From positions 1-37,931 of IMG/VR virus record IMGVR_UViG_3300020183_000215: a stretch of DNA of 37,931 bases. One strand, given 5' to 3'. Both the position numbers and the translations under genes were made by a program. The notes under the pieces were generated by a model. That model saw only the letters and a list, made by a program, of their open reading frames with translations, made no database searches and was not told the DNA's origin. Positions 1-37,931 of this stretch are shown here, piece after piece; within the stretch, counting starts at the first letter, position 1; every line of letters starts with the position of its first letter. This stretch comes from a virus.

Positions 1-2222
1 GTCAAAATAGTATCGCCAGTTGTTACGCCACCAACAGAAATTCTTCCTTCGATTGGGTACGTTTCAAAGATGCCAGATTTGAGCAAGAACTCGCCAGTGA
101 TTGTGATTCTCGATCCGTAAGTGTTACTGCCGTCGACACCGTCAGCTACCGTATGAATGTTGTATCTCTGTAATTGACGCTGGCGTCTCGCTCTAATATT
201 GTTGAGCGTGCCAGTAAATTGACCAGCAGAACCAGTTAAGTTATTAAGATCCGATACCGAATAATTCCCAGAAGGGACGTGGATATAAATACCCGAGTCA
301 AGTCCGATAGTCGATGCAGTTCCTTGCTTAAACTCGCCATCGATAGTGACGACATTAGTCGCTTCGTTAACATCTAAGATGCGCCCAAATGTTCTTGCAG
401 TGTTCTTAACTTCGTCGCTGACCGAGAAGATATCGCCCGGTTGCAGGAACGCAGCCTCAACGCCGCCAACGAACGACACGATGTCAGACTCGAACATCGA
501 AGAGCACAAGACGTAGCGTCCAATTCTACGAGCTTCTGAACGTGAAGTGCAACCAGCAGCATTGATTTTAAATGGATTTAAGCCGAACTTACGAGCGCCG
601 TCAACATCTTCAATATACTCTACTTTGGTTTTGTAACCGTCATACTTATCGTTATAAACGACTTCTACGGAAGTATATCTGACGTTTCGCGCCGTTTCGC
701 TATATTCGAAAAGACCGTCTCGAACATTTGCATTCGAGAACTGCATAACAGGATCTTGTGGTCTATCGGCGTAAAAAGAGAAACCTTCCGTGTTCCAGTA
801 AACGATGCCCTTAAATACGGCTGAGACATCGCGCAATACATTGTAAGCCTCGTCTTTATTGTAGAAGATGATGTTGTATGTGTAGCGTGGCTCTAAGCCA
901 CCTTTGCCGTCTGGAACGCCTCGGAAAATACCCTTGTCATCTACAGCGTCACAATACCTACCGATATCGTAAAGCGTCCACTTGTCGAGTGACGAAAAGT
1001 CGATTTGGTTGCCCAAACCATAATTCGTATTCGTGATGATATCGTAAAGAACCCAAGCTGGATTATCGGTCCAGCCTAACTTGAACGTGCCATCCCAGTC
1101 ACCGTAGTAAACCTTGTTGCTATCGTAAAACTTATCGTCACAGAACTGCTGAAAATCGATATCAGAGTCGTGGAGCATATTGAATGCGCCACCATTTACT
1201 TTTGTCGAAAGTTCTCGGAATGTTCTAGTTCCAGAAGACGAAGCGTTGCTGTAGAAATAATAAAGCTGAACGCAGTTTTCAGTCGAGTATCTGAAGAGAG
1301 CGTCGTAAGTCGATTCGGTCATCGATTCTGGATTTGCGCCGCCAAAGAAAACAACTTTTCTTACAGTGTTTGACCAAAGAGAGTCAACAACAACCGATTC
1401 AAGCTTTTTGCCCATTTCACGATTCGATGCGTAGAGATTCTTTCTGATTAAATATGAAACTGCTCCAACTTCACTATAAGCGGCAGAGACGGTGCTTTCT
1501 TGCAGTAGCGTATCTAGCTCAGTAAAAAGATTTTGATTGTTTGCTCCAGCAGAATCTGGCGAGCGAACAGTCATGAACGATTCCGAATCGTAATATGAGA
1601 AGTTCGTTAGCTTCGGACCATTGATGACGCTATAGCTGACGCCGCTATCCACTTTCCAAATTGCTGCCCTTACCGCAGTATAACCAGCGGTCATCTTCGC
1701 AATCATTTCTTTTAAATTGCGACGAATCAAAGCCTTATTCGCAAATGTCATATTCTTGTCTACGACAAAAATAATATCTAGATTATTCGGATTAGCCGGA
1801 TAGTTTGCGCTTGGATAAACATAACGACGGTCAAGACCATTTCCGCCCAGTGGATAGTAATTGGACGGGATCTTAATCTTCTTCATTCTCACGTCGAATG
1901 CGCGTTCTGGTAAATTCGCAAAGGTTCGCGAATCAAACTTTACTCCAACGTGAGCTGTTAGCGGATAAGAGAAATTACGATCAATAACTTCTGTAATACT
2001 ATCTACATAAACTTCGCGCTTAACGAGCGGAGAAATAGTTTCTTCGCTGCGCTTTTCAATTTTGATGTAGCGATCTTTGCCATTTACTGATTCTGGTAAA
2101 ACGATTTCATCAACTCCTTCAGATACATTCGTTAAATCAACTGACTTTTCAAAAGCCGTTTGGTTCGCGTCGATTGGATCTCCCGCTCCTCTTAAGAATC
2201 TAAATGGATTTAAGATTTTCAT
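1..2222 (-). CDS. J: Tail tip attachment protein J, distal half (partial at window edge)
   Basis: This frame stays open from the ATG at 2222 to the window edge, about 740 residues without a stop. It is the central and distal part of a lambda gpJ-type central tail hub. The hallmark WTDNPAW...YDIITNTNYGLG segment lies around residues 384-404, and a FSYP...FDSRTFANLPERAFDV segment typical of J proteins around 84-111. Between them, at about residues 148-365, is an inserted domain with a von Willebrand A-like pattern: a hydrophobic strand LDIIFVVDKN, helices, then RKVVFFGGANPES and a later strand. The MIDAS site is degenerate. The protein begins MKILNPFRFLRGAG, nearly the same as the first 14 residues of the upstream J half (start 3657), so J is encoded as two ORFs. 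No Shine-Dalgarno sequence is obvious. The J identity is sure; why it is split is not known. Confidence 0.9.
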   Translation of the reverse strand, partial: MKILNPFRFLRGAGDPIDANQTAFEKSVDLTNVSEGVDEIVLPESVNGKDRYIKIEKRSEETISPLVKREVYVDSITEVIDRNFSYPLTAHVGVKFDSRTFANLPERAFDVRMKKIKIPSNYYPLGGNGLDRRYVYPSANYPANPNNLDIIFVVDKNMTFANKALIRRNLKEMIAKMTAGYTAVRAAIWKVDSGVSYSVINGPKLTNFSYYDSESFMTVRSPDSAGANNQNLFTELDTLLQESTVSAAYSEVGAVSYLIRKNLYASNREMGKKLESVVVDSLWSNTVRKVVFFGGANPESMTESTYDALFRYSTENCVQLYYFYSNASSSGTRTFRELSTKVNGGAFNMLHDSDIDFQQFCDDKFYDSNKVYYGDWDGTFKLGWTDNPAWVLYDIITNTNYGLGNQIDFSSLDKWTLYDIGRYCDAVDDKGIFRGVPDGKGGLEPRYTYNIIFYNKDEAYNVLRDVSAVFKGIVYWNTEGFSFYADRPQDPVMQFSNANVRDGLFEYSETARNVRYTSVEVVYNDKYDGYKTKVEYIEDVDGARKFGLNPFKINAAGCTSRSEARRIGRYVLCSSMFESDIVSFVGGVEAAFLQPGDIFSVSDEVKNTARTFGRILDVNEATNVVTIDGEFKQGTASTIGLDSGIYIHVPSGNYSVSDLNNLTGSAGQFTGTLNNIRARRQRQLQRYNIHTVADGVDGSNTYGSRITITGEFLLKSGIFETYPIEGRISVGGVTTGDTIL

Positions 2223-2238
2223 CTACTAGTAAATATTA

Positions 2239-2772
2239 TTATGTAATCGAGAATGTTCTAACTCCATCTGTGCCACCAGTTAACTTTGTTAAGCCCTTTG
2301 GCGATTGGGCGTTGATATAAACAGTATGCGTTCCCGTAGCGAGCTTCGAAGTCACCTCGGCTTGGATCGTAAATGAAAACACTCCCGTAGTGGCGTTAAT
2401 GTCTGTGCCGTTTGCGTAAATGACTTGTGGCGTATTGCCATTACTAGCTGGGCTATCTATATGAGCCGCCAAGGATAATGTTGGAGTAAGAATTGTGGTA
2501 GCTCCAAGAGTTCTGTTGAACGTTGCCGTTCCGGTTAGTGTGATAGTGGCTCCCTTAGCGTAACTTGAACTAGAAAGAGCATCAAAAGTAGCGGTTGTCC
2601 CCGCGCCTTCTCCAACCAAAGTATAAACATAGTTTTGTACCGCAGTGTATGGATTTGAAAATGGCGACGTTGAAAGCTTTTTTAAATAATAGATAACCCC
2701 CAAAACCGTTGAATAGTTCCGCTTATTGATCTTTGTCGCCGCTAACTGCTCTGGAGTATATTGAATAGACAT
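2239..2772 (-). CDS. Small tail-tip associated protein, Ig-like, between the two J halves
   Basis: A 177-residue protein encoded between the two halves of J in the same minus-strand operon. The N-terminal 50 residues are helical and polar (YTPEQLAATKINKRNYS). The rest is rich in Thr, Ser, Gly and Ala with alternating beta-strand patterns such as KGATITLTGTATF and GVFSFTIQAEVTS, ending in GVRTFSIT, which looks like one or two Ig-like beta sandwiches. I do not recognise a named family. Its position suggests a structural accessory of the tail tip, perhaps a decoration or receptor-binding module. It lies 22 bases after the proximal J half and 16 bases before the distal half. Confidence 0.75.
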   Translation of the reverse strand: MSIQYTPEQLAATKINKRNYSTVLGVIYYLKKLSTSPFSNPYTAVQNYVYTLVGEGAGTTATFDALSSSSYAKGATITLTGTATFNRTLGATTILTPTLSLAAHIDSPASNGNTPQVIYANGTDINATTGVFSFTIQAEVTSKLATGTHTVYINAQSPKGLTKLTGGTDGVRTFSIT

Positions 2773-2793
2773 TTTTTATTCGGTGTCAACGTT

Positions 2794-3657
2794 TTAAGGT
2801 AAGGGTAAACCGCGAGGAAGCGTCTTTTCAATGTCGTCGTTAAAGTCAATTGGTAGGATATTTACTCTTGTGCTGGCTCCACCAACCGACGAAGCGGGAT
2901 TGAAATTGGTATTTGTTGCCGCGTAGTAAGCACCATCAGTAGTTTCGCCTTCTGAAATCGAGCCGTCGCCAATAGTATATGCGTATGGGCTTTGAACTAA
3001 TCCGTAGAAACTAACATCTCTAACTTGCAAGTTAGACTCTCCATCCAATCCCCAGTATAAACGCAAGAAAAGCGTCGATTCTTTAGCTGTTCCAGCTTTT
3101 GTTCCCGCATCTACAGTATCCGCCAAAGCTTCAATTAAAAAGTTTACACGAAGCTTTTTGACATCGCGGTTTCTGATTTGGTGAGTAAATATGAATGGGT
3201 CTTGTGGTGCCGTCGGCCAACCATCGGTTGAACGCGCCCAGCTTGTAAAGTTTCTGCCATCTGGCTTATCTGGTGGTCGAACGTCATCCCGCATCGTGAT
3301 CGGGCCGAGCAGTTTAAAGCTTGCTGGTTTAGAGATATAAACGTTTTTAAAGTTAGCTAAAGCTTTCTGCTTTTCTGTGCCAAAGTTTACTTCGAGGAGA
3401 ATGCTTCTATAATTGTATTCTCCTCTAACGTTCATAACTGGAACGCCATTCAAATAAACTCCCTTTAGCATATCTAGGCCATAAACTTTTTTGCCAAACG
3501 GATCGACAATACCTTCGATTGGACCCTCGCAAAGCAAGTCAACGATTTCTGCCACAGAAATAGACTTCTTGAGTTTCTTGCCCTCGTCTGGCGGCAGAAG
3601 TTTAGCCTCGGATGTTCCCATCCCTCTGAAAAATCTTAATGGATTTAGAATTTTCAT
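2794..3657 (-). CDS. J: Tail tip protein J, proximal (N-terminal) half
   Basis: The 287-residue product carries the N-terminal domain of lambda gpJ-type hubs: after MKILNPLRFFRGMG comes LKKSISVAEIVDLLCEGPIEG (about residues 30-50), then KGVYLNGVPVMN. These motifs begin nearly all J proteins. It ends after PRGLPLP, where a full-length J would continue into the region encoded at 2222-1. The ATG at 3657 is chosen because it sits one base after the stop of I and gives the leader shared with the distal half; an upstream ATG at 3744 would put the start inside I. Together with the distal ORF it should build the hub at the tail tip. It could be two subunits that assemble, or a J gene interrupted by duplication and insertion. 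Confidence 0.85.
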   Translation of the reverse strand: MKILNPLRFFRGMGTSEAKLLPPDEGKKLKKSISVAEIVDLLCEGPIEGIVDPFGKKVYGLDMLKGVYLNGVPVMNVRGEYNYRSILLEVNFGTEKQKALANFKNVYISKPASFKLLGPITMRDDVRPPDKPDGRNFTSWARSTDGWPTAPQDPFIFTHQIRNRDVKKLRVNFLIEALADTVDAGTKAGTAKESTLFLRLYWGLDGESNLQVRDVSFYGLVQSPYAYTIGDGSISEGETTDGAYYAATNTNFNPASSVGGASTRVNILPIDFNDDIEKTLPRGLPLP

Positions 3658-3658
3658 C

Positions 3659-6634
3659 TTAGAATATAGATGGGAGTGACTGAATCGGAGGAACGCTTCT
3701 CTCGATGCTTTCGTTTTGCGTTGACAAGAAAGTAACGCCAACACGAATTGTCGGAGACAAATACTTTTTCACTCCCTTTGTAATCTCACACTGCCAGAAA
3801 GAAACATACTTAGCGTAGCCCGTGTCTTCACGTTCCGAAGTGAACGTCACTAGTCTTTGACTGTCTGCTTGAACTGCCGCAAGATCGATAACTTCAGAAG
3901 CGAATGCTCCTGCGCCAGAAAATGCCGTAGAGTTCTTTAAGAACACTGTGCCAACTGTTGCCGATGTTGCGCCGACACTAGTCCAATTAGCTGCCGTGCC
4001 GACAACATTGATTCTGTACTTCTTGCCAGCAACCATTGAAGATGCAGCGATATCTCCGCGCTGTGTATAGATCGGAGAATTTGAAGCGATCAAATTAGAA
4101 TCGGTCTTGCGATTGAGAAGCTGATTTTCTCCAACCACAGTGAACGAAGCCGCGCCAGTCTTTCTGTAAGAGATCTTAATCTTGTTTCTGCCGACACCAG
4201 TTCTAAGTCTGGCGTAAACTCTATGATAACCAGTTGTTAGAGTTACAGCGTTGACAACAGGAGAGCTGTTTTCGTCGTGGCTCGAAGCTAAGATACCGTT
4301 GACGTATAGATCGGCAAAGGCGTCGTTTGTTTCGAGACATTCGATCTTAAAGTCGTAAGAATTTACTGGCGCGACTTTTCCGTTTCCAGTTGCAGCAGTC
4401 GCGTTCTTTGTAAACGTCATGCCAACAACAGGAGGAACCGAGCCAACGCCAATCGTTGACCACTGAGCAGAAGTGCCAACTTTTGTAATCTCGTAAACAG
4501 TGCCGCTATTCGCTGAAATAACGCTAATTTCTCTCACAGCTAGCGGATCGGTCGAGATGATGTCAGTGTTCTTGTTTAATGGGATATAGAAGTAGCCCAA
4601 AAATTCGAGCGTGTAGTTGCCGACATCAGAAGCGTTACTGTTGATCTCTGAAATATTTACTGCCGAGAAGTCGCCAGTATAGAGGTTTTGATTGATTGGC
4701 AACTTGACATAACTCAAATAAGTGTCGAAAGTGCCAGACGCTGTTGGAATAGTTTCCGCTGTCCAGAAAGAGCTGTCAGTAGGCAACTTGCCCTGAGCAT
4801 TAGACGTTGCGCGGTAAATTTGCTCTCTGATCGGTGGGATAAATAGTGACCAGAAATTATTCACTCCGCTAGTAAACAATTTTACAACGGCGCTGATTTT
4901 TGTTTGATCTAGGATATCGGCGCTTTCTGCAACTACCGTGTAAGTTTCGGAACCGCTAGGCGATCCGCTCAACGTATAAGTAAACGTCGTGTCGCTCGTT
5001 CTTGTGATCGTGTACGTTCCGTTAGGATCTACTGCGCCAGTCAAGTTTGCAATCTGCGCCGAAGTTCCCGTGATTTCCGAAAGAACAATCGGATTGAAAG
5101 GAGTGGCCGAGTTTCCAAGAGTGATCGTCACTACCGCATTGCTGCGAGTTGCGCTTGCAATATACGACTTAGCGAGTGGAGGGTGCGTGTTTAACACCGC
5201 TCTACCAGCGGTTACTGTATAAGTTTCCGTTCCCGTATCCAAAGTAGCTAATGTGTAAGTGAATTGATTTGCGGCAGTTACAGTAATATTGTAGTAGCCG
5301 TTTGGATTAACATTGCCAGTGCTCAGTCCAAAGATCGTCGCTTTGAAGTTGCTTGCGAAATTATGATTCGAAGAAGTCGTAATGGTTACGGTTGCTCCAG
5401 ATCGACTCGCCGTCGAGATAGTTGCGACGGCGGGAATACTCGTTGTGCATCTAAAGAAAATGCTACTTAACGTAACAATTTCTCCGCTAACGTATCGAGT
5501 GTTATTGTCCCAAGCCGATTTTGGCGACGCCTCGAATTGTGATGGCCCCCAAATAACCAAAGAGTCAGTCGGGTATAAAATCATGTAATTCGAATCGGTG
5601 CGGTTTTGCGCAGCGTTCGAAATTAATTGAAACTCTTGCGGGCGAGCGAAACGATAGAGCGCACCTTCAGAAAACGAGTAAGAATTTTCCTGCTGAATCG
5701 CGCTCTTTGTCGAATCTGAAGAAGACAATTGCTTCCATTTGTACGTCAAATCTTCATCGTAGGTTGACAGATTTGGGTTCGAAATAATTTCACCATCTTG
5801 CTTTACTCGAAGCTCAACGATGTTAGACGAAACTTTTTTAGCGGACTTCGTAACGATATCAATGTACGACTGCGAGAGAGAAACATCGACAACTGAAACC
5901 GCATCTTCAAATACGGCAGTTTGATTCGAACGATACCCGTCGATTTCAAGCTCATCAATACCTTCGTAAGCTGGGATAGCGTCAATCGGCCTTGAAGTTG
6001 GCGTCATCAAAGCCTTCACATCGTAATTTAAACGATAATTATTGATCGAGGCACTGATTTGCGAGCTGCCGATGATCAGTCTACCATAGCCAACTGGAAC
6101 GGCTTGACCTTGAGAAGTGTTGCTCGGCTTGCTTCCGAAAAGATAAGACTTGCCGCCCGCAGAAACTTCTTGGTTAAAGTCGGGCTTGGGCGTTGGGAAT
6201 AATAATCCCATGACGCCTTGCGTTAATAAGGCACCGCCAACTAGCAAACCGATCTTTGCGGCTCCTCCGCTAAGGAGCGCTAAGCCAGCAGGAGCACCGA
6301 ACGCAGCAAAGCCACCCGAGATCGCAATAACCGCAACAGCCGCGACAATCAAAAGAATATTCTTTACGCTATCTCCAGCACCCCACACCACAGGGACCAA
6401 ATGAATTTCTTGTGGCGTTTTAATGATGTCGAGTTCGAGAGGATCTTCGATAACTTGATCATCAACAACGATTCTGTAAAATACACCTTTTGCCGCCAGC
6501 TTCTTTAACGCGGCCAAAAAGCCGCGACGATTTGCATTGATCGCAGTAAACGCTTCTCTTGGTTTCGAAATGTTGTATCGAAACTCATGACCAAACAAGT
6601 TGCGTAGTTCGCCGTATAGATAAATGTTAGTCAT
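3659..6634 (-). CDS. I: Tail assembly protein I with long C-terminal extension
   Basis: The first 205 or so residues match lambda gpI-type tail assembly proteins: a ubiquitin-like start (YLYGELRNLFG), then two hydrophobic segments (about residues 90-145) and the VGYGRLIIGSSQISASI segment. Lambda gpI is only about 220 residues; this protein has 991. The remaining 780 or so residues are beta-rich and contain two internal duplications: a pair of about 75-residue modules near residues 400-475 and 495-570 (both ending TYTV), and a pair of about 45-residue modules near 711-756 and 865-910 (Y.I..VGT...W..IG...VG..F). Such modules are common in phage structural proteins. The gene overlaps K by 8 bases. 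The extension probably stays on the mature tip, so this may be a structural protein and not only an assembly factor. Confidence 0.85.
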   Translation of the reverse strand: MTNIYLYGELRNLFGHEFRYNISKPREAFTAINANRRGFLAALKKLAAKGVFYRIVVDDQVIEDPLELDIIKTPQEIHLVPVVWGAGDSVKNILLIVAAVAVIAISGGFAAFGAPAGLALLSGGAAKIGLLVGGALLTQGVMGLLFPTPKPDFNQEVSAGGKSYLFGSKPSNTSQGQAVPVGYGRLIIGSSQISASINNYRLNYDVKALMTPTSRPIDAIPAYEGIDELEIDGYRSNQTAVFEDAVSVVDVSLSQSYIDIVTKSAKKVSSNIVELRVKQDGEIISNPNLSTYDEDLTYKWKQLSSSDSTKSAIQQENSYSFSEGALYRFARPQEFQLISNAAQNRTDSNYMILYPTDSLVIWGPSQFEASPKSAWDNNTRYVSGEIVTLSSIFFRCTTSIPAVATISTASRSGATVTITTSSNHNFASNFKATIFGLSTGNVNPNGYYNITVTAANQFTYTLATLDTGTETYTVTAGRAVLNTHPPLAKSYIASATRSNAVVTITLGNSATPFNPIVLSEITGTSAQIANLTGAVDPNGTYTITRTSDTTFTYTLSGSPSGSETYTVVAESADILDQTKISAVVKLFTSGVNNFWSLFIPPIREQIYRATSNAQGKLPTDSSFWTAETIPTASGTFDTYLSYVKLPINQNLYTGDFSAVNISEINSNASDVGNYTLEFLGYFYIPLNKNTDIISTDPLAVREISVISANSGTVYEITKVGTSAQWSTIGVGSVPPVVGMTFTKNATAATGNGKVAPVNSYDFKIECLETNDAFADLYVNGILASSHDENSSPVVNAVTLTTGYHRVYARLRTGVGRNKIKISYRKTGAASFTVVGENQLLNRKTDSNLIASNSPIYTQRGDIAASSMVAGKKYRINVVGTAANWTSVGATSATVGTVFLKNSTAFSGAGAFASEVIDLAAVQADSQRLVTFTSEREDTGYAKYVSFWQCEITKGVKKYLSPTIRVGVTFLSTQNESIERSVPPIQSLPSIF

Positions 6635-6989
6635 AACGTTTCTTTAACATATCAACGTATTCTTTCTTAACGTGCGATACCTTGGGCATCACCAAGTTGA
6701 ATTCTTGAGTCTGCTTGCTGTAAATAAGATAAGGAATGCAAGAGTTGTCGCAATTGAACTGGTCGAACTTCGACTCGTCTTCGCCCGTCTTTGGGTGCGA
6801 GTGATAGATCGCAACAAGGTTACCCGAACGAATCTTCTTCAAGATTTCGAGCGGATGAATCTCAAATATATTATCGGCGTAAGTGGCAATGTTCTTCGCT
6901 GGCTCAGTTTTCAGTTCGCCGTTCTCAACGGTTACGAATCCGCAAACTTCCAAATCGGACGATAAAGCGTGTTCAACGATTGTAGTCAT
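6627..6989 (-). CDS. K: Tail tip assembly protease K-like (JAB/MPN domain)
   Basis: A 120-residue JAMM metalloprotease domain like the N-terminal half of lambda gpK. The zinc motif is HSHPKTGEDESKFD (H-x-H-P...S-x-x-D), with the catalytic Glu candidate in the preceding segment LEVCGFV. The NlpC/P60 peptidoglycan hydrolase half found in lambda gpK is absent. It starts within a TAATG overlap with the L stop and overlaps I by 8 bases, so the L-K-I trio is translationally coupled. It probably processes a tail component during tip assembly. Confidence 0.88.
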   Translation of the reverse strand: MTTIVEHALSSDLEVCGFVTVENGELKTEPAKNIATYADNIFEIHPLEILKKIRSGNLVAIYHSHPKTGEDESKFDQFNCDNSCIPYLIYSKQTQEFNLVMPKVSHVKKEYVDMLKKRYD

Positions 6990-7969
6990 TACTGATTAAA
7001 ATTGATCGGGTACTCCTCGGTTCCCGGAAATCCGCCGAACGGCAATTCTGCATTTTCGCCAAAGCGTAGCTTGCAGCCGCCGATAGACTTTGAGCACTGA
7101 TCTGCCATCCAGAACTCTTTATTGATAGATGGATTTTTGCCTGCGGTAGCCGTGTGAGCCTTAACGCAAATATAGAACTTTTGAAGCGGTTTCCAGTTTG
7201 GGTTCGCGTTGATATTCTCTTCCGAGACTTTTACATTCGTGTTTTCAACGTAAACGTAGTCGGCTATCGAGTAGCTTGTGCCGGACGTCCAGCGTCCTTT
7301 ATTCACTTTGTTTGCTAAAGACGTTGACGTGTTAGCTTCAATATTGATAGCATTCTCGAACAATTGATTGTTATCGTCAGCTACTGGAGGACCATTGAAT
7401 CCGCATCCGTTGCCGCGATAATGAAACGAACAGTAACGCGACATTACGATACGCTTCGGGAACGTGACGCTATCGAGTTCAAGAGGCGAAGCGAGTTCAA
7501 GCTCAACGATGGCTCTGTTCTCTGAAGAACGGCGCAGAACAAAAAAGACTTGATCTTCTAGCCCAGCAGTTGCATCTGCGGCACCGTATGGATTCTTCGA
7601 GTCCGAAAAGTTAACGTTGTCCAAGAACTTAAGGAACGTTCTCTTACGGACAACTTTTGCGCCAACAAGGTTGTTGTAACGGCGAATAAGGTTCGAAACA
7701 AAGAAGTCTTGGTTCGAAATAGTTAGTTTCGGGCGCGGAAGCGAGCCATCACCCTTACTTTCGAAACCCGAGCTTTGGATTGGAAACGGCGAATACTCTT
7801 CGCCTTGCCAGTAGATCGAACCGTTTATCCCATTTGTGCCGCCATGAATGTAAAGTTGTTGGTCAGGTTGATTAACGTAGTCGTAATAAATAACAAAAAA
7901 CTCCAAAAGAGCCGTTGGCTCTAGTGAAAAAAGCTCCGCATTGACTTTCTGGTTAGACTCCCTTGACAT
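6989..7969 (-). CDS. L: Tail tip protein L
   Basis: A 326-residue lambda gpL-type minor tail protein. The C-terminal half has the Cys pattern known from gpL, which binds an iron-sulfur cluster in lambda: YCSFHYRGNGCGF around residues 177-189 and DQCSKSIGGCKLRFG near the C terminus, then the typical ELPFGGFPG ending. The N-terminal part (EFFVIYYDY...LYIHGG) matches family starts. It is the first gene of the minus-strand tail-tip operon seen here. The start at 7969 follows an AAGG-rich ribosome site and a TATAAT box within the 30-base divergent intergenic region. Confidence 0.9.
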   Translation of the reverse strand: MSRESNQKVNAELFSLEPTALLEFFVIYYDYVNQPDQQLYIHGGTNGINGSIYWQGEEYSPFPIQSSGFESKGDGSLPRPKLTISNQDFFVSNLIRRYNNLVGAKVVRKRTFLKFLDNVNFSDSKNPYGAADATAGLEDQVFFVLRRSSENRAIVELELASPLELDSVTFPKRIVMSRYCSFHYRGNGCGFNGPPVADDNNQLFENAINIEANTSTSLANKVNKGRWTSGTSYSIADYVYVENTNVKVSEENINANPNWKPLQKFYICVKAHTATAGKNPSINKEFWMADQCSKSIGGCKLRFGENAELPFGGFPGTEEYPINFNQ

Positions 7970-7999
7970 TTCCTTTTACCTTTAGATTATATTACACCG
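7963..7999. promoter_or_regulatory. Overlapping divergent promoters
   Basis: On the plus strand TTGACA (7963-7968) and TATATT (7988-7993) precede the ATG at 8000 by 6 bases, which predicts a leaderless transcript; the 19-base spacer is long. On the minus strand a perfect TATAAT (7991-7986) serves the tail operon starting at 7969. Both -10 boxes use the same A/T block, so the two directions should compete for polymerase. The -35 of the rightward promoter lies inside the first codons of L. Confidence 0.6.
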
Positions 8000-8479
8000 A
8001 TGAGCGATAAAAACCAGATAAAAATCGAGGGTTCAGAAGCCGCTCAGATGCGACTCAACGATATTCCCGATGTTTTGAGGCTGGCGACCAAAGCTCAGGC
8101 TCAATTCAAACTTTTCCCGATAAACTCGCCATCAACGATTTTGAGGGAAATATCACTTGTTTTGCAGAAAAACTTTAGAAATTCCGTCATTTTCCACGCA
8201 GAAGACGAAGTTGTCGCTGCGTTCATTTTACGCGCCGAGACGAGCGTTTCGGCAGAACTCGTTTACAGTTTCACGTCGTCGGAAGAGCTTTTGACAGCAG
8301 AAATGGCCGAAAAGTTTAAAAAAACGCTGACAAAACTAGGATTTTTGGTAATAAATGCGAAAATTCAAACTAGCCGTAGAGACCTTGACTCGCTTTTAAC
8401 GTTTTTAAAAGATGTTGGTTTCGATGAGATTTCGAGCGAAAACGATGCTTTCGTGTCAATTCGCATCAGAATAGCTTGA
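8000..8479 (+). CDS. GNAT-like small protein
   Basis: A 159-residue protein. The start RLNDIPDVLRLATKAQAQF, the central strand SVIFHAEDEVVAAFILR and a C-terminal half predicted as helix-strand (LGFLVINAKIQ, LLTFLKDVGF) resemble a GNAT acyltransferase fold, but I see no clear acetyl-CoA pyrophosphate loop. Function unknown. It is the first rightward gene after the tail operon and is read from the divergent promoter, probably without a leader. Confidence 0.6.
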   Translation: MSDKNQIKIEGSEAAQMRLNDIPDVLRLATKAQAQFKLFPINSPSTILREISLVLQKNFRNSVIFHAEDEVVAAFILRAETSVSAELVYSFTSSEELLTAEMAEKFKKTLTKLGFLVINAKIQTSRRDLDSLLTFLKDVGFDEISSENDAFVSIRIRIA

Positions 8480-8509
8480 CTTTTCGTTAAAAACGATAAG
8501 ATTTGCGGA
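8476..8509 (+). promoter_or_regulatory. Leaderless-type promoter before the deaminase gene
   Basis: TTGACT (8476-8481) and TAAGAT (8497-8502), spacer 15, with only 7 bases to the ATG at 8510. The -35 overlaps the stop codon of the previous gene. Confidence 0.45.
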
Positions 8510-8887
8510 ATGAAGTTCGACAGGCTCGTTCAGCTTGCCCGCAATCTTGTTATCTACGATAACATCGATTTGCGCTGCCGTCATTTCGCTTTTATCCTCG
8601 ATAAGAAGCGGATCATTGCTATCGGCAAGAACTCAAAAAAGTCTCACCCGATTAACCACAAGTACGGTTACTTCGACGGTTCTGGACTGCACGCCGAAGC
8701 GTGCGCCGTTATCAAGTCGGGCCACATTGACCACTCGAAACACACGCTCGTCACGTTTCGCATCGACCGAAACGATAAGGTCGCGATGGGAAAACCGTGC
8801 AAGCATTGCGAAAAACTTCTAAAAGATGTTGAATTTAAGAATATTTTCTATTCTAATGAAGAGGGAGAGTTCGTTCGCGTCAAATGA
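8510..8887 (+). CDS. Cytidine/dCMP deaminase-like protein
   Basis: A 125-residue protein with the zinc deaminase signature: LHAEACAV (HAE, catalytic Glu, residues about 61-68) and PCKHC (P-C-x-x-C, about 101-105). The spacing is typical of the cytidine deaminase superfamily. The start has the family-like N-terminal helix and strand (LRCRHFAFILDKKRIIAIGKNS). The substrate could be free cytidine or dCMP, a nucleotide in DNA, or RNA; sequence alone does not decide. It overlaps the next gene by 4 bases (ATGA), a glycosyltransferase-like gene, which may link it to nucleotide or base modification. Confidence 0.8.
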   Translation: MKFDRLVQLARNLVIYDNIDLRCRHFAFILDKKRIIAIGKNSKKSHPINHKYGYFDGSGLHAEACAVIKSGHIDHSKHTLVTFRIDRNDKVAMGKPCKHCEKLLKDVEFKNIFYSNEEGEFVRVK

Positions 8888-9873
8888 ATATTTTAATTAT
8901 CGAAGCTACTAGCAAACGCAAGCCGCTTGCAGAAGACTACAGCGACACGTCAATCGTTCACTGCCGCAACAGCATTATCTTAAAGAACGCTCTAGGAGCC
9001 GATCTTCTTGACGGGGAGTACGCACTACCCCAAGTGCTCGAAAAGCAGTATGACGTGATTATATGCGCCTACGCTTCGCCTTATATGCCGCACGTTCCGT
9101 ACCGCGAGATCATCAAGAAGAACCCGAAGGCTCGGTACATTTGGCTCGTTAACGATCACGACATCGAAGACAATCAGCTTTTGCGTTGGGGCGTCATTGA
9201 AATGGGCCTCAAGTACGACATGATCTGCAACAATCCGCGAAACGGATATCGGCACTGGATCTTGAACAAGAACATCGCAAATAAGAAATTGAACGACTTT
9301 ATTGGCGAGTGGCTCACGGTAAATCTCAACTCGCTGATCATGGACGACTTTGCCCCTGTAGACTTGACTGCCAAGAGCGGGATCATTTACTACGGTACTT
9401 ACAGAAAGTGGCGTCAGAATTCTTTCGAGCGTTTTTTGACAAAAGGAGTTACGCTCTCGGCTTCGAACAAAAATTGGAAAAAATTTCAAGCAATCAATTG
9501 CGATTGCAATTACATCCCGAAGCTAGAGTGGACAAAGAACAACGAAGATCTGCGCAAATATAAATATTCGATATACATGGAAGACGTGCATACTCGCGAC
9601 AATTATGCCTATCTCGCAAATCGCTTCTACGAAGGATTAATGGCAGACACGGTCGTGTTGTTCGACTCGGAATGCAAAAACACAATCGAGAAGTGCGGGT
9701 ACTCGTTGTCCGAGAACGTTATCGTCACGCCAGAAAAATTATCGATTGGCTTGACGAACTACGTTGAAACGCTCAACTTTGAAACTGAATTAAACCATCA
9801 GCGGTCATTTCTCGTTAAAGCTTACGGCGAAAAGCGAGACACGATCAACCAAATAAAAGATTTTATTAAATGA
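8884..9873 (+). CDS. Glycosyltransferase-like protein (GT-B type)
   Basis: A 329-residue protein with two Rossmann-like halves: an N-terminal half with YDVIICAYASPYMPH and KNPKARYIWLVNDHD, and a C-terminal half with SGIIYYGTYRKWRQ and, near residues 230-260, a segment like the nucleotide-sugar binding part of GT-B enzymes (RDNYAYLANRFYEGLMADTV, then VLFDSE). Phages use such proteins to glycosylate DNA bases or to alter surface sugars. The acceptor is not evident here. It is coupled by ATGA overlaps to both neighbours. The placement 500 bases before the Mom element makes a role in DNA modification attractive, but that is inference. Confidence 0.65.
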   Translation: MNILIIEATSKRKPLAEDYSDTSIVHCRNSIILKNALGADLLDGEYALPQVLEKQYDVIICAYASPYMPHVPYREIIKKNPKARYIWLVNDHDIEDNQLLRWGVIEMGLKYDMICNNPRNGYRHWILNKNIANKKLNDFIGEWLTVNLNSLIMDDFAPVDLTAKSGIIYYGTYRKWRQNSFERFLTKGVTLSASNKNWKKFQAINCDCNYIPKLEWTKNNEDLRKYKYSIYMEDVHTRDNYAYLANRFYEGLMADTVVLFDSECKNTIEKCGYSLSENVIVTPEKLSIGLTNYVETLNFETELNHQRSFLVKAYGEKRDTINQIKDFIK

Positions 9874-10175
9874 AAGCTACTGTTCGTTTCGTTATCTCAA
9901 GCGTCTCGGCGTCCGAAATCGGCATTGATTTTCGCGAACTCTACGTCGTCGAACTAAACGATTATCAATTCGAAGGAGCCGAAGGTGGACAATATGTGAC
10001 TTGTAAAATCGTTAATACCAATAAATTCGCGCCGTTTCTTCTTGAAATCGCAGAGATTTCTTTCTGCGCCCATTCTTTAGTGATTCGCGCATGGTTCGTT
10101 TACAACTTCGAGAAAGAGAAAGAGTCTCGTTTGTTTCGCGGCTCACTAGAAATTCGAGGTATTAACTGCTTATGA
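9870..10175 (+). CDS. Unknown protein, 101 residues
   Basis: Starts in an ATGA overlap with the glycosyltransferase-like gene. Predicted beta-rich (ATVRFVISSVSASEIG, QYVTCKIVNTNKFAPFLLEIAE), no membrane segment or motif I recognise. It is the last native phage gene before the foreign block that begins near 10190. Confidence 0.7.
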   Translation: MKATVRFVISSVSASEIGIDFRELYVVELNDYQFEGAEGGQYVTCKIVNTNKFAPFLLEIAEISFCAHSLVIRAWFVYNFEKEKESRLFRGSLEIRGINCL

Positions 10176-10203
10176 AAATCCACCAAAATCAAAAGAAATC
10201 GGT

Positions 10204-10250
10204 TAAAATCATTTGCTTTTTAACCAGAAATGTAGTATATCTAAGGAGTG
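10204..10250 (+). promoter_or_regulatory. Left edge of the mom element: hairpin and Shine-Dalgarno
   Basis: An inverted repeat starts at about 10201 (GGTTAAAA ... TTTTTAACC, ends about 10225) and is followed by AAGGAG, 7 bases before the ATG at 10255. This strong ribosome site contrasts with the native genes around it, which mostly lack one. The hairpin may end incoming transcription or mark the element end; the exact left end of the insertion is not visible. Confidence 0.4.
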
Positions 10251-10254
10251 AAAA

Positions 10255-10407
10255 ATGAAAGTAATCAAAGTGACAAAAGAGTATTTCGAGACAGAGGACG
10301 AGAAGGTTTATTTCTTCGAGCCTTTGGGAAAAGAAATATCCGTTGAGGATATGCAGAAGATTGTGGACACAAACAAGAAATTAGTTAAGGAGTTGAGAAG
10401 CAAATGA
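10255..10407 (+). CDS. Small acidic/basic protein, first gene of the mom operon
   Basis: A 50-residue protein (starts MKVIKVTKEYFETED) with a good AAGGAG ribosome site. It is highly charged, with a short beta start and a C-terminal helix (EDMQKIVDTNKKLVKELRSK). Its stop overlaps the ATG at 10404 in an ATGA, so it is coupled to the mom ORF. I recognise no family. Possible roles are a partner or regulator of Mom; phage Mu mom also has a small upstream partner gene, com, which activates mom translation, but this protein lacks the Cys zinc-finger residues of Com. The analogy is therefore positional only. Confidence 0.65.
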   Translation: MKVIKVTKEYFETEDEKVYFFEPLGKEISVEDMQKIVDTNKKLVKELRSK

Positions 10408-11042
10408 ATAATTGCGGGGATAGTTTAAAGGTAGAACAAGGAACATTCCAGTTCCAAGATGGCGGTTCGATTCCGACCTCTCCGCTCCATTTTTATATTA
10501 CTGACTTACAGCACAAAGAGGCTAAATCCTTTGTAGAAAAGTGGCATTACTCGCATAGGATACCTACGGGTAAAAACATCTATTTTGGTTTGTGGTGGGG
10601 GAAAGAATTATATGCGGTCATAGTGTATGGAATAGGAGTAAATCCGTATCAGGCAAAATTCTTAAATGTTGACTCAGTAATAGAGATAAAAAGAATGTGC
10701 CGTTCGGAACCAAAGAAGCCCTATGAGTTGTCAAGATTTATTCGCTTGTCCTTGAAGATGGCGAAAAAACTCATGGAGTTTAAAGCAGTAGTTGCTTTTG
10801 CAGACCCAGAGCAAGGGCATGAGGGGACTGTTTATAAGGCTACTGGATTTACGCACGAAGGATATACAAATCCAGAGTGGCATTTGATTGGGGCTGATGG
10901 CGAAAAGAGGCATCGCCGTTATGCCTTCAGGATGGCGCGAAGAAACGGAATAACCGTTTCCGAGGCAAGAGAAGTGCTTGGAATGAAAAGAGTGAAAACA
11001 GAACCTAAACACAGATGGGTTCTCCGGTTAAAACCCGCATGA
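10404..11042 (+). CDS. mom: Mom-family adenine modification enzyme
   Basis: The product matches the Mom family of DNA modification proteins, GNAT-fold enzymes that convert adenine in DNA to N6-carbamoylmethyladenine and protect phage DNA from restriction. Visible family features are KSFVEKWHYSHRIP (residues 41-54), NIYFGLWW, KRMCRSEPKKPYELSRFIRL (97-114) and AFADPEQGHEGTVYKATGF (131-149). Counting from the ATG at 10404, the first 28 or so residues are encoded by the tRNA-like sequence at 10414-10489 and are unlike any Mom N terminus. No ATG, GTG or TTG lies between the tRNA end and the conserved region, so translation must begin at 10404 (ATGA-coupled) or at a rare codon such as the ATT at 10497. 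The stop overlaps the recombinase start (ATGA). A-rich codons and AGA/AGG arginines differ from the flanking genes and suggest transfer. Confidence 0.85.
   Translation: MNNCGDSLKVEQGTFQFQDGGSIPTSPLHFYITDLQHKEAKSFVEKWHYSHRIPTGKNIYFGLWWGKELYAVIVYGIGVNPYQAKFLNVDSVIEIKRMCRSEPKKPYELSRFIRLSLKMAKKLMEFKAVVAFADPEQGHEGTVYKATGFTHEGYTNPEWHLIGADGEKRHRRYAFRMARRNGITVSEAREVLGMKRVKTEPKHRWVLRLKPA
10414..10489 (+). tRNA. tRNA-Gly(UCC)-like gene embedded in the mom operon
   Basis: A 76-base cloverleaf with encoded CCA. The acceptor stem GCGGGGA/TCTCCGC has seven pairs including one G-U. The D arm is GTTT/GAAC with GG in the loop. The anticodon stem GGAAC/GTTCC is perfect but encloses only six bases (ATTCCA), one fewer than normal, with anticodon TCC. 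The T loop is a canonical TTCGATT; the T stem pairs GGCGG with CCGACC only if one A is bulged. Known bacterial glycyl-tRNA synthetase identity bases are kept: G1-C72, C2-G71, U73, C35 and C36. The two defects make normal decoding and firm EF-Tu binding doubtful, while charging remains plausible. It lies inside the N-terminal coding part of the mom ORF on the same strand. It could be a dedicated glycyl donor or a decayed tRNA. Confidence 0.75.
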
Positions 11043-11647
11043 AAATATACAAAATCACCGAAGCCTCTGAATACTTGGGAGTGTCAATAAACACTCTCAA
11101 GACGCTTGCTAATAACGGCAAGATAAACTCTTTCAAGACAACTGGAAGCCATCGGCGTTTTCGTCAGGAAGATTTAGATGCTTTCATGGGCGTTGAGAAA
11201 GAGAAGCAAGAAAAGGTTACGGTGATTTACGCAAGATGTTCAACGGCAAAGCAGAAAGAGAATCTTGAACGGCAAAAAGAACGGTTGATGAAACATGCAG
11301 AAGCCAAAGGTTACAAGTATGTGATGATTGATGAGATTGCCAGCGGGATAAACGAAAAGAGAAATGGCATACACAAGTTAATCAAGATGTGTTTTGAGGG
11401 TAAAGTTGCACGAGTGCTTATTGAATACAAAGATAGGCTTGCTCGATTTGGTTATGAATATCTGGATGCAATCTTTTCAATTCAGGTTGAAGTAATGGAA
11501 GTGAAAGACAAGAAATATGAAGAAGAACTTGCAGAGGATATTATGAAAATTCTTACTTGTTATTCAGCGAGATATTACGGCGCAAGAGGCGGTAGGAAGA
11601 AGAAAAACAAGGCTGAAAATGAGTCTATCGAATCTAATGGAATTTGA
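11039..11647 (+). CDS. tnpA: IS607-type serine recombinase (TnpA)
   Basis: A 202-residue IS607-family transposase. Residues 1-50 form a MerR-like helix-turn-helix (ITEASEYLGVSINTLKTLAN, then GSHRRFRQEDL). The serine recombinase domain follows: VIYARCST with catalytic Ser68, then the YKDRLARFGY arginine motif and the family ending EEELAEDIMKILTCYSARYYG. The ATG at 11039 is chosen over 11015 because it gives the family N terminus and an ATGA overlap with mom. IS607 elements normally carry tnpB next to tnpA; here no tnpB or guide-RNA remnant is seen and mom takes its place. Expected to excise and insert the element without target duplication. Confidence 0.93.
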   Translation: MKIYKITEASEYLGVSINTLKTLANNGKINSFKTTGSHRRFRQEDLDAFMGVEKEKQEKVTVIYARCSTAKQKENLERQKERLMKHAEAKGYKYVMIDEIASGINEKRNGIHKLIKMCFEGKVARVLIEYKDRLARFGYEYLDAIFSIQVEVMEVKDKKYEEELAEDIMKILTCYSARYYGARGGRKKKNKAENESIESNGI

Positions 11648-11666
11648 AAAGGAGGAATTCACTAAC

Positions 11667-11885
11667 ATGAATCGATACGCTCTTCTCAAAGATGTTATTG
11701 TTCAAGCCGACTGCCCAATCAATAAAAGATCGAGTGATCGAGTCGTTTTGCCGAGCGGCGAAGAGATTTCGATTCACGGCGAAACGTTCGACTTGTTCGA
11801 CGCATCGGTGCGCTACTGGGCAACTGGTAACGGCTGGGTGTTAAAAATCACCGATAACGACTTACCTTACTTTAAAAAGATTTAA
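11667..11885 (+). CDS. Unknown protein, 72 residues
   Basis: Starts MNRYALLKDVIVQADCPIN, chosen at 11667 because AAAGGAGG lies about 12 bases upstream; an upstream ATG at 11619 lies inside tnpA. Beta-rich with a tryptophan-containing C terminus (VRYWATGNGWVLKITDND). Codon use (CGA, TCG) is that of the phage, so this is the first native gene after the element. No family recognised. Confidence 0.7.
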   Translation: MNRYALLKDVIVQADCPINKRSSDRVVLPSGEEISIHGETFDLFDASVRYWATGNGWVLKITDNDLPYFKKI

Positions 11886-11886
11886 T

Positions 11887-12543
11887 ATGATAACAAAAGA
11901 AGAAAGCGAGAAAAAAGTTTTTTCCGAATTTTTGCTTGTTAAAAACAGCGTTGAAAAAATTCTCGGCGAAACAATCAAAAACGAAGAGTTTAAGCAGGCT
12001 ATCGCCGACGTATGCAAAAAGATTATTGTTCCGGCGCGAAATAAAGAAGATAAAGATAATGAGCTAGTTGATGACATAAAAGCATTTATGGAATTTTTTG
12101 ACAATTGCAAGCACCTCCTCGGAAATACTGTTTGGAACGAGATACAAGAAAAGTATCTTAAAATCGAAATTTCTTACGAATCGAAAGTTATTTCGAGTTG
12201 GAAAATTCCAATCGAAATGATGTTCTCTCATCCAGAGTCGTTCGAACTCGGGATGCCGACACTAATCGAAAGCTTCGAAGACGTGTTTCTTTGTTCGTGT
12301 CTCGACCCGTCTTATCGTCAACGAATTATGCAGGGCGACGATCAAGCGATCAAGATCTTGTACTCTGTATTTCAGAATAACGGAACGAGCAGTTGCTCCG
12401 CGATTCAGCTAATGATCAAAGAAAATTTCCCCGAGTTTTACGATCACATCACGAAAAAACTCGATGTGATGAAGTTCGAGGAGATCCCCGAGGAATCGAA
12501 AGCTAAAAAAGGGGGAAAACGTAAGCCAGTAAAGCGTAAATAA
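11887..12543 (+). CDS. Unknown helical protein with basic tail
   Basis: A 218-residue, largely alpha-helical protein (VKNSVEKILGETIKNEEFKQ, DDIKAFMEFFDNCKHLLGN) ending in a lysine/arginine-rich tail (KAKKGGKRKPVKRK) that could bind nucleic acid. One base separates it from the previous stop. No named domain recognised. Confidence 0.75.
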   Translation: MITKEESEKKVFSEFLLVKNSVEKILGETIKNEEFKQAIADVCKKIIVPARNKEDKDNELVDDIKAFMEFFDNCKHLLGNTVWNEIQEKYLKIEISYESKVISSWKIPIEMMFSHPESFELGMPTLIESFEDVFLCSCLDPSYRQRIMQGDDQAIKILYSVFQNNGTSSCSAIQLMIKENFPEFYDHITKKLDVMKFEEIPEESKAKKGGKRKPVKRK

Positions 12544-12547
12544 TATT

Positions 12548-13198
12548 GTGCCATATCTAAACGCCAATATTCCAGTATTCGCAGCCTACATTAAGAGCGA
12601 TTTTTTCTACAACAACACCAACACAAAGACAGACTATGTTCTTTGCGAAGTGTTTGGGATCACGAGTTTAACGCGACGATGCCTCACGTTTCAGGTAATG
12701 ACCGAGTACGGATCGCGACACGACCGAGTGCCGATTCATTATCTCGTTAACGAGCCTGAGCACAGCAATCTTCCGTTAGACTGGCTCCAGCTTTGGGACT
12801 GTTTCTCTTACAACTTATCGGTTACTCGTTGGGAATATCACAAGAACGCTCAAGTTAAAATTCAATTAAAGAATCATGAATGGATCAAAGGTAAATACTT
12901 ATTCACAATCGATTGGCACGACAATCCCGATGCGGCGTATGGCTACAGCGAGATGGCGGGCGGTCACAAGTGCGGTCACGTCATTTGGGGCGTTTCTGAC
13001 AAAGACGGCAAGCCAGTTAACCAACTTTTTTGCCAGCCCAACAACCGTGTCGTCTGGTCGGACGGCGGCGCGTTCATCTCGAAAAAGCTCGAAAAGCCGG
13101 ATTGGAAAGTCTTCTCGCAAGAGTTTTCGTGCGAAGGTGGCGCGAAATGGGTAGCCGAAGATAACTGGGACTACTTTTACCAGTTCAAAGAAGAATGA
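12548..13198 (+). CDS. Unknown protein, 216 residues, GTG start
   Basis: The GTG at 12548 opens the frame 4 bases after the previous stop. The product is rich in Trp, Tyr and His (LPLDWLQLWDCFSYNLS, YLFTIDWHDNPDAAYGYSEM, GHKCGHVIWGV). This looks like a conserved soluble phage protein, but I cannot assign a function. The stop overlaps the next start (ATGA). Confidence 0.8.
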   Translation: MPYLNANIPVFAAYIKSDFFYNNTNTKTDYVLCEVFGITSLTRRCLTFQVMTEYGSRHDRVPIHYLVNEPEHSNLPLDWLQLWDCFSYNLSVTRWEYHKNAQVKIQLKNHEWIKGKYLFTIDWHDNPDAAYGYSEMAGGHKCGHVIWGVSDKDGKPVNQLFCQPNNRVVWSDGGAFISKKLEKPDWKVFSQEFSCEGGAKWVAEDNWDYFYQFKEE

Positions 13199-13683
13199 TC
13201 GAGGTCCAAATAAGTAAAGATATGATCGAAGAGGCTCTGTTCCGAGCCTCGCGAGTTCCCGCTTTGCGCAACTCGGACACTCAGAATCACGGCACGAAAA
13301 TTGCCGCTCTGAGCGACTTGATGGTGCAAAAAACTTGGGGCGGCAGGATCGTGTCCGACATGAGTTTCGACTTCGACTGGATCTCTCCGAAGCTTTATTT
13401 ATTCGAAATAAAAGCGAAAGAGCGAAACGTTGTGCCGCAACCTTGGCACAACTGTGCCGTCAAAGAGTACAACACGAAACAAAAGTGTGATTACTACTTG
13501 TTTACGAGCATCTTTGGCGACTACAGCCGAGGCTGGATTTTAGGCTACGTTTCAAAAGAAGCGTTTTTTAAGCAAGCGAGATTCTTTGAGAAGGGGCAAG
13601 TTGACGACGATCCTCGCGGCGACAAATACGTTTTTCCTTCTAGCTGCTACAACCTAAAAATTGAGCAACTTAGTTGCAAATAA
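13195..13683 (+). CDS. PD-(D/E)XK nuclease-like protein
   Basis: A 162-residue protein with a restriction-like nuclease pattern: an N-terminal helix (EEALFRASRVPAL), then SDMSFDFDWISPKLYLFEIKAKE (about residues 59-81), which gives the D...E-x-K active site, and a later strand/helix (YNTKQKCDYYLFTSIFG). The family is broad, so DNA cleavage is likely but the role (repair, recombination, host DNA attack) is open. It is coupled to the upstream gene and followed directly by an HNH gene. Confidence 0.6.
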   Translation: MIEVQISKDMIEEALFRASRVPALRNSDTQNHGTKIAALSDLMVQKTWGGRIVSDMSFDFDWISPKLYLFEIKAKERNVVPQPWHNCAVKEYNTKQKCDYYLFTSIFGDYSRGWILGYVSKEAFFKQARFFEKGQVDDDPRGDKYVFPSSCYNLKIEQLSCK

Positions 13684-13687
13684 GATT

Positions 13688-14143
13688 ATGAAACTGAGCC
13701 AAGCAGAAGTGCCTCTCTCCCCAGAGGACCATGACCTTTACAATTATTCGTTAACAACAAACTCAAGAGGCTACGTTTGTACTGGTGCAAGAAAGTTTGG
13801 CGAAAGAAGAGTTCACAAGATAGTCGCGAGCAGAATGGGAATCGTTAACCAAAATGGTTCACGTCTGCAAATTGACCATATTAATCAAAATAAATTTGAT
13901 AACCGCAGAGAAAATCTACGGTTAGTCGATAGGTACGTCAACATGAATAATTGCAAGCGTGCATTGAGGGCCAAGGGGGACACGATCGTCAAAGGAAAAT
14001 TTCACGCTTACATCGGAATTAATGGGAAAAGCATTTATCTTGGCACGTTCGATAATCCAGAAGAAGCTCGAAAAGCTTTCGTCGCCGCAAAAAATAAATA
14101 CTTGACAGAGCTGGGCCTAACTGATGTTTTGTTAACAGAATGA
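13688..14143 (+). CDS. HNH endonuclease with AP2-like DNA-binding domain
   Basis: A 151-residue homing-type endonuclease. The HNH core is RRVHKIVASRMG...LQIDHINQNKFDNRRENLRLV (about residues 40-83): H in RVHK, the DH pair and the N of NRRENL. The C-terminal AP2-like domain is KFHAYIGINGKSIYLGTFDN followed by PEEARKAF. Such genes are usually selfish free-standing endonucleases in phages. The ATG at 13688 is preferred to 13661 because it avoids a 23-base overlap. It overlaps uvdE by 4 bases. Confidence 0.9.
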   Translation: MKLSQAEVPLSPEDHDLYNYSLTTNSRGYVCTGARKFGERRVHKIVASRMGIVNQNGSRLQIDHINQNKFDNRRENLRLVDRYVNMNNCKRALRAKGDTIVKGKFHAYIGINGKSIYLGTFDNPEEARKAFVAAKNKYLTELGLTDVLLTE

Positions 14144-15045
14144 ATCTAGCTCTTTGCTGCATCTCCAACATCCTTGCCGAACAAGGTCACAAGTTTCAAA
14201 CTATGACCTACACTCGCTTTGCTTCGCTGCCCCGAGACGAGGCTTTGCGCGTGCTCTCTGAGCGCATCCTCAACAACTTCATCGTCACCGACTTGACGAT
14301 CAATCACTGCGCCAAGCTTGGCATCGCTGGCTATCGCTTGTCGTCAAGCTTAACTCCTGTTATCGATCATCCTAGCGTTGATCTTCAACTCGAACAGTTG
14401 CCCAACTGGTCCAACTTGTCCGCCGCTCTCGACAGCATCAAACACACCATCGAGCAGACTGGTGTCCGCATCTCTGCTCACCCTTCCGAATATGTTTCGC
14501 TAACTAGCGACTCTCCGACCGTTATCGCTAACAGCACGCGAGATCTCATTTCGCACGCCAATCTTTTTGACCGCATCGGTTTGCCGAGCGATTATCGTTC
14601 GCCGCTTAACATTCACTGCCGTCAGGACGGTGACCCCGCCGCAGTCTCGCAGCAGTTTATCAGCAACTTCAACAAACTGCCGAGCAACGTTCGCTCTCGC
14701 TTGACTCTCGAAGTCAATGACAACGTTGGCGGCACTTGGACCGTTGCCAACTTGTTCAAGCACTTCTTTCAGACCAGCGGCATTCCAGTCACTTACGATT
14801 CGCTGCACCGCTCGCTCTGCAACGACGGCAGTTCCGACGAACAAGACTTTTTCTTAGCTCGCAAGACTTGGCCTACTACCCCGCTCTTTCACTACTCTGA
14901 AGGTATTGACGGCACGCGCAAGCACGCCGATATGCCTACGTCCACGCCTCGTAGCTACGACACCGACGTTTACTTTGACGTAGAACTTAAAAACAAAGAT
15001 TATGCCATCCTTAAAATCATCAACGATTCAAACAAAGCTAAATAA
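14140..15045 (+). CDS. uvdE: UV damage endonuclease (UvdE/UvsE)
   Basis: A 301-residue TIM-barrel UV damage endonuclease that nicks DNA 5' of cyclobutane dimers and (6-4) photoproducts. Family segments seen are LGIAGYRLSSSLTPVI...HP, RISAHPSEYVSL (about residues 111-122), NIHCRQDGD (metal ligand His), LTLEVNDN (metal Glu) and PVTYDSLHRSLCND (metal Asp/His). The HYSEGIDGTRKHADMP segment is also typical. Length is near that of bacterial family members. Codons end in C far more often than in neighbouring genes, suggesting recent gain. It lets the phage repair UV damage, which fits a sunlit habitat. Confidence 0.92.
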   Translation: MNLALCCISNILAEQGHKFQTMTYTRFASLPRDEALRVLSERILNNFIVTDLTINHCAKLGIAGYRLSSSLTPVIDHPSVDLQLEQLPNWSNLSAALDSIKHTIEQTGVRISAHPSEYVSLTSDSPTVIANSTRDLISHANLFDRIGLPSDYRSPLNIHCRQDGDPAAVSQQFISNFNKLPSNVRSRLTLEVNDNVGGTWTVANLFKHFFQTSGIPVTYDSLHRSLCNDGSSDEQDFFLARKTWPTTPLFHYSEGIDGTRKHADMPTSTPRSYDTDVYFDVELKNKDYAILKIINDSNKAK

Positions 15046-15346
15046 TGATAAAAATGCGGTTTTTGCCGCTCTAAAAAGAAAAAAGATTCGTTTCGCTAGC
15101 GATCAGTTTGTTTGCGATAGCGAAGACGGAGAAGAGGGATTTGGTTTCACGGTTGTTACCGAACTCATTACCTCGGTCATCGTTCCCGACTACAACAAGC
15201 GTAAAGTTGGATTTTTAATTTATAACCAGCGAATGGCGGATCACCTAGAATCCGAAGGTTTTTCGTCAGAAGAGATTGAAAAGAAGGGTAAAGTCTGGTG
15301 CGTAGTGGAAAGTCGCGCAAAATTCCTTAAGATCTTGGGTTGTTAA
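15002..15346 (+). CDS. Unknown protein, about 114 residues
   Basis: Overlaps the uvdE end by 44 bases if the ATG at 15002 is used; no other ATG, GTG or TTG in frame gives a shorter overlap, so the start may be a rare codon near 15045. The main body (FALK..RFASDQFVCDSEDG and KVGFLIYNQRMADHLE) is alpha/beta. No family recognised. Confidence 0.6.
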   Translation: MPSLKSSTIQTKLNNDKNAVFAALKRKKIRFASDQFVCDSEDGEEGFGFTVVTELITSVIVPDYNKRKVGFLIYNQRMADHLESEGFSSEEIEKKGKVWCVVESRAKFLKILGC

Positions 15347-15349
15347 CTT

Positions 15350-15589
15350 ATGCGATCTGCCACCATTTTCTCCTCTCCGAACGTCAACGAAGTTTACGCT
15401 GCGTACAACGAGCTTTCGGCGGTGTTTTTAAAGCAATTTAAATTCCACGCAGAGTTTGGCATTTCTCACAAGACTACCGAGAAAGACTTTTCCCTGAACG
15501 CTTACGACTTGAATGCCGTTGAGCAGAAGTTCCTCGAAGACAAGGCTTTCGAAATTTCTCAAAAAAAGTTGAAGAAACCTGTTGACTGA
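15350..15589 (+). CDS. Unknown protein, 79 residues
   Basis: Three bases after the previous stop. Charged, helical (NVNEVYAAYNELSAVFLKQF, EQKFLEDKAFEISQKKLKK). Function unknown. The rIIA promoter overlaps its last codons. Confidence 0.65.
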   Translation: MRSATIFSSPNVNEVYAAYNELSAVFLKQFKFHAEFGISHKTTEKDFSLNAYDLNAVEQKFLEDKAFEISQKKLKKPVD

Positions 15590-15630
15590 CCCGAAAACTG
15601 TGGTAAGGTTTGCGTGCAAATCCATTGCTT
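15582..15630 (+). promoter_or_regulatory. rIIA promoter
   Basis: TTGACT (15582-15587), 16-base spacer, TAAGGT (15604-15609), about 21 bases to the ATG at 15631. The -35 lies over the stop codon of the preceding gene. Confidence 0.55.
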
Positions 15631-17781
15631 ATGATCATCAAAGAAGTCCAGCACAAGGTTGCCCAATCAGACAATTTCAAGAGCGAAATTGCCTCTATCG
15701 ATTCCGAGGAGATGCGTTACGTTTCCTCGCTGCTTCGCAACAACTACTCGAACCCGATCCTCGCGACGGTTCGCGAACTGATCGCCAATGCTTCCGACGC
15801 GAACGTTGGCGAGCAAAAGATCGAAGTTTACTGCCCTTCGTTTTACGCTCCGACGTTCTCGGTTCGTGACTTTGGTGCAGGCTTGAGCGAAGACGATCTC
15901 TTTGGTCTCTACACGAAGTACGGTCGCAGCACGAAGCGCAGCGACAATCTCGCAATTGGCGGTTTTGGCATCGGTCGCTTCGCGCCGCTCTCTTACGCCG
16001 ATTCTTTCACGGTCACGTCGCGCCACAACGGTACGAAGACTGTTGTCAATGTTTTCGTTGACGAGCACGGCGACACTCGCTTCACGAAGCTCGCCTCTTC
16101 ATTGTCGAACGAAGAGAGCGGTTTGGAAGTTTCTGTTGCGATCAAGGGCGGCGACGAGACTAGCTTCAACGACGCAATCAACGTTTGTGTTGCGTTCTCC
16201 TCGAAGCAATTCAAGATCAGCAACGCGGAGTTGTCTCCGATCAAGTGGTTGATCCGTTCCGAAAACTGGGGTTTTTACGAGCGCAATCCGCATCATACGG
16301 GTTCTTTCGTTGTTATGGGCGGTGTTCCTTATCGCATCGACCCAAACCAGATTTTCCCGCTCGTCTCAACTGAGCGTTCTCCGCTGCTTTTCAAGAAGTT
16401 TAGAGGCAGCGAACTGACCTTTAATCACGCTCTTCGCGACTCTAATTTTATTCTTTTTATGCCGATCGGCTCGGTCGCGATTCACCACTCGCGTGAGCAG
16501 TTAGAGTACAACGTAACCACGAAGCGAGTTATTCTCGCGGCACTCGAACGCGCCTTTGGCGAGATCGGAAGCACGTTTCAAGAGAAGCTTGCCGAAAACA
16601 AGACGTTCGAAACGTTCGTTGCTAAACTCCACGAAGCGCAACAAAATTCTTCCCCGCTTCTCCGTCAAGCGGCACGGGCCTGCGTTTTCAAGTTCATCGA
16701 CGCCAACAATGTTTCTCATGACGTTGAACTCCACGACGTTGGCAGCGTTGAGTGCGCTTACAAGCAGTCGAGCGTTAGCTCGAACATTCGCTCGGTCAAG
16801 CGCACCGACTTCGATCCGTCAACGTTTATCTTGTCTCAAATTACTAGCGTTGCGGTCATCATCGATGACCTACCGAAAAACAAGCGTTTGTCCGCTCGTT
16901 CGCAGCGTCTCGTTCTTAATGACAATTCGCTAAAGAATATCATTGTCGTTTCCGAGGAAACTGCGCGAAAGATGCTTTACGTTCATCTCCTCGCTGACCG
17001 CAAGAGTCGCAATATCTTTTTCGCTTCCGAGATCGTTCCTTTTGTTGCCGAGAAGAACACTAACAAAGAATCGGCATTTTTTGTTTTCAATGGAAACTCC
17101 TACATGACGGTTGCGAATCGTTGCTCTATTCCAGAAGGCGAAAAGTTTTATTATGTAAAAATGCGCGACCGCAAGAAAATCGTTTCGAAGCTGTTCGCTG
17201 GCTCCGTTGATGACGTTCGCGAATTTTACAGCGTGCTTAATGCGCTTAATCGAAGGTTTTTCAATAACCGCTTCCGAAAGGTTTACGGTTTTCTGGAAAC
17301 CGCAGAAGTGCCAGAAAATGCAGTTCTGATCGATGACGTTTTAATCCAAAAAATTAACGAACTGTACGAAAAGTTTTCCCCGTACATCTCTGCTGGAAAG
17401 TTCTCTATCAGACTACGCAATATTTTCGACTCTGCACACCGCATGAAGGACGTTGCAGAGAATCTTCCCGAGGGTCACAAGATTCGCGAATTTGTCTCTC
17501 TGTTCGAAATCGAAAAGAAACTTGAACAACTGAGCAAAGAAGATCAGAGTCTGCTCGATAGTTTCAAATCTGGCATTCACAATTACAGGCACTTGTTCCC
17601 GAGGTGCGATATGCTGACCGACGAGCAGTCTGCGGCGACACGGCATTGGTATGAGTTCTTCTGCTCGAAGTATCCGATGGCAGTCTATGCCATTGACTCG
17701 TACAATTTGAAGCAGTCAATTTCCGCTAGTTTCATCAAGGAAATAGCCGATTACATCAATTTTGTGGACAAAAACTCTTGA
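15631..17781 (+). CDS. rIIA: rIIA-like GHKL ATPase
   Basis: A 716-residue rIIA-like protein. The GHKL ATPase motifs are clear: N box RELIANASDA (residues 48-57), G1 RDFGAGLSEDDL (79-90) and G2 GGFGIGRFAPL (110-120). The rest matches no catalytic motif I know. T4 rIIA and rIIB block exclusion by the lambda Rex system and associate with membranes and DNA; the molecular function is still unclear. Here it stands directly before rIIB, as in T4, with its own promoter. The ATG at 15631 is taken because the -10 box ends at 15609; a TTG at 15610 would be too close. Confidence 0.87.
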   Translation: MIIKEVQHKVAQSDNFKSEIASIDSEEMRYVSSLLRNNYSNPILATVRELIANASDANVGEQKIEVYCPSFYAPTFSVRDFGAGLSEDDLFGLYTKYGRSTKRSDNLAIGGFGIGRFAPLSYADSFTVTSRHNGTKTVVNVFVDEHGDTRFTKLASSLSNEESGLEVSVAIKGGDETSFNDAINVCVAFSSKQFKISNAELSPIKWLIRSENWGFYERNPHHTGSFVVMGGVPYRIDPNQIFPLVSTERSPLLFKKFRGSELTFNHALRDSNFILFMPIGSVAIHHSREQLEYNVTTKRVILAALERAFGEIGSTFQEKLAENKTFETFVAKLHEAQQNSSPLLRQAARACVFKFIDANNVSHDVELHDVGSVECAYKQSSVSSNIRSVKRTDFDPSTFILSQITSVAVIIDDLPKNKRLSARSQRLVLNDNSLKNIIVVSEETARKMLYVHLLADRKSRNIFFASEIVPFVAEKNTNKESAFFVFNGNSYMTVANRCSIPEGEKFYYVKMRDRKKIVSKLFAGSVDDVREFYSVLNALNRRFFNNRFRKVYGFLETAEVPENAVLIDDVLIQKINELYEKFSPYISAGKFSIRLRNIFDSAHRMKDVAENLPEGHKIREFVSLFEIEKKLEQLSKEDQSLLDSFKSGIHNYRHLFPRCDMLTDEQSAATRHWYEFFCSKYPMAVYAIDSYNLKQSISASFIKEIADYINFVDKNS

Positions 17782-17815
17782 CAAACAACCAACCATAACC
17801 CAACATAGTAAGACC
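17778..17815 (+). promoter_or_regulatory. rIIB promoter, leaderless type
   Basis: TTGACA (17778-17783) overlaps the rIIA stop; CATAGT (17804-17809) lies 6 bases before the rIIB ATG. The 20-base spacer is long, so the pairing of the two boxes is uncertain. Confidence 0.35.
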
Positions 17816-18892
17816 ATGAATAAGATCCCGTACATTATGCGCGACGAGTCGATCACCGTTTTCTTTGACGGCACGCCGCACACCATCAACAACACGCACG
17901 TTAACTTTCGTGCTTTGCGTCAGGCGATCCTTGATGCCAACTACGATGCGATTCCGTCGCTCTTGTCTATCGAGAAGAAGATCGAGGACATGACTTTCGG
18001 GAACATCAAGATTCGCGACGGCAAGCTCTACTATCACAATACCGAACTTCACGGCGTTGTCGTTCAAAAGCTGCTCAAGTTCCTGAAGGAAGGTTCGAAG
18101 GATGCGATGCCGCTCGTAAACTTCATCGAGCGTATCATGCGCAACCCATCGGCCAACTCCACGAACGAACTCTACACGTTCCTCTCTTACAAGGATTTGC
18201 CGATCACGCCCGAGGGAAAGTTTCTCGCTTACAAGGGTGTTAAAAAGGATTATTATTCTAAGAGCGCGAGCCTTCAGACCACGGTCCTTCAAGGCAAGGT
18301 CAACGAGGCTGGCGAGATTTACAACGGTGTAGGCGAAACGATTGTGGTTGCTCGCAATCAAGTCGATGACAACAAGGAGCATCACTGCTCGTTTGGCTTG
18401 CACGCTGGAAGCTACGACTACGCCAACAATTGGGCCGGGAAGGATGGGCGACTGCTCGTTGTTGAGATCGATCCTGCCGATGCCGTGAGCGTACCGACCG
18501 ACTGCTCGTTCCAGAAGCTTCGCACTTGCGCCTACAAGGTTATCGGCGACATTACCGAGACGCGCCGCGAGATTCCTGACGCAGTATATTCTGGTAGCGA
18601 CGACGCTGACGATTCGAGCGACTGGAGCGACAGTTGCGCCGACTGCGAAGAAGGTAGTTGTGGCTGCGACATCGACTACTCGGATGGTGTTTTCGAAGTC
18701 GAAAACTATGTCCTCAATCAATGGAAGTTTGGCAACGTCGCCCATCTTTCGGACGCTGCGGATCGTCTAGACGACGTTGGTCTCGGTCATTTGAGCCTAG
18801 TCGATATCTTGGAAACTCTCAACATGACGTACATTAAGAGTTCCGAATACGGGTCGGAGATCATTGTTCAGAAGGACAACCACAATGAGTAA
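17816..18892 (+). CDS. rIIB: rIIB-like protein
   Basis: A 358-residue rIIB-like protein. Family marks are DLPITPEGKFLAYKGVKKDY (about residues 127-146), the NGVGETIVVARNQVDD segment and HCSFGLHAGSYDYANNW (about 193-209). The C-terminal part has an acidic Cys-rich patch (DSCADCEEGSCGCDIDY) absent from T4 rIIB as I know it; its six or so Cys/Asp residues could bind a metal. The start at 17816 gives the family N terminus. It overlaps the next gene by 8 bases. Confidence 0.87.
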   Translation: MNKIPYIMRDESITVFFDGTPHTINNTHVNFRALRQAILDANYDAIPSLLSIEKKIEDMTFGNIKIRDGKLYYHNTELHGVVVQKLLKFLKEGSKDAMPLVNFIERIMRNPSANSTNELYTFLSYKDLPITPEGKFLAYKGVKKDYYSKSASLQTTVLQGKVNEAGEIYNGVGETIVVARNQVDDNKEHHCSFGLHAGSYDYANNWAGKDGRLLVVEIDPADAVSVPTDCSFQKLRTCAYKVIGDITETRREIPDAVYSGSDDADDSSDWSDSCADCEEGSCGCDIDYSDGVFEVENYVLNQWKFGNVAHLSDAADRLDDVGLGHLSLVDILETLNMTYIKSSEYGSEIIVQKDNHNE

Positions 18893-19151
18893 AAACCCAC
18901 TCGTAGAAACACTCGAAAATGCCTCCGAGACTGAACTTGACGTAGCCTTTGCGCTGCTCAAGTACAAGGAAATCGGAATCTACCGAAAGATCAAAGGTCT
19001 TTGCCTCGCATTCAATCTCGACTTCGAGACGGTGATCAAAGACTTGCCGAACGAAAATGGTCGTCTTCTTGACCGTGAGACGCGCCACTTCATCCACGAT
19101 TATATGCTCGCCCGAGCAAAGCAGTTCCGCCCAGCAACAAACAACGAATGA
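18885..19151 (+). CDS. Unknown helical protein, 88 residues
   Basis: Begins inside the last codons of rIIB. Fully helical pattern (ETLENASETELDVAFALLKY, KIKGLCLAFNLDFETVIKDL). No family recognised. ATGA overlap with the next gene suggests an rII-linked operon. Confidence 0.7.
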   Translation: MSKNPLVETLENASETELDVAFALLKYKEIGIYRKIKGLCLAFNLDFETVIKDLPNENGRLLDRETRHFIHDYMLARAKQFRPATNNE

Positions 19152-19453
19152 ATAACTCCCTCGATCCTAAGTTCACGACCAATTGCCATTGGTTCGAAGT
19201 TTGGACAACAGAAAATGATGGCAAGCTCTTGAGTTGCGTCAATTTCTACGACATGGCATGGAAGGACGCCGCAACATTGGCAGTTCAATGCTATTCGCAC
19301 GAATCGTCACGAAACTCGGACGCTTACTACGCAATCGTTCACGCGAAGCTCGACAGCAACAGCGGAATGGTGCGCGAAGTGATTGCGCTCCCATACGATG
19401 AGTCTTCGAAGGTGCTAAATAAACTGATTAAATATCGGGAGACACTCCAATGA
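19148..19453 (+). CDS. Unknown protein, 101 residues
   Basis: Alpha/beta protein (CHWFEVWTTENDGKLLSCVN, then helix DAATLAVQCYSHE and strand AYYAIVHAKLD). Coupled by 4-base overlaps to both neighbours. No family recognised. Confidence 0.7.
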   Translation: MNNSLDPKFTTNCHWFEVWTTENDGKLLSCVNFYDMAWKDAATLAVQCYSHESSRNSDAYYAIVHAKLDSNSGMVREVIALPYDESSKVLNKLIKYRETLQ

Positions 19454-19791
19454 TGGACCGCACCGCGCTGTTCGCTCATCACCGCGCCTTGACCGAGGCT
19501 GCGTTCAAGATCATGCAGGCGAAGAACAATGACTATGCTGGCAGCAAGGGAGACAATCCTTTCGCCAATTTCCAACGCTGCGAGGCAATGGGAATCTGCT
19601 CGGCAGAACAAGGTTTTCTCGTTCGCATCGTAGACAAGGTTTCGCGCCTTTCTACGTTCGCTCAGGACGGCAAGCTTGCCGTAACGAACGAAAGTTACGA
19701 GGACGCTATCTTGGACATTATTAACTATTGCGTTTTAATGTCGGCGTATGTTGCAGGGAAGAATGAACCTCCCTCAACAACGAACGATTAA
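19450..19791 (+). CDS. Nmad1/DUF1599-type protein (MazG-like fold)
   Basis: A 113-residue protein with the DUF1599 pattern: KNNDYAGSKGDNPFANFQRC, then GFLVRIVDKVSRLSTF and SYEDAILDIINYCVLMSAY. This domain, called nucleotide modification associated domain 1, is all-alpha and related to MazG-type pyrophosphatases; in phages it often goes with modified-base synthesis. It probably hydrolyses or handles a nucleoside triphosphate. Together with the Mom and glycosyltransferase-like genes it supports the view that this phage modifies its DNA. Confidence 0.8.
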   Translation: MMDRTALFAHHRALTEAAFKIMQAKNNDYAGSKGDNPFANFQRCEAMGICSAEQGFLVRIVDKVSRLSTFAQDGKLAVTNESYEDAILDIINYCVLMSAYVAGKNEPPSTTND

Positions 19792-20051
19792 AAGATCGCG
19801 ATTCCAGTGATTCTGTACCCAGCATCGAAAGGCTGGATAAATAAGCCAGTTGGCATATTCAACCTTTCGATTTTTCTGTTATATTCTCTGATAAGGTGGT
19901 CGGAAAAGTCGCCGAAAACAGCGTTGCCGGAAGCCGCAAAGCCCGTAGCCGAGTACAGGCCCGTGATCTGCCCTCGGTAAGCGACCCAATCGCCAGAAAC
20001 TAAACTATAATTGCTATGGATATCTCCTTGTAACAATCGCGGATTACTCAT
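19788..20051 (-). CDS. Isolated minus-strand protein, 87 residues
   Basis: The only plausible gene in this stretch runs against its neighbours; its stop overlaps the end of the Nmad1 gene by 4 bases. The product (SLVSGDWVAYRGQITGLYSA, then FGDFSDHLIREYNRKIERLN) looks like real soluble protein and its codons match the phage. There is no competing plus-strand frame. An AT-rich region with several TATA-like boxes lies upstream at 20052-20080. Function unknown; the minus direction is that of the tail genes, so it may be expressed late. Confidence 0.55.
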   Translation of the reverse strand: MSNPRLLQGDIHSNYSLVSGDWVAYRGQITGLYSATGFAASGNAVFGDFSDHLIREYNRKIERLNMPTGLFIQPFDAGYRITGIAIF

Positions 20052-20075
20052 ATTTTATTAATTACACTTTATTTT

Positions 20076-20192
20076 ATGTTATTTTCCCTGCTGTTGTTTA
20101 TCGCAGCGTGCATTCACCTCTTTACCAAGGAAAACTATTTTACTAAGAACGCGAGTCTCGACAAAAATGACCGACGCAACAAAGACGATTAA
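20076..20192 (+). CDS. Small membrane protein, 38 residues
   Basis: Starts MLFSLLLFIAACIHLFTKEN: a single N-terminal membrane segment (residues 2-17) followed by a charged tail. It overlaps the start of the next gene by 26 bases. Short, so possibly chance, but the hydrophobic then charged layout is typical of small phage membrane proteins. Confidence 0.4.
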   Translation: MLFSLLLFIAACIHLFTKENYFTKNASLDKNDRRNKDD

Positions 20193-20472
20193 CTATAAAA
20201 AACTCCCATTGGAGATTAAAAATCACGGTTACAAAATGAAGCAAGTGAAGCGAACCGAAAACACCGCAATGTACTCGAAAGCGGGCGGATACGAAGTTCT
20301 AGTCGTGCAGCGTCACGACGGGTACGAAATCAAAGGCAACTGGATCGAGCCTGCCGAATATCTGCCGAAAGATGAAGACTTTGGGACGAAAGGCTGGTAT
20401 TTTAATGGCCCCGATGGCCTGCAAAAAGCAGAAAAAAAGTTCGAAGAAATCGAACAAAAAACTGGCGAGTAA
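20167..20472 (+). CDS. Unknown protein, 101 residues
   Basis: Beta-rich centre (NTAMYSKAGGYEVLVVQRHD, then YEIKGNWIEPAEYLPKDEDF) and a charged C-terminal helix. Resembles small conserved phage proteins but I cannot name a family. Confidence 0.75.
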   Translation: MTDATKTINYKKLPLEIKNHGYKMKQVKRTENTAMYSKAGGYEVLVVQRHDGYEIKGNWIEPAEYLPKDEDFGTKGWYFNGPDGLQKAEKKFEEIEQKTGE

Positions 20473-20527
20473 CTAGTTTTTTAATCATAGTTCAAACGTA
20501 GCTCCAACTAAACACTAAAATCTAATC

Positions 20528-20845
20528 ATGTCCATCAACGAATTGATCGAAGAGAGTTATCCGCAGCAGAAGGTTATCCATTTGTATGTTCGCGACCGCC
20601 AAAACCGCCGAATTGGGGTATTGGCAGCGGTAACGAATCCCGAAAAACCCGAGACGGTTTTCATCGGATGGTCGCGCTGCAATCGAAGTATGGGCGACCG
20701 ATTCGATCCGGTGCGCGGCACAAAGATTGCACTCGACCGCTCTTATCGGCACAAGGGAGCGGGCATTCCGTTCACAATGCTCGAACAGTATAACGAGTTT
20801 CGCGCTCGATGCGAAAAGTATTTCCGAGGCAAGAATGTCGCCTAA
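20528..20845 (+). CDS. Unknown protein, 105 residues
   Basis: Starts after a 55-base AT-rich gap. Alpha/beta with VIHLYVRDRQNRRIGVLAAV and TVFIGWSRCNRSMGDRFDPV; rich in Arg and Asp. I know no family. The stop overlaps the next start (TAATG). Confidence 0.72.
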   Translation: MSINELIEESYPQQKVIHLYVRDRQNRRIGVLAAVTNPEKPETVFIGWSRCNRSMGDRFDPVRGTKIALDRSYRHKGAGIPFTMLEQYNEFRARCEKYFRGKNVA

Positions 20846-21003
20846 TGAGAAACCTCTGGAGACTCTGGGCCAAATCAATCGGAGAAAAAGCGAGCAACGA
20901 GAACCGCGAAGCTGATAAAATCGCCGCTATTCGAACTCTCATTGTTTTAATCTACATCGTAACAAACGTTTTCATCTGCGCCAACGTAATCCGTCACTGG
21001 TAA
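20845..21003 (+). CDS. Small membrane protein, 52 residues
   Basis: Basic, amphipathic N terminus (MRNLWRLWAKSIGEKA) and one membrane segment near the C terminus (IRTLIVLIYIVTNVFICANV). TAATG overlap with the previous gene fixes the start at 20845. Role unknown. Confidence 0.65.
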   Translation: MRNLWRLWAKSIGEKASNENREADKIAAIRTLIVLIYIVTNVFICANVIRHW

Positions 21004-21020
21004 CAATTATAAAAAATAAA

Positions 21021-21203
21021 ATGTCTTCTAGCCTCGAAGGGTCCGCAATAAACACTTTCAATTTTCTTTACGAGAAGTATCGAGACGAGTTTGAAAGGGC
21101 AAGAAACTACGACGAAAAGAACGACAAATCTTACCAAAAGGAACTGCGTAAGCTGAAGCGCGAAGCTGCCAAACAAAAAGAAACCAACTCCACGGAACTC
21201 TAA
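21021..21203 (+). CDS. Small coiled-coil protein, 60 residues
   Basis: Highly charged helix throughout the second half (KNDKSYQKELRKLKREAAKQ). Ends 8 bases before the tRNA-Arg gene. No family recognised. Confidence 0.6.
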   Translation: MSSSLEGSAINTFNFLYEKYRDEFERARNYDEKNDKSYQKELRKLKREAAKQKETNSTEL

Positions 21204-21211
21204 AGGTTTTA

Positions 21212-21287
21212 GGGTCTATGGTGAAATTGCATATCACATCGCTCTTCTAAAGCGAAATTTCGGGATGGTATCCCGATAGACCCACCA
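21212..21287 (+). tRNA. tRNA-Arg(UCU)
   Basis: Acceptor stem GGGTCTA/TAGACCC, discriminator A, encoded CCA. Anticodon arm TCGCT-CTTCTAA-AGCGA gives anticodon TCT. The D arm GTGA/TCAC has no GG in its loop (AATTGCATA), and the T loop is ATGGTAT instead of the usual TTCRANN, on stem TCGGG/CCCGA. All stems are perfect, so the gene looks maintained, but the usual elbow contacts are missing. It would read AGA codons, which are common in the mom element and present in phage genes. Confidence 0.85.
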
Positions 21288-21321
21288 ATTTTATCAATTA
21301 GATAGATTTAAAAACATTTTT

Positions 21322-21522
21322 ATGAAAAAGATCAAAATCTCTCTTGACGAGCAGCGCGAAATCGAGCAAATCAGAATTGCAATCAACGAAGCGAGAAGCC
21401 GCGAAGATGCCGAGATCGAAAAGCTCGCCAAAAAAATGAACTTATCTAGCGAAGAATGGCTCGTTCTTTGGGATTATATCCAAAACGACTCGGATTGGAT
21501 GGTTGAAATCGAAAAACGATGA
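21322..21522 (+). CDS. Small helical protein, 66 residues
   Basis: Two charged helices (SLDEQREIEQIRIAINEARS, EIEKLAKKMNLSSEEWLVLW). The second part resembles a short helix-turn-helix but no family is evident. Ends in an ATGA overlap with the next gene. Confidence 0.65.
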   Translation: MKKIKISLDEQREIEQIRIAINEARSREDAEIEKLAKKMNLSSEEWLVLWDYIQNDSDWMVEIEKR

Positions 21523-21683
21523 GACGCACAATCAAAGGCGTCAAATGCACAGAGTACTATTACCCGGTCGACGGGAAGATCGCTCTTCCATTGGAACTTA
21601 AGAAGGAGTTGGGAACAATTCGCGTAAAGTGTAGCGAGCAATCTGCGACGAGAATTACGTCCCAGCGAACGCGCCGCAATTAA
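21519..21683 (+). CDS. Small basic protein, 54 residues
   Basis: Starts MRRTIKGVKCTEYYYPVDGK, followed by IALPLELKKELGTIRV and a basic end (RITSQRTRRN). Coupled to the previous gene. The central segment resembles short SpoVT/AbrB-like strands, which is only a weak hint. Confidence 0.5.
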   Translation: MRRTIKGVKCTEYYYPVDGKIALPLELKKELGTIRVKCSEQSATRITSQRTRRN

Positions 21684-21728
21684 TCGAATTAAATTAGAAA
21701 ACCGCTCCGCGAACGTTAACATTCGTGG

Positions 21729-22070
21729 ATGAAGGTTTGCCGTCGCTGCGGCGAAAAAAAAGAAATCGAAGAGTTCCCGCCGTTCTCTGGCCCAACAAAC
21801 GGGCGAAAAAACACTTGCTCAACGTGTTGCAAAAGTCTTTCGGTTCTGAGAAGAAAGCTAAAAGAAACGAATCCTCCGCCAATCGCGGGAAACTGTCCGA
21901 TCTGCGACAATTACACAACCGAATGGATTTTGGATCATTGCCACTTCACGGAAAAGTTTCGCGGCTACATTTGCAATAACTGCAACCTTGCACTCGGACG
22001 ATTTAATGACGACGAAAAATTATTGAGAAAAGCTATTGACTATTTGAGCGGGAAAGATAACGTAGAGTAA
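21729..22070 (+). CDS. Recombination endonuclease VII-like (Holliday junction resolvase)
   Basis: A 113-residue endonuclease VII family protein. A CRRC...CSTCC zinc site (residues 4-34) precedes the catalytic segment WILDHCHFTEKFRGYICNNC and then NLALGRFNDD. T4 gp49 of this family resolves branched DNA before packaging. The protein is shorter than T4 gp49 (157 residues) and lacks its C-terminal half, as do many small phage members. It ends 3 bases before tRNA-Leu. Confidence 0.88.
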   Translation: MKVCRRCGEKKEIEEFPPFSGPTNGRKNTCSTCCKSLSVLRRKLKETNPPPIAGNCPICDNYTTEWILDHCHFTEKFRGYICNNCNLALGRFNDDEKLLRKAIDYLSGKDNVE

Positions 22071-22073
22071 TCT

Positions 22074-22161
22074 GGTCGCGTGCATGGAACGGCAGACAGG
22101 GAGCATTCAAAATGCTCTGCTCTTCGCGAGCGTGAGGGTTCGACTCCCTCCGCGACCACCA
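22074..22161 (+). tRNA. tRNA-Leu(CAA)
   Basis: An 88-base class II tRNA. Acceptor stem GGTCGCG/CGCGACC, discriminator A, encoded CCA. Anticodon arm GAGCA-TTCAAAA-TGCTC gives anticodon CAA for TTG codons. Long variable arm GCTC/GAGC, canonical T arm GAGGG-TTCGACT-CCCTC. Only 4 bases separate the CCA end from the next ATG, so processing of the tRNA may create that mRNA 5' end. Confidence 0.93.
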
Positions 22162-22165
22162 TTTT

Positions 22166-22579
22166 ATGAATTTCACTCCAGACAACATTGTAGAATTAAA
22201 GAAAAACCAAGTCTTTGTCTTCGGTTCGAACGAGGCGGGAATACATGGGGCAGGAGCCGCGAAACTCGCCGAAAAAAAGTTTGGCGCAATCATGGGCGTC
22301 GGCTACGGACTACAAGGAAAGTCTTTCGCCGTTCCGACGAAAGACAAGTTGATTCGCACGCTTTCTCTTGGCGCAATCGAATTCTACATCAACATTTTTC
22401 TTCTCGACGCTACGCTTTTCCCCGACAAAGAATTTTTAGTGACTAAGATCGGTTGCGGTCTAGCCGGATATTCTGAAGCGGAAATCGCGAACTTATTCAA
22501 AGGCAAAACGATCCCAAAGAACATAACGTTACCCGAATCATTTTATCGTATTATTTATGAAAACAACGCTAGAATTTAA
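22166..22579 (+). CDS. Macro-domain-like phage protein
   Basis: A 137-residue protein with the pattern of small phage macro-like proteins: QVFVFGSNEAGIHGAGAAKL (residues 14-33), MGVGYGLQGKSFAVPTKD, and a conserved core FLVTKIGCGLAGYSE. Such proteins are proposed to bind ADP-ribose-like ligands. The role in infection is unknown. It starts 4 bases after tRNA-Leu, so its transcript may be trimmed to a near-leaderless form. Confidence 0.72.
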   Translation: MNFTPDNIVELKKNQVFVFGSNEAGIHGAGAAKLAEKKFGAIMGVGYGLQGKSFAVPTKDKLIRTLSLGAIEFYINIFLLDATLFPDKEFLVTKIGCGLAGYSEAEIANLFKGKTIPKNITLPESFYRIIYENNARI

Positions 22580-22778
22580 TCTGCCCGAAGAACAGACCGA
22601 AATGTTGCACGCAGTTCATGCCTCAGATGCATGGTGCGCTTTGAGCGAAATCGACCAAAATTTACGAAGCTTGGTGAAATACGGAACATACGATGGCTAC
22701 GAGATAACAACAACAGAGCAACTCGCGTCAGAGATTCGCAAAAGAATCGGAGACGTATTAACGAAGATCGACTCATGA
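22557..22778 (+). CDS. Unknown small protein, 73 residues
   Basis: MKTTLEFNLPEEQTEMLHAV followed by WCALSEIDQNLRSLVKYGTY; helical. This is a widespread type of short phage protein of unknown function. It overlaps the macro-like gene by 23 bases and the next gene by 4. Confidence 0.72.
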   Translation: MKTTLEFNLPEEQTEMLHAVHASDAWCALSEIDQNLRSLVKYGTYDGYEITTTEQLASEIRKRIGDVLTKIDS

Positions 22779-23104
22779 AAATCACGAAGAAAACCCGTGA
22801 TCTTCTCGCGAAGATCGGAGAGAGTCCATCGGACCTTGTATTTTGGACGTTTCGCTACTTTCTTGGGCGCAGAACGATTCATACCGTTGTTTTCGCGCAA
22901 AACTTGGCCGAATCTTGGGCGAGTTTAGACGAGCGAGTGCAGCATTTGATTTGCCGCGAGCTTGAATCGGCTTTCGAGGCCGACGAACGAGCGCGAACGA
23001 ACAAGTATAATAACGGTTTGATCTTTCCTCTTGGCGACGATTCGGATCGGCAAGCTTGGGCGAAAGTTCGCGCCGCATACAAACATTCGAATGAAAAAAA
23101 TTAG
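22775..23104 (+). CDS. Unknown helical protein, 109 residues
   Basis: Helical throughout (ESWASLDERVQHLICRELES) with a charged C terminus. ATGA overlap with the previous gene fixes the start at 22775. No family recognised. Confidence 0.68.
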   Translation: MKITKKTRDLLAKIGESPSDLVFWTFRYFLGRRTIHTVVFAQNLAESWASLDERVQHLICRELESAFEADERARTNKYNNGLIFPLGDDSDRQAWAKVRAAYKHSNEKN

Positions 23105-23372
23105 TTTAAATTCGATTTTTCAAAATGTTGAAGCGCAAATCGCAAAATCTTCGATCCAAGAAGTTAGCAGAGCTTTTATGCCTTTCCGAACGAATCGGTT
23201 TAGGGAAAGCTTTCTCGGCTATTGCGACCAAAACTGGACGCATTTCGCTTCAATCGTGAACAAAAAACGAATCACGATACACGTTTCGGGCGCAATTAGA
23301 GATTCTTTTTATCAAGACGAAAGCAAATTCATCGTCCACCACAATTCTTACTCCAACATTACGTTTGTCTGA
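23091..23372 (+). CDS. Unknown basic protein, 93 residues
   Basis: Starts MKKISLNSIFQNVEAQIAKS inside the previous gene (14-base overlap). Contains beta strands (KRITIHVSGAIRDSFYQDES). No family recognised. Confidence 0.6.
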   Translation: MKKISLNSIFQNVEAQIAKSSIQEVSRAFMPFRTNRFRESFLGYCDQNWTHFASIVNKKRITIHVSGAIRDSFYQDESKFIVHHNSYSNITFV

Positions 23373-23385
23373 ACTCGCAACTATT

Positions 23386-23574
23386 ATGACCGATTCTAAA
23401 TTGCGTGCCGCAACGATGGAAGATGTTAATGCTGCAACACTTGCCGCATTTCGCTGCCTAGAAGACTTAAAAGTGCTTGACGGGAACGACTCGAAGCACG
23501 ATGTTCTTTTCGAAGAAATAGCCGAAACGATTTCGCGACACTTTAATTACCCAGACTACAGCAATTATAATTAA
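23386..23574 (+). CDS. Unknown acidic protein, 62 residues
   Basis: Starts MTDSKLRAATMEDVNAATLA; helical and acidic, with a tyrosine/asparagine-rich end (YPDYSNYN). The stop overlaps the next ATG by one base (TAATG). Confidence 0.58.
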   Translation: MTDSKLRAATMEDVNAATLAAFRCLEDLKVLDGNDSKHDVLFEEIAETISRHFNYPDYSNYN

Positions 23575-23807
23575 TGACCTCGATTTCTGAAAAAAATCTT
23601 GTTGCTGTCCGTCAAAAGATTGACAAACAAGTGAATCGCCGCTTGTTCAAAGAAATACGCGACCGTCCTTGGATCGACTCGGAAAGATTGAGAGGTTCCG
23701 ATGTTTACGACGAGTGGAACCTTTCGAGTTTCGTAATTTTCCGCAAGCTTGACAGAAGCTTAAACGTCGTTGCATTTCAAATTAAAAATCAATTTTATTC
23801 TTGGTAG
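23574..23807 (+). CDS. Unknown protein, 77 residues
   Basis: Basic N-terminal helix (ISEKNLVAVRQKIDKQVNRR), then a beta-rich end (SFVIFRKLDRSLNVVAFQIK). No family recognised. Confidence 0.58.
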   Translation: MTSISEKNLVAVRQKIDKQVNRRLFKEIRDRPWIDSERLRGSDVYDEWNLSSFVIFRKLDRSLNVVAFQIKNQFYSW

Positions 23808-23811
23808 GCCG

Positions 23812-23985
23812 ATGAAAACCGAAGAATTTTACAAAAACATATTTTACAAAAATCGCGAAGAGATGCGCGATGCAGCGTGCAGAGTTTGCTATTCAATCGA
23901 AAACGGCCCTCTCGATTCGTCAACTAACACGCGCATTTACAACGGCACTCAAAGAATTGTTAGTTTGGAAGTTCTTAAAGTGTGA
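23812..23985 (+). CDS. Unknown protein, 57 residues
   Basis: Starts MKTEEFYKNIFYKNREEMRD. Tyr- and Asn-rich; no family recognised. The ATG at 23812 avoids the 38-base overlap that the upstream ATG would give. Confidence 0.5.
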   Translation: MKTEEFYKNIFYKNREEMRDAACRVCYSIENGPLDSSTNTRIYNGTQRIVSLEVLKV

Positions 23986-24018
23986 ACCGATATTCGCAGA
24001 GAATTTCTCAAAAATCGC

Positions 24019-24067
24019 TTGATACTTTTAAATCGCTGAACTAACTTATCCTCACTTTCCGAAAACC
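24019..24067 (+). promoter_or_regulatory. Promoter of the DUF6745-like operon
   Basis: TTGATA (24019-24024), 17-base spacer, TAACTT (24042-24047), about 20 bases to the ATG at 24068. It sits in an 82-base gap, the largest in this gene cluster. Confidence 0.5.
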
Positions 24068-25084
24068 ATGAGTAAGATTACGAAACTGACCGAAGAACAG
24101 GTTGCAAAGCTAGACGTTTACGTCAACGAGTGGGTCGCCAAGGGACTCACGACCGAGCGTAAGACTCAACAGGACGCAGAGCGCGATTTCACTGAATTTC
24201 AGCGTCATGTTCTCAAGCGCGAACCCTCCCCCGTTATTCTTCTTGACTCGCCTGCCGATTGCTGGCGCGTCGTTTTGCAGCACACGCTGCGCGAGAACGA
24301 CGAAGTCAAACAGCTTCTCAACGAGAAGATCGAGAAGAAGCTGGCGTTGAAGAAGAACAAGAATGCTGCTCGCGAGAGCATCGAAGCTTCGATCTTCGAA
24401 GAAATCTTGAACGATGCGGTGAAGACGATCCCCATCGTTTACCCGTACTTCGACTGTCAGTTCTGGGCCGGATGGTTCAGCTTCTACGAGTTTTGCAGAA
24501 ACGAACTGAAGATCTCGTTCGACAACATCACCGAATACACGGCGATGCTCAACTGTCAGCCTTACGGCATGGTGTGGCCCCTCGACACGATTTGCGTCGT
24601 GTGCCAACCCCCGACCGTGATCGAGCGCAACGAGCACGGCTTGCATTGCGAAACTGGTCCTGCGGTCTCGTACAACGGTAAAAACGAGATTTATTCTCTG
24701 AACGGCATCATTGTGCCAAAGGAACTCGTAACGACGCCTGCCGAAGACCTTTCGCTCGATTTTTTCGCGAAGGAAAAGAACGCTGACGTAAAGGCAGAAT
24801 TCGTTCGTAAATACGGGATAGAACGGATGCTTGACCTCGGCAAGCGAGTCGATTCTTACGAGAACTATGACGCCAACACGCACGAATGGTGGCACAAGAG
24901 CGAGTACGAGCTTTGGGACATGGCTGCGCTGTTTGGTATCGACTATCAGCCGTACCTAAAGATGAGGAACCAAACGACCGACATATGGCACGTCGAAGCC
25001 GTTTCTCCCGCTTGTCGCACGCTTCGAGACGCGATCAAAGAGCGTTTCGGTGGTCGCGAGATGAAGATCGTCGCAATCTCCTAG
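24068..25084 (+). CDS. DUF6745-like protein
   Basis: A 338-residue protein. The N-terminal half is helical and charged. The C-terminal half contains PLDTICVVCQPPTVIERNEH followed by GLHCETGPAVSYNGKNEIYS and LNGIIVPKELVTTPAEDL, a segment I associate with DUF6745 and related phage and bacterial proteins of unknown function. Two WW-type segments (HEWWHKSEYELWDMA) follow. The next gene is probably its partner because the two are spaced closely and in this order; I recall similar pairs but cannot verify that here. Confidence 0.7.
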   Translation: MSKITKLTEEQVAKLDVYVNEWVAKGLTTERKTQQDAERDFTEFQRHVLKREPSPVILLDSPADCWRVVLQHTLRENDEVKQLLNEKIEKKLALKKNKNAARESIEASIFEEILNDAVKTIPIVYPYFDCQFWAGWFSFYEFCRNELKISFDNITEYTAMLNCQPYGMVWPLDTICVVCQPPTVIERNEHGLHCETGPAVSYNGKNEIYSLNGIIVPKELVTTPAEDLSLDFFAKEKNADVKAEFVRKYGIERMLDLGKRVDSYENYDANTHEWWHKSEYELWDMAALFGIDYQPYLKMRNQTTDIWHVEAVSPACRTLRDAIKERFGGREMKIVAIS

Positions 25085-25137
25085 TTTTTTATGTAAATTA
25101 ATTAGACAAACAGTAACATTCAATCCAATATAAGCAA

Positions 25138-25473
25138 ATGAACAGCAATGAAGTGATCCTCCACGGCGAGTGCATGGTGTTTCGTTCCACGATCCCAGCA
25201 AACGCCAAGCCGAAGCAGAAGAGCAAGACTGGCTTCGTTATCGTCGCAGATTCGGAAACTACTGGCAATCATCACGTTGTCGATGAAACGGTTGGCGTAG
25301 ACTTTTACGAAGCGGACGGCAAGCTGTACATGAACAGCTCTGTCGATACGACGATTCGTTGTTTGCACGCCGAGCGTCACGACACGATCAAGCTGACTGC
25401 CGGAACTTACGAGTTTGGCTCGCAGCAAGAGTACGATCCGTTCACGGCTCGCCTCCAAGCGGTGCGCGACTAA
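25138..25473 (+). CDS. Unknown protein downstream of DUF6745-like gene
   Basis: A 111-residue beta-rich protein (NEVILHGECMVFRSTIPANA, KTGFVIVADSETTGNHHVVD, DTIKLTAGTYEFGSQQEYDP). The SETTGNHHVV segment with His pair and Asp could bind a ligand or metal. Likely functional partner of the upstream gene. A single-base TAATG overlap links it to the nucleotidyltransferase. Confidence 0.72.
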   Translation: MNSNEVILHGECMVFRSTIPANAKPKQKSKTGFVIVADSETTGNHHVVDETVGVDFYEADGKLYMNSSVDTTIRCLHAERHDTIKLTAGTYEFGSQQEYDPFTARLQAVRD

Positions 25474-25901
25474 TGGGCGAGTCCGATCTCATCAAACGCG
25501 AAAAAGTAGTCGTTGCGACCAGCGGCTACTTTAATCCGTTGCACGTTGGACACATCGAGTACCTCGAACGGGCGAAGCAACTAGGCGATGAGCTAGTTGT
25601 TATCGTCAATTCGGATCGTCAAGTTGAGCAGAAAGGCTCGAAAAAGTTTCAAACAGAAGCTGACCGACTACGGATCGTAGAGGCACTAAAGTGCGTTGAT
25701 CGTGTTGTTTTGTCCGTAGACGAAGACACGACTCAATGCAAAACGCTTGCTCTATTAAAACCAAACATTTTCGCGAAAGGCGGCGACCGCTTCGCGTCAG
25801 AAATCCCAGAAACTCCCGTTTGCAAAGAACTTGGAATAGAGATTGTTGACGGTCTCGGCGCAAAGATTCGCGCCAGTTCTGAAATTTTAAAGCATATTTA
25901 A
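25473..25901 (+). CDS. Cytidylyltransferase-like nucleotidyltransferase
   Basis: A 142-residue HxGH-superfamily nucleotidyltransferase: VVVATSGYFNPLHVGHIEYL (residues 11-30, HVGH catalytic pair), VVIVNSDRQVEQKG, and a RASSEIL end like the ISTTKI motif. It is closest to glycerol-3-phosphate cytidylyltransferase or the RfaE/HldE C-terminal domain, which make CDP- or ADP-activated sugars or polyols. In a phage it may supply an activated sugar to the glycosyltransferase-like protein at 8884 or alter host surface sugars; that link is inference. Confidence 0.85.
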   Translation: MGESDLIKREKVVVATSGYFNPLHVGHIEYLERAKQLGDELVVIVNSDRQVEQKGSKKFQTEADRLRIVEALKCVDRVVLSVDEDTTQCKTLALLKPNIFAKGGDRFASEIPETPVCKELGIEIVDGLGAKIRASSEILKHI

Positions 25902-26061
25902 ATACTATTAGTTTTTGCGGCAACAGTTATTCTGCTATTGACTCTCGTCACGGCAGAGGACACGATGTAATTACGAACACCAAATTGCGAAAAGAAATTG
26001 AGAGTCACTTGGCGAACCAAGTGTTGCGCCAAGTGTATGACTAAGTGAGGAGGAACCTTCA
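25902..26061 (+). other. Intergenic stretch with decayed QV repeat reading frame
   Basis: One frame is open from about 25900 to the stop at 26042 and ends in a QV-repeat remnant (HLANQVLRQVYD). It has no ATG or GTG start. It looks like the 3' end of a third, broken copy of the repeat genes that follow. AGGAGG at about 26047-26052 is the ribosome site for the next gene. Confidence 0.4.
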
Positions 26062-26550
26062 ATGAACATTTTTAAAACAATTGAAAAGCAACTGTGGATA
26101 CAAGTGTGGGACCAAGTGGGGGACCAAGTGGATCGCCAAGTGGGGGACCAAGTGGATCGCCAAGTGGGAACTCAAGTGGCGAATGGAGCGTATAGCCAAG
26201 TGCGGAATCAAATGACGATCCAAGTGAGGAGACGAGTAACGAGTCAAGTACGACTCGGGTTGATGACCTAGTGGTGGATCAAGTACAGGTCTTGGTTTTA
26301 CCCGAAGTGACAAACCAAGTACGCAGTTGAGTGACAAACCAAGTGCGGAGGCACCTTCAATGAATTTTTCCGAAGCAGTCAAAAAGCAAGTGCGAGGCCA
26401 AGTGCGGGACCAAGTGAATCGCCAAGCGCTAAACCAAGTGCGGGACCAAGTGTGGGAGCAAGTGGGGGACCAAGTGGGGGACCGAGTGTGGAACCAAGTG
26501 TGGGAGCAAGTGCGGGACCAAGTGTGGGAGCAAGTGGGGGACCAAGTTGT
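25980..26550 (+). repeat. 12-base tandem repeat tract (CAAGTGnGGGAC type)
   Basis: Units such as CAAGTGGGGGAC, CAAGTGCGGGAC and CAAGTGTGGGAG recur across two genes and, in degenerate form, in the spacer between them (26272-26359) and before the first gene. Remnants in the spacer still read as QV repeats in frame, so the tract probably arose by unequal recombination and gene duplication. Confidence 0.75.
26062..26271 (+). CDS. QV-repeat protein, copy 1
   Basis: A 69-residue protein: a short helix MNIFKTIEKQLW, then repeats of the four-residue type x-Q-V-x/D-Q-V-G (WDQVGDQVDRQVGDQVDRQ). At DNA level the units are multiples of 12 bases around GTGGGGGACCAA. The last third is degenerate. Every fourth residue is Gln-Val, which suggests an extended beta or coiled structure. 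A ribosome site (AGGAGG) and the leader ACCTTCAATGAA are shared with copy 2. Function unknown. Confidence 0.65.
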   Translation: MNIFKTIEKQLWIQVWDQVGDQVDRQVGDQVDRQVGTQVANGAYSQVRNQMTIQVRRRVTSQVRLGLMT

Positions 26551-26572
26551 TCTTTTGTCGAGAGCGCGATAA
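26360..26572 (+). CDS. QV-repeat protein, copy 2
   Basis: A 70-residue paralogue of copy 1. Starts MNFSEAVKKQV after GGAGG and the shared ACCTTCAATGAA leader, then repeats of GDQV, RDQV and WEQV (for example RDQVWEQVGDQVGDRVWNQV). The start at 26360 is chosen because of the ribosome site and similarity to copy 1. The last codons and stop lie in the 5' arm of a strong hairpin. Confidence 0.65.
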   Translation: MNFSEAVKKQVRGQVRDQVNRQALNQVRDQVWEQVGDQVGDRVWNQVWEQVRDQVWEQVGDQVVLLSRAR

Positions 26573-26596
26573 CGCGCCGCCTTTGGCGCATTATCG
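26567..26596 (+). terminator. Strong hairpin after QV-repeat gene 2
   Basis: CGATAACGCGCC pairs with TGGCGCATTATCG with one mismatch around a 5-base loop. It overlaps the stop codon and has no clear T run, so it may be a Rho-type or processing signal and not a simple intrinsic terminator. Confidence 0.5.
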
Positions 26597-26639
26597 AACA
26601 AATTTCCATTTAACGCGCCGTTTTTGACGCACAAACATA

Positions 26640-26861
26640 ATGCCGCTTTTCGATTCAACGGTGAGAAACGCAATTCGCGAACAAAGCGTTCGCCGTGTAT
26701 GCGAAAAAATTTGTAGCGCCGAAGATCATTTTGAGCGTGCAATTTCGCGCAGTTTCGATTCGAATCTATTCTACTCGCGAATAAATTGGTCGTTTAGCCC
26801 AGATTCTCTCGCATTATCGACGATAATCGCCGTTATAAAACACAAATTCGATGAGTCTTAA
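26640..26861 (+). CDS. Unknown protein, 73 residues
   Basis: Starts MPLFDSTVRNAIREQSVRRV; helical, with two Cys. No family recognised. It overlaps the next gene by 11 bases. Confidence 0.58.
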   Translation: MPLFDSTVRNAIREQSVRRVCEKICSAEDHFERAISRSFDSNLFYSRINWSFSPDSLALSTIIAVIKHKFDES

Positions 26862-27066
26862 CGTTGAAAAAATAACATCTGAGATAAAAAAGGCCAACTA
26901 TGTATCGAGCGCCGCGATTCGCGAGCAAGTTGCAATGTGCTCGACGTTCGTGACCGCTTTCGTTTCGCACGTTAAGCGGTCGCGTGAAGACGTTTTTGTT
27001 CTTTTGCTCGATGCGCGACTTAAAATAAACTCTTCCGTGTTTATAGCCCGCCGAGGCACACGATGA
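26851..27066 (+). CDS. Unknown protein, 71 residues
   Basis: Starts MSLNVEKITSEIKKANYVSS; contains a hydrophobic helix (MCSTFVTAFVSHV) and a basic end. No family recognised. The stop overlaps an ATGA. Confidence 0.58.
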   Translation: MSLNVEKITSEIKKANYVSSAAIREQVAMCSTFVTAFVSHVKRSREDVFVLLLDARLKINSSVFIARRGTR

Positions 27067-27111
27067 AACAACTTTATCTTCCGCAAATTAAACATAATAT
27101 AAGACAACACT

Positions 27112-27417
27112 ATGAATTACCAACAAGCCCTCAATAACATCGCGGCCCTTCATGCCCAAGTTCGTTTGACCCCACAAGTCCACGAAGCAGTCAAGGAATC
27201 GATCCTTGTTTTAAACGAATTTTTTAGCCCAAAGAAGTCGGACCAGAAGTACCAGATCGGCCCGAACGACGCATTCAATAACCTTGTTGCAATGTACAAC
27301 GCTTCTCAAGTGTCGCTTCAAGAACACGAAGCTCTAAAAGCCAGTTTCGCGTTTATTGCGACCGAGTTGCAAAAAGAAGCTAATTTGCCCGTTTCTAAAC
27401 AATTAAACAACACTTAA
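27112..27417 (+). CDS. Unknown helical protein with internal repeat
   Basis: A 101-residue helical protein. Two halves look alike: NNIAALHAQVRLTPQVHEAV and FNNLVAMYNASQVSLQEHEA, each followed by a K-S-x-x-x-x motif, so the gene may have arisen by an internal duplication. It starts after an AT-rich gap with a TATAAG box 8 bases upstream. Function unknown. Confidence 0.7.
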   Translation: MNYQQALNNIAALHAQVRLTPQVHEAVKESILVLNEFFSPKKSDQKYQIGPNDAFNNLVAMYNASQVSLQEHEALKASFAFIATELQKEANLPVSKQLNNT

Positions 27418-27611
27418 TAGTTTGTTTTCGAACTGGGATGAGAGGAAGATTGGTAATTCAGCACGATTTTGCACGTTTTTAACATTTTAGCAGAACAGAA
27501 GATCTTTTGCGTTAAAAAAGAGAAAAGGGCGCAAGAACGTGTTGACAAGTTGACCAAAAAGTCTCAAAAAACTAGCGAGAAAACGACTCAAAAACTGACC
27601 CAATTTTGACC
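27418..27611 (+). promoter_or_regulatory. Gene-free spacer with TTGACA and TTGACC elements
   Basis: Contains TTGACA (about 27542-27547) and TTGACC, and repeated CAAAAA tracts. No clear -10 box is seen at the right distance. No frame of note. Confidence 0.3.
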
Positions 27612-27875
27612 ATGAATTTTGCACGCATTTTCGGCGCAATTCCTAGTGAATTTTTCTTCTATTTCATCCTCATTCTTTGCTTCGTCGCCTTGGTAGTTTT
27701 CCACGTTAAAACGTCGGACAAAAAGATCGAAGACTTCTACAAAAAGGCCAATCCAATCGACATGGATAAAATGCGTAAGAACCTACAAACCAAGCACAAG
27801 CATAAGAAAGAGATCGAGTTTGGCAAAGTGTCGCCCGAAGAGGTTCGTAAGGGCTTCGCCAAGCGCAAGCGGTAA
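27612..27875 (+). CDS. Small membrane protein with basic tail, 87 residues
   Basis: Membrane segment at residues 12-33 (EFFFYFILILCFVALVVF), then a charged cytoplasmic-type domain ending KGFAKRKR. The topology is like a phage membrane anchor or possible i-spanin/holin partner, but no family is recognised. The ATG at 27612 is used; a TTG at 27606 is in frame. Confidence 0.6.
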   Translation: MNFARIFGAIPSEFFFYFILILCFVALVVFHVKTSDKKIEDFYKKANPIDMDKMRKNLQTKHKHKKEIEFGKVSPEEVRKGFAKRKR

Positions 27876-27929
27876 GCCAAAGACCACGTTCGAATGGGTT
27901 AACACCATGCCCCTTCCCCTCGAAGAATA

Positions 27930-28041
27930 TACATAGGGGAGACGATAGACGTATAGATAGAAAAGAAGAATAGAAATATAGAAGAGAAAGATAAAAGAAA
28001 GACAAAGGAAAGATGAGAGAGAAGCGAGGGGGGGTTAGAGA
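27930..28041 (+). repeat. Polypurine tract
   Basis: About 110 bases that are almost only A and G on the plus strand, ending in a run of seven G. A short CCCCT/AGGGG inverted repeat lies just before it. It is non-coding. Confidence 0.6.
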
Positions 28042-28144
28042 TTATTTACTGTCCACGACTCCTCTATTTTTTATTCATTTTTATTCATTCTCCCCCATTT
28101 TCGCCCACGTTATCCCGCTGCTATTCTTTCCAGTTCTTTCTAGT

Positions 28145-28351
28145 ATGTTTCTACTTAAGTTGTTACGGCTCACGGCTTTATGCGTTGCGGCGAGCACCGT
28201 GGTTGTGCTCGGAGCGGCGGCAATCGTGGCCGTTGCAGCGTTGCTGGCAGCTGGTGCGCCAATCGTCTTATCGTGTTTGGCCTTAGAGAAAACACTAACT
28301 GGACACATCGAGAAAAATAAAGAAAAGTGGCCCGAAAGTGTTGACATCTAG
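28145..28351 (+). CDS. Small hydrophobic protein, holin candidate
   Basis: A 68-residue protein, starting MFLLKLLRLTALCVAASTVV. Residues 3-48 are nearly all hydrophobic and could form two membrane segments (AAIVAVAALLAAGAPIVLSC), followed by a charged tail with KNKEKWPES. It lies upstream of a u-spanin candidate, so a holin is plausible but not proven. An upstream ATG at 28013 would add 44 residues read from polypurine sequence; I prefer 28145. Confidence 0.5.
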   Translation: MFLLKLLRLTALCVAASTVVVLGAAAIVAVAALLAAGAPIVLSCLALEKTLTGHIEKNKEKWPESVDI

Positions 28352-28494
28352 TGTCCCCCGGCATAGGGTTTTATATAAAGGTACATTTTTCTAAACACTG
28401 CGATAAGAACAACTTACAGAAAACAGGTGTTTTTTGACGCCCAAAAGGTGAACGCGAAAAAGCGAAATATGAACCTGTCTGTGTAAATACTAAC

Positions 28495-29058
28495 GTGAAA
28501 CAGGCAAATATACTATTATTGGCGCTGCTGCTAAGTGGTTGCAACTCGTTCCGCAAGGCCAGCTCCGCCGATGTAAGCAAAAATGCTCCAGTTTTCATTC
28601 GTTCGCCCGCTAGTGTCGCTGCGGAGAAGAAACCGGAAGTGCCGAGATTATATTCATTCGATACGGAGCCGCTAGTAGTAATGAAGGAGGCCGACTTAAA
28701 TAGGTTAGTTGAGCGGGCAAAGACGAACGCGCCCGGCGTAAATAACGAAAAGGCGAATGAGTCTGCGGTAAATAACGAAAAGGCGAACGACATTTTGCCA
28801 AATAAAATCGAGGAAGTCCGCCCAGTTGCTCTAACAAGCGATTTGCAAGTGCAAACCGTTGAAGTTAGCCCATTTTTGCAAGAGCAAACAGTTGTCGATG
28901 GCAGGCGTTCTGCATTTGCAACGATCTTGCTTTACCTAACGGTAGCGGGAATCGCGTTCGGTTTCCTAACGCTCGTTAAAAAGTTTTTCTTTAGGCAGAA
29001 TGAAACGGCCCCCGCCACCACCTTCCCCGCGCCCAAAACCAAAGAAGATAAAGTTTGA
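28495..29058 (+). CDS. Unimolecular spanin candidate (lipoprotein with C-terminal membrane segment)
   Basis: A 187-residue protein with GTG start. A lipoprotein signal with lipobox LLSGC (Cys16) is followed by a long periplasmic stretch and one membrane segment around residues 142-163 (FATILLYLTVAGIAFGFLTL), then a basic cytoplasmic tail. N-terminal outer-membrane lipid anchor plus C-terminal inner-membrane segment is the u-spanin layout of phage T1 gp11, which fuses the two membranes at lysis. It predicts a Gram-negative host. A 30-base tandem duplication gives NNEKANE/NNEKAND near residues 82-98. The function is inferred from topology only. Confidence 0.6.
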   Translation: MKQANILLLALLLSGCNSFRKASSADVSKNAPVFIRSPASVAAEKKPEVPRLYSFDTEPLVVMKEADLNRLVERAKTNAPGVNNEKANESAVNNEKANDILPNKIEEVRPVALTSDLQVQTVEVSPFLQEQTVVDGRRSAFATILLYLTVAGIAFGFLTLVKKFFFRQNETAPATTFPAPKTKEDKV

Positions 29059-29152
29059 CACGAAAAAGATATTGCGCAAGCGGCGAGTCGAATCGGATTA
29101 AAAACACGCAGAAAAGTCTTCTGCTGGTAGTGATTTTTTTTGAATAAAAGTG

Positions 29153-29186
29153 TTGATCTTCGAGAACACGGTGCTACCGTCTCTGT
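29153..29186 (+). promoter_or_regulatory. Leaderless-type promoter before 29187
   Basis: TTGATC (29153-29158), 16-base spacer, TACCGT (29175-29180), 6 bases to the ATG at 29187. Confidence 0.5.
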
Positions 29187-29417
29187 ATGAACCCTGAGAC
29201 ACAACCCAAGCGTGGTCGCGGTCGCCCAGTCGGTGCGACCTCTTTTGTTAACGTCAGCCTCGCTGACCTTCAGCAGTATGTCGGCAGCAGTGCGCCCGTT
29301 CCGATTTCGCGCCTCTGGCTCGAAAAAATGCACCTGACAGTTGCACCGATTGAAGCTTCTGTACGCGAAGCATCGGCAACTCCTGTCGTGCAGTTTAAGG
29401 TCACGCAGCTCGATTAA
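29187..29417 (+). CDS. Small protein with AT-hook-like motif
   Basis: A 76-residue protein with an N-terminal RGRGRPVG, like an AT-hook, followed by FVNVSLADLQQYVGSSAPVP. It may bind DNA. It precedes the RuvB-like gene by 22 bases and probably shares its transcript. Confidence 0.65.
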   Translation: MNPETQPKRGRGRPVGATSFVNVSLADLQQYVGSSAPVPISRLWLEKMHLTVAPIEASVREASATPVVQFKVTQLD

Positions 29418-29439
29418 AAAACAATAAAAATTGCTGAAC

Positions 29440-30378
29440 ATGAAAACGCCCGCTCGATTCGAAGGTCTGATCGGACAAGACGACGTGAAGAAGAAGCTCA
29501 ACTTCTATCTCGACGCGCAGAACAAGACGCAACGTTTGCCCTTTATCTTGCTTGCTGGTGCCAAGGGCCAAGGTAAGACAGAATTCGCCAAGCAAGCGGC
29601 AAAGAACATCAAAGGTCGCGACGGCAAGGCGCGTCCGTTCCTCGAAGTTAACTGCGGCACGATCAAGAACGCTCAAGTGTTCTTCGAGCAAGTGTTTTCC
29701 CCTGTGATTCAAGGCAACGAGGTCACGGTGCTTCTCGACGAGTGTCACGCTCTGCCGAAAGACCTCATGACGACGCTTCTCACCGCTTTCAACACCGAGC
29801 GGGTTGACACGAAGCAAGTCAACTGGCGCGACGGACTCTACGAGTTCAACTTTAAGCTTCAGAGTTTCATGCTTGCCACGACCGAGGCAGATCGCCTCTT
29901 TGCTCCGTTGAAGGATCGCCTCACGTTGGTTGATTTCCAGCCGTACTCGGAAAAGGAGACGGCTCAGATCGTGCGGAAAACGCTCTCCGAAATCGATTTC
30001 AAGGGCGAGGTGTTGGAGCGTGTGGCAAAAACGGTGCGGTCGAACGCTCGTTCGTCGGTTCAGCGTGCGAAGCAGATCGAGCTTTACTGCGAGAGCAAAA
30101 ACAAAAACACGTTCGATTCGAAGGACTGGACCGACTTGTGCGCGAAGCTCGGCATCAACTCCTCGGGCCTTGTCAACTCGGAAATTCAAGTACTTAAGAC
30201 GCTGAAGGACCGTGGGGACTGCTCGTTGAATATGCTGTCGGCTGTCACGGGTCTCAGTCGCGGCGCATTGCAGCGCGACACGGAACTTTTCTTGTTGCAG
30301 CGCGGCTTCATGCGCATCGAAGGCTCGCGCCGCATCACCGCAGCAGGCATCAAGGCTCTAGAGGAAGCCACAAAGTAA
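29440..30378 (+). CDS. RuvB-like AAA+ ATPase
   Basis: A 312-residue RuvB-type helicase motor. Opening FEGLIGQDDVKKKLNFYLDA is the typical N terminus; Walker A is GAKGQGKT (residues 40-47), Walker B VTVLLDECHA (95-104), followed by a LATTEADRL sensor segment. The C-terminal winged helix (SRGALQRDTELFLLQRGFMR) resembles the RuvB DNA-binding domain. Length is near that of cellular RuvB (about 330). No RuvA or RuvC partner is visible in the window, so it may act in branch migration with another phage protein, or with the endonuclease VII-like resolvase at 21729. Confidence 0.85.
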   Translation: MKTPARFEGLIGQDDVKKKLNFYLDAQNKTQRLPFILLAGAKGQGKTEFAKQAAKNIKGRDGKARPFLEVNCGTIKNAQVFFEQVFSPVIQGNEVTVLLDECHALPKDLMTTLLTAFNTERVDTKQVNWRDGLYEFNFKLQSFMLATTEADRLFAPLKDRLTLVDFQPYSEKETAQIVRKTLSEIDFKGEVLERVAKTVRSNARSSVQRAKQIELYCESKNKNTFDSKDWTDLCAKLGINSSGLVNSEIQVLKTLKDRGDCSLNMLSAVTGLSRGALQRDTELFLLQRGFMRIEGSRRITAAGIKALEEATK

Positions 30379-30434
30379 TCTAGAGACGGCATCGAGACTG
30401 GGCAACTTGCGTTAGTGGTGGCCCACTTTTACAT

Positions 30435-30644
30435 ATGAAAACTTGGAAACTGTTTGATCGCACGAATAAAGAAATTGTTTTCGGCACCGTTATCACGTCA
30501 ATGGTCGGCGCACAGTATGTTGTCGAGTCGGGCGAACCGCCGCGCCACCCTGCATCGAGCGGTCGCGTGTACGTTAAGATCGGAGAATGCACGTCAGGGT
30601 TTTTTCCTCATGTGTTTGGACTCAGGTGGGAGGAAACAACGTGA
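30435..30644 (+). CDS. Unknown protein, 69 residues
   Basis: Beta-rich, starts MKTWKLFDRTNKEIVFGTVI, then YVVESGEPPRHPASSGRVYV. No family recognised. GTGA overlap with the next gene. Confidence 0.65.
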   Translation: MKTWKLFDRTNKEIVFGTVITSMVGAQYVVESGEPPRHPASSGRVYVKIGECTSGFFPHVFGLRWEETT

Positions 30645-30823
30645 CGCCCGTCAGCCTCGAAGAACTTCGCAGATATCCCTCCCACCACTATATAGAATAT
30701 AACGGTAGCGACGTACTAGTCTCGGACCTGTTAGAACTATTTGAAAACAAAGAGAAACGCACGCGCCGCCGTGCCGAACGCCGCCCGCGCCAGCCGCGCA
30801 AACGGCGCGAGCGGAAAGAATGA
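30641..30823 (+). CDS. Small Arg-rich protein, 60 residues
   Basis: GTG start overlapping the previous stop. The first 40 residues are alpha/beta (PVSLEELRRYPSHHYIEYNG); the last 20 are almost all Arg, Lys and Glu (EKRTRRRAERRPRQPRKRRE), suggesting nucleic-acid binding. No family recognised. Confidence 0.55.
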   Translation: MTPVSLEELRRYPSHHYIEYNGSDVLVSDLLELFENKEKRTRRRAERRPRQPRKRRERKE

Positions 30824-30897
30824 ACGTGAACCTCTAAATAAGCAAACGATGAACGTGAAAGCTTAAATAATGAACGTGAATGTCTAAATAAGCAAAG
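30821..30897 (+). repeat. Three copies of a TGAACGTGAA...CTAAATAA repeat
   Basis: TGAACGTGAA begins at 30821, 30850 and 30871, each followed within 3 bases by CTAAATAA or TTAAATAA; two units end in AGCAAA. The first copy includes the stop codon of the Arg-rich gene. A related unit occurs at about 34091 and 34108. Confidence 0.65.
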
Positions 30898-30916
30898 GGT
30901 TGGGCAGTGTGAGTGA

Positions 30917-30975
30917 TTTGCTGGTGCAAGTCATTTGCATTACCCGGCCGGGCCTTACTTCAATTTAAATGCAAT
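30917..30975 (+). repeat. Dispersed TTGCA/CCGGCC repeat, copy 1
   Basis: Half sites GCAAGTCATTTGCAT, then CCCGGCCGGGCC, then AAATGCAA. This is one member of the family listed at 34183-35480. Confidence 0.55.
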
Positions 30976-30999
30976 AAAAAACCCCCTTTCGGGGGTTTC
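30976..30999 (+). terminator. Intrinsic terminator
   Basis: Perfect stem AAACCCCC/GGGGGTTT with TTTC loop; works in both directions because it is flanked by an A run and a T run. It probably ends the rightward 29187-30823 operon and stops minus-strand transcription from 31602. Confidence 0.8.
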
Positions 31000-31089
31000 G
31001 CTTATCGGACTTCAGCACCGACTGGCAGATCGCCAAACTCAAGAACTGCAGCGTGAACAGGAATCAAACCAATTTTTCTTGTTTCATCT

Positions 31090-31148
31090 GATTTGCAAGA
31101 CGCCCCGGCCCGGCATCGCAAACCAATTGCATTTGCGCCGGTTACAAT
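31090..31148 (+). repeat. Dispersed TTGCA/CCGGCC repeat, copy 2
   Basis: TTTGCAAGACG, then CCCCGGCCCGG and AATTGCATTTGCG. Fills the rest of the otherwise empty 31000-31149 region. Confidence 0.5.
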
Positions 31149-31149
31149 T

Positions 31150-31338
31150 TTAATTCTTTTTTTTAGGTTGACACCGTTTAACTGCTCGCCAGTAAAGTTT
31201 TTTCGCTAGTTCGTCAAGGAATTCGTCGCGAAGCAGGGGGGTGCCGTTACGATTGTAAACGGTCCAAAGGCCGTCTTCAAAGTCGTACCAGTACCCCCCA
31301 CGCTCGAACCAGTTAGGCGGAAGCAGATTTGGGTTCAT
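31150..31338 (-). CDS. Unknown small protein, 62 residues
   Basis: Starts MNPNLLPPNWFERGGYWYDF. Rich in Trp, Tyr and Phe in the first half, basic at the end (QPKKKN). It overlaps the preceding minus-strand gene by 26 bases. No family recognised. Confidence 0.55.
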   Translation of the reverse strand: MNPNLLPPNWFERGGYWYDFEDGLWTVYNRNGTPLLRDEFLDELAKKLYWRAVKRCQPKKKN

Positions 31339-31540
31339 TGATCGGCTCCGCGAAAAACAGCTCCTCGTTGAAGCGGTAGTTCACAGGATCGCTGCTCTCG
31401 GCAGGCCGCGAGTCGGTCGGCACGAACCAGCGCGACAAAAGTTCGGTACCGTAAAGTTCCGCCTCGCGACGAGTAGCAAAACGCAGCGCATTCGACGCCC
31501 ACTTGTTTTCAACGCAAACTTCAGTTTTGAACGAATTCAT
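31313..31540 (-). CDS. Unknown protein, 75 residues
   Basis: Starts MNSFKTEVCVENKWASNALR and has a FATRREAELYGTELLSRWF helix of a kind often seen in small phage proteins. No family recognised. ATGA overlap with the small membrane peptide upstream. Confidence 0.6.
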   Translation of the reverse strand: MNSFKTEVCVENKWASNALRFATRREAELYGTELLSRWFVPTDSRPAESSDPVNYRFNEELFFAEPINEPKSASA

Positions 31541-31614
31541 TTTTTCGGTGGGGGAGGTTTCAGCAGTAAAATAAGCGTTAGAACGAAGAACAAGACAAGC
31601 ATTGTTTCGATCAT
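31537..31614 (-). CDS. Small membrane peptide, 25 residues
   Basis: Starts MIETMLVLFFVLTLILLLKP and ends PPPKK: one hydrophobic helix and a Pro-rich basic tail. An internal ATG at 31602 is the alternative start (21 residues). The stop overlaps the next gene (ATGA). Very short, so the call rests on the coupled overlap and clear hydrophobic helix. Confidence 0.4.
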   Translation of the reverse strand: MIETMLVLFFVLTLILLLKPPPPKK

Positions 31615-31620
31615 CGCAAG

Positions 31621-31652
31621 AAAAAAAAAGGGGGCGGCTGTCACCCGCCCCC
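31621..31652 (-). terminator. Intrinsic terminator of the DUF932 gene
   Basis: Stem GGGGGCGG/CCGCCCCC on the minus strand followed by nine T, 7 bases after the DUF932 stop. Confidence 0.8.
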
Positions 31653-31659
31653 GTGTGCC

Positions 31660-32421
31660 TTAAACTTCGATCACTTCATTCGACACGGTGAGGCCCGCGA
31701 ACGGATCGAGGATCGAATGGAGCGATGCGGAACGGTCGCGCATCGCGAGCAAGTTCCCCTTCCACACCTCGGAAAAAGCATTGTGCAGGCTCCAGAGGTT
31801 GCGGTCGGCAAAGTCGGGATGATTCGGCTTGTCCCATTGTTCGATCACGTCGGCAATCATCGTCTTGCCGATTGCGCCAGCGTGAAAGCTGCGGACAACA
31901 AGGTCGTGAGCGTCACGCGAGTCGATCTCGACGGTCTTGTAACGCGACACGCGGTTTTCGTGAGCGACCCAGAGGTCGCCGAGCTTGCCGATGGCACGGC
32001 TGATGATCACGGGAAGGTCGCGCATGATGTTCGTCGTGTGTTTCCGCCCGAGCGTCACCTCGTTGCTGAAACAAAGATTGTCACAAACGAACGGAGCATT
32101 GCCCGCGCAAATGCCCGCGACAAACGACTTGTCGTGCGAGTTGCGCAGACCAATGACCGTGCCGCTCGTTGCGTTCGGCTTCGCCATGTCGATCTCGAAA
32201 AGACCGAAGTAGCGTTGGCCGTAGCGTGCGAGCGTGTGGTATTCGCTGACGACATTCAGCTTCGCCTCGGCGAGCTGGGTCTTCAGATTCTCGACAAGCG
32301 CAGCGTGCGGAATCGGGAAATGGCTGTCGGTCGCCTCGGGAGTCTTGACAAGAGCGAGGTCGGCAAGGCTGACCTCGGAGTTTTCACGTCCGCAAACGCG
32401 GAGATTAACGGTGTTTTTCAT
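31660..32421 (-). CDS. DUF932 protein
   Basis: A 253-residue DUF932 (phage/plasmid-like) protein: RYFGLFEID, IGLRNSHDKSFVAGICAGNA, PFVCDNLCFSNEVTLGRKHT. These mark the conserved core found in many phages and plasmids; the molecular function is not known. The rest is helical. Minus-strand orientation, own terminator. It is somewhat shorter than many family members. Confidence 0.87.
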   Translation of the reverse strand: MKNTVNLRVCGRENSEVSLADLALVKTPEATDSHFPIPHAALVENLKTQLAEAKLNVVSEYHTLARYGQRYFGLFEIDMAKPNATSGTVIGLRNSHDKSFVAGICAGNAPFVCDNLCFSNEVTLGRKHTTNIMRDLPVIISRAIGKLGDLWVAHENRVSRYKTVEIDSRDAHDLVVRSFHAGAIGKTMIADVIEQWDKPNHPDFADRNLWSLHNAFSEVWKGNLLAMRDRSASLHSILDPFAGLTVSNEVIEV

Positions 32422-32467
32422 ACGGGTACGATGTTGGGATTTTACTGGTTACTGTGCAAGAATTTTT

Positions 32468-32758
32468 TCAGATAGTTTCGCCGTTGTGACGGAAGTTTTT
32501 GATGCCCGACAAGCGGAAAGACTTGTAGGCGTGACCGTCGCCCTCGGATTCGTTGTTCGTGCGAACGGTCAAAAACAGTTCGCCGCTCGAAGATGCGACG
32601 ATGGACTTGCTGACATGGTTGCCCCACTTGCGGTCGCCAAACGGCTTGTAGCCGATGACGCCGTTGCGACGCTTGTCATTGTAGTCGAAGGACACGATGG
32701 CCGCGCCCTTGCTGACGATCTGCTCGATCTTGTTTTTGAGGATTTGGGTGTTGTGCAT
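32468..32758 (-). CDS. Unknown protein, 96 residues
   Basis: Starts MHNTQILKNKIEQIVSKGAA; beta-rich with GVIGYKPFGDRKWGNHVSKS. The ATG at 32758 is chosen because a promoter fits it; a longer frame to 32944 runs through the poly-T leader. Function unknown. Confidence 0.7.
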   Translation of the reverse strand: MHNTQILKNKIEQIVSKGAAIVSFDYNDKRRNGVIGYKPFGDRKWGNHVSKSIVASSSGELFLTVRTNNESEGDGHAYKSFRLSGIKNFRHNGETI

Positions 32759-32765
32759 GAGAAAG

Positions 32766-32794
32766 ACAGTAACGGTCGCCGCGCCGATGTCGAA
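32766..32794 (-). promoter_or_regulatory. Leaderless-type promoter before 32758
   Basis: Minus-strand TTCGAC (32794-32789), 17-base spacer, TACTGT (32771-32766), 7 bases to the ATG. Confidence 0.5.
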
Positions 32795-32911
32795 ACTTTT
32801 TTTCGCGTTTCGCAAAGTTTTTTTCCGTTGCTTAGGGCGCAGGGTACAGGAAAAACACGCGAGGTCAAACCTTTTTTTCGAATAAAAAATAGGGGGGCAA
32901 ACGCTTTTGCA

Positions 32912-32972
32912 GTTGACATGGGCAGTGTTGCAACTGGTTTGCATCGCCGGGCCGGGCCTTTTTGCAAACTAA
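32912..32972 (+). repeat. Dispersed TTGCA/CCGGCC repeat, copy 3
   Basis: GTTGCAACTGGTTTGCATCG, then CCGGGCCGGGCC and TTGCAAACT. Confidence 0.55.
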
Positions 32973-32977
32973 AGACA

Positions 32978-33053
32978 TTTCGGTGGTGTTTAACAGGCCA
33001 AAACATACCCAGGGCCGTTGCAGGCTCTCCCTGCACACTATTCCACCGAAAAA
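32978..33053. ncRNA. Possible structured RNA or cruciform
   Basis: An outer stem TTTCGGTGG/CCACCGAAA (32978-32986 and 33043-33051) encloses GGCC/GGCC pairing and a strong hairpin TGCAGG/CCTGCA with loop CTCTC (about 33019-33034). It lies between minus-strand genes and contains no reading frame. Strand of the RNA is unknown; on the minus strand it would be part of the transcript downstream of the YubB-like gene. Confidence 0.35.
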
Positions 33054-33059
33054 GTTTTT

Positions 33060-33551
33060 CTACTCGGTTTGGGGACTCGGTTCGTTTTCTTCGAACCAAG
33101 CGTCCTCTCCGAAGTGTTGCGTGACGAAAGTTTTTAGTGTTTTCATATTGCCAAAGCCTTCGATTTCTCTGCTATATTGCTCGTCGCCGTCAAAGACGCT
33201 TTGACCAGCGATGAGCATTCCTAGCTCACAATAAACTATATTAACTTTGACATTGAACTTGACAGCTAACTCCGAAAGAGCCTTGTCGGGCGGACTCCAA
33301 GCCGAGTCGCAATAGAAAACAAGTTCGTTAAGATTCGTGGATTCGACGTGCTGATCTTTAGAAAGATCCCACTTTGTTCCCCAGTTATCTAAACGCCAAT
33401 TGTACCAGCCGTCATTTTCAAGAAGTTCGGGCGGAGTCGGAAGAATCTTTTCGAGCGAGAGCTTGCCGTCCACAAGCCCCTCGGCTTGTAGACGGTTCAT
33501 GTTTTCGCTACTTCCGCTGATGCGGATAATGTTTTGGCACCAGTTAGGCAT
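33060..33551 (-). CDS. YubB/DUF1281-like protein
   Basis: A 163-residue protein with the DUF1281/YubB pattern: MPNWCQNIIRISGSS at the start, ILPTPPELL, then WRLDNWGTKWDLS (residues 52-64) and SAWSPPDKAL. The family has a ferredoxin-like fold and is found on plasmids and phages; its role is not established. It follows the 71-residue gene by one base, so they form an operon. Confidence 0.85.
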   Translation of the reverse strand: MPNWCQNIIRISGSSENMNRLQAEGLVDGKLSLEKILPTPPELLENDGWYNWRLDNWGTKWDLSKDQHVESTNLNELVFYCDSAWSPPDKALSELAVKFNVKVNIVYCELGMLIAGQSVFDGDEQYSREIEGFGNMKTLKTFVTQHFGEDAWFEENEPSPQTE

Positions 33552-33552
33552 T

Positions 33553-33768
33553 TTAATTGAGGACCGAGATCCAGCGAAGATGAGTGTCGAATTCCTTCAG
33601 CAGTGCCCGCTTGTCGCGGGTGCGCGAACCGATGAAGTGGCGAACAACCTTGGCAACCGAGCCACGCGAACTTTTCATTCCGAGGGCTTCGAGCTTGAGG
33701 GCAGAGCGCATCGTCAAAAGGCGATACGCGAGGATCTTTTCGGGAGTGTCAGCAATGATCGTTTCCAT
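33553..33768 (-). CDS. Unknown basic protein, 71 residues
   Basis: Starts METIIADTPEKILAYRLLTM; helical and basic. The start at 33768 is fixed by the promoter upstream. Function unknown. Confidence 0.65.
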   Translation of the reverse strand: METIIADTPEKILAYRLLTMRSALKLEALGMKSSRGSVAKVVRHFIGSRTRDKRALLKEFDTHLRWISVLN

Positions 33769-33775
33769 GATCTGA

Positions 33776-33803
33776 AAAGTATCGGACGTTCGTGCAGAGT
33801 CGA
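33776..33803 (-). promoter_or_regulatory. Leaderless-type promoter before 33768
   Basis: Minus-strand TCGACT (33803-33798), 16-base spacer, TACTTT (33781-33776), 7 bases to the ATG. Confidence 0.5.
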
Positions 33804-34115
33804 GATTTATTTTAAGAAAGATTCGCCCCGCTGCTTGTCTCCTATGCGACAAGTGATTAGAGAGACTTTTTGGGCGCTCAGTCTCTCGGTCAGCAAGAGA
33901 GAGAGTGCAGTCTTTCTCGCGAGTTTCAACACTTTTCTTCAGAGAAAAGAATCGTCGCGCCGCTTTTTATGTTTGACATTTCGCTTGTAACTTCCCTTCC
34001 CGCGCTTCGGCTCATGCGCGGCCCCCGCAAGATTCGCGCCACTAGTGAACACCGAACGAATTTTCTTTTGCTTTTTCATAAAGGTGGAAACGTGAACGCT
34101 AAATCATAAATAACG

Positions 34116-34168
34116 AAATACGAAAGGCAAACGTTAAATAGGTAAATACGAAAGGCAAACGTTAAATA
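34116..34168 (+). repeat. Two tandem copies of a 25-base repeat
   Basis: Identical 25-base copies (start AAATACGAAAGGCAAACG, end TTAAATA), period 28. They resemble the GAACGTGAA...TAAATA units near 30821 and 34091. Confidence 0.75.
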
Positions 34169-34182
34169 CACAAATAGGATAA

Positions 34183-34305
34183 ATGCCATAGATTGGCAGG
34201 TGCCAGCAATTTGCAATAAAAAACCGGGCCAGGGATGCAAATGACTTGCATTGCAAACCGCTTGCATTGCAAAAGGGATGCATTGCAACCCCCTTGCGCA
34301 GCTGC
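34183..34305 (+). repeat. Dispersed TTGCA/CCGGCC repeat cluster, copy 4
   Basis: CAATTTGCAATAAAAAACCG, GGCCAGGGATGCAAATGACT and four TGCATTGCAA-like palindromes in a row. Confidence 0.6.
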
Positions 34306-34307
34306 TA

Positions 34308-34592
34308 TCAGTAGTCTTCCTGATAAGTATCAAAGCAATAGTCCTCGTCCATGCCGTGACCCGCAGAGGCGAGCGCATCCGCGTCGTCGCTCAGGTCGTG
34401 CGACTCGTAGGGTTCGCAGGCGTTGGCGGCACGCTCGTCCGCCTCGATCTTGACCAGCTGCGCGTGCAGCGTGTCGATGACCGCGTCTAACTGCGGGAAC
34501 CTCGCGCCCGACGCATGAAGGTCGGCGGAGGCTTCGCGGAGGGCGGCAAGGGCAACGTAAGCCTCGGGGGTAGACATTTCGATAGTGATCAT
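34308..34592 (-). CDS. Unknown acidic protein, 94 residues
   Basis: Helical first part (AYVALAALREASADLHASGA) and an acidic C terminus (DLSDDADALASAGHGMDEDY). High-GC, C-ending codons. A second ATG at 34574 is possible. Last gene of a three-gene minus-strand operon. No family recognised. Confidence 0.6.
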   Translation of the reverse strand: MITIEMSTPEAYVALAALREASADLHASGARFPQLDAVIDTLHAQLVKIEADERAANACEPYESHDLSDDADALASAGHGMDEDYCFDTYQEDY

Positions 34593-34612
34593 AGGACAAA
34601 AAAAGGGGGGGG

Positions 34613-34753
34613 TTAGTCGAGGGCGACCTCGCCCAAAAAAATCGGGCGCGGCGGGATCGGGTACGATTCGACACCGTTCGCGAGGGCGAAGGCGGCGAGG
34701 TCGGCGGCGAGGGCGAGGGTTTCCTCGGGCGAGAGAACAAGGGCGATGTTCAT
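34613..34753 (-). CDS. Unknown small protein, 46 residues
   Basis: Starts MNIALVLSPEETLALAADLA, Ala/Leu rich helix, ends IPPRPIFLGEVALD. Lies 16 bases after the previous gene. High-GC codons. No family recognised. Confidence 0.5.
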   Translation of the reverse strand: MNIALVLSPEETLALAADLAAFALANGVESYPIPPRPIFLGEVALD

Positions 34754-34769
34754 GAGATTGGGCGGGAAT

Positions 34770-34916
34770 CTATTCCGATTGCGCGAGCGTGTTCTGGTAA
34801 TCGGCTTCTTCGATTATCTGGGCGATTTGCTTGCGGGTCAGTCCCTGCTTCAGCAGCGACTCGATCACCATCTTCGCAGCCAGTTCGCGGATCTCGCGGG
34901 TCAGTTCGTTTTTCAT
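34770..34916 (-). CDS. Small helical regulator-like protein, 48 residues
   Basis: MKNELTREIRELAAKMVIES, then LLKQGLTRKQIAQIIEEADY: the second part resembles a helix-turn-helix (GLTRKQIAQII). It has a well-placed promoter and leads the operon 34916-34308. It could regulate that operon, which is inference. Confidence 0.55.
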   Translation of the reverse strand: MKNELTREIRELAAKMVIESLLKQGLTRKQIAQIIEEADYQNTLAQSE

Positions 34917-34922
34917 GCTCTT

Positions 34923-34950
34923 AAGGTAGCACACTTTTTCGCGTGCGCAA
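34923..34950 (-). promoter_or_regulatory. Leaderless-type promoter before 34916
   Basis: Minus-strand TTGCGC (34950-34945), 16-base spacer, TACCTT (34928-34923), 6 bases to the ATG. Confidence 0.55.
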
Positions 34951-35612
34951 GTTTTTTTTTCGTGTTTTTAGAAAAAAGTTTCCGTGCCAACTCTGAGAAA
35001 AAACGTGTCAAGCAGAAAAAAGTTTCCGTGCCAACCGCGCAAAAAAATGTGTCAAGAGAAAAAAACATATTTTTTTGTAATGGGCTAATTGCAAAGTAAA
35101 TGATTTGCATCCCCGGCCTGGCACTTATTGCAACTCTCTTGCGTCGTATATTCGCGAAACTGGCGAAAAAACCATTATGCGCATTGCAAACAAATGGCTG
35201 CAAACAGTTGGCTTTTCGCATATTTGAAAAATGGGCCGAGTGGCAATTATGTCTTTCGTAACTGTTTTGCATTAAGACCCGGCCAGGAATTGCAAATTGT
35301 TTGCGTCGCATATTCCCAAAACGGCCCAAAACCGCATTATGCATTGCATCTTGTTTGCATTAGTTCCCGGCCCGGAATTGCAAATCACTTGCAACAGACC
35401 CTTGTCAAGAAAAAAACCAACTTTTTTTGTAATCGCCCGCCAGCCTGGCCAGGATGCAAATCACTTGCAACAAGCGCGTGTCAAGAAAAAATTTCACTTT
35501 TTTTCTAGTTCGTCTACCAAGCACGCGCCGTGCCAACCGTGCCACGGAAAAAAAATTATTTTTTATTCGGCACTTGGCACGCTTTTTTTTTCGAAAAAAA
35601 CCAAAAAAAAAC
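34951..35612. repeat. Gene-free region of imperfect repeats
   Basis: No convincing gene. It holds at least four more TTGCA/CCGGCC units (about 35084-35136, 35264-35310, 35340-35396, 35430-35480) and a second repeat type, GTGTCAAGnnAAAAAA...TTTTTT with GTGCCAAC (near 34975-35065, 35400-35430 and 35480-35545). Units share the core GCAAATCACTTGCAAC, alternating with CCGGCC-type palindromes. AT-rich homopolymer runs separate them. Confidence 0.6.
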
Positions 35613-35646
35613 TTGTTTCGGCGCGGGAATGTGCTATGTTGTGAGC
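35613..35646 (+). promoter_or_regulatory. Leaderless-type promoter before 35647
   Basis: TTGTTT (35613-35618), 16-base spacer, TATGTT (35635-35640), 6 bases to the ATG. Confidence 0.5.
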
Positions 35647-35916
35647 ATGGAAAACAACAACAGTTCAAACGGATTCGATCGAGTCGCCTTCCTTTACCTT
35701 CGCAACGTGACGGGAGAAGAAACTTGCGCCGAGTTCGAACAGAAAGTCGGCGAAAACAATTTCGCCCTTGCGGTACTCGACTACGGCAATGCTGACATCT
35801 TCCAGCTGAAACAAGCTCGGACCGCTGCAAAGAATCGTGCTTACTGCGAAGACTTCCTTTCGGATGCTTACTTCACGTTCCGTCAACGCTTCGGGCACGG
35901 TCCGAAAGAGTTCTGA
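35647..35916 (+). CDS. Unknown protein, 89 residues
   Basis: Starts MENNNSSNGFDRVAFLYLRN; alpha/beta with NNFALAVLDYGNADIFQLKQ and a C-terminal helix. Promoter placement fixes the start. No family recognised. Confidence 0.7.
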   Translation: MENNNSSNGFDRVAFLYLRNVTGEETCAEFEQKVGENNFALAVLDYGNADIFQLKQARTAAKNRAYCEDFLSDAYFTFRQRFGHGPKEF

Positions 35917-35922
35917 AAAAAA

Positions 35923-35942
35923 GCTTGCTCTCCGGAGCAAGC
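35923..35942. promoter_or_regulatory. GC-rich hairpin after an A run
   Basis: GCTTGCTC/GAGCAAGC with loop TCCG, preceded by A8. On the minus strand it is hairpin plus T run, so a terminator against leftward transcription; on the plus strand it forms the 5' end of the spacer before 35960. A near copy lies at 37387-37406. Confidence 0.55.
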
Positions 35943-35959
35943 GCCCCGACTCTCTTCCC

Positions 35960-36655
35960 GTGAAACTCAACCTTCTTTCGGTCGGCGCGGATGCGAAAAC
36001 TTCCAAGGGCGAAGCTTTCGGATGGAGCACGGCGATTCTTTACCTTGCGCCCGCACGCGAGGCAGGACGCGGCGACGTTTGCGCGAATCGCTCCGCTGGA
36101 TGCACGGCATCGTGCCTGTTCTCCGCTGGACGCGGGAAGTTCTCAAACGTCCGGTCGGCACGCATTCGCAAGACGCACCTTTTTTTCGATGACGTTGCCG
36201 AGTTCAAACGTCAACTGTTCGCCGACATCTCGGCATTCGTCGCGAGTTGCGAGCGCAGCGGCAAGCGCGCTTGCGTTCGTTTAAATGGGACAAGCGACAT
36301 CTCGTGGGAACGTCTCGGCGTATTCGCCGCTTTCCCTTCGATTCAGTTTTATGACTATACAAAGTCGCCCGTTCGTGCATTGCAAGCGGCGGCGGGGTCA
36401 ATCGCGCCAAACTACCATCTTACCTTTTCGCGCAGCGAATCGAACGAAGCGAACGCGCTCGACGTATTGCGGGCGGGCGGAAACGTTGCGGTGGTGTTCG
36501 CCTCCGCCGTTCTCCCGTCCGCTTGGCAAGGCTTCCCTGTTGTCAATGGTGACGAAAGCGATCTCCGCTTTCTTGACGCTCGCAATGTTGTAGTAGGTTT
36601 GAAAGCCAAGGGCGACGCGAAGCGCGACGCTTCCGGCTTTGTCGTCAACGCTTAA
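35960..36655 (+). CDS. DUF7227-like protein with Cys cluster
   Basis: A 231-residue protein; GTG start at 35960 gives MKLNLLSVGADAKTSKGEAF. Near residues 38-58 comes DVCANRSAGCTASCLFSAGR, a three-Cys cluster followed by GRG, typical of a small phage/plasmid family I know as DUF7227. A later NGTSDISWERL segment and IQFYDYTKSP complete the pattern, and the C terminus has NVVVGLKAKGDAKRD. The Cys set may bind metal or an iron-sulfur cluster; function unknown. Confidence 0.75.
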   Translation: MKLNLLSVGADAKTSKGEAFGWSTAILYLAPAREAGRGDVCANRSAGCTASCLFSAGRGKFSNVRSARIRKTHLFFDDVAEFKRQLFADISAFVASCERSGKRACVRLNGTSDISWERLGVFAAFPSIQFYDYTKSPVRALQAAAGSIAPNYHLTFSRSESNEANALDVLRAGGNVAVVFASAVLPSAWQGFPVVNGDESDLRFLDARNVVVGLKAKGDAKRDASGFVVNA

Positions 36656-36667
36656 GACATTTCTCGC

Positions 36668-37120
36668 ATGAAACGCTCGAACTCATCTCTTGTTCTCTTC
36701 TTGTTCTTCATTCTCGCGGCGCTCTTGTTCTCTTCGCGCCGAACAAACGGGCAAACGGCGCAAGAGTTCGTCGCGGCAACGCTAATCTTAGAAGCGGGCG
36801 GCGAGCGAGACCCTCGCGCAATGGCAGCGGTTCGCGAAGTTATCTCGAATCGCGCCAAGGCTCGCAAGCAAACGGAAAAAGAAGTTGTCTTGGCTCGCCT
36901 TCAATTCTCTTGTTGGAATGCAGGAACGGCAAGCGCGTTTGCCAAGGCAAAGCGTCACGCAAAATGGCGCGAGGCCCTCGACCTTGCTTCCTCGCCTAGC
37001 AGGACAAACCACACTCTCGGCGCAGATCACTATCACACGCTGCAAGTTTCTCCCGCTTGGGCGCGTAAACTCTTGAAAACCAGACAGATCGGCAATCACG
37101 TTTTTTTTCGGCAAAAGTGA
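36668..37120 (+). CDS. SleB-type cell-wall hydrolase, endolysin candidate
   Basis: A 150-residue protein with an N-terminal hydrophobic segment (residues 6-21, NSSLVLFLFFILAALLFSS) that may be a signal peptide or signal-anchor, followed by a SleB/Hydrolase_2-type domain: LILEAGGERDPRAMAAVREV, ISNRAKARK, LARLQFSCWN with the family QFS motif, and a C-terminal GADHYH. The catalytic Glu is probably in LEAGGE. An exported endolysin is plausible; with a SAR-type start it would act without a holin pore. Confidence 0.8.
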   Translation: MKRSNSSLVLFLFFILAALLFSSRRTNGQTAQEFVAATLILEAGGERDPRAMAAVREVISNRAKARKQTEKEVVLARLQFSCWNAGTASAFAKAKRHAKWREALDLASSPSRTNHTLGADHYHTLQVSPAWARKLLKTRQIGNHVFFRQK

Positions 37121-37129
37121 AAAAAAAGC

Positions 37130-37164
37130 TTGTGACTCGGCAATCCCTCCCTTATCTTTTCCCC
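37130..37164 (+). promoter_or_regulatory. Leaderless-type promoter before 37165
   Basis: TTGTGA (37130-37135), 17-base spacer, TATCTT (37153-37158), 6 bases to the ATG. Confidence 0.45.
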
Positions 37165-37380
37165 ATGATCAAAAACAACATTGCAGAAACTTCTTTCAAC
37201 TTCTACCGCGATGCTTACCTTTCGGAGCAGAAAGCGGCGCTTGCCCTCGCTCGCGAGGTCGGCGCTTACAAGGGGATTATCGAAGCAATCTCCAGAGGCT
37301 GGGTGCCGGGGGTCACGGTGACCAAGGCCGAGTCGCTCGAAAAGCTTCTGGCCAAGGTGCCGAACTTTGTGAATCGATAA
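37165..37380 (+). CDS. Unknown helical protein, 71 residues
   Basis: Starts MIKNNIAETSFNFYRDAYLS; helical (EQKAALALAREVGAYKGIIE) with Ala-rich segments. No family recognised. Confidence 0.65.
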   Translation: MIKNNIAETSFNFYRDAYLSEQKAALALAREVGAYKGIIEAISRGWVPGVTVTKAESLEKLLAKVPNFVNR

Positions 37381-37386
37381 AAAAAA

Positions 37387-37406
37387 GCTTGCTCCTCGGA
37401 GCAGGC
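37387..37406. promoter_or_regulatory. GC-rich hairpin after an A run, second copy
   Basis: GCTTGCTC/GAGCAGGC with loop CTCG after A7, nearly the same as 35923-35942, just before 37425. Same interpretation. Confidence 0.5.
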
Positions 37407-37424
37407 TTCTTCACTCTCTCTCTC

Positions 37425-37670
37425 ATGGAAACGATCACCATCTCCCGCAACGAAAAGAAAAACGTTTGGTACGTCAACGGCGTTGCCGTGACGGACTTCG
37501 AAACCGACTACGACGAATTTCCGTACATGATTTCGCACGTTTTCATCGTCAATGTCGCCCTTGGAAATCGCTGGGCGACGGATGCGGAAATTTCTGCGCT
37601 GCACAAGGCAGGATTCCTTCGCTCGCAAGCAATCGATCACTCGCATTTCGCGACGCTCGCAACGGTTTAA
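37425..37670 (+). CDS. Unknown protein, 81 residues
   Basis: Starts METITISRNEKKNVWYVNGV; beta-rich first half, helix HKAGFLRSQAIDHSHF at the end. The start at 37425 avoids the A-tract hairpin. No family recognised. Confidence 0.65.
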   Translation: METITISRNEKKNVWYVNGVAVTDFETDYDEFPYMISHVFIVNVALGNRWATDAEISALHKAGFLRSQAIDHSHFATLATV

Positions 37671-37681
37671 GGTCAGCGACT

Positions 37682-37716
37682 CCCCCCCCATTTCGGAAAA
37701 ACCGAGTGGGGGTTTT
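37682..37716 (+). terminator. Intrinsic terminator
   Basis: CCCCCATTTCGG/CCGAGTGGGGG stem around an A-rich loop, then TTTT, 12 bases after the last gene. Confidence 0.7.
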
Positions 37717-37931
37717 CCGGGGAGCGCGGCGGGGGGTGGTTTTCTGCACGCTATACCAGCAAAATAACCCCCCCTTCATATCTGTTTCCCCCTTTTCTTT
37801 ATATCTTATATCTTATAAGGGCAATATATCTTATAAGGGCGATACATATACCCCCCCCCTTTATTCCTTCTCTATCCCTATCTTTATATATTCAAGATAT
37901 ATATATATATACTATCCCCCCTTTACATCCC
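37717..37931. other. Gene-free AT- and pyrimidine-rich end of window
   Basis: Contains two copies of ATATCTTATAAGGGC (about 37806-37842), C8-9 runs and (TA)n at about 37897-37910. I see no gene here. Confidence 0.5.

Follow-up and report, generated by a model that had tools for sequence, protein, structure and literature searches.

A phage tail hub gene split inside an Ig-like domain, with a short N-terminal leader shared by both halves of some members

Two neighboring minus-strand open reading frames (ORFs) at the edge of a viral contig encode parts of a J-type tail hub and begin with nearly the same peptide, which raises the questions of whether J is genuinely divided here, where it is broken, and how the second half came to carry a leader. 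The window analyzed in this study is the complete 37,931-nt stretch of IMG/VR record IMGVR_UViG_3300020183_000215. Its tail-tip genes are arranged on the minus strand in the order L, K-like, I-like, JN (proximal J protein), IG, and JC (distal J protein), followed by the contig edge. The gpL minor tail protein (6989..7969) was identified with Phage_tail_L (E = 3e-55), the gpK-like tail protein with a JAB domain (6627..6989) with Prok-JAB and phrog_30, and the 991-aa gpI-like tail assembly protein (3659..6634) with phrog_32 across residues 1–198 (E = 1e-34). The gpI-like ORF has a C-terminal extension of ~790 aa and ends a single base before JN begins; residues at about 861–913 of this protein are similar to the C-terminal region of JC from relatives. 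The plus strand elsewhere in the window encodes a Mom-like DNA modification protein (10404–11042; Pfam Mom, E = 3e-33) adjoined by an ORF with HTH and serine-resolvase parts resembling IS607-type recombinases (11015–11647), a protein matching phrog_3704, annotated as ferredoxin (12548–13198; E = 6e-48), a UvdE-like UV endonuclease (14140–15045; E = 1e-39), overlapping rIIA-like and rIIB-like ORFs (15610–18892), tRNA-Arg (21212–21287), tRNA-Leu (22074–22161), and a clamp-loader-like ORF (29431–30378; phrog_168).

JN (2794..3657; 287 aa), which begins with MKILNPLRFFRGMG, matched phrog_1727 (E = 9e-11) and phrog_31, annotated as central tail fiber J (E = 1e-9). JC (2222->3; at least 740 aa), which starts with MKILNPFRFLRGAG, matched phrog_31 (E = 6e-110) and Pfam Phage-tail_3 (E = 2e-18); it runs off the contig edge, and the complete JC proteins of relatives comprise about 1,890–1,950 aa. 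Comparison of the JN start MKILNPLRFFRG (ORF 3657–2794) with the JC start MKILNPFRFLRG (ORF 2222–3) showed that 10 of 12 residues were identical. This pair was the best 12-residue match among the 174 ORF N-termini of the window (runner-up, 7 of 12), and the chance of at least nine matches at the 11 non-Met positions was ~6e-10 per pair. The two J ORFs with a common N-terminal leader proposed in the initial annotation are thus present. At the DNA level, the leaders (JN, 3616..3657; JC, 2181..2222) were 81% identical over codons 1–14, and identity dropped on either side, to 33% for the 30 nt before the leader, 24% for -150 to -60, and 19% for the 42 nt after it. The surrounding DNA, described earlier as also alike, is therefore not so. 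Duplication of flanking DNA was ruled out, as the likeness was confined to the leader and the flanks were chance-like.

To locate the break, we compared the two halves with J-type proteins. A profile built from 35 JN sequences aligned with lambda gpJ residues 10–82 and, weakly, 108–178, and the match of the JC profile to J-type proteins began at residues 168–181 and continued through the hub core. FNIII-A occupies residues 72–215 of lambda gpJ (PMC10721106). JN accordingly contains the HDII-insertion strands and most of FNIII-A, and JC in the window contains the end of FNIII-A followed by HDII, HDIII, and HDIV. In alignments with J-type proteins, the segment finishing FNIII-A and the HDII-insertion (JC residues about 38–125; 1848..2111) matched residues 168–258 of the F2-pyocin fibre and 181–260 of 9l9p, immediately after the JN-equivalent part of these chains. 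The HDIII/HDIV core (288..1127) was assigned from profile positions 364–643, which match solved J-type proteins; E-values of JC against solved J homologs in the PDB reached 1e-76 (8iyk_J, 1e-65). The locus thus has lambda-type J features, with the hub core on JC, the N-terminal HDII-insertion on JN, and L, K, and I upstream; the single polypeptide with an unbroken FNIII-A found in lambda-type J is not a property of the JN/JC family. These alignments place the break at about lambda gpJ residues 168–180, inside the Ig-like FNIII-A of the hub. With a break at this site, the JN and JC chains should complete one FNIII-A domain between them.

We searched IMG/VR with JN, JC, the vWA part of JC (described below), and the leader pattern, and recovered many loci. 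In about 45 distinct clusters, J was encoded by two ORFs flanking an Ig-like gene, and the order JN-IG-JC was found in every locus long enough to show all three genes. None of the ORFs in the family loci matched both JN and JC. Because the JN and JC parts are contiguous in single-ORF relatives, the division might be thought an artefact of a frameshift, sequencing error, recoded stop, or readthrough, with J being one protein. However, the reading frames that IG and JC occupy with respect to JN differed between loci, gap lengths varied, a gene intervened, and the JN stop was TAA in all 45 cases tested. These observations, repeated across about 45 clusters, already contradict an artefact, which we regard as scarcely credible, and they exclude the sequencing frameshift that the initial annotation had named as one refutation of its reading. 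The split with the Ig-like gene between the halves is a fixed trait across an uncultured phage family, and it is not recent. Among isolated phages, no family member was evident: no record covered at least 80% of JC, the matches to JN, in 11 records, were all weak and partial, and IG matched none of the annotated phages.

The initial annotation had also counted single-ORF relatives of J lacking an extra leader as evidence against it. Such relatives exist: the short viral contig L377 carries the JN and JC parts in a single ORF, and L163, a contig of a Flavobacteriaceae MAG, encodes both parts in a 1441-aa ORF, each without the leader. Rather than counting against the split, they indicate its direction, with fission the likely one, and the split state is probably derived from a single-ORF J. 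A search through L376 and L377 recovered no further unsplit relatives. L376 was not used for direction because of a run of N inside its J. This contig encodes two J-type N-termini (4066–4890 and 11840–12292, plus strand), possibly belonging to tandem J paralogs, and both start with MKV(I/F)KN, possibly a distant relative of the leader.

The gene at the break is indeed an ORF of 177 residues (IG; 2239..2772), as annotated initially, and its Ig-like label holds at the level of the fold only. IG had no match in Pfam or PHROG. Its AlphaFold2 model (mean pLDDT, 84) consisted of a hairpin of two N-terminal helices and a beta-sandwich, which Foldseek matched weakly to domains of the Ig/FnIII type (E from 5e-4, low TM-scores). 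The model supports a predicted Ig/FnIII-like beta-sandwich. An origin of IG as a duplicate of the Ig-like segment of JN/JC was rejected, as no profile similarity was found (hhalign probability <1%). By analogy with lambda gene I, which sits between two genes sharing the HDII-insertion, we speculate that IG may bind at the break in J.

The split-J family as a whole also carries an insertion in the hub. In the AlphaFold2 model of JC, pLDDT was about 80 in this part only, and the rest of JC was poorly modelled. Structural comparison of JC residues 142–365 with vWA/I domains gave Z-scores of 12–14 (VIA-align), and the segment (1128..1799) is thus predicted to adopt an alpha/beta vWA fold. Among candidate metal-site residues, D155 was invariant and N157 nearly invariant, in an arrangement other than the canonical DxSxS MIDAS. 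The vWA segment was absent from solved J homologs, in which the flanking segments are adjacent. Similarly, the ORFs of the best 80 JC relatives retained from a scan of bacterial genomes contained neither an IG nor a vWA segment, and the vWA-flanking segments were adjacent. A literature search for a divided J or for tail-tip vWA domains yielded nothing, the matches being mostly off-topic.

Next, we focused on the distribution of the leader. Its consensus, MKILNxxRFx[KR]G, marks the N-terminus of JN and precedes a flexible linker. Positions M1, K2, I3, L4, N5, R8, F9, and G12 were invariant in all 35 aligned JN sequences, and the same eight positions were invariant in all 145 leader-bearing JN entries of a redundant set. 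In a pattern scan of the 2.9 million viral contigs of IMG/VR, the leader was found on JN or JC of the split-J family and on no other gene except one unrelated chance ORF. Seven of 47 JC sequences carried it (the window, L003, L004, L006, L027, L051, and L055), and the other 40 started at their own ATG with short acidic or glycine-rich tails. The JC leaders retained R8, F9, K/R11, and G12 and varied chiefly at positions 7 and 10, which are also free in JN. The leader was kept on JC across the divergence between the window and L006 (83% JC identity) and that between L051 and L055, while the adjoining tail diverged.

We then considered how JC came to bear a leader. One reading in the initial annotation was that copying of the leader gave the second half a start of its own and so kept J functional after the insertion. 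This account does not suit a family that is split throughout and in which most JC proteins start without the leader. Moreover, the DNA upstream of JC in the leader-bearing L055 aligned closely up to the ATG with that of the leaderless L057 and L148, so that leader-bearing and leaderless JC genes, including such sisters, use one start site. The two forms of JC differ in place, in the coding sequence alone. Taken by itself, shared upstream DNA is compatible both with loss and with gain of the leader in place, and on the unrooted JC tree the leader trait needed three changes whichever the direction. The JC leaders of L006 and L055 were identical at 11 of 12 positions but shared 9 of 12 with their own JN leaders, suggesting that the leaders of the window clade and of L051/L055 likely had one origin; the JC leader of L027 was identical to its own JN leader (12 of 12). 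Since the window-clade and L051/L055 leaders are closer to each other than to their own JN, two origins on JC (one in the group of the window clade, L051, and L055, the other in L027) are as likely as three. The JC start of L027 is preceded by a longer IG gene and an extra 130-aa ORF (L027 positions 6248–6637, plus strand), also present in the near-copy L026, so that a local rearrangement lies beside its JC leader copy.

The common start site, the three changes in either direction, and the resemblance of the window-clade and L051/L055 leaders would also be expected if the leader were ancestral on JC, for example as the product of a J start duplicated at the split, and had been lost in most lineages, in which case the copying story would be right for the ancestor. 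We consider this doubtful. In the outgroup-rooted JC tree, the root of which is weak owing to long outgroup branches, leaderless JC sequences were basal and L027 was nested among leaderless relatives, and the identity of the L027 JC leader to its own JN leader also argues against ancestry. The leaderless majority and the rooted tree together favor gain over loss. The leader was thus probably added to JC later, in place at an existing start, rather than being the source of that start.

To assess what the leader does, we compared substitutions between the JN and JC copies. Leader DNA differed by five synonymous and no nonsynonymous substitutions in L027 (P = 1.5e-4) and by four and two, respectively, in the window (P = 0.015); as the leader spans 36 nt, such tests have little power within any one genome (L004, P = 0.08). 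Nonsynonymous differences fell below the random expectation in five of six genomes, although these pairs were not independent, and 18–23 nonsynonymous differences separated JN and JC in the 36 nt after the leader. The synonymous bias shows constraint on the leader peptide and is not proof of docking.

The JC leader might instead be a translation-start element, a 5' coding stretch taken from JN that is short, rich in A/T, and unstructured and would secure good initiation of JC in a phage in which most genes have no Shine–Dalgarno (SD) site. SD-like motifs preceded none of 45 JN starts and one of 47 JC starts, so the first codons could matter for initiation. However, neither SD motifs nor folding energy around the JC start (mean, -1.30 kcal/mol with and -1.21 kcal/mol without the leader) differed between leader-bearing and leaderless starts among the 47 JC sequences. 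Conservation at the protein level up to codon 12, with synonymous variation beneath it, and the predominance of leaderless JC further make a role in initiation unlikely. Similar initiation regions combined with mostly synonymous divergence favor a function of the peptide. The leaderless majority also indicates that the leader is dispensable for a working hub, which would accord with a functionless product of recent neutral duplication or gene conversion. This reading seems to us improbable, because the leader persisted across the two divergences described above while the adjoining tail changed, the copies show synonymous bias, and the similarity ends at the leader, unlike that of a recent duplication. 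From these sequence comparisons, the JC leader is best read as a docking peptide tethered to a hub made of two chains. Of the docking signal suggested initially, a copied leader that looks like a functional peptide is upheld, and docking itself is compatible with the data.

From the conserved split, the restriction of the leader to JN and some JC proteins, the shared JC start site, and the mostly synonymous copies, we infer a scenario to which we give an even chance of being correct. A lambda-type J hub gene would have undergone fission inside FNIII-A, with the Ig-like gene now at the break, and the JN and JC chains would fold together, rebuilding FNIII-A in the tail tip. After the split, a few lineages, that of the window among them, would have gained a copy of the JN leader in place at the start codon JC already had, rather than retaining one from an ancestor, and would have kept it because it docks the chain on the same partner as the JN leader. 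A more specific extension, that the second leader doubles the docking peptides on a trimeric hub from three to six and matches the six-fold ring above, is very unlikely; if true, leader-copying lineages would have eased the three-fold/six-fold mismatch of the tail tip with one short linear motif per half. The finding that peptide copying is an improbable origin of the second start corrects a tempting evolutionary story. The leader is a short peptide exclusive to the family, its copy on the second chain seems to postdate the split, and the family offers a natural experiment in how the halves of a divided structural protein are held together.

Finally, we compared the family with known systems. 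The hub core, the HDII-insertion segments, and the L-K-I-J neighborhood are common to the window and lambda gpJ (PDB IDs: 8iyk and 9e7m), whereas lambda gpJ is one chain without the 12-residue leader or a vWA domain and, in the window family, an Ig-like gene separates the genes of the two chains. The best PDB matches to JC, the F2-pyocin tail fibre (PDB ID: 25vf; E = 4e-74) and the J-type fibre 9l9p (E = 1.5e-76), each consist of one chain, which aligns with JC before and after the vWA site but has no insertion there and in which the JN-equivalent part precedes the JC match. The integrin I domain (1na5) and the LapA vWFA domain (9no5) share the predicted fold of JC residues 142–365, which in JC is inserted in a phage hub. 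In lambda gpL/gpJ and RcGTA gp13/gp15, one hub domain, the HDII-insertion, is formed across two proteins, and other genes, among them I in lambda, lie between the two genes of each pair (PMC10721106). A break within one folding domain is thus common to the two-chain hubs of lambda gpL/gpJ and JN/JC, in the latter as judged by alignment, but the break in lambda gpL/gpJ and RcGTA gp13/gp15 is at the N-terminus of J, and the window family has an additional one inside FNIII-A. The known division of hubs among chains, from the single protein pb3 of T5 to L and J of lambda, would thereby extend to a break within a single Ig-like domain of the hub, found only in uncultured phages.

Follow-up and report, generated by a model that had tools for sequence, protein, structure and literature searches.

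A phage IS607-family transposon with exchangeable DNA-modification genes, and a tRNA-Gly-like RNA at its mom gene as a putative glycine donor

The Mom enzyme of bacteriophage Mu converts adenine into a glycinamide derivative; it protects the entire genome of the phage and is toxic when expressed artificially. To our knowledge, the donor of the glycinamide group is still an open question. Glycyl-CoA was proposed for this role (PMC7824862). Use of Gly-tRNA outside translation is described for FemX, and in S. aureus the FemXAB enzymes are supplied by tRNA-Gly isoacceptors that bind EF-Tu weakly (PMC4052509). In the searched literature on glycinamide, glycyl-tRNA and Mom no proposal of a Gly-tRNA donor was found, but unpublished or non-open-access work is not excluded. 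Mobile elements IS607, IS1535 and ISC1926 share the TnpA family, have no terminal inverted repeats and do not duplicate the target. Exchange in the IS607 family occurs over 2 bp at or next to GG, and tnpB is dispensable for transposition (PMC6188088). A literature search for IS607 elements with methyltransferase cargo found no paper.

The window analysed here, 37,931 nucleotides of viral DNA (IMG/VR record IMGVR_UViG_3300020183_000215, positions 1 to 37,931), contains an element which is like these three in all listed respects and, unlike other IS607 elements, carries orfS and a swappable DNA-modification gene but no tnpB (Table 1). Its borders were placed with the help of some 40 further copies and of an empty site. 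The latter was found in two relatives, L143 and L220, which were retrieved with a phage protein of the flank as query, are 99.3% (left flank) and 94% (right flank) identical to the window, and lack exactly the element, having the continuous sequence AGAAATTCGAGGAATTCACTAA in its place. Their uninterrupted target reads AGAAATTCGAGGAATTCACTAATATG, and the window has the same plus 1,496 bp without duplication. Across the copies the target is followed by GAGGTTnTAACTGC at the left junction, and GAATCTAATGGAATTTAAAAAGGA is followed by the target at the right one. An initial annotation, made from the window alone, proposed an IS607-type element at 10190–11660 with mom in place of tnpB and recommended a search for empty sites in related phages. 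Both the empty site and the match to IS607 transposases agree with this proposal. The suggested borders were approximately right, the actual ends lying within the two GAGG junctions, and the gene content (mom, tnpA, tRNA) was correct except that orfS, also a part of the element, had been missed.

Table 1. Features of the transposon and its immediate surroundings in the window
Feature	Position	Strand	Remarks
Upstream phage gene	9870..10175	+	End ..EIRGIH-stop becomes ..EIRGINCL-stop by insertion (L143 empty-site translation)
IS607-family transposon	10156..11651	+	Adds 1,496 bp net; end positions can shift by at most 4 nt inside GAGG
Left junction GAGG, target/element boundary	10156..10159	+	Left-end alignment and empty site
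Element left end, non-coding, with AAAATC direct repeats	10160..10254	+	Kept in other copies
orfS, 50-aa conserved ORF	10255..10407	+	Conserved in about 28 copies
mom, Mom/GNAT-family adenine-modification enzyme	10404..11042	+	PF25680 3e-33; ATGA overlap with orfS stop
tRNA-Gly-like RNA	10414..10489	+	Rfam tRNA 30.8 bits; overlaps mom 5' end, in frame
tnpA, IS607-family serine transposase	11039..11647	+	NF033518 1.7e-51; start overlaps mom stop (ATGA)
Right end GAATCTAATGGAATTTGAAAAGGA	11630..11653	+	Conserved in 42 distinct junctions
Right junction GAGG	11652..11655	+	Copy comparison and empty site
Downstream phage gene, 72 aa	11667..11885	+	Its Shine-Dalgarno sequence is the target site

All genes of the element are located on the + strand in the order left end, orfS, mom, tnpA, with ATGA overlaps at both the orfS/mom and the mom/tnpA borders, the second of which had been noticed before. 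No inverted repeat joining both ends is present in the window, and the left and right ends are unlike each other; the AAAATC direct repeats are inferred to be possible TnpA binding motifs. There is no tnpB in the window element and no room for one, and the Rfam scan of the window registered tRNAs only, with no group I intron or guide RNA (the presence of an omegaRNA model in Rfam was not checked), which is in line with the earlier remark that neither tnpB nor an omega-RNA-like sequence is seen. The codon usage had been described as foreign; AGA/AGG account for 15 of 28 Arg codons in mom plus tnpA versus mostly 0–2 in each neighbouring gene, with the exception of 8000–8479. The GC content of the element is 39.6% versus 44.7 and 46.4% in the flanks, and blastn (distant) of this region against cultured phages gave no match. 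Since substitutions in orfS are distributed between codon positions as 104/54/233, it was considered as protein-coding; it has no Pfam or NCBIfam match, and its 3' end provides the Shine-Dalgarno (SD) sequence and linker for the cargo gene.

TnpA scored 174.5 bits with the NCBIfam model NF033518 (cut-off 110) and also matched the transposase family phrog_6620. Its domain order, HTH_17 and then Resolvase, is typical for IS607 serine recombinases with their N-terminal MerR-like HTH, and the YARCS motif is invariant. The search of 2.9 million viral contigs with TnpA resulted in 60 loci. In 84,980 prokaryote genomes the clade was detected on six contigs, all from MAGs, and at least one of them (L139) has phage-type genes (terminase-like by reading of its ORFs). 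The two scans had different query patterns, so that the ratio of these counts is only indicative, and most records are metagenomic fragments. Judging from these sequences, we regard the element as a mobile cassette for interchangeable DNA modification that occurs almost exclusively in phages; its transposition activity is inferred.

Assignment of the window Mom to the family of the Mu enzyme is supported both by Pfam and by fold. It matched phrog_1384 with 5e-36 and the profile of Mu Mom (8bv8) with 1.1e-25, and the closest PDB structures to its AlphaFold model (pLDDT 92.8) are 8bv8 and then GNAT acetyltransferases. By reading of the family alignment, the CoA-binding Q/RxxGxG/A loop is absent, and a nearly invariant Ser aligns with Ala of the chain of the inactive Mu Mom mutant S124A; probably it is S124, although the numbering offset was not checked. 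Unlike mom of Mu, the window gene is transposon-borne and overlapped by a tRNA-Gly-like RNA; we know of no such tRNA beside mom in Mu.

This RNA had been annotated simply as a tRNA carried by the element. It is real, but unusual, and lies within the first part of the mom ORF. It has an encoded CCA, the anticodon UCC in a loop of 6 nt and a T stem with a bulged A, and ARAGORN calls it with a 2-base anticodon. Similar RNAs precede mom in many unrelated phages, and scanning with the Mom alignment added loci with such an RNA in the same place. In 15 aligned loci 99.7% of the pair cells are standard versus 37–51% in slid controls, and two-sided changes were found at 13 of 21 pairs, which was reached in none of 500 shuffles. 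The pairs G1-C72, C2-G71 and G3-C70 are invariant in this set, as are C35 and C36; the anticodon is UCC or CCC, U73 is present in 14 of the 15 and the L077 RNA has no encoded CCA. Overall, therefore, the identity set of glycyl-tRNA synthetase (acceptor pairs, U73, C35 C36, CCA) is kept. The 7-nt anticodon loop, in contrast, is never present (6 nt in 15/15), nor is a regular 5-bp T stem: the bulged A occurs in 15/15 and is kept via compensatory changes in L072. G18-G19 and the T-loop consensus are missing in several of the 15 RNAs. A short anticodon loop together with a bulged T stem looks unsuited to translation.

The covariance model built on these loci found two new cases at L111, where two tandem divergent mom genes (L111:3001-4251) each have their own overlapping tRNA-Gly-like RNA. 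Two further Mom-encoding records, L128 and L114, contain a free-standing RNA away from mom, with a 5-nt UUCCA loop and the bulged A. Among 50 records selected for having no Mom, the matches examined were ordinary tRNAs, except for one unrelated degenerate tRNA; a pattern search of IMG/VR for the 6-nt-loop form returned only mom loci, and blastn of the mom-linked tRNA against cultured phages gave ordinary tRNAs only. The tRNA matches in large Mom phages were considered as evidence and rejected as canonical tRNAs. On the Mom tree the tRNA label requires 5–7 changes versus 14 for shuffles and appears in distant lineages, and one subclade within the main tRNA-bearing clade lacks it (single loss); L111, L128, L041 and L055 form long branches of unsure placement. 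Against a general donor role, such a tRNA is absent from the vicinity of many Mom genes, among them those of L041, L055 and, as generally known, Mu; these enzymes, like those of the subclade without the RNA, would have to use the host tRNA-Gly.

The position of the RNA allows another interpretation, namely that it is a cis-acting regulator of mom and not a donor, whose folding or processing by RNase P/Z hides or removes the start and so switches timing or dosage. The reading frame of mom extends across the tRNA at almost every locus. In-frame start codons that precede the Mom domain fall inside the tRNA at L072, L074, L077 and L111, in the D-loop at the last three, and at L074, L077 and L111a the acceptor stem sequence GCGGAGG is placed so that it could act as SD. 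Since these starts and SD sequences sit inside the tRNA, folding and translation are mutually exclusive, and with the start codon in the D-loop a given transcript would yield the enzyme or the tRNA, not both. This overlap suggests a further layer. However, a pure switch needs no GlyRS identity set, encoded CCA or Gly anticodon across deep Mom lineages, and the copies in L128 and L114 stand alone at a distance from mom. Regulation alone thus seems to us an unlikely explanation, although not a negligible one.

The best reading of this RNA is a dedicated Gly-tRNA donor for Mom, which is inferred and not shown. It resembles the non-proteinogenic tRNA-Gly of Staphylococcus in having the anticodon and acceptor of tRNA-Gly along with changes expected to weaken EF-Tu binding, and differs from it in overlapping the enzyme gene, in the bulged A of the T stem and in the anticodon loop, which is 1–2 nt short. 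FemX has GNAT-like domains, but unlike in the FemXAB reactions the acceptor would be DNA adenine, not peptidoglycan. Host tRNA processing may cut the RNA out of the transcript and the host glycyl-tRNA synthetase may charge it; the short anticodon loop and bulged T stem would keep it out of translation, so that it could donate glycine to Mom. Mom, with its GNAT fold lacking the CoA loop, would move glycine to adenine N6, giving N6-glycyl-adenine, and the known glycinamide on C6 might then arise by attack of the glycine amine on C6 via a five-membered ring (Smiles-type rearrangement); this chemistry is inferred, as are charging and donation. Where the overlap exists, the RNA would be both the mRNA start and the substrate carrier. 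We favour, with some reserve, such tRNA-dependent DNA modification, in which Mom takes glycine from Gly-tRNA and a dedicated non-translating tRNA-Gly, encoded by some phages in overlap with mom, travels with this gene in a transposon specialised in the spread of DNA-modification genes. The explanation as a whole, a phage IS607 transposon with an exchangeable modification gene and a tRNA-Gly donor for Mom, we consider quite probable. A conserved tRNA-Gly tied to mom points to Gly-tRNA and makes the donor question testable with purified parts; if true, this would be, within the literature searched, the first DNA modification made from aminoacyl-tRNA.

The second peculiarity of the element is its variable interior. 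The window blocks 10156–10396 and 11039–11656 are common to most of the 60 loci, whereas the mom segment is not, and about 40 loci have the same end blocks in unrelated flanks. DNA-modification enzymes are encoded by 40 of 54 non-identical cargo ORFs: 14 MT-A70, 12 N6/N4 methylases, 4 C5-methylases, 4 phrog_757 methyltransferases, 3 Mom, 2 D12 methylases and 1 phrog_11619 methyltransferase; 7 more are PAPS-reductase-like and 7 unassigned. About 30 of them were scanned directly and the others assigned by blastp to the scanned ones; the tally includes one near-duplicate pair (L018/L047). The idea of an adenine-only cargo set was dropped, as C5-methyltransferases and PAPS-reductase-like genes are present, and tnpB was not met among the assigned cargo genes of other copies. 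The same enzyme families are known as orphan phage DNA methyltransferases and anti-restriction genes, unlike which the cargos share one serine transposase in a common cassette frame. A search for other mom-tnpA neighbours, also recommended at the outset, revealed further IS607-type elements with a different mom in L041 and L055. Their mom genes are 33% and 24% identical to that of the window, and because the three differ to such an extent (24–33%) mom was captured more than once. On this sequence evidence mom is one of many DNA-modification cargos swapped in this IS607 lineage.

A conserved linker, AAATTAGTTAAGGAGTTGAAAG-ATG, often precedes the cargo starts, and the cargo end overlaps the tnpA start in most copies. 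L055 and L031 are multi-cargo elements with at least two modification genes and short orfS/tnpA scars between the cargos. Cargos are swapped as cassettes between the orfS 3' end (SD and ATG) and the tnpA start (ATGA); that this proceeds by recombination in the shared linkers is a guess with no demonstrated mechanism. The expectation that mom and tnpA move together was met in the window, L041 and L055, but not in L002 and L003, where mom and tRNA 92–93% identical to those of the window stand without tnpA in other phage contexts; L003 retains, as a cassette scar, some 19 nt from the end of orfS (3'). Mom and tnpA are therefore not obligate partners. Roughly 0.4 kb upstream of its mom, which lacks a tnpA, L002 encodes a stand-alone TnpB-like protein (L002:3386-4621; NCBIfam guided_TnpB 1e-17, below cut-off).

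The phage plausibly gains a protective DNA modification from the cargo, protection being inferred. Conversely, the cargo might serve the transposon itself, methylation or momylation of its ends or circle regulating transposition or shielding the excised circle. Coupling of the cargo stop to the tnpA start in most copies and the fact that nearly all cargos modify DNA would fit such a role, but the cargo enzymes are chemically diverse and presumably recognise different target sequences, and in Mu it is the whole phage genome that mom is established to protect, so that we regard this as improbable.

As to the target, it continues with GG at 30 of the 42 distinct right junctions, as compared to 5.3% of all GA sites in the same DNA, and GG followed by ATG within 15 nt was found in 21 of 42 versus a background of 1.35% (P for the target preference about 1e-28, sites being treated as independent). 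The element therefore enters Shine-Dalgarno sequences, oriented with the downstream gene. Left flanks complete GG at the GGA core in 31 of 35 cases, the window site and L023 being exceptions. Exchange occurs within GGA, most sites being compatible with both GG and GA, L023 only with GA and L024 only with GG, which broadly agrees with the IS607 GG rule (PMC6188088). For IS607 (G)GG with no further pattern was reported, whereas this clade strongly prefers the Shine-Dalgarno GGAGG before phage genes. Insertions are mostly located between genes, and the one in the window leaves the upstream gene unchanged apart from its last residues. Joined to the target GG, the right end GAATCTAATGGAATTTGAAAAGGA provides the following gene with a strong SD (AAGGAGG). 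Thus, TnpA would insert the element without target duplication at GGA(GG) SD sites between co-directional phage genes, where it would be transcribed with the phage operon and rebuild AAGGAGG for the downstream gene; co-transcription and the rebuilt strong SD should make its cost to the phage low. An IS607 lineage that exchanges modification genes and inserts into SD sites would shuttle anti-restriction genes between phages and amount to a natural cassette system that leaves no scars.

Spread of the end blocks by homologous recombination of phages, with TnpA no longer active, was considered in view of the cassette boundaries inside the element, which look recombinational, and the scars in the multi-cargo arrays of L055 and L031. 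However, there is no homology between flanks of different copies, insertions at GGA are scarless, and tnpA is intact and 83–94% identical to that of the window in aligned copies, which leaves this possibility very little support. Finally, the tRNA-like sequence as a remnant of an attachment site where mom once inserted, as tRNA genes are generally known to be common integration sites and mom starts at or in the tRNA, can hardly be maintained and was rejected on covariation, since two-sided changes at 13 of 21 pairs imply continuing selection, the RNA accompanies mom in unrelated settings, the IS607 element among them, and free-standing copies have the same oddities.

Several other features were noted in these genomes. 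Relative to L143 and L220 the window has a second insertion (13665–14139), corresponding to an HNH-type homing-endonuclease-like ORF (13661–14143, by reading) that is missing there, and a UvdE-type UV endonuclease is encoded at 14140–15045. The phage also has rIIA/rIIB, lambda-like tail genes and a clamp loader, and ARAGORN finds further tRNAs at 21212–21287, Arg(TCT), and 22074–22161, Leu(CAA). Homing-endonuclease-like ORFs, again by reading, are present inside the transposon in two other records, within tnpA at L039:5588-6499 and beside it at L137:2400-2999.

Follow-up and report, generated by a model that had tools for sequence, protein, structure and literature searches.

We found that the mom gene of a viral genome contains, within its own reading frame, a tRNA-Gly-like element, which is probably a dedicated, non-proteinogenic tRNA-Gly working in trans with the Mom protein as a glycyl donor. 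The DNA examined here, referred to as the window, is a stretch of 37,931 nucleotides (IMG/VR virus record IMGVR_UViG_3300020183_000215). Mom of phage Mu converts adenine into N6-carbamoylmethyladenine, and the gain of C2H3NO corresponds to exactly one glycyl residue. To our knowledge, the source of the glycinamide-like group added by Mom has been an open question since the 1980s. The sequence features described below, and the recurrence of the tRNA-mom pairing in well over a hundred phage loci, suggest that Mom takes the group from a tRNA loaded with glycine and, by analogy with Mu, N6-carbamoylmethyladenine in DNA may be the product of the window Mom. If true, this would be the first use of an aminoacyl-tRNA to modify DNA, it would answer where the momyl group originates, and a charged-tRNA donor would explain the exact atom count of the Mom product.

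The open reading frame (ORF) in question encodes a Mom family protein (Table 1). It matched PF25680 in the Pfam HMM search with 116.3 bits (curated cut-off 27.1) as well as PHROG 1384 ('Mom-like'), and the Mom domain extends from about residue 28 onwards. The best solved Foldseek match of the AF2 model (mean pLDDT 85.8) was Mu Mom (PDB 8bv8). The catalytic residues of Mu Mom, that is, the invariant His, Arg, Asp and Tyr and the catalytic Ser, are all present, and the residue aligned to Mu S124 corresponds to the serine mutated in the inactive Mu mutant 8bv8. The start codon of mom overlaps the stop codon of an upstream ORF of 50 amino acids (10255-10407) in an ATGA, and the AAGGAG is retained in two homologous loci (L002 and L003) although the flanks further out are unrelated. 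Downstream, the ATG of an IS607-like serine recombinase gene (MerR-type HTH and resolvase domain; 11039-11647) overlaps the mom stop codon; this gene is absent beside L002 and L003, whose common part with the window is the tRNA-mom block only. The Mom domain region (10485-11039) also showed weak profile matches to the C-terminal part of the phage homing endonuclease families phrog_3339 and phrog_559.

Table 1. Features of the mom locus, in window positions
Feature	Position	Strand	Basis or remark
mom ORF, 212 aa	10404..11042	+	Pfam Mom E 1.9e-33; AF2 model
Mom GNAT-fold core	10485..11039	+	H48, R97, D134, Y144 invariant; S110 aligned to Mu S124
Shine-Dalgarno-like AAGGAG before mom	10387..10392	+	Sequence; kept in L002 and L003
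tRNA-Gly-like element including encoded CCA, 76 nt, in frame with mom	10414..10489	+	R1 model 86.5 bits; ARAGORN; Rfam; fold
Acceptor stem 5' strand GCGGGGA (G1 C2 G3 = glycine identity)	10414..10420	+	
D-arm	10423..10437	+	
Anticodon arm: stem GGAAC/GTTCC, 6-nt loop ATTCCA with C35 C36	10440..10455	+	
T-arm; a conserved A bulges out at 10476 (between positions 63 and 64)	10461..10478	+	
Acceptor 3' strand TCTCCGC, discriminator U73, encoded CCA	10479..10489	+	

A sequence-only reading of this DNA had pointed to a tRNA-Gly-like cloverleaf inside the mom transcript. The cloverleaf proved to be real: it was called by ARAGORN (10413-10485, with a 6-nt anticodon loop), scored 30.8 bits with the Rfam tRNA model (RF00005; threshold 29), appeared in full in the minimum free energy fold and was decisively supported by covariation across 51 homologues. 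Its location on the same strand was also confirmed, but 'inside the transcript' understated the case, since the element lies directly 3' of the start codon and within the reading frame itself. ARAGORN called two other tRNAs in the window, tRNA-Arg(TCT) at 21212-21287 and tRNA-Leu(CAA) at 22074-22161, the latter not above the Rfam threshold. Considering that the folding energy of a single sequence was unconvincing (z of -1.7, which is weak evidence alone), covariation was used as the test of the element. Among the 51 homologous elements, 93% of the cells were paired, compared with 75% after shuffling and 42-49% when slid, and changes on both sides were observed in 16 of the 22 pairs, with a covariation score of 0.481 (0.158 shuffled). 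In the acceptor stem, 618 of 623 cells were paired, against a mean of 531 after shuffling. A second set, collected without reference to the tRNA (hereafter tRNA-blind), gave a covariation score of 0.564 versus 0.143, in an alignment fitted to the model. The element is under selection as an RNA, and a chance fold was rejected on the covariation.

The bacterial glycine identity set consists of U73, G1-C72, C2-G71, G3-C70, C35 and C36 (PMC9976931), and all six elements are present in the window. The conservation of acceptor and identity bases anticipated by the sequence-only reading was found: G1-C2-G3, C70-G71-C72, U73, CCA and C35 C36 occurred in 32 of 32 distinct tRNA-blind elements (in one of them, C36 falls in an alignment gap). 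The close homologue L015 carries C73 instead of U73. Of the ordinary tRNAs tested, E. coli tRNA-Gly came nearest by model score, with 54.6 and 49.9 bits as against 39.4 bits for Thr. On the other hand, features of elongator tRNAs are missing. Instead of a 7-nt anticodon loop with U33, the window element has 6 nt, and most members of the class located at the mom 3' end have 7 nt with A33 or G33. The T-stem, uninterrupted in tRNAs that serve EF-Tu, contains the bulged A, which was present in an otherwise fully paired stem in all 32 distinct tRNA-blind elements and is kept while the flanking pairs change in concert. In Staphylococcus aureus, non-proteinogenic tRNA-Gly escapes from EF-Tu via changes at 49-65 and 51-63 (PMC9976931), and the bulge lies in the same region as these changes. 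Many elements of the second tRNA-blind set were only 67-70 nt long and had no D-stem. Three examples at the mom 3' end, each a D-stem-less tRNA of the glycine type and about 69 nt long, are L238:2103-2171, L239:1920-1988 and L304:2088-2157. Judged by these sequence features, the element looks like a glycine tRNA shaped for charging rather than for decoding, although a possible weak point is that the 6-nt anticodon loop might lower GlyRS binding. An ordinary phage tRNA, supporting translation or replacing a tRNA cut by host defence, seems highly improbable: phages often carry tRNAs, including the two others in the window, but the 6-nt loop or missing U33, the bulged T-stem, the D-stem-less forms and the restriction to glycine and to the neighbourhood of Mom do not fit such a role. 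This candidate was rejected on the anticodon loop and T-stem.

The association with Mom was examined from both sides. An RNA-side scan of IMG/VR and GTDB used a pattern for the T-arm, acceptor stem and CCA, with no protein information; the pattern fixed CGCTCCA and the bulge, so that only this tRNA type could be found. At least 125 tRNA-like places with at least 89 distinct tRNA sequences were identified. Among the matches listed, 118 of 125 places overlapped a Mom (PF25680) frame on the same strand, 4 were located 5-465 nt from such a frame, and 3 were on Mom fragments, as judged by eye. Near-identical pattern matches at L079, L107, L125 and L156 (judged not tRNA-like), together with L193, L208 and L210, were set aside. 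GTDB contributed 12 matches to the tRNA pattern, at least two of which were due to chance, and the protein-anchored scan of GTDB gave no matches. The partner proteins were often only 20-35% identical to the window Mom, and all those tested, from both fusion classes, matched PF25680. Mom-anchored, tRNA-blind scans revealed the element at 17 of 65, 45 of 80 and 30 of 80 loci, so that tRNA-Gly-like genes adjoining homologous mom genes, which the sequence-only reading had proposed to look for, do exist; the count of 45 leaves out a 46th match (L308), an ordinary tRNA away from mom. It should be noted that most loci are metagenomic and that ARAGORN misses most elements of this kind. The linkage of the element to Mom genes is near-exclusive, and it occurs in several arrangements.

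In the 5' class, the Mom frame was open through the tRNA in 71 of 71 distinct elements, compared with 9 and 11 for the other frames. Of the ATG or GTG codons within 18 nt before G1, 61 were in the Mom frame and 7 and 17 in the two others, and 15 of these 17 out-of-frame starts were simply 'AT' or 'GT' joined to G1. In 15 distinct close loci, the tRNA was joined to the Mom frame and no ATG was present between the CCA and the WHYS motif, the alternative starts there being only a few GTG at or just before the motif. The tRNA-encoded codons look tolerated rather than needed, as the peptide they encode in the window (residues 1-21) is predicted to be disordered. In the 3' class of the second tRNA-blind set, the tRNA typically begins right after the codons for the conserved PYPK at the Mom C-terminus, and all 32 distinct cases keep the Mom frame open across the tRNA (12 and 10 for the other frames). 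Detached elements (L073, L077, L091, L203 and L207) and one on the opposite strand (L201) were also observed. In Microbacterium phages, the strand opposite to mom carries a neighbouring tRNA-Gly that is annotated and more canonical. In the Arthrobacter phages Shade, Martha and BarretLemon, the mom 3' end overlaps a tRNA with a Gly anticodon that is missing from the annotation. Unannotated tRNAs of this kind, likewise overlapping the mom 3' end and with no bulge in the T-stem, are located at L211:2101-2175, L213:2101-2174 and L225:3083-3156 in cultured Arthrobacter phages (Marthavirus). In a tandem tRNA-mom-tRNA-mom (L074:1299-2549), the two Moms differ from one another and both mom genes have an in-frame tRNA of their own. 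The upstream tRNA-like element at L077:919-1021 has a much extended anticodon arm, and its Mom has its own ribosome-binding site. ParB-like genes are directly upstream of mom in L012, L212 and L073.

These arrangements bear on the strongest rival explanation, namely that the cloverleaf is a cis-acting tRNA mimic in the mom mRNA, bound or cut by RNase P, GlyRS or Mom itself, which would limit a toxic enzyme. The in-frame position right after the start codon and the open frame throughout the 5' class agree with it, as does the toxicity of Mom on artificial expression (PMC12707154), and translation through the tRNA would compete with excision, which leaves room for a cis role. However, it leaves the other positions of the same element (3' end of mom, detached, opposite strand) unexplained, and the encoded CCA, U73 and C35 C36 would be superfluous for merely blocking translation. 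We therefore regard this explanation as unlikely; the variety of positions relative to mom argues for action in trans.

Another possibility is that the tRNA serves as a site of recombination or attachment, carrying mom between phages. At the DNA level, L002 and L003 are about 90% identical to the window across the tRNA-mom unit only, with unrelated flanks, an IS607-like recombinase adjoins mom in the window, and one tRNA occurs with different Moms. On the other hand, no recombinase adjoins the block of L002 and L003 in the sequence read, and only a functional RNA would account for the covariation of the stems, the identity elements and the conserved frame across deep divergence. This possibility appears extremely improbable, and an integration-site remnant was rejected on covariation and frame conservation. 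The identical tRNA sequences with different Moms downstream (L147 and L177) look as if modules had been swapped at the tRNA.

The sequence-only reading had held that homologous mom loci without any tRNA would speak against a donor role. Such loci are many. No such tRNA was found anywhere in the Mu genome, nor beside mom in Listeria, Enterococcus, Vibrio and many other cases, and for most Moms without an adjacent tRNA none was present elsewhere in the genome or contig either. In near relatives without the tRNA (for example, L017 and L024), the ATG is located exactly at the position of the CCA. Thus, the tRNA is dispensable in some lineages; the donor role is not refuted, but the claim is narrowed to a dedicated supply in some lineages only, and the interpretation given by the sequence-only reading is supported in part. 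On a quick Mom tree with long branches, presence and absence of the tRNA required 11 changes, at least seven of them forced by well-supported branches. That the tRNA was gained and lost repeatedly, but always with the same partner, suggests that tRNA and Mom are functionally linked.

On the basis of these results, the following mechanism may be proposed. The host GlyRS would charge the element with glycine, and poor uptake by EF-Tu and the ribosome would leave it free as glycyl-tRNA. Mom would then transfer the glycine from this tRNA to the N6 of adenine in DNA, and the N6-glycyl adduct could convert to the isomeric N6-carbamoylmethyl form via a Smiles-type rearrangement with a five-membered spiro intermediate. 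Because excision of the tRNA would separate the start codon from mom, each transcript would yield one of the two, being used as the mRNA of mom or as the precursor of the tRNA. Nesting of the tRNA in the mom frame would tie enzyme and donor supply together and avoid drawing on the tRNAs that the host needs for translation. Where the tRNA is missing, as in Mu, Mom may use host glycyl-tRNA. On balance, we lean towards the view that all Moms, Mu included, are glycyl-tRNA:DNA-adenine N6-glycyltransferases, and that many phage lineages evolved dedicated, partly D-armless glycine tRNAs in the mom frame. It should be noted that acyl-CoA is the usual donor among GNAT relatives, and for Mom a review from 2021 assumes glycyl-CoA, an acyl-CoA donor (PMC7824862). 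No tRNA linked to Mom or proposed as its donor was found in the open-access literature. If the donor role is true, a dedicated charged tRNA would connect the activated amino acids of translation with DNA modification for the first time. The family also provides tRNAs read as codons in protein genes and phage tRNAs without a D-stem.

Several known systems resemble parts of this one. Mu Mom shares with the window Mom the family, the GNAT fold, the invariant His, Arg, Asp and Tyr and the catalytic Ser, and its C-terminus is the PYPK after which 3'-class tRNAs begin, whereas the Mu genome lacks the tRNA. Leucyl/phenylalanyl-tRNA-protein transferase and FemX have GNAT-related folds and use an aminoacyl-tRNA donor, with a protein or peptidoglycan precursor rather than a DNA base as acceptor. 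The S. aureus non-proteinogenic tRNA-Gly is of canonical shape and is not embedded in the gene of the enzyme. TacT-type GNAT toxins recognize glycyl-tRNA by U73 and G71 (PMC9976931), both of which are kept in the element; unlike the proposed system, they acetylate the charged tRNA and have neither a DNA substrate nor a dedicated tRNA. Together with the GNAT fold of the window Mom, this might suggest that the tRNA is a substrate or decoy acylated by Mom instead of a donor, which we consider very unlikely, as the proteins linked to the tRNA are related to Mu Mom, a DNA-modifying enzyme, and share its catalytic residues, and as a glycine unit is part of the known Mu product. Compared with the preferred reading of the element as a glycyl donor, the cell-wall tRNA-Gly of S. 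aureus is similar in that it is dedicated, kept from EF-Tu by T-stem changes and feeds a non-ribosomal aminoacyl transfer (PMC9976931), and it differs in that the product is peptidoglycan.
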